Virus record (IMG/VR): IMGVR_UViG_3300013372_005453
Span: 1-20,249 of that record
Direction: 5' to 3' (one strand)
DNA from: a virus
DNA length: 20,249 nt
Translations under genes and position numbers: made by a program
The notes under the pieces: model-generated
Told to the model about the DNA's origin: nothing
The model's input: only the letters and a program-made list of their open reading frames with translations
The model's database searches: none
Shown: positions 1-20,249 of the stretch, piece after piece
Layout: every line of letters starts with the position of its first letter
Numbering within the stretch: the stretch's first letter is position 1

Positions 1-1026
1 ATAGTATACTATTTAGAAATTTGTGGAGCAAAAGATATTTCAGTATCAAAAACTAATAGAAATTTTACAGCATATACCGGCGTACAGGCTGATGAACCGC
101 ATATTATTGTGGATTTTACACAAGAAGCCGGAGGTGGGTTATCGTTTACAGAAACACTAAATAATAATAAATATTGGATTAATATTGATCCAGAACAAAG
201 TTGTTCGTTAGACAAAGAGGCAACCGTTAAAATCTTGGAGTCTGTAGAATATGATTGCTTAGATAAAAATAGAATAGATGTTCCTAGACAAATTTCTGCT
301 CAACCAGATTCGGTTGGATTCACATGGATAGATAATGTTGAGCACGAAGGGATGACGGTTCAAGACTTTAGAACTATCACAGGACATGTTAAATATACAA
401 TAACAGATCAAAAATTAGATCAAGAAAAAGCAAAATATCCCAATATTACTGAATGGATTAAATCAGGGTTTTCTATAGAGAGAAGTTATTTTGTTAATAA
501 TCTTGGAAATAGTATTAATTCTTTGATTACAGTCAGATACACTTATACTATACCCAAAACTGATAATGAAAAAACTTTAGCTCCACTATCAGATAATATA
601 CTTGAAAATAAAGTTTATAATATTTTTAATTTAGACAATATCAATGATCTAAAAATTAAATTTAAAAGAATACCAAGACAACTCAAAGATTCTGACACAG
701 ATTTTGATCGTTATACTCCAGACGATGATGGCAAATTAACAAAATCTTTGAAACCAGCACCCGGAGGACCTCATGATAATAATATGAAAATTTGGAAATG
801 TCTTGATAGAAATACTGGTGCTTCTTGTGCATTACCAGCCTATTATCATATGGCTAATGAAATGGTATTTCGTGCATTTTTTGGTAGTGCCGATGCTGTT
901 GAACACGGCGGTCAAGATTTTATACGCAGCAGAGAGGATGCTGCATGGATACCATATGGCTATGGTATTAAAAATGATCCAGCTAATGTAGTCAACAGCG
1001 ATATAGTTAGGAGACCACTATGGTAA
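1..1026 (+). CDS. Large protein of unknown function, 5' end missing (possible virion protein)
   Basis: The frame is open from base 1 to the TAA at 1024-1026, giving 341 residues of a protein that begins outside the window. A GTG at 109 could act as a start, but the 36 codons before it are also open, read like protein and contain no stop, so I treat the gene as partial. No catalytic motif or membrane segment is visible. The product is polar, with many Asn, Asp and aromatic residues, a Pro/Gly-rich stretch (KPAPGGPHDNN) and a Trp/Tyr-rich end. That composition fits a beta-rich structural or tail-associated phage protein, but this is inference from composition and strand only. It overlaps the next gene by 7 bases and lies on the strand opposite to all the replication genes, which suggests it belongs to a different, perhaps late, transcript. 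Confidence 0.6.
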   Translation: MVYYLEICGAKDISVSKTNRNFTAYTGVQADEPHIIVDFTQEAGGGLSFTETLNNNKYWINIDPEQSCSLDKEATVKILESVEYDCLDKNRIDVPRQISAQPDSVGFTWIDNVEHEGMTVQDFRTITGHVKYTITDQKLDQEKAKYPNITEWIKSGFSIERSYFVNNLGNSINSLITVRYTYTIPKTDNEKTLAPLSDNILENKVYNIFNLDNINDLKIKFKRIPRQLKDSDTDFDRYTPDDDGKLTKSLKPAPGGPHDNNMKIWKCLDRNTGASCALPAYYHMANEMVFRAFFGSADAVEHGGQDFIRSREDAAWIPYGYGIKNDPANVVNSDIVRRPLW

Positions 1027-1376
1027 ATAATTGGTGTAATTTTGTATTTATAGAAGATAAGTGGGAATGTCCTTTGTGCGGGACCAAAATAATAGTATCA
1101 GATGATTATGAAGATCCGCCTATATGGCCTTGTGTTGGTCCACAATTAGATAGCAAAAATTTAGCTAAAGATATTACGAATTTTTTTAGTTTAAACTCTA
1201 ATACTAATGATATTTCTGATGAAAGCACGATAGCATATAGGCATTCTATATGTAACTCATGTGAGCTATTTATAAATAACACATGTTCTGAGTGTGGATG
1301 CTCAATAACTAGAGACAGAAACTATCTCAACAAATTAGCTATCAGATCAGAATCATGTCCTAAAAGTAAATGGTAA
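1020..1376 (+). CDS. Small Cys-rich (double zinc-ribbon-like) phage protein
   Basis: This 118-residue protein has two cysteine clusters. The N-terminal one is CPLC at 17-20, perhaps with C38. The C-terminal one runs from C78/C81 through C89, C92 and C94 to C113, ending in CPKSKW. The C-terminal pattern (CNSC, then CSECGC, then CP..KW at the extreme end) resembles a short Cys-rich module I remember from many phage genomes whose function is unknown. Metal binding is inferred from the CxxC pairs. The ATG at 1020 lies inside the end of the upstream gene and is preceded by AGGAG at 1009-1013 with 6 bases of spacing, so the start is well supported. The two genes are probably translated together. 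It ends 8 bases before the end of the convergent minus-strand gene. Protein or nucleic-acid binding are both possible. Confidence 0.75.
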   Translation: MVNNWCNFVFIEDKWECPLCGTKIIVSDDYEDPPIWPCVGPQLDSKNLAKDITNFFSLNSNTNDISDESTIAYRHSICNSCELFINNTCSECGCSITRDRNYLNKLAIRSESCPKSKW

Positions 1377-1384
1377 ATATATTA

Positions 1385-1705
1385 TCAGTCTTTTTTCTGG
1401 TACTTATGCCAGCCTTTATTTGGCAGCCAATTATTGTCGTCGTCTTTCCTTCTGGGGAAAAGAGTACCGCCCTTTTTGTGCTGACCAAAAGCTAGAATAG
1501 CTCCACAGTCGTTGCATCTTAGTTCATAATAATCATTACCTTCCACATTTCTAACGATAAATCTTAAATTTTTGCTACCACATAATCCACATGATTCTTC
1601 TGCAAAAATTTCTTGTATTATAGCTAGTTCTTTAAAAATTTCTTTTTGTCCAGAACCTTCTAATTCAAACGTTAACTTGTCACTAGCCTTATATAAAACT
1701 TTCAT
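1385..1705 (-). CDS. Zinc-ribbon protein, function unknown
   Basis: This 106-residue protein has a four-cysteine zinc ribbon, CGLC (C39, C42) and CNDC (C64, C67), with a beta-rich stretch between the pairs containing VRNVEGNDYYELRC. After the ribbon comes a basic, Gly-rich segment (FGQHKKGGTLFPRRK) and a Trp-rich tail ending GWHKYQKKD. This arrangement (zinc ribbon, then a Phe-Pro-basic patch, then a GW..Y end) is one I associate with small phage proteins encoded beside recombination genes. A nucleic-acid-binding or partner-recruiting role is inference. The ATG at 1703-1705 follows the stop of the upstream annealing-type protein after 3 bases, so it is probably the last gene of the long minus-strand run. 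No hairpin is visible in the 8 bases separating it from the convergent plus-strand gene. Confidence 0.75.
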   Translation of the reverse strand: MKVLYKASDKLTFELEGSGQKEIFKELAIIQEIFAEESCGLCGSKNLRFIVRNVEGNDYYELRCNDCGAILAFGQHKKGGTLFPRRKDDDNNWLPNKGWHKYQKKD

Positions 1706-1708
1706 AAA

Positions 1709-2455
1709 CTATTTCCATTCGTTAGAGTATTCTAAAATTTCTGATGGAATCTCAGATATGTTCTGTTGATATCTAGATAACAATCTTATTATATCAACTG
1801 CATTTTCATGTTGCAAGCTATACACATTAGATACATCTAACCCATTTAATGTTAATAATTTCTTAATATTTATATTTAATCTTTGGCCTATAACATCAAT
1901 GAAATTGATTTGATTATTAGTGATTTTATTGACCGAGTTAGCATCTGGATGATCTTCTATATCCTCTACCATTTCTTCTGCGGCAATAACCTTTCGCAGT
2001 TTTAAGGCTCTTCTTAAAGCACGGCCTTCGGCTCTGGTTTCTGCTACAGCCACCGGATGGTTTCTATATATCTTGTCACAATTACCCCAGTATACGTCCG
2101 CAGAGCCGCTGACAGTACGATATTTAACTGGTGAGTCATCTGGCAGCTCTAGCATATTATTTAAAATATAGGTCAGGGAATGAACAACAGTAGCTCTTTT
2201 TTCATTATCTGGAGATGGCGATTGGGCTATATTCGATATTGACTTAATAACAGTACAATTTAAGGCTAATTCGAATACTCTTCTTAGACCGTCTGTAGTT
2301 GGATTTCCTTTAATTTTTTCGTCATCAGCCAATAATTCCAATACATGATCTGTCCACCCTAGATCATTTGGTGATACTGGCGAAATATCGGCACAAACTA
2401 CTTCCTCAGATGCTTGTGCTATTTCATTAACTACTTCCTTTTTCTTGCTCATCAT
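1709..2455 (-). CDS. Probable single-strand DNA annealing (Rad52/Erf-like) recombination protein
   Basis: This 248-residue protein has a core from about residues 48 to 152 with the pattern NPTTDGLRRV (51-60), SGSADVYWGNCDKIY (about 116-130) and AETRAEGRALRRALKLR (138-154). A basic, Arg-rich helix of the form ETRA..RALR.AL following a beta-rich segment is what I associate with phage single-strand annealing proteins of the Rad52/Erf type. The C-terminal part (about 170-248) looks like a separate helical domain, as in those proteins. If correct, it would coat and anneal ssDNA during recombination-dependent replication, working with SSB and the RecA-like protein at the other end of the window. 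It starts with tandem ATG codons whose first ATG overlaps the endonuclease stop (ATGA at 2452-2455), which implies translational coupling. The assignment rests on recalled motifs, not an alignment; a conserved phage protein of unknown function is the fallback. Confidence 0.5.
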   Translation of the reverse strand: MMSKKKEVVNEIAQASEEVVCADISPVSPNDLGWTDHVLELLADDEKIKGNPTTDGLRRVFELALNCTVIKSISNIAQSPSPDNEKRATVVHSLTYILNNMLELPDDSPVKYRTVSGSADVYWGNCDKIYRNHPVAVAETRAEGRALRRALKLRKVIAAEEMVEDIEDHPDANSVNKITNNQINFIDVIGQRLNINIKKLLTLNGLDVSNVYSLQHENAVDIIRLLSRYQQNISEIPSEILEYSNEWK

Positions 2456-3252
2456 TTGTCCTCTATAATTAATTTTTGTGAAGTTGTACTATTTGCTATA
2501 CTTGATATGGCAGATACCAAGTTTTTATATATAAGATCTGAACGCGACTTGGAAAAATCTTTTGTTTGTTTTATTCTGATCAAATGCCATCCTTTTCCAA
2601 TAATTAAGCCCTCTTTTTTAGAATCGTACTTTACATTTTTTTTCAAAGCATCATCACCCCAAACAGGCTCAAAATGAGACGGACCATCAACCTCTATTGC
2701 TATACTCATTGTAGGCAGAAACAGGTCTATTTGCAACTTGGTATTTGACAAGACTTGTTCTTTGTGAAAATCAACTTTATATCCATTATCAATCAGTTTA
2801 TATAATAGATACTTTTCTAATTTTGATCCAGTTTTACTAGCTACCCTAACAGCATTATTAGCCAACTTGAGAATATTATCTCTTATATCTTTGTTAAGGC
2901 TTTCCCAATTCTGTTTGCTTTGTTCTTTTCTTTTATTTAGTTCACCTTCGCTTAAGTTGTCCCAAGCCTTCATTACAGAAGTACCTATTTTTTGTTTAGT
3001 ATCAACAGATCTTTCTTTTCCTTTTGTGGGATGAGAATGTATACCTGTGGCTAAAGCATTTTTTTGAGCTTCGGACTTATCTCTAATATCGACCCCTAAC
3101 CTAATAGCATCTCTTCTAATTTTATTTGCATATGTGCTATACTGAGAAGCTATTGAGGCAAAACTCAATTTTTTGGATAGATACAACTCTGAGATGAGTT
3201 TTTTTTTATCAAAGTCCGTTAAATGATCATAAGTATTGATTGATTTGTTCAT
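2452..3252 (-). CDS. Free-standing homing endonuclease: HTH, NUMOD3-like and Vsr/EDxHD-type nuclease domains
   Basis: This 266-residue protein has three parts. Residues about 15-55 look like a helix-turn-helix (KLSFASIASQYSTYANKIRR). Residues about 68-112 resemble NUMOD3 DNA-binding repeats (HPTKGKERSVDTKQKIGTS). Residues 140-235 carry a Vsr/DUF559-like PD-(D/E)XK nuclease: E146, then QIDLFLP (D176), IEVDGPSHF (E187 to F194) and a K-rich segment ending in GWHLIRI. This domain order is typical of phage mobile endonucleases of the EDxHD group, which cut a target and spread by repair. It is not inside an intron or intein here: it overlaps the upstream gene by 26 bases and the downstream gene by ATGA, so it is fully integrated into the operon. 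Its target is unknown; the flanks of related phages lacking it would be the first guess. Confidence 0.8.
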   Translation of the reverse strand: MNKSINTYDHLTDFDKKKLISELYLSKKLSFASIASQYSTYANKIRRDAIRLGVDIRDKSEAQKNALATGIHSHPTKGKERSVDTKQKIGTSVMKAWDNLSEGELNKRKEQSKQNWESLNKDIRDNILKLANNAVRVASKTGSKLEKYLLYKLIDNGYKVDFHKEQVLSNTKLQIDLFLPTMSIAIEVDGPSHFEPVWGDDALKKNVKYDSKKEGLIIGKGWHLIRIKQTKDFSKSRSDLIYKNLVSAISSIANSTTSQKLIIEDK

Positions 3253-3685
3253 AAGAAAACTTCTCCATAGTTCCTAGACTGTTGTTCCATGTTATTGTAT
3301 ATATATCGTGTAAATATTGATTGCTAGATATAACTTTAAGACGATTGTTATTAAAAATCTTGCTCCAAGCCATATAGTTACTGTATGAGTTTACCCAAGG
3401 AGTATTATTCGCATAAAAATAGATATTTATTGCTGATGGGAAATTAATACTAATTAATAATGATGATAAATCAAATACAAATAGGTCCCCTTTAAAATAT
3501 TTTGCATAACTAACAGGCATCAGTGGGATACCATAAAGATCTATAACTGTAGACTCATTATTAAAAATAATAACTTGTTTTTGTCGATTGGTATTAATCA
3601 GACGATGAGCAGTATTACATATGTTATTTGTAAACTCATTGGCTTCCAACATGGGTAGTATGAATCCAAGATCATTTTTAATCAT
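3227..3685 (-). CDS. Glycosyltransferase-cluster protein, N-terminal GT-B-like fold
   Basis: This 152-residue protein opens with NDLGFILPMLEANEFTNNI, which looks like the first strand and helix of a GT-B-type N-terminal domain. It has a central hydrophobic strand (GDLFVFDLSSLLISI) and ends with a segment containing SSNQYLHDIYTITWN. I recall similar short proteins in glycosyltransferase clusters of T4-like marine phages, where an SxxH...WN motif closes the domain. No donor-binding ExxxxxxxE motif is present, so it may be half of an enzyme, or an accessory subunit working with the neighbouring gene at 3682-4401. The ATG overlaps the stop of that neighbour (ATGA), and its 3' end overlaps the homing endonuclease by 26 bases. 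A catalytic role is unproven. Confidence 0.55.
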   Translation of the reverse strand: MIKNDLGFILPMLEANEFTNNICNTAHRLINTNRQKQVIIFNNESTVIDLYGIPLMPVSYAKYFKGDLFVFDLSSLLISINFPSAINIYFYANNTPWVNSYSNYMAWSKIFNNNRLKVISSNQYLHDIYTITWNNSLGTMEKFSYEQINQYL

Positions 3686-4401
3686 AATATATTATTCCTT
3701 AAAAACTGTGTATATGTGGTATACTCTACATTTGGAATATATACTTTATCCATATCAAATGAATCATTTATATCTAGAACCTTACATCCGCAAACCATAG
3801 CTTCTGCTAAATATTCTTCTTCAATATAACATAGTATTTGACTTTGTAAAAGTATATCCTTTTTTTGTACCTCATCACAGAAACCTAAATTCTGTGGATG
3901 TTCTATTTTTGGATTATTAAACATTTTAATTGGCAATTTAGAATTCGGATATAGCTGAGATTGTAAAAATATTGGTATGCTATCTTTATTATCTAAGAAA
4001 AAAACTATTTGATTTATTTTATTATTCTCGATAGTTAAATTAGTATATATGTCATCATTAAGCATGTGCTTTGGTAATTTGATGGTGCCAATCTGATCAA
4101 TATCATAGTTTACGATATGTTTGGCAGCTATTAATTGTAGCCTCTCAAATAATGTTTTATCAAATATATCGTGATAAATAATAAAATTGATGTTTTTATG
4201 AAATTCTTCCATGAAAGACAATATTTCATTAGACATTAGGGACGCATTAATAATATATAAAGTATTTTGTTCATTATAAGCATAATGATATTTGTATATA
4301 TTGATTTGACTTATATCTATTTCTAAAAATTTTATATCTTTATTGATAATAACATTTTTATTGAATTTGTTATTTGATTTAGTTATTGAAATATTGTTCA
4401 T
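3682..4401 (-). CDS. Glycosyltransferase-like protein, C-terminal GT-B-like half
   Basis: This 239-residue protein is rich in Ile, Asn and Lys. Its second half contains FNNPKIEHPQNLGF, then a DEVQKKDILLQSQILCYIE helix, then YLAEAMVCGCKVLDIND. The last part matches the region of GT-B glycosyltransferases where a conserved acidic/Ala/Gly segment (EAMxCGxxVL) contacts the sugar-nucleotide. The N-terminal half has alternating strands (YIINASLMS, NFIIYHDIF) consistent with a Rossmann-like domain. Together with the gene at 3227-3685 it may form a two-piece enzyme. Start and stop are both tied to neighbours by 4-base ATGA overlaps (3682-3685 and 4398-4401). The fold assignment is inferred from motif order; the substrate is unknown. 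Confidence 0.55.
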   Translation of the reverse strand: MNNISITKSNNKFNKNVIINKDIKFLEIDISQINIYKYHYAYNEQNTLYIINASLMSNEILSFMEEFHKNINFIIYHDIFDKTLFERLQLIAAKHIVNYDIDQIGTIKLPKHMLNDDIYTNLTIENNKINQIVFFLDNKDSIPIFLQSQLYPNSKLPIKMFNNPKIEHPQNLGFCDEVQKKDILLQSQILCYIEEEYLAEAMVCGCKVLDINDSFDMDKVYIPNVEYTTYTQFLRNNIL

Positions 4402-5081
4402 AATTTTTTAATCATTTTTAGGTCTTTGATATTATTAATTTTTATTGGTAGCTTAGTATCTATAGTCACAGAATCCATTTTAATTCCATTGTCCGTTAAT
4501 ATATTAATCATTTCAAATAAAAATAGTTTCTTACAATCATTTTTTTTACCAATCTCTAATATTTTTGTTATTGATTCATCATTAAAATAAACACACTCTA
4601 ACCATTTTTGAGGCAAATCATAAAATAAATACTGAGTACTGTTAATAAAATTAATACCTATTTCAAAATGTGTTTGTAAAGTTTTATTGGTTATAAATAT
4701 ACTACTACGATCTTTGCGTATGCTGATTCTATCTAATAATAGTAAGCCGTTATTGATTACTAGTGTATGATTAATATTATGATTTTTTAAGCAGTGTAGT
4801 AGAGATCCACTTTGATTATCTGACTCATAATCTTGGTTATAGACGCAGTGAACATTTTTATATTTATTAGTTATTTTTAAGATTTTATCATGCTCAAAAC
4901 CTGTGGAAATAAATATGTTAATAGGATAATAAAATTTTTTTAAATACTGTATTTGATATTCTATAATAGTATGAGTTTTATTTATAGGTAACAAAGACTT
5001 TGATCCTATAGATTTCATGCCTTTAGTTATATCTGATACAAGTAGTATTGCATTATCTGGCTTATTCGATCTGATAGTCAT
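4398..5081 (-). CDS. Sugar nucleotidyltransferase-like protein with altered nucleotide-binding loop
   Basis: The 227-residue product starts like an NTP_transferase/MobA-type enzyme: a strand (NAILLVSD), a loop, then KGMKSIGSKSLLPI followed by a helix (HTIIEYQIQYLKKF) and a second strand (INIFISTGFEHDKIL). The order of loop, Lys, Leu-Leu-Pro-Ile and helix is the family signature. Members of this family activate sugars or cholines as nucleotide conjugates. However, the usual Gly-rich loop (AAGxGxRM) is replaced by VSDITKGM, losing the Arg and most Gly residues. A later QSGSLLHCL resembles the base-recognition segment. It may therefore use an unusual substrate, be inactive, or act as a structural subunit. 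The start overlaps the previous gene by 20 bases and the stop overlaps the next start by ATGA. It could supply activated sugar for the adjacent transferases. Confidence 0.6.
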   Translation of the reverse strand: MTIRSNKPDNAILLVSDITKGMKSIGSKSLLPINKTHTIIEYQIQYLKKFYYPINIFISTGFEHDKILKITNKYKNVHCVYNQDYESDNQSGSLLHCLKNHNINHTLVINNGLLLLDRISIRKDRSSIFITNKTLQTHFEIGINFINSTQYLFYDLPQKWLECVYFNDESITKILEIGKKNDCKKLFLFEMINILTDNGIKMDSVTIDTKLPIKINNIKDLKMIKKL

Positions 5082-5808
5082 TTATAATCATATCCTTAAC
5101 CTCAGATAGTACATATAGTAAATCACCTTCTCCAGCATTTAGCACAGACTTATATATAGATATTGGAATAAAAATACCACTAATAGTTGATTTTGATTCT
5201 TGAAAACAATGAACCAGTTTTTGTAAAACCCTTATATATAAATGAGCAATTTTAATTTTACTATTTAAGTTTATTTGTGAGATCGCCATTGGATCGTAAA
5301 ACATAACATATTTAGATTCAGTAATTTGAGATGTAGTTTCAAGAGCAGTATTACAGCAGGCATTAAAAGACATGGTATTCACGAATGAATGAATCTTCCA
5401 CTTAAATTTAATTTTATGTCCTATGTTTTTCATCTTGATATTGATATTTTCGTTAGCTTCTAATATAATCGATACAAATTTTGGTGGAATTTCTAATAGA
5501 TTAATCTCATCAATTACTTTGATAATTTGTTCATCATTCAATTGTCTAAAGTCCGCCATTAAATAGTATGTTATAGTAGATTTATTTCTAACTACCTCCA
5601 CTATATCAATCTCATGGAGATCTTCATTATTTATATAAGTTTCTTTAGAAAAACCATAAGAGCATTTATAATCGTATATATAATTATAGTTATCTATATG
5701 ATCTATTTTTTTTATATCTTTAATTTTATCTATAATTTCAAATTTACATTCAGTATCAGAATGAATATCATCAGCAAATAAGCATAATTTACAATTAGTA
5801 TTAGTCAT
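5062..5808 (-). CDS. Possible GT-A-like glycosyltransferase with N-terminal Cys cluster
   Basis: This 248-residue protein begins with a short Cys-rich patch (C6, C9, C21), which could be a small metal site or knuckle. The body resembles a family 2-type glycosyltransferase: a strand and helix (TITYYLMADFRQLNDEQI), a second strand (PKFVSIILEAN) and then FNACCNTALETTSQ followed by KYVMFYDPMA. In GT-A enzymes an N-x-A-helix followed by a strand ending in an acidic motif marks the sugar-nucleotide and metal site; here the expected DxD is only DPM, so the metal ligand set is incomplete. It therefore looks divergent or non-catalytic. It starts directly beside the stop of the methyltransferase-like neighbour (stop codon 5809-5811 adjoins the ATG at 5806-5808). 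I would not assign a substrate. Confidence 0.45.
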   Translation of the reverse strand: MTNTNCKLCLFADDIHSDTECKFEIIDKIKDIKKIDHIDNYNYIYDYKCSYGFSKETYINNEDLHEIDIVEVVRNKSTITYYLMADFRQLNDEQIIKVIDEINLLEIPPKFVSIILEANENINIKMKNIGHKIKFKWKIHSFVNTMSFNACCNTALETTSQITESKYVMFYDPMAISQINLNSKIKIAHLYIRVLQKLVHCFQESKSTISGIFIPISIYKSVLNAGEGDLLYVLSEVKDMIINDYQIE

Positions 5809-6231
5809 TTATATACCTGTTTTTGTTAATATAATATAAGTATTAATGTTATCTTTTTTCAAGTTAACAATTATAATATTAGGTTGATTTTTTATGCTAT
5901 TAATAACATCATAATAATTAATTGGATTGTGTGTGTTTTTGATTATTTGAAAAAAATCTTTATCTGATATATTTCCATTAGAATATAATTTGGCTACTCG
6001 TTTAAGATTAGTCAAAGACAAAATTAATTGTCCTTTGGGTTTGATTTTATCAAGCATCATATTTAGCATTTGTAAGGCTACATTTGTATCGAACTGAGAA
6101 AATATATTACATGTTATATTGTCTGCAGAGCAGCTATATATTGAATCTATGTTTTGTATAGATATATTTTCGAATCCAAGGATCGGAGAATTGGTCGCTG
6201 TTTCTGATATTAAGTTAATGTTTTTTGTCAT
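5809..6231 (-). CDS. Methyltransferase-like fragment lacking the SAM-binding motif I
   Basis: The 140 residues read like the C-terminal half of a class I methyltransferase: a segment ending near NIFSQFDTN, a helix (VALQMLNMMLDKIKP), then GQLILSLTNLKR as the strand after motif V/VI, followed by a helix and two strands (NIIIVNLKK, TYIILTKTG). Genes with the same layout (FENxSxQNxDS..., KPxGQLIxS) occur in phage sugar clusters as I remember them. The N-terminal Gly-rich SAM loop (GxGxG) is absent, so it is either a decayed methyltransferase, a domain that relies on a partner, or a fold reused for binding. It overlaps the downstream gene's start region by none and the upstream stop by ATGA at 6228-6231. 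Functional assignment is weak. Confidence 0.45.
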   Translation of the reverse strand: MTKNINLISETATNSPILGFENISIQNIDSIYSCSADNITCNIFSQFDTNVALQMLNMMLDKIKPKGQLILSLTNLKRVAKLYSNGNISDKDFFQIIKNTHNPINYYDVINSIKNQPNIIIVNLKKDNINTYIILTKTGI

Positions 6232-7091
6232 AGTGTCACCGGTAGTGTATAGTTTAGATCAATAATATTTTTTATTTTAAGTTTAAATGTTTCATAATTA
6301 TAATTATCTATAATATATTGTTGTGTCTCTTTAATATATTTATCATTATATTCATGTAGTAACTTATCGATTATATCATTTATAAGATTAAAGTCTTGAA
6401 TATTATGAACAAAACTATTATTTTCGGGAAAAGCTGCACCCAAACCGTAGCAGCCACAAGATACAGACATTAAAACATTATAATAGCTATTGATATCTAT
6501 GCAAATTTTATATGTGTTTAGTAGCGACGTAATAGTAGATTTATCATTTATTTCTTTAGTGTTCAGTATCCTAACGTTAGAATATTTCGATCTAATAAAA
6601 TGTTGTAGAGTCTCAGCCTGTCTGCTATCATTTGAATATAGTATAATTATATCATTAATTCTATCTTTATGCATATTCTGTGCATTTAGTTCAAAACCAT
6701 ATTTTATAATTTCCACATCAGGGAATTTATTTGCAACGTTCGGAATAAATGAATACTTTTTGTATTTAGATATATTATTGTTTATTAAATATATGTCTTC
6801 TTTTTTAAAGTTTGAAGAAATATCATCATGAAAAAATAATATTTTGTTAGAATAGTTTCTATGTAGAGCATTTTGTTCAATGATTTTTATAGGCTCATTA
6901 ATCACCGTAATCCCGTATGGTATGCGATATTTATCTATTGTGCTCTCATCAATAAAATAATATCCTTCAATATCTTGAATACTAAAATTATATAAACTAT
7001 TAATATGATTATAGCATACATTTAAGTTGATAAGCTTTTTATGTACAGCTAAACTATGAGATATATTGTTTATTTGATAGTCTATTGACAT
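6228..7091 (-). CDS. GT-B-like glycosyltransferase, divergent
   Basis: This 287-residue protein has a Rossmann-like N-terminal part with strands such as YSNKILFFHDDI and a middle strand-helix unit (RINDIIILYSNDSRQAETLQHFI) that resembles the start of the C-terminal GT-B domain. Near residue 205 it has YNVLMSVSCGCYGLGAAF, corresponding to the donor-site helix and strand of GT4-type enzymes, with the usual catalytic Glu positions replaced by neutral residues. The last 50 residues are helical, as in GT-B C-terminal tails. It overlaps the upstream gene by 10 bases and the downstream one by ATGA. It probably belongs to the same sugar pathway as its neighbours, but activity cannot be claimed because the expected ExxxxxxxE is not preserved. 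Confidence 0.5.
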   Translation of the reverse strand: MSIDYQINNISHSLAVHKKLINLNVCYNHINSLYNFSIQDIEGYYFIDESTIDKYRIPYGITVINEPIKIIEQNALHRNYSNKILFFHDDISSNFKKEDIYLINNNISKYKKYSFIPNVANKFPDVEIIKYGFELNAQNMHKDRINDIIILYSNDSRQAETLQHFIRSKYSNVRILNTKEINDKSTITSLLNTYKICIDINSYYNVLMSVSCGCYGLGAAFPENNSFVHNIQDFNLINDIIDKLLHEYNDKYIKETQQYIIDNYNYETFKLKIKNIIDLNYTLPVTL

Positions 7092-8071
7092 ATAATATCT
7101 ATTATACTAGGATGAAATACTTCTGGTGTTTGATCTGTTTGCGTAACTAGCATCATTTTATTAGATAATGACATTGTTGTAGCTGATTTGGTTTCTTCTG
7201 AAAATAAATAATTCTGACTGTTAGGAATATTTACAGTTGTTATATCAGACCAAGAAATTATTTTATTACCATATTGTTTTGCCATATGATCATTTAATGA
7301 AGATTCTATATTCGACGCAGATAAACTAATATAAACTTGACAAGATCTATGAATTGCAGACAACTCCTCGATACTGAAACTCTTAGCTAAAATATTTATA
7401 TTATGAGTGTCTGATAGTACGTTTAAATTCTTATATATTTGTTCTAATCTTTGGTTAAGATTTTCTGCTATGTCACTTGGCTCCTGATTAAAAAATAACA
7501 TTAATGATATATTATCCTGATCATGAAAAGCTAGTAAAAAAGAAGTAATTAATTTATCAAACATTGCAGGATCATATCTATCTATGCAATATATTTTTGT
7601 ATTATTATTATGATGGTAAAAGTTAATAACATTATTGACTGTATTATACATTTTTGAATATCCAAATACTTTAACATTATTTATGCCATAATCTTGACTT
7701 AATAGATTCTGATATTCAATTGAATCCACGAGAATCATATCAAAACTCTCTAATTGTTTATGGTAGTTTTCTTTATTAATAATATTTTCTATTATAGGAA
7801 TAGCAATATTTTTTTTACACAAGTGGGACATATCGCATAGAATATTTATATCAGCATGCTGGATTATACAATCATATTCGTCTAATAATTCTGCATTTTC
7901 TAAATTAGATATGATGAAATTTTGGGGAACAGTTGGGTCATTTGGTAAAACAATTGGTCTAATAGTTAACCTTGAAATCTGACTATGACTATTTAAACTA
8001 TCTATAATATCTTGACTAGCGTAAGATAAACATCTATTGTGCTTATAAGGACCTATATATAAAATATTCAT
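7082..8071 (-). CDS. GT-B-like glycosyltransferase
   Basis: The 329-residue product starts with MNILYIGPYKHNRCLSYASQ, a typical first strand and loop of a GT-B N-terminal domain. It has a linker near residue 150 and a C-terminal domain with NTKIYCIDRYDPAMFDKLI, a strand-helix pair (ISLMLFFNQEPSD) and FSIEELSAIHRSCQVYISLS. The last motif is the GT4-type segment where a helix precedes the donor loop. The catalytic Glu pair is not clear; the segment after it (SNIESSLNDHMAKQYG) is only partly similar. It is coupled to the upstream GT4 gene by ATGA (8068-8071) and overlaps the downstream gene by 10 bases. The likely role is a sugar transfer step; the acceptor is unknown. Confidence 0.55.
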   Translation of the reverse strand: MNILYIGPYKHNRCLSYASQDIIDSLNSHSQISRLTIRPIVLPNDPTVPQNFIISNLENAELLDEYDCIIQHADINILCDMSHLCKKNIAIPIIENIINKENYHKQLESFDMILVDSIEYQNLLSQDYGINNVKVFGYSKMYNTVNNVINFYHHNNNTKIYCIDRYDPAMFDKLITSFLLAFHDQDNISLMLFFNQEPSDIAENLNQRLEQIYKNLNVLSDTHNINILAKSFSIEELSAIHRSCQVYISLSASNIESSLNDHMAKQYGNKIISWSDITTVNIPNSQNYLFSEETKSATTMSLSNKMMLVTQTDQTPEVFHPSIIDIICQ

Positions 8072-9741
8072 TTAGTTAGACTCTTAATATTGGCATACTG
8101 TATAAAGTCTTCTTGTATTTCGGTTTTTTGTGATCTGATTCTTTCTATTTGATTATGATTATTAATTAGTGCTTGAATATTTTGCAAAACATTCTCGTAT
8201 GAAAATCCATTGATATTCATGCCAGATTGATGAAATCCATAAGAAGCATCCTTACACATATCCAACATCATCATGCTGCTCATTTTTTCTATATCATTCA
8301 GATTATTAGCACAAATACTATGGATTATATTAAAGGCATCTTTTTTAGAAAAATTATTTGGAATATTCGTATTTAGATAGTTGATAGGATCATTCCAAGA
8401 TTTTTTGGTTTTAAATAAGTGTTCTGAGTCTAGAAAATTTTCCCATATTTTGGCTATATTATCCCAATTATAATTTATCTCGGCTAGTCGTCTAACATTA
8501 TCTTTTTTTTGTTTGATTTGACTAGGACGTAATCTTAGGTGTTTTTTTACAATTTTTACAAAATCATTATTATTTGGATAACATCTAACGGCTTTTGTTT
8601 CTAATTCTGTGAAAAATGAACCTACTTTTATAGTGTATGCATCTAGTTTATTAATAACATCAACCATGGCGCTATAGTTTATAGTCGCAATAGGAACTCC
8701 ACAAGCAGCAGCTTCTATTTGAGGCATACCAGCACCCTCACATATTGCATATTGTACATATAATGAAAAAGTATTATATATATCAGATAGTATGTTATCG
8801 CTAACTCCATTATTTACGCTTGTAAACTTAACTGTTGGCTGTAAGCATTTTGAACAGAATTTATTGGGATGAGAATATACATCTGCGTGTACACTTTTAC
8901 ATCTTGCACACTGATATGTAAAAAATACTTTATTACATAATCTATGCTCTCTTAATAACTCTGGTATTTCCCAGCCAGCATCTGGATAGCTTGTATGTAG
9001 GTACAAGTATGTATTATTGGCTTCTTTCATTCCGTCAGCAGTTAACTCATCTAATAACTGACGAAATGCTCTCATTAATTCCGGAAATAGTTTTCTTTTT
9101 TGATTCCTCATCACAGATCCTATGATGAAACTGTCCACAGGTAGTCCTAGATTTTTTTTGATATTTTCGATATCTGATTTTGGTTTAAATACATCTAAAT
9201 TAACGCCGGGTCTAGTAGTACCTATATAATTGACCTTGTTATTGCTTTGATCTTGAATGACCTGACCACCCCAATCAGAATAAGAAAATACAGCATCAGC
9301 ATTGATATATGTATCTATCCAAGGATCCTGTTGTGGTGCAGAATCTACTGTTGGCATAAGTATCCAGTTAAAATATGATCTCAAAGGAGACATTTCTTGA
9401 TAGGAACTCATCCAATAATCTCTTATGTCTATAACAACATGCGGCTTAAAGTCTATGACTACTTTATCAAATCTCCATCTTCCAAACTGATTATCTCCCC
9501 TAGACGAATATTCTGCAAATCTTGGGTCATTATCTTTTACAGCATTTGCGTAGTATCTCCAGTGAATATCTTTATCTCTAGGGTCATTGACAAATCCATA
9601 AGAGGCAAATTCTGCTAATTCATACTTATTAGTTTTATACAATCTATTTAAGAGTTCCCTAGTATAATTTCCAAATCCAGAATTTATAAAGCTGGCTTCA
9701 GAAGCAAAAAGTATTCTTAATTTTTCTTTTAATAATGTCAT
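8068..9741 (-). CDS. Family 4-type glycosyltransferase with inserted zinc ribbon
   Basis: This 557-residue protein is the clearest sugar transferase of the cluster. Residues about 7-50 form a Rossmann start (RILFASEASFINSGFGNYTR). Around 205 lies the start of the second domain (FIIGSVMRNQKRKLF), and CEGAGMPQIEAAACGVPI gives the EGxGxPxxEAxAxG signature that binds the nucleotide-sugar in GT4 enzymes. Between them, at about residues 278-299, a four-Cys zinc ribbon (CARC ... CSKC) is inserted. After about residue 430 there is a long helical tail. I recall zinc-ribbon-bearing GT4 proteins in T4-like marine phages. The ATG at 9739-9741 is the first start after the ssb terminator; I see no strong purine-rich ribosome site or clear promoter in the 24 bases between them. 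It leads a run of overlapping genes. Confidence 0.8.
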   Translation of the reverse strand: MTLLKEKLRILFASEASFINSGFGNYTRELLNRLYKTNKYELAEFASYGFVNDPRDKDIHWRYYANAVKDNDPRFAEYSSRGDNQFGRWRFDKVVIDFKPHVVIDIRDYWMSSYQEMSPLRSYFNWILMPTVDSAPQQDPWIDTYINADAVFSYSDWGGQVIQDQSNNKVNYIGTTRPGVNLDVFKPKSDIENIKKNLGLPVDSFIIGSVMRNQKRKLFPELMRAFRQLLDELTADGMKEANNTYLYLHTSYPDAGWEIPELLREHRLCNKVFFTYQCARCKSVHADVYSHPNKFCSKCLQPTVKFTSVNNGVSDNILSDIYNTFSLYVQYAICEGAGMPQIEAAACGVPIATINYSAMVDVINKLDAYTIKVGSFFTELETKAVRCYPNNNDFVKIVKKHLRLRPSQIKQKKDNVRRLAEINYNWDNIAKIWENFLDSEHLFKTKKSWNDPINYLNTNIPNNFSKKDAFNIIHSICANNLNDIEKMSSMMMLDMCKDASYGFHQSGMNINGFSYENVLQNIQALINNHNQIERIRSQKTEIQEDFIQYANIKSLTK

Positions 9742-9765
9742 AGGAATAGAATATAGATAGAGTAT

Positions 9766-9796
9766 AAAACAGGGGGCTAGGCCGCCCCCATGTTTT
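9766..9796 (-). terminator. Rho-independent terminator after ssb
   Basis: Read on the minus strand the segment forms a GC-rich hairpin: GGGGGC, a 6-base loop GGCCTA (plus 9778-9783), then GCCCCC. Outer AAAAC/GTTTT arms extend the stem, and TGTTTTAT gives a short U-tract. It lies 22 bases past the ssb stop and before the glycosyltransferase operon. Because the outer arms are A- and T-rich it could also work in the other direction, though no plus-strand gene ends here. It separates ssb from the sugar cluster. Confidence 0.85.
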
Positions 9797-9818
9797 ATTG
9801 ATTTCCTTTAGTTATAAC

Positions 9819-10196
9819 TCAAAAGGCAACGGCTTCAGCCTCAGGAGAGTCTGACTTATTGGGCTTTGTCAGTCTAGTAATTTTAGAAAAGTTATTTACT
9901 CTTACCTTTAGAGTACTGTGCTTAACCCCATCCTTTTCCCAGCTATCATTACGTAACGATCCTTCGATTAATACCAGGTCTCCTTTTTTAAAGGAATTGG
10001 CTATAACCTCAGCACCGCTATCCCATGCCTCACAGGCAATGAACGATGTGATTTTATCTTTTTCTCCATTAGACTTGGTATACTCACGAGATGTGGCAAC
10101 TGTAAAATTAACAACCGTAGTTTGCTTGCCACCAGTATTTACAACTCTAACGTCTGGATCACGAGCAAGGTTGCCTTTTATCAATGTAATATTCAT
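9819..10196 (-). CDS. ssb: Single-stranded DNA-binding protein (SSB)
   Basis: The 125-residue product is a bacterial-type SSB. It opens with MNITLIKGNLARDPDVR, the canonical first OB-fold strand, and continues with VVNFTVATSREYT, SFIACEAWDSGAEVIANSF, KKGDLVLIEGSLRNDSW and a basic/aromatic closing strand. It binds ssDNA at replication forks and hands it to the polymerase, primase and recombination proteins. The tail is short and ends SPEAEAVAF: the terminal Phe and some acidic residues of the interaction tip are kept, but not the usual DDDIPF. A GAGGAG ribosome site (plus 10206-10211) lies 9 bases before the ATG at 10194-10196. It has its own promoter and terminator, so it can be expressed separately and probably more strongly than the neighbouring operons. 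Confidence 0.95.
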   Translation of the reverse strand: MNITLIKGNLARDPDVRVVNTGGKQTTVVNFTVATSREYTKSNGEKDKITSFIACEAWDSGAEVIANSFKKGDLVLIEGSLRNDSWEKDGVKHSTLKVRVNNFSKITRLTKPNKSDSPEAEAVAF

Positions 10197-10248
10197 ACAA
10201 TAAATCTCCTCAAAAGTTAAATAAAACGAACAATGTCTTAACTAATCT

Positions 10249-10276
10249 ATTATAGCCTGTGGGAATGGACTGTCAA
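10249..10276 (-). promoter_or_regulatory. Sigma70-type promoter driving ssb
   Basis: On the minus strand there is a TTGACA (plus 10271-10276), a 16-base spacer and a TATAAT (plus 10249-10254), i.e. both hexamers match the sigma70 consensus. Transcription would begin near 10242, about 45 bases before the ssb ATG. The -35 box overlaps the stop codon of the polymerase C-half gene. It is the only consensus promoter I could see, and it implies use of the host RNA polymerase. Confidence 0.85.
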
Positions 10277-11877
10277 GAGTATGGCACAAAACATTTTTCT
10301 ACGATCAAGCCATCTTTAGCTTTCGCCTTATTGCCAGAAAAAATTAATATATTACTTTCAAATAAATGATGCTTATACTCTTCATATTTATTAGGGAAAA
10401 ATATAACAGAATCAAGCATACCTGTTTGATCTTCTATACTCACAAAGGCCATTTCTTGTCCTGGATTTTGCCCAGTTTTAGTTTTTACGATATTAATATT
10501 AGCAATCTCACCAGCAATTAGAATATTTTTTATATGAGTAGTATTTTTAAATTCTTTACAGTTGGTATTAGTCATAGCTATATCATAAGTGTCTAGTTTT
10601 GAGCATGATATTGCCACACCTAAAGCTGAGGATTCATTATCTGCTAACCAGTCTATTTTATCTAATAATGAGAATGGGGGATTAATACGAGCCGCCAGAA
10701 GATCCCGAATGATTTTTTTTCTTTTAATGTTTGTTTTTGAATGATTTATTAGGTAGGTAAATATATCAGACAAATTACTATTAATATCGATTAGTTCTTG
10801 ACAATATTCTTTTTCTTTTTTTGTTAAGTTTATAGATAGCTCATATTCAAATAATATTTCAGTTCTATTTTTTTTAAAGTAATCCAATGCCCCACAACAT
10901 ATCAGAGCCTTAGCCGCAGTTGAATTTATATTGTGCAGGATCTCAAAAAGTAATTGTGTGTACGGTAAATGCTCTATATTTTTAGTATTATTTAATTCTA
11001 ATATTTTATCGTATACAGATAATCCTATTCCTTTAATGTCTGTGAGTCCAAAATATATTTTAGTATTATGTATTGTGAATAATTTATTTAATAGCCTAAT
11101 ATCTGGTAGACATACTGATATATCCATTTCATTGGCATTACTAACTAGTTCTTTGATTTCTTGCTGTGGATCTACTTTATCTTTAGCAAATCTTAAATAC
11201 GAACAAAAAAAGGCTTGAGGGAAATGAGCTTTTGTATACGCAGATAAGTATGCATTCATAGCATAAGAAACAGAATGAGATAAATTAAATTGATATCTTT
11301 GTGCTTTTTCAATCCATCCGAAAATTTCTTCTGCCTCTTCGATAGTAACTTTATTTAAATTCTTACAGCCTTGTAAAAATTTAGTTTTAGTTTTAGCCAT
11401 AAGCTTAGTGTCTTTTTTACCTATGCTTTTTCTTAATTCGTCTGCTTCCTGAAGGTTAAAACCTGCGATGATTCTAGATATCTCCATGGCCTGCTCTTGA
11501 TATATCATTTCTCCATAGGTATCTTGTAATACTGTTTCTAAAATTGGATGAAAATAATCGATACTTTCTTGACCATTTTTTCTATCTATATAATGATTAG
11601 TGATACTTTTTCCATCTCTTATGGCTTCTAAAGAACCCGGCCTTAGTACTGCTATGAGTGCAGACAATTGTTGTATATTTTCTGGCTTCAATTTTTTAGC
11701 CGTGGTTTGACCGAATCTAGACTCTAATTGAAAAATTCCTTTAGTATTCCCATCAGAAATCAATTTCCATGTTTTATCACATAATAGATTTATATCGCTG
11801 ACTTTAGGAGAGAAGATCAATTTATTATCGTCTATAATATCGAAAGAGCACCCACAACTAAATTTGTACTTTTGCAT
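10273..11877 (-). CDS. dnaE: DNA polymerase III alpha subunit, C-terminal half (fingers, HhH, OB)
   Basis: This 534-residue protein continues the polymerase that starts at 14605. After about 35 extra residues with a short CGC motif, it enters the conserved block DKTWKLISDGNTKGIFQLES, followed by RPGSLEAIRDG and the fingers block MIYQEQAMEISRIIAGF, then ADELRKSIGKKD and FNLSHSVSYAMNAYLSAYTK. A helix-hairpin-helix-type segment (FGLTDIKGIG) and an OB-type domain (AGEIANINIVKTKTGQ) close it. It holds the incoming-nucleotide and DNA-binding parts; the catalytic aspartates are in the other half. An in-frame TTG at 11881-11883 is possible, but I chose the ATG at 11875-11877; both overlap the exonuclease gene. 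The two halves must assemble without covalent joining, since no intein motif is visible. Confidence 0.9.
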   Translation of the reverse strand: MQKYKFSCGCSFDIIDDNKLIFSPKVSDINLLCDKTWKLISDGNTKGIFQLESRFGQTTAKKLKPENIQQLSALIAVLRPGSLEAIRDGKSITNHYIDRKNGQESIDYFHPILETVLQDTYGEMIYQEQAMEISRIIAGFNLQEADELRKSIGKKDTKLMAKTKTKFLQGCKNLNKVTIEEAEEIFGWIEKAQRYQFNLSHSVSYAMNAYLSAYTKAHFPQAFFCSYLRFAKDKVDPQQEIKELVSNANEMDISVCLPDIRLLNKLFTIHNTKIYFGLTDIKGIGLSVYDKILELNNTKNIEHLPYTQLLFEILHNINSTAAKALICCGALDYFKKNRTEILFEYELSINLTKKEKEYCQELIDINSNLSDIFTYLINHSKTNIKRKKIIRDLLAARINPPFSLLDKIDWLADNESSALGVAISCSKLDTYDIAMTNTNCKEFKNTTHIKNILIAGEIANINIVKTKTGQNPGQEMAFVSIEDQTGMLDSVIFFPNKYEEYKHHLFESNILIFSGNKAKAKDGLIVEKCFVPYS

Positions 11878-12568
11878 TTCCAAAGGATCCCTTAAATTTT
11901 ACTTTTTGTCCTAAACTTCTATGTAATCGCAAAAATCTAATCATAATTTCTGCTGTGTCCTTAACATCTTTCAATGCATCGTGAGATCCTTCTTTGCTAA
12001 TTCCTAAATAGTCTCTTAAATTATCAAGTGTATAATTTTTTAATTCATTATTATACTCAAACCAATAGAATAAAACATTCATAACGTCTACTACATCTCT
12101 AGGATAAAATAGATCAGATCGTCCCTCTTTGTTAAGATTGTTATATTTTTGACTCAGTCTTTCGATAATCTTAAGATCAAATCGGTTTATATTATATCCA
12201 GCTGCTATAGGAGCAGAAAAACAAGATTTTTTACCACTAAATCTGGCGTGATACATTTGTAAATAGGAGACAAACAATTCCCAACCAGTTTTTTGATCTT
12301 GATAACCATGCCATGCTTTTAATATATCGCTTTTAGATGATCCTCTGACCTTGGAGTGAAAATCTAAAACATCACTATCTTCATATTTATAATCTGAATT
12401 ATTTTCTAAAGCCTCTGGTTTTAAGTTAACATTAAATTCAGAATTAGGAACTATCTCTAACTTTATTGGATCTACAATAATAGCAGCAATCTGAATAGGA
12501 CTACACTTATCTGGATTAACTCCATCAGTTTCCATATCAAAAACACAAAATTTTTGAAAATTAGGCAT
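11858..12568 (-). CDS. DnaQ-like DEDDh 3'-5' exonuclease (proofreading candidate)
   Basis: The 236-residue protein has all three exonuclease motifs of the DEDDh group: Exo I VFDMETDG (D11, E13), Exo II GYNINRFDLKII (D131) and Exo III HDALKDVKDTA (H196, D201). Enzymes of this family remove 3' nucleotides with two metal ions; epsilon of polymerase III is the best-known member. Sitting between the two halves of the polymerase gene, overlapping the C-half by 20 bases and the small ORF by 8, it is a strong candidate for the proofreading subunit of this phage polymerase. It is longer than the bare catalytic domain, with an insertion around residues 55-110. Direct interaction with the polymerase is inference from gene order. 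Confidence 0.9.
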   Translation of the reverse strand: MPNFQKFCVFDMETDGVNPDKCSPIQIAAIIVDPIKLEIVPNSEFNVNLKPEALENNSDYKYEDSDVLDFHSKVRGSSKSDILKAWHGYQDQKTGWELFVSYLQMYHARFSGKKSCFSAPIAAGYNINRFDLKIIERLSQKYNNLNKEGRSDLFYPRDVVDVMNVLFYWFEYNNELKNYTLDNLRDYLGISKEGSHDALKDVKDTAEIMIRFLRLHRSLGQKVKFKGSFGNAKVQI

Positions 12569-12740
12569 TGACTATCACCGTCGATCCACCATTAACATAA
12601 ATCTTGTCATTGGCATTATCTACTGCCTGAGCATTAAAAGACTTGCAGCAACTAACTTTAACACTTGGAATTTTAATATACTCTTTGGCATTAAGAGTAA
12701 ATCTTTGACCTTCTAAGACTTGCGAAAAATTTTTATTCAT
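12561..12740 (-). CDS. Small 59-residue protein between polymerase halves
   Basis: This short reading frame starts with ATG at 12738-12740, which overlaps the TGA of the polymerase N-half (ATGA), and ends with TAA at 12561-12563, overlapping the start of the exonuclease. It fills the only gap between those genes, so coupling strongly supports it being real. The product looks like a small beta-rich domain: an F..V.EGQRFTL start, KEYIKIPS, then SCCKSFNAQAVD and a strand ending STVIVNA. A pattern of the type G..F.......Y.KI......C..FNA recurs in small phage proteins, to my memory, without known function. A role as polymerase accessory is only suggested by position. Confidence 0.8.
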   Translation of the reverse strand: MNKNFSQVLEGQRFTLNAKEYIKIPSVKVSCCKSFNAQAVDNANDKIYVNGGSTVIVNA

Positions 12741-14605
12741 AGTTGAATACCTCCATTTGATAAAAGTTCTGAGATGTACATAGCCTTATCCAAGAAGGCC
12801 AAGCCTAATACATCAAATTTAATTACACCTAAAGACTCTAGGTCTTGCATCTCCATACCTGCTATAATTTGATCATTTTTAGAGTCATATACCATAGGAC
12901 AAATTTCATTTAAACTTGCACTAGATATTACAACTCCAGCAGCATGTTTCGATTGATTCGACTTTGTTCCTTCTAGACGTATAGCCTGTTCAAATCTTTT
13001 TGCGAAAGGCCCAGCCAAGGAGTTATCATCTGTAATATAGCACCACTCCTTTAGTTTGTCAACACGATTCTCTAAAGCCCATCTAATAATCGAAGATTCT
13101 CCAGTTTCATCTCTCATCTCTTGTAATTCATCAGCAATTTTAGCTTCGTCTGGTATGTGTTTGGTGATTCTATTCATTTCTTCAAAACCAACATTACCAT
13201 ATACTCTAAGTACTTCTTTTAATGCTCCTCGGCCTTTCATGGTATTATATGTGATCATCTGAGATACTTTGTCTGATCCATATTTATTTTTTACATATTC
13301 TATAACATGTTCTCTCTTATTGATTGGTACGTCCATGTCAATATCAGGTAAAGATATTCTATCCTTAGTATTTCTACCTGCAGAATAAAATCTCTCAAAA
13401 ATTAATTTATATTTTATTGGATCTATATCTGTAATACCTATCAAATAAGAAACTAAACAACCAGCAGCACTACCTCTTCCTGGGCCTGCTAGCCAATTAT
13501 TTTTCTTAACATAATCAATCATATCTTGAACTATTAAAAAATAACTTGATAATCCAGCTCCCTGTAATACTGTTAATTCTGTTTTGATTCTATCGGTATA
13601 AATATCTTCTGAGTCTACTTGTCCTTTAATCTTATCTCTCCAGCCATTACGACACAGTTGTCTTAAATATGAATCAGGATCATAACCTTCTGGACATTTA
13701 AAATTCGGCAAAAATGGATTGTGCTTAATTTCGTAGTCATCACACATGTCAGCCACAAAATTAGTATTTTCTATTTCATCATGAGTATGTAGAGTGTTCA
13801 TCTCTGTATGGTCTGGAATATGATATTTGTCCGATTTAAAAAAACATCCCATTGGAACACTATCATTATTTAGTATTTTTTTATTGATATCAGAAAAAGT
13901 AACTTTAAGATTATTACACAATAATATTCGTTGATCTATGGCATCTTCACTTTCACAATAATGAGCATCTGGAGTCGCTATAACCTTTGTGCCATTTGCC
14001 ACAGCAATTCTTCTAATAGTTTCTGTTAGCTCTACTTGTAATGGAGTATGTTCTTTATCCATTAACTGAGACTCTAAAAAAAAGTTATCGATACCAAAAA
14101 TATCTTTCATCTTAGCTACAAATTCAGTGCCAATACTCATAGGATCTTCTACCATGTATAACTTATCGGCTAATGTAGATCCCAAATGTCCACAAAAACC
14201 TATAATATTACCGTCTAGCATTTTAGCTAATTTATCTAGATTTAATCTAGGTTTTTTATAAAAATATTTTGGAGAATTTGATTCAGAGATAATCTTTATT
14301 AAAGTTTTCCATCCGTTATAATTTTTAGCCAGTAATAAAAAATGAGATAGATCTGAATTCTCTTTTGACTTTATGGACGGATCTTGTTCACATATGTATA
14401 TCTCACAACCCAGTATTGGTTTAATTCCTGCTGATCTCATTGATGAGTGGAATTGAACGGCCCCGGAGATGGTCCCGTGGTCTGTTAAAGCACATGATTT
14501 AGCTCCTATTTTCAAGCATCTGTCTGTGATCTGTTTTGGCTTACTCAGACCATCTAGTAGAGAATAGTGAGAATGAACATGCAAAGGAGTATAAAAAGAC
14601 ATCAT
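12737..14605 (-). CDS. dnaE: DNA polymerase III alpha subunit, N-terminal half (PHP and palm)
   Basis: The 622 residues hold the PHP domain (1-about 220) and the catalytic palm and thumb. PHP metal ligands appear complete: H9, H11, D18, H43, E68, H88, C138, D213 and H215. The polymerase part has GPGRGSAAGCLVSY, LPDIDMDV (420-426) and KFDVLGL (D598), which supply the three catalytic aspartates. The protein stops 24 residues after D598, where a full-length alpha subunit would go on to the fingers; that part is encoded at 10273-11877. It is therefore a natural split gene, not a truncation, because both halves are open and conserved. The start uses the first of two ATG codons and overlaps the nuclease stop (ATGA at 14602-14605). 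It synthesises phage DNA at the fork. Confidence 0.92.
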   Translation of the reverse strand: MMSFYTPLHVHSHYSLLDGLSKPKQITDRCLKIGAKSCALTDHGTISGAVQFHSSMRSAGIKPILGCEIYICEQDPSIKSKENSDLSHFLLLAKNYNGWKTLIKIISESNSPKYFYKKPRLNLDKLAKMLDGNIIGFCGHLGSTLADKLYMVEDPMSIGTEFVAKMKDIFGIDNFFLESQLMDKEHTPLQVELTETIRRIAVANGTKVIATPDAHYCESEDAIDQRILLCNNLKVTFSDINKKILNNDSVPMGCFFKSDKYHIPDHTEMNTLHTHDEIENTNFVADMCDDYEIKHNPFLPNFKCPEGYDPDSYLRQLCRNGWRDKIKGQVDSEDIYTDRIKTELTVLQGAGLSSYFLIVQDMIDYVKKNNWLAGPGRGSAAGCLVSYLIGITDIDPIKYKLIFERFYSAGRNTKDRISLPDIDMDVPINKREHVIEYVKNKYGSDKVSQMITYNTMKGRGALKEVLRVYGNVGFEEMNRITKHIPDEAKIADELQEMRDETGESSIIRWALENRVDKLKEWCYITDDNSLAGPFAKRFEQAIRLEGTKSNQSKHAAGVVISSASLNEICPMVYDSKNDQIIAGMEMQDLESLGVIKFDVLGLAFLDKAMYISELLSNGGIQL

Positions 14606-15642
14606 GCTGTTCCTGGGGCTTTATAGGATCCAAAAGAGTGATTTGGATGCTTATACTCTTGTACCACATGATTCATATTATGCAAGTCTATATCGTGTTT
14701 GATTTGCTCGCACTTTGTCATAACAGAACCCTCTTTACAAGTTTGTCCATTTCTATATTCTATAATCGGTAATATACTGGTGTTCTCAAAAGTTGTTTTA
14801 CCAAAATGGCATAACTTAGAACACATCCAACTCTTATGTAATTTTGGTTTTTTTGTATGTTTAATATATTCAAATTTTCTCCTCAGCATATCCTCAGTTT
14901 CTGCTAGGTCTTTTTTACCGAAACATATTGAGAAAGGGCCGCCATCATTAATAAAATAAATCGAAAAAATGATATTTTCTATTTCTGGATATAAATGACT
15001 AATAGCGTAATGATATATTCTTAATTGAGGATCTTTTTCTAATTTTTCTTGTGTCTTTTCTTGTCCAGTAGCCCAGTCTAATCTTCTGCCTGTTTTCCAA
15101 TCAATAATCTCTATAGTCTTATCATTTACTAAAGTAACCAGATCTATAGTTCCTTTTAATGCCAAATTACCACTAATCTGCTCGTTTGATGTATTAAACG
15201 AGTATTCCGCCCATTTCTTATTTATAGTAAAATCAAAATGTTGCTCTGGTACTAATATGTTGCGATTTCTAGGGTCAAACATTCCACCATTAAATTCGAT
15301 AGCCTTATAAACCCAGGCATGACAATCTTTATGATCTTTTGGAGACCATTTATGATGATTAGATATTGTGCTATAATACTTATATACTTGCTCTATAATT
15401 AAGTCTAAATTATAATCAAAAGTATTTATATTACCTATTACATCATCGATAATTTCTAGTAAATTATCTTGTTTGGCTTTTTTTATAATGGCTAGTATTT
15501 CTAATACTTTATGAACAATAGTACCCTTATCTGCCTTTTGTCCTGATGGTCCTCTCCAACCTAGTATATATTCGATAAAAAACTGTTGCTCACACATATT
15601 ATGGGTGTTATATGATGAGCTTCTAAAGTATGTAATTATAAT
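14602..15642 (-). CDS. RecB/Cas4-family PD-(D/E)XK nuclease, probable AUU start
   Basis: The protein has the RecB-nuclease layout: GTIVHKVLE near the N-terminus (His motif), LKGTIDLVTL (Asp), EIIDWKTGR (D-x-K) and QLRIYHYA (Q-x-x-Y). One Cys near the N-terminus (MCEQQFF) and Cys residues near the C-terminus (CSKLC, TCKEG, KC) could form a Cas4/AddB-type Fe-S cluster. Such enzymes resect or trim DNA ends in recombination. The first ATG in frame is at 15595-15597, but it has no ribosome site and would drop the upstream in-frame RSSSYNTHN, which precedes the conserved Cys in homologues as I recall them. I prefer an ATT at 15640-15642, 8 bases after AAAGGA, giving 346 residues; the ATG start would give 331. 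It follows the kinase with a 7-base overlap. The nuclease call is firm; the start is inferred. Confidence 0.8.
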   Translation of the reverse strand: MIITYFRSSSYNTHNMCEQQFFIEYILGWRGPSGQKADKGTIVHKVLEILAIIKKAKQDNLLEIIDDVIGNINTFDYNLDLIIEQVYKYYSTISNHHKWSPKDHKDCHAWVYKAIEFNGGMFDPRNRNILVPEQHFDFTINKKWAEYSFNTSNEQISGNLALKGTIDLVTLVNDKTIEIIDWKTGRRLDWATGQEKTQEKLEKDPQLRIYHYAISHLYPEIENIIFSIYFINDGGPFSICFGKKDLAETEDMLRRKFEYIKHTKKPKLHKSWMCSKLCHFGKTTFENTSILPIIEYRNGQTCKEGSVMTKCEQIKHDIDLHNMNHVVQEYKHPNHSFGSYKAPGTA

Positions 15643-16226
15643 GTGAGTATTCCTTTATCTATAAGATATTGATGTATGAGTCTATTTTGTTCTCCAATAG
15701 TCATATAGTGATTTTCAACAACAAGATCAAATTTATCAGTGGGGAATTTTTCTGTGTCTAATGCCGTTTCACTATCATGATCAGAATTATAAGGATTTCG
15801 TGTTAATTTAATTACCAATCCACCAGCATTATGAACAGCTTCCACTACATTAGGAAATCTACAATCAGCAATAATAGCTAGTTTCGGTTGTTCTAATTTG
15901 ATTTTATTAATTGTTGCAGATGCCCAAACATCATTTTTCATTTTGCGAAATAGATCAGTACCAACAAATTGCATAACCTCTCGTGCAGTTAGTCTAGCGT
16001 CTTGCCAATAACAGTCTGTAAATGTATTTTTGCTTTCATCATTACCATAACATTGATCATATGATAACCCTAAAATATTTATACATATGTCCCTTTTCAG
16101 TGGGTCTGCAAAGTTATATATTTGTGGAGTTCCTAGTAAAGAACCAGCATAGCAATTGGCTACAAATTCAGAACATGTTGTTTTACCAGATTGCTTTCTT
16201 CCAGCGAATGCTATAATTTGTGTCAT
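15636..16226 (-). CDS. Deoxynucleoside monophosphate kinase
   Basis: This 196-residue protein has a P-loop at residues 9-16 (GRKQSGKT), a LID/substrate region containing FADPLKRDI and YGNDESKN, REVMQFVGTDLFRKM in the middle and ADCRFPNVVEAVHNAGG followed by IKLTRNP. That order matches phage deoxynucleotide monophosphate kinases of the T4 gene 1 type, which phosphorylate dNMPs using ATP and feed dNTP pools; T4's enzyme also accepts a modified dCMP. Whether this one handles an unusual base is unknown. The ATG overlaps the primase stop (ATGA at 16223-16226), and the stop overlaps the proposed start of the nuclease. It fits between replication genes as a precursor supplier. Confidence 0.9.
   Translation of the reverse strand: MTQIIAFAGRKQSGKTTCSEFVANCYAGSLLGTPQIYNFADPLKRDICINILGLSYDQCYGNDESKNTFTDCYWQDARLTAREVMQFVGTDLFRKMKNDVWASATINKIKLEQPKLAIIADCRFPNVVEAVHNAGGLVIKLTRNPYNSDHDSETALDTEKFPTDKFDLVVENHYMTIGEQNRLIHQYLIDKGILTL
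15651..15656 (-). promoter_or_regulatory. Ribosome binding site supporting a non-ATG start of the RecB-like gene
   Basis: AAAGGA on the minus strand lies inside the end of the kinase gene, 8 bases before an in-frame ATT at 15640-15642. The downstream ATG at 15595-15597 has no comparable purine-rich site. The spacing is therefore evidence for initiation at ATT, though a sequence error or initiation at a nearby in-frame ATA or ATT cannot be excluded. Confidence 0.45.
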
Positions 16227-17380
16227 AATGATAATTTTTCTATTTGAGGAATAATATCAGATTGAATCTGATCGATAGTCATACATCCTATGTCGTCATA
16301 TGTCATGTTCAATGTAAAAATGTTATAGGTTTTGTTGCATTTTTTCTTAATCATTTCTACAGCTTTAGTACCAGCTTCATCGTTGTCCATCAGCAATAAC
16401 AAAGAAAGAGCACCTGATATGTCTAATAATATTTTTTGCTTATCTGACAATGAAGATCCAAAAACAGCTAAAGAATTATGTATTCCGGCTTCTTCTAATC
16501 TCCATACATTACCTGGACTTTCAACTATAATTGCATAATTCATTTTGGATATATATTCTTTAGCAAATCCATAATTATATAAATGTTCTTGTGTTTTAAA
16601 GTCCTTACTATGTCTCCATTTAGAGTTTAACCAAAGCTCACTATCTTTAGGACAATTATCTGCACTATGATGAGTCTTGCATTTCAAACATTTTTCAAAA
16701 GTGCTTCTGCCTGTGCAGCCAACCATGTAAGAATTGCTTATATCATAAACAGGAACTACTGCACGATTAAACATTTCTTTAGTAGATATTAGACAGTCTC
16801 CAACGTCATATTTTGATAGTATTTCAGGTGTATAGCCCCTATTTAAAAAATATTGAGATGGTATATTTAAGGCTTTACGAACTTGAGGTCTAGCTACTTT
16901 GTGTGTAACTATAGTACTCTTTTTTTCATTTATATAGTTAACTGTATTAACAAAATTACTTTTTTCTTGATGTCTTTTATCAATTTTAATGTCGTCTAAG
17001 TTTTGATTAATAAATTTTTGTGCAAATGCTAGTGCCTCAGCAAATGAACATGTGTCATCTCCATTGACTCTCCAATTATGCTCTTGATGAGAGATAATTC
17101 CTCTAATAAAGCCTAATATAGAAGATTTAAAAATTTCTTCACATTGATGAGTTCTACATTTCCAGTTACCACGATATCGATCTCCTTCTGGGTATAAATT
17201 TAAAGCCGATGGGTTATCTCCTCCATGTATTGGACAACTCATGGTAATCATTTTTGGCAATGTTTTAAATTCTATACCAAAATAAGATAATAGCGGCTCT
17301 ATTTCGTCGCAAAGTCTATCGGATAATATCTTTAACTTTTGCTGATTATACGAATGAAATTTTTTCTTCATTGTTGTCAT
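16223..17380 (-). CDS. dnaG: DnaG-type primase (zinc finger plus TOPRIM)
   Basis: The 385-residue protein has a CHC2-type zinc finger at about residues 49-80 (SCPIHGG, KCRTHQC), an uncharacterised middle, a second Cys cluster (KCLKCKTHHSADNC) and a TOPRIM domain. The TOPRIM acidic motifs are E287 in IVESPGNV and DNDEAG at 332-337. It makes RNA primers for the phage fork. It ends about 50 residues after the TOPRIM core, shorter than cellular DnaG, so the C-terminal helicase-binding domain is missing or reduced; the helicase gene directly upstream implies cooperation anyway. The second Cys cluster is unusual for DnaG and resembles the one I recall in marine phage primases. The ATG at 17378-17380 overlaps the helicase gene by 35 bases; M4 is an alternative start. 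Confidence 0.88.
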   Translation of the reverse strand: MTTMKKKFHSYNQQKLKILSDRLCDEIEPLLSYFGIEFKTLPKMITMSCPIHGGDNPSALNLYPEGDRYRGNWKCRTHQCEEIFKSSILGFIRGIISHQEHNWRVNGDDTCSFAEALAFAQKFINQNLDDIKIDKRHQEKSNFVNTVNYINEKKSTIVTHKVARPQVRKALNIPSQYFLNRGYTPEILSKYDVGDCLISTKEMFNRAVVPVYDISNSYMVGCTGRSTFEKCLKCKTHHSADNCPKDSELWLNSKWRHSKDFKTQEHLYNYGFAKEYISKMNYAIIVESPGNVWRLEEAGIHNSLAVFGSSLSDKQKILLDISGALSLLLLMDNDEAGTKAVEMIKKKCNKTYNIFTLNMTYDDIGCMTIDQIQSDIIPQIEKLSL

Positions 17381-18800
17381 CTACTATGAATCCATCTTTC
17401 TTAGTTGAGTGATTGTGAGACAGTTCTAATTTAGTTTTACCTTCTGTAATTTTTGCACACCACCCCTTGAGATTAAAATTAATATAGTCATTATCATCTA
17501 AACATCCACCATGCCTACTAATTAACGGTATTAGTTTTCTATTTCCTGAATCACCACCATCTTCTGCAATCTCTTCATCAGACTTCCTTTTAAATATACT
17601 AAAGTTACTACATAACCATATAATTCTATCTGATCCGCTAGCCGTATCTGTGCTTTCTTTGGTAATACCGTCTCTGTTCAACTGAATAAAGCCCAATATC
17701 GGTATTTGATATTTTACTGAAAAATTATGTAATGCCGTCATCATGAAGCCTAATAGTTGATATTCTTTTAAATCTTGAGATATTCCGGTACTGTCCATTA
17801 ACTTTAAATAATCATATATGATCAAACAATCTTTTGCTGTACCGTCTGGATTAAGACCAACATCTTTACAAATCCATCTTCTCATAATATTTAGCTGTTC
17901 ATCAAAAGGCTTACCAGCTATAGACTTGTAATATAACCTAGTGCTTTTAAGTTCTTCAGATGCTTTTTTAATCTTTTCATGCTGTACAGGAGAGTCCGTG
18001 AACTTTCCTGTTTCTATTTTATTAATCTCTATTTCAGTAATTAGAGCTAATATCCTGTGAATATGATCCTTATTATTCATTTCTGTATCCATATTCAACA
18101 CAGGAATCTTCAATTTATTTGCAACGTGAAATCCTACATTATCTGCCCACATAGACTTACCGGCTTTAGGGCGTGCTGCAATAATATTGACTGTACCTTT
18201 TCTGAAACCTCCTCCTATAGCTTGGTCATATACTGGAAAACCACTTGAGATACCCATCTGATCTATAGGATTCTCTATCAGATATTGTATATAATTATCA
18301 ATATCGTCACCAATTTTATATGGCTCATTATCATTAGATAAATTAGCTCCAAATGCAAAAAGACTGTCTTCCGCTATAGACAGAATAGATGATATGGGCT
18401 CAGAACCTGTCACATCTAATAATTTCTCTTGAGCTTTTTCTAGTTCTTTATGTAAAGACCGAGCAATTTCGAGTTTCTTAATTTTTATAGCAAACTGTTT
18501 AGCATTATCTATATTCGCAGGAAAGTCCTTAATCGCTTTAAGGTGCTGGGCTTCTTCTTTTTTGTTCAATATATGAACAAATCCCAAATCCTGTGCGGCT
18601 GAGTATATGGACGCTATATCTAGTGATGAAGATAAATCTTTAGCAAAAACATGTTTTATGCAACTATAAAGTAATTGATTACTGTCCACAGTAAATGTAT
18701 CATTACTGATAATATCATTAACCTCTAAAAAAGCCTTATCTCCATATTGTAAGATACAACTTAATACTGCCCTCTCGGCAGATGGATCACAAAGAATCAT
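17346..18800 (-). CDS. dnaB: Replicative DNA helicase, DnaB type
   Basis: This 484-residue protein has a DnaB N-terminal helical domain (SAERAVLSCILQYGD, 7-21), a linker and a RecA-like C-terminal motor. Walker A is ARPKAGKS (209-216), Walker B is LIIYDYLKLMD (326-336), and FIQLNR (371-376) corresponds to the sensor motif, followed by SGSDRIIW (388-395) near the Arg-finger region. It would form the hexameric fork helicase that unwinds dsDNA 5'-3' and recruits primase. Length is normal for the family. It lies between a zinc-ribbon protein 3 bases upstream and the primase it overlaps by 35 bases, so a helicase-primase pair is likely. No intein is seen. Confidence 0.95.
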   Translation of the reverse strand: MILCDPSAERAVLSCILQYGDKAFLEVNDIISNDTFTVDSNQLLYSCIKHVFAKDLSSSLDIASIYSAAQDLGFVHILNKKEEAQHLKAIKDFPANIDNAKQFAIKIKKLEIARSLHKELEKAQEKLLDVTGSEPISSILSIAEDSLFAFGANLSNDNEPYKIGDDIDNYIQYLIENPIDQMGISSGFPVYDQAIGGGFRKGTVNIIAARPKAGKSMWADNVGFHVANKLKIPVLNMDTEMNNKDHIHRILALITEIEINKIETGKFTDSPVQHEKIKKASEELKSTRLYYKSIAGKPFDEQLNIMRRWICKDVGLNPDGTAKDCLIIYDYLKLMDSTGISQDLKEYQLLGFMMTALHNFSVKYQIPILGFIQLNRDGITKESTDTASGSDRIIWLCSNFSIFKRKSDEEIAEDGGDSGNRKLIPLISRHGGCLDDNDYINFNLKGWCAKITEGKTKLELSHNHSTKKDGFIVDDNNEEKISFV

Positions 18801-18803
18801 AAA

Positions 18804-19190
18804 TTATCCTGGCTCCCTTGCACATTTATTACACTTGTACCGACCCTCATGTACAAGGGCCTGATTGACCTGATCACTTTTTCCACATATCCTACATGTT
18901 GCTTTAGTTAAAGCAAATGCTCTAGTCCTTAAAGACGGGGGATGTTTACATAACTTTTTATCTACTTCTATATCTTCTAAATGCATACTTTTTTCAAGCA
19001 TTCTATCAAATTTATTCTTAGAGTCAATCGTAGGGGTATTTTCTGACGACTTTTTATTTTCTGCGCTTCGTTTACTTTTCGTGTTCGAATTCTTTTTGGA
19101 CTGATTCAGTTTACCAGATGGGTCGTCCGAAGTCAAGCCTCTTTGGAGTATTTCTATCAGTTGTTTTATATCTTCGTTGTTAAGAGACAT
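18804..19190 (-). CDS. Zinc-ribbon protein of the replication operon, function unknown
   Basis: The 128 residues have an N-terminal helix, a low-complexity Lys/Ser/Asn linker (about 30-60) and a C-terminal four-Cys ribbon: CRIC (99-102) and CNKC (120-123), with another Cys at 81. Basic residues surround the ribbon. This build (helix, disordered tether, zinc ribbon) suggests an adaptor that binds nucleic acid or a partner such as the helicase encoded 3 bases downstream; I cannot name a family. Its start overlaps the preceding gene by 11 bases, which supports the assignment as a real, coupled gene. Confidence 0.75.
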   Translation of the reverse strand: MSLNNEDIKQLIEILQRGLTSDDPSGKLNQSKKNSNTKSKRSAENKKSSENTPTIDSKNKFDRMLEKSMHLEDIEVDKKLCKHPPSLRTRAFALTKATCRICGKSDQVNQALVHEGRYKCNKCAREPG

Positions 19191-19671
19191 GTTTAACCTT
19201 TGTTTTTTGTATCGATATCATAATATCGCTTAAGTTTTTAATATTATTTGCTAGATATGATAGTCTATCCATTCTCTGTTTAGCATATTTTTTGATACTA
19301 TTTAGCGCAAAAGCTTTCTCGTTATGTTTGATAGCTTGTAATGATTTTTCTATATATCCATAACCTTTATAGTTATTGATCTCGTCAGCAATAGTTTCTT
19401 TCGTGCTCTCTTCTGCCCAATTATGTCTAGCTATTTCTCTATTAAGACTTCTTTGTAAATAAAAACCAAATTGAGCCAAGCGGTAAGAAATTTGAGCACA
19501 ATCTTCAGGTGTTAATTTTTCTATTTCGTCTCTGTTCATTGATAAATAATGATTAATCTCTGATTCGGCTACTGAACAACCAATACTATATTCTGATAAT
19601 GAGATACTTTTCTCATATTCATCCAGGATTTTATCCCAGTTATGTAAATCTTCTTTAGCTGTTTTGGTCAT
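19180..19671 (-). CDS. Helical protein of unknown function
   Basis: I do not recognise this 163-residue protein. It is almost entirely helical: EDCAQISYRLAQFGFYLQ, NREIARHNWAEESTKETI, a Gly/Tyr turn (NNYKGYGYIEK) and a long final helix rich in Arg and Lys (KYAKQRMDRLSYLANNI), perhaps forming a coiled coil. There is no Cys pair, P-loop or signal peptide. A small helical protein between a nuclease and a zinc ribbon in a replication-recombination operon could be a mediator or loader, but this is context only. It overlaps the nuclease gene by 17 bases. Confidence 0.7.
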   Translation of the reverse strand: MTKTAKEDLHNWDKILDEYEKSISLSEYSIGCSVAESEINHYLSMNRDEIEKLTPEDCAQISYRLAQFGFYLQRSLNREIARHNWAEESTKETIADEINNYKGYGYIEKSLQAIKHNEKAFALNSIKKYAKQRMDRLSYLANNIKNLSDIMISIQKTKVKHVS

Positions 19672-20071
19672 GTTTAATTTTATCCTCCCATTCTGCTATA
19701 GATTCATTGTATGCTAAAGATATGTATTTTATATCGTTTTTTTCACACCATTCTTGTTTTTCTTGATCTCTTTTTTTGGCTTTTAAAAAATTTAGAATAT
19801 TATTATGATAGAAACTAACAAATTTAAAATGTTGTTCTCCATGAACTTCTATACAGGTTTTAATAAGAGGTAAATAAAAATCAAGATATAAAGTTTCTGA
19901 TTTTCTAAGAGGTATCGGTACTTCTTCAAGAATTTGTAAAGTTGGATATTGATGTACTATCAACTTTCTTGCCTGCAAATGAAGAGATGATTTATTTAAT
20001 AATTTTCCTTTTGATATATATCCAGTTAAATTCCAATTTATTAGATTATCATTTAAATCAATAATATTCAT
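19655..20071 (-). CDS. Small PD-(D/E)XK (Vsr/DUF559-like) nuclease
   Basis: The 138 residues contain a compact endonuclease core: acidic E49/E50 region, LYLDFYLP (D64), IEVHGEQHF (E75 to F82) and a later K-rich helix (KAKKRDQEKQEW) preceding a final strand (IKYISLAYNE). This matches the Vsr/DUF559-like branch of the PD-(D/E)XK nucleases and resembles the nuclease domain of the homing endonuclease at 2452-3252, but without its DNA-recognition parts. Its start overlaps the recA stop (ATGA at 20068-20071), so the two are coupled. A role in repair or recombination is a reasonable inference; a domesticated mobile-element nuclease is the alternative. Confidence 0.7.
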   Translation of the reverse strand: MNIIDLNDNLINWNLTGYISKGKLLNKSSLHLQARKLIVHQYPTLQILEEVPIPLRKSETLYLDFYLPLIKTCIEVHGEQHFKFVSFYHNNILNFLKAKKRDQEKQEWCEKNDIKYISLAYNESIAEWEDKIKHDQNS

Positions 20072-20249
20072 TTTATTCCTAAGAGTTCTTTGACCGATAA
20101 ATTAATTTTTTTATACACGTCCTCATTTTCTAATAAGAAAGCTCTGACTTTCTCAGATCCTTGGAATTTTGGTTTATCCTCTAAACACAATATTGTGTAC
20201 CATGCCCCACCTTTGTGTATTACTCCAAGATCAGACGCTAAACTAATCA
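20068..20249 (-). CDS. recA: RecA-like recombinase, C-terminal fragment (cut by window edge)
   Basis: The reverse strand is open from the right edge to TGA at 20068-20070. The last 59 residues include SDLGVIHKGGAWYTI, then FQGSEKVRAFLLENEDVY and a short end VKELLGIK. The DLGVI.K.GAWY segment and the following QG.E..R.FL.EN helix are typical of the RecA C-terminal region, so this is the end of a RecA/UvsX-type strand-exchange protein. It would start homologous recombination on ssDNA together with SSB and the annealing protein. Only the tail is visible, so ATP-binding motifs cannot be checked. The TGA overlaps the start of the next gene. Confidence 0.75.
   Translation of the reverse strand, partial: ISLASDLGVIHKGGAWYTILCLEDKPKFQGSEKVRAFLLENEDVYKKINLSVKELLGIK

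Follow-up and report, generated by a model that had tools for sequence, protein, structure and literature searches.

This locus raises the question of how a replicative DNA polymerase III alpha can be encoded by two genes with a small ORF and an exonuclease between them, i.e., whether such an enzyme is assembled from separate chains or was simply cut by mutation. The window (the whole stretch of DNA analysed, 20,249 nucleotides) is a 20-kb IMG/VR record with the polymerase cassette on its minus strand.

Gene order and position of the break

The features considered, all on the minus strand, are the following (the four cassette genes are referred to below as N, S, X and C):

15636..18800, minus strand: dNMP kinase, DnaG-like primase and DnaB-like helicase (replication neighbourhood)
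14602..15597, minus strand: PD-(D/E)XK nuclease (PF12705), directly upstream of the N-half
12737..14605, minus strand: N-half (N) of a DnaE-type Pol III alpha, 622 aa, with PHP, palm and thumb and catalytic Asp D421, D423 and D598 (Pfam PF02811 and PF07733; phrog_405 positions 42-605)
12737..12740, minus strand: stop-start overlap of N and S, 4 nt (from the sequence)
12561..12740, minus strand: S, small conserved protein, 59 aa, predicted beta-barrel (phrog_2183)
12561-12568, minus strand: overlap of S and X, 8 nt (from the sequence)
11858..12568, minus strand: X, DEDDh 3'-5' exonuclease, 236 aa, with a conserved KFKGSF C-terminal tail (PF00929; phrog_192, "DNA polymerase exonuclease subunit")
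11858-11877, minus strand: overlap of X and C, 20 nt (from the sequence)
11779..11877, minus strand: N-terminal extension of the C-half, residues 1-33, a beta hairpin with invariant C8-G-C10 and C33
10273..11877, minus strand: C-half (C) of Pol III alpha, 534 aa, with fingers, HhH, OB fold and the N-terminal extension (PF17657, PF14579, sub-threshold PF01336; phrog_405 positions 623-1054)
9819..10196, minus strand: SSB (PF00436), downstream of the cassette

The first-pass annotation had placed these four ORFs and their overlapping ends correctly, and the N-half indeed ends 24 residues past the Asp of KFDVLGL, as stated there. Read from a TTG, the C-half ORF spans 10273-11883, and the ATG at 11877 is the likelier start (534 aa, MQKYKFSCGC...). 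A gene related to the PD-(D/E)XK nuclease likewise lies upstream of the N-half in a distant sister virus (L162).

The Pfam families PHP and DNA_pol3_alpha are found on the N-half, finger, HHH_6 and a weak OB on the C-half, and RNase_T on X, and the domain order PHP, palm/thumb, fingers, HhH, OB is kept across the halves with Pfam, phrogs and NCBIfam profiles. PF01336 stays under its own cut-off in the C-half, and OB-like strands are present in the AlphaFold model of that half (pLDDT 85), which matches Taq alpha (4iqj, E 3.7e-21). Alignment with full-length DnaE, the check proposed at the outset, places one cut in the palm-fingers loop: the N-half covers positions 1-563 of TIGR00594 and the C-half 579-1022, with only about 15 linker positions of that profile absent from the two halves, while on Taq DnaE the match of the N-half stops at 634 and that of the C-half begins at 653. 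The C-half had been said to resume at DKTWKL; this needs a refinement, since some 30 additional residues form an extension at its N-terminus. There, C8-G-C10 and C33 are invariant (65/65 sequences), strands are modelled by AlphaFold at 3-5 and 11-16, and a CxC...C version is also found in distant L162; the extension is a possible metal-binding knuckle.

In a survey across loci, a Shine-Dalgarno-like site preceded S in 81/83, X in 21/80 and C in 24/75. Since X and C have such a site less often than S and their starts usually overlap the preceding gene, we infer translational coupling.

Conservation of the arrangement across the clade

We examined 239 related loci and found the complete set of four genes, arranged as N-S-X-C, in 224 of them; these four-gene loci include 119 distinct X-to-C sequences, coming from many metagenomes. 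No fused, uninterrupted dnaE was found in the clade among the same 239; alpha is split in every clade member examined, although a single polypeptide is usual (not defining for homology) in DnaE alpha. The arrangement recurs far beyond chance. The search for the same order in relatives, raised in the first-pass annotation together with an assembly artefact as its refutation, thus refutes the artefact. The dN/dS values (0.01-0.07 for N, X and C; 0.05-0.36 for S) indicate purifying selection on all four genes. Among N-halves of 600 aa or more, on which the residue counts are based, 64/64 have the full catalytic Asp triad (PDIDxD supplies two, KFD the third) as well as the PHP metal ligands D18, H43, E68, H88, H140, D213 and H215, with H9 and H11 in 59/64. 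The first-pass description of the locus is confirmed. An assembly error, or the decaying polymerase of a single phage, has practically no probability left, as nothing speaks for it except that an essential gene is oddly split, while so many different sequences share one arrangement with its catalytic residues intact.

The split alpha belongs to big phages that form a large group without cultured members. Each of 14 contigs of 120-244 kb has one N-half and one C-half, without a PolA or PolB and without a match to PF00136, so that the split alpha is the only DNA polymerase detected in them; the beta-clamp family PF02768 also gave no match in these contigs. One large contig encodes a terminase that shares only 24-32% identity with terminases of isolates, the best match being that of Bacillus phage Staley. 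The C-half also occurs on three MAG contigs, whose assignments (Alphaproteobacteria, Chitinophagia and Flavobacteriales) conflict; these contigs may be mis-binned phage. Taken together, the clade-wide fixed arrangement, the low dN/dS, the invariant active-site residues, the lack of any other polymerase and of an uninterrupted clade relative strongly support the original claim that this is not one enzyme cut by mutation.

In X, the motif residues D11, E13, D131, H196 and D201 of a DEDDh (DnaQ-like) exonuclease are present in 79/79 sequences, as is F225 of the tail, and PF00929 scores above its cut-off. X is a candidate epsilon-like subunit, whose putative binding to alpha would probably go through the KFKGSF tail. 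Among isolates, Bacteroides phage DAC19 gave one of the best matches to X; no half of the polymerase adjoins the matching gene there.

S has the invariant residues F14, C31, C32 and V55 (81-sequence alignment) and a mainly beta AlphaFold model (pLDDT 93), whose neighbours are SH3/EF-P-domain-I-like folds (EF-P domain I, ribosomal and Tudor barrels, Z ~5); we rejected a function derived from this comparison, the Z values being only middling. A full-length S match occurs once per contig, inside the cassette, in 14/14 large contigs, while tblastn with S or its consensus found none in isolated phages and no match was obtained among PDB sequences; the family it matches, phrog_2183, is of unknown function. 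As the S-type fold is common among small phage proteins, what links S to the polymerase is its conserved position only.

Alternatives to a polymerase of two chains

The halves could be rejoined through a split intein, a self-splicing intron that carries both S and X, frameshifting or bypass, which we regard as very improbable and already largely refuted. In relatives, the same genes are interrupted at other places by split inteins that come with endonuclease genes (following GRG in the N-half of L132 and L106, and within the C-half of L027), so the lineage can probably trans-splice. Dassa et al. (2009; cited in PMC6892783) reportedly described fractured genes that have split inteins together with free-standing endonucleases, and this pattern is seen in the clade at those sites, but not at the palm-fingers break. 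As the first-pass annotation had noted, no intein flanks the break: Pfam and NCBIfam profiles detect no intein domain on either half there, and across the clade the N-half stops about 16-24 residues past KFDxLG, with an ordinary ATG opening the C-half. A search of the gap against Rfam gave no match at E up to 1, and since the gap is fully coding (overlaps 4, 8 and 20 nt) an intron core would not fit, while a simple frameshift is ruled out because two conserved genes separate the halves. Locus L140 has an insert at the same N-half residue as the inteins of L132 and L106, 378/379. Loci with inserts gave no Rfam match at the gathering score, so the insert of L097/L147 (LAGLIDADG gene, residue 416-424) is intron-like by place only. 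It is likewise unlikely, although somewhat less so, that the halves work separately, e.g., with the N-half serving as PHP nuclease, the C-half binding DNA and the host replicase copying the phage. The two ORFs are independent and each encodes whole domains, and the conserved PHP ligands suggest that the N-half could have its own nuclease activity; however, separate roles would not need strongly conserved polymerase Asp and fingers, and the cassette lies amid primase, helicase and SSB genes with no other phage polymerase detectable.

A more serious, though still doubtful, possibility is that homing-endonuclease invasion left the split behind as neutral debris, with S and X as passengers that have no role in the polymerase. 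HNH-like genes lie between N and S in L132 (one without a Pfam match) and L146, the dnaE of KLEB27-3 is split around an annotated HNH gene, and extra gap genes occur in L310, L311 and L313. In the sister virus L162 the same cut encloses an RNase HII and a zinc ribbon, with neither S nor X in the gap, so S and X are not needed for the split itself. Against passengers, essentially every clade member keeps S and X at one fixed position, where the genes overlap at their ends; S occurs in a single copy, and purifying selection acts on both. This explanation is compatible with a two-chain polymerase and rivals only the roles assigned to S and X.

Known systems and the proposed assembly

The E. coli Pol III core is alpha-epsilon-theta, with alpha as one chain and a helical theta. 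The cassette offers a functional analogy (alpha, a DEDDh exonuclease and a small third subunit); S was considered as theta (HolE), a small helical epsilon-binding protein, and this was rejected, S being predicted mainly beta. Cyanobacterial DnaE is encoded by two genes and joined through protein trans-splicing by the DnaE intein. That system (mentioned in PMC3919608) likewise has two genes, whereas the alpha of this clade has no flanking intein parts at the break.

Split phage polymerases are already known, and the N-S-X-C cassette is a further variant. In the T4-like Aeromonas phages 25 and 44RR, gp43 is a two-chain replicative polymerase (43A/43B) linked to a homing endonuclease or intercistronic insert, and those from phage 25 co-purify and show polymerase activity (PMC2988022); unlike the cassette, this is family B, occurs in few phages and has no conserved small gene and exonuclease between the halves. 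Group 2.2 jumbo phages have a minimal split Pol III alpha of two separate proteins, a catalytic module from distant genes that lacks the remaining Pol III domains and occurs alongside a family B polymerase (PMC7824862), whereas here alpha is near full-length with PHP, HhH and OB, its genes are neighbours, and it is the sole polymerase found (no PF00136 in the 14 large contigs).

The same loop is cut in Rossellomorea phage phiT1 (573 + 469 aa) and Mycobacterium phage Cuke (601 + 477 aa), both of which group with uncut phages on trees, so a cut there is tolerated; these cuts are apparently independent of that of the clade. The phiT1 gap holds a 49-aa ORF and the Cuke genes have overlapping ends; no intein was seen in either, and neither an exonuclease nor an S homologue lies in the gap of these other lineages. 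Viral contigs scanned with the phiT1 halves gave three distant loci only, or nothing. Staphylococcus phage MVC_VPHSA2 has two overlapping dnaE ORFs, from either a real split or a sequencing frameshift. A two-gene dnaE divided at the PHP/palm border, with no intein seen, occurs in Microbacterium Neptune, Rhodococcus Peregrin, Gordonia Terapin and Mycobacterium MontyDev; for Microbacterium cluster EF, the literature remarks only that two genes match a subunit usually encoded by one (PMC7302621).

Therefore, we consider it probable that the cassette encodes DnaE as two chains, along with an associated exonuclease and a small beta-barrel protein, translationally coupled and presumably assembled physically. 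With gp43A/43B as direct precedent, a holoenzyme of separate chains is the most economical reading. The N-half, with PHP, palm, thumb and all three catalytic Asp, and the C-half, with fingers, HhH and OB, would be translated from the coupled cassette and associate non-covalently into the ordinary alpha fold, the break sitting in the loop that leads from the helix past the third catalytic Asp to the fingers. X would be the proofreading (epsilon-like) exonuclease of the core, probably held by its tail, and S may be an accessory subunit or assembly factor. The split may have originated by insertion into this loop, where endonuclease-like genes are still present in some relatives. A stricter version, an obligate four-chain core in which S (invariant CC) and the C-half extension (CGC...C) clasp the break, e.g., by a shared metal site, and either hold the palm and fingers chains or let them open and exchange, seems rather improbable; if true, it would mean a replicase regulated via reversible assembly.

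The preferred two-chain reading would mean that a bacterial-type replicase has been kept in two pieces over long evolution in a large viral clade, without a visible splicing route and with an exonuclease gene built into its cassette. It also brings forward S as a newly named small protein family and candidate polymerase subunit. Cut three times on present trees, the palm-fingers loop may be a natural split site for C-family polymerases, which is directly testable in vitro.

The four-gene cassette and the place of the break

The window is a complete IMG/VR record 20,249 bases long. On its minus strand are four overlapping ORFs, here called the cassette, with the gene of a PD-(D/E)XK nuclease on one side and that of an SSB on the other:

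12737-14605, minus strand: N-half of polymerase III alpha, 622 aa
12561-12740, minus strand: small protein S, 59 aa
11858-12568, minus strand: DEDDh exonuclease X, 236 aa
10273-11883 (TTG start) or, more likely, 10273-11877 (ATG start, 534 aa), minus strand: C-half of alpha

Since genes for a dNMP kinase, a DnaG-like primase and a DnaB-like helicase lie upstream, the region is the replication module. Downstream of it (3227-9741) there is a series of glycosyltransferase-like and uncharacterised genes, including a 557-aa gene (8068-9741) whose homologue adjoins the polymerase in the distant virus L162 (35% identity). Two ORFs (2452-3252 and 19655-20071) show, by eye only, Vsr/DUF559-like motifs (IEVDGPSHF, IEVHGEQHF), and could possibly be free-standing endonucleases.

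The N-half spans positions 1-563 and the C-half 579-1022 of the full-length alpha profile TIGR00594 (42-605 and 623-1054 of phrog_405), with only a short linker missing between them, while in the alignment with Taq alpha the first match stops at 634 and the second starts at 653. This coverage bears out the first-pass annotation, which had alpha split into two genes around a small ORF and an exonuclease. PHP, palm, thumb and all three catalytic Asp are retained in the N-half, and fingers, HhH and OB in the C-half, whose predicted model (pLDDT 85) resembles solved alpha subunits, Taq 4iqj being the closest. The C-half also has some 30 additional residues at its N-terminus; the model shows this extension as a small hairpin, and C8, G9, C10 and C33 in it are invariant.

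Two-chain polymerases are already known in phages: in Aeromonas phage 25, gp43A and gp43B co-purify and are active (PMC2988022), in jumbo phages a minimal Pol III alpha is divided between two genes that lie far apart, and a family B polymerase is present as well (PMC7824862), and in phages of Microbacterium cluster EF alpha is encoded by two genes (PMC7302621). No earlier account of the N-S-X-C cassette was found in the open-access literature searched.

Conservation across relatives

Relatives were gathered by scans of viral contigs, which gave hundreds of matching stretches, and 239 loci were analysed. The gene order sought in related phages was found: all four genes were detected by tblastn in 224 of the 239 loci, in the order N-S-X-C without exception, with 119 distinct X-to-C sequences (about 107 once near-identical ones are merged). 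Loci with one gene undetected are mostly contig-end cuts, undetected S-like ORFs (in L043, L129, L141, L150, L326 and L327 the gap holds one with an SCC motif, missed by the search) or distant phages (L161-L163, outside the clade around the window). An uninterrupted dnaE was sought as a counterexample, and no clade member among the loci analysed has a fused alpha. In L310, L311 and L313, extra genes including one for a 140-aa protein lie between X and the C-half, the halves still being open; L311 and L313 also have pilin-like and ThyX-like proteins there.

The catalytic polymerase Asp are conserved in 64/64 sequences, as are the PHP ligands D18, H43, E68, H88, H140, D213 and H215 (H9 and H11 in 59/64), and the DEDDh residues of X in 79/79. 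Comparing the window with relatives, or relatives with one another, gave dN/dS values of 0.01-0.07 in N, X and C; in S they were 0.05-0.36. All are rough, since dS is high in several pairs.

S has four invariant residues in an alignment of 81 proteins (F14, C31, C32 and V55), and a full-length match occurs once per large contig, always within the cassette. It is predicted with high confidence (pLDDT 93) as a small beta-barrel. Structural neighbours of the model are many uncharacterised small phage proteins and, in the PDB, SH3/EF-P-like barrels; with a Z of about 5, too low for the purpose, assigning a function by fold comparison was rejected. In jumbo phages a small SH3-fold gene adjoins the family B polymerase and was suggested as a possible subunit (PMC7824862), which can serve here only as an analogy.

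Inteins, inserts and the age of the split

Profile searches found no intein domain at the break on either half, in agreement with what had been read from the sequence. The gap has no Rfam match and is coding throughout, with two conserved genes separating the halves. Split inteins with endonuclease genes do occur at other sites of the same polymerase in some relatives: the L132 N-half matches TIGR01445 and the L027 C-half matches TIGR01443, both above cut-off. The inserts seen in relatives, with and without inteins, are:

L132 3315-6391 and L106 4044-7117: a split intein, together with a separate nuclease-like gene, breaks the N-half after GRG (the L140 insert is at the same residue)
L027 11330-13700: a split intein with a LAGLIDADG gene breaks the C-half at residue 202
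L097 5341-6267, also L147, L148, L149 and L152: LAGLIDADG gene at N-half residue 416-424, beside catalytic PDIDxD; intron-like by place, without Rfam match
L132 6428-7108 and L146 6433-7125: an HNH-like gene separates the N-half from S (in L132 without Pfam match)

Alpha in L132 and L106 therefore comes from three genes. Because such split inteins and HNH-like genes are found in relatives, insertion of a mobile endonuclease is a plausible origin of the cut.

The same loop is cut in Rossellomorea phage phiT1 (573 aa, a 49-aa ORF, 469 aa) and in Mycobacterium phage Cuke (601 + 477 aa, ends overlapping). In quick trees, obtained by short searches and containing long branches, the window clade is a single group (100), Cuke falls with MontyDev, Damien and Patience (100), and phiT1 with Bacillus-type, mostly fused, phages (93); the two cuts thus seem to have arisen independently of the clade. 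Among isolate phages sampled (best matches plus 60 evenly spaced records of 1369), dnaE is also cut at other places. The break lies within the fingers, with an HNH gene between the parts, in the catalytic PDIDxD region, or where PHP meets palm; the phages concerned are Bacillus phages KLEB27-3 (OM634661.1, L172) and Jayan (PQ299153.1, L159), and Peregrin (L168), Neptune (L169), Terapin (L165) and MontyDev (L167).

The quick trees place as sister of the clade (91) the following distant virus:

L162, 2788-3975 of contig IMGVR_UViG_3300037264_001910: same polymerase cut

Its gap holds a 110-aa ORF, a zinc-ribbon protein and an RNase HII (E 1e-35), with no S and no X; its C-half head carries CxC...C, and synteny with the window is partly kept, in that a glycosyltransferase and a PD-(D/E)XK nuclease homologous to those of the window surround the polymerase. 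Because L162 has the same cut and other genes in the gap, the split seems to predate the S-X cargo.

Expression and proposed assembly

A Shine-Dalgarno-like site precedes S in 81/83 cases and is less frequent for X (21/80) and C (24/75), whose starts mostly overlap the preceding gene or sit within a few bases of its end. The S/X overlap is commonly 8 nt, as is that of X/C, but the latter is 20 nt in the window. This spacing is consistent with translational coupling among the cassette genes.

In 14 contigs of 120-244 kb, possibly incomplete genomes, there is one palm gene per contig (in two pieces where an insert interrupts it) and one fingers domain, with no family A or family B polymerase detected, so that the split alpha is the probable replicase. 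The same contigs gave no beta-clamp family match. We infer that the polymerase chains assemble noncovalently, that X would be a partner of the split polymerase, and that S may have a role in it.
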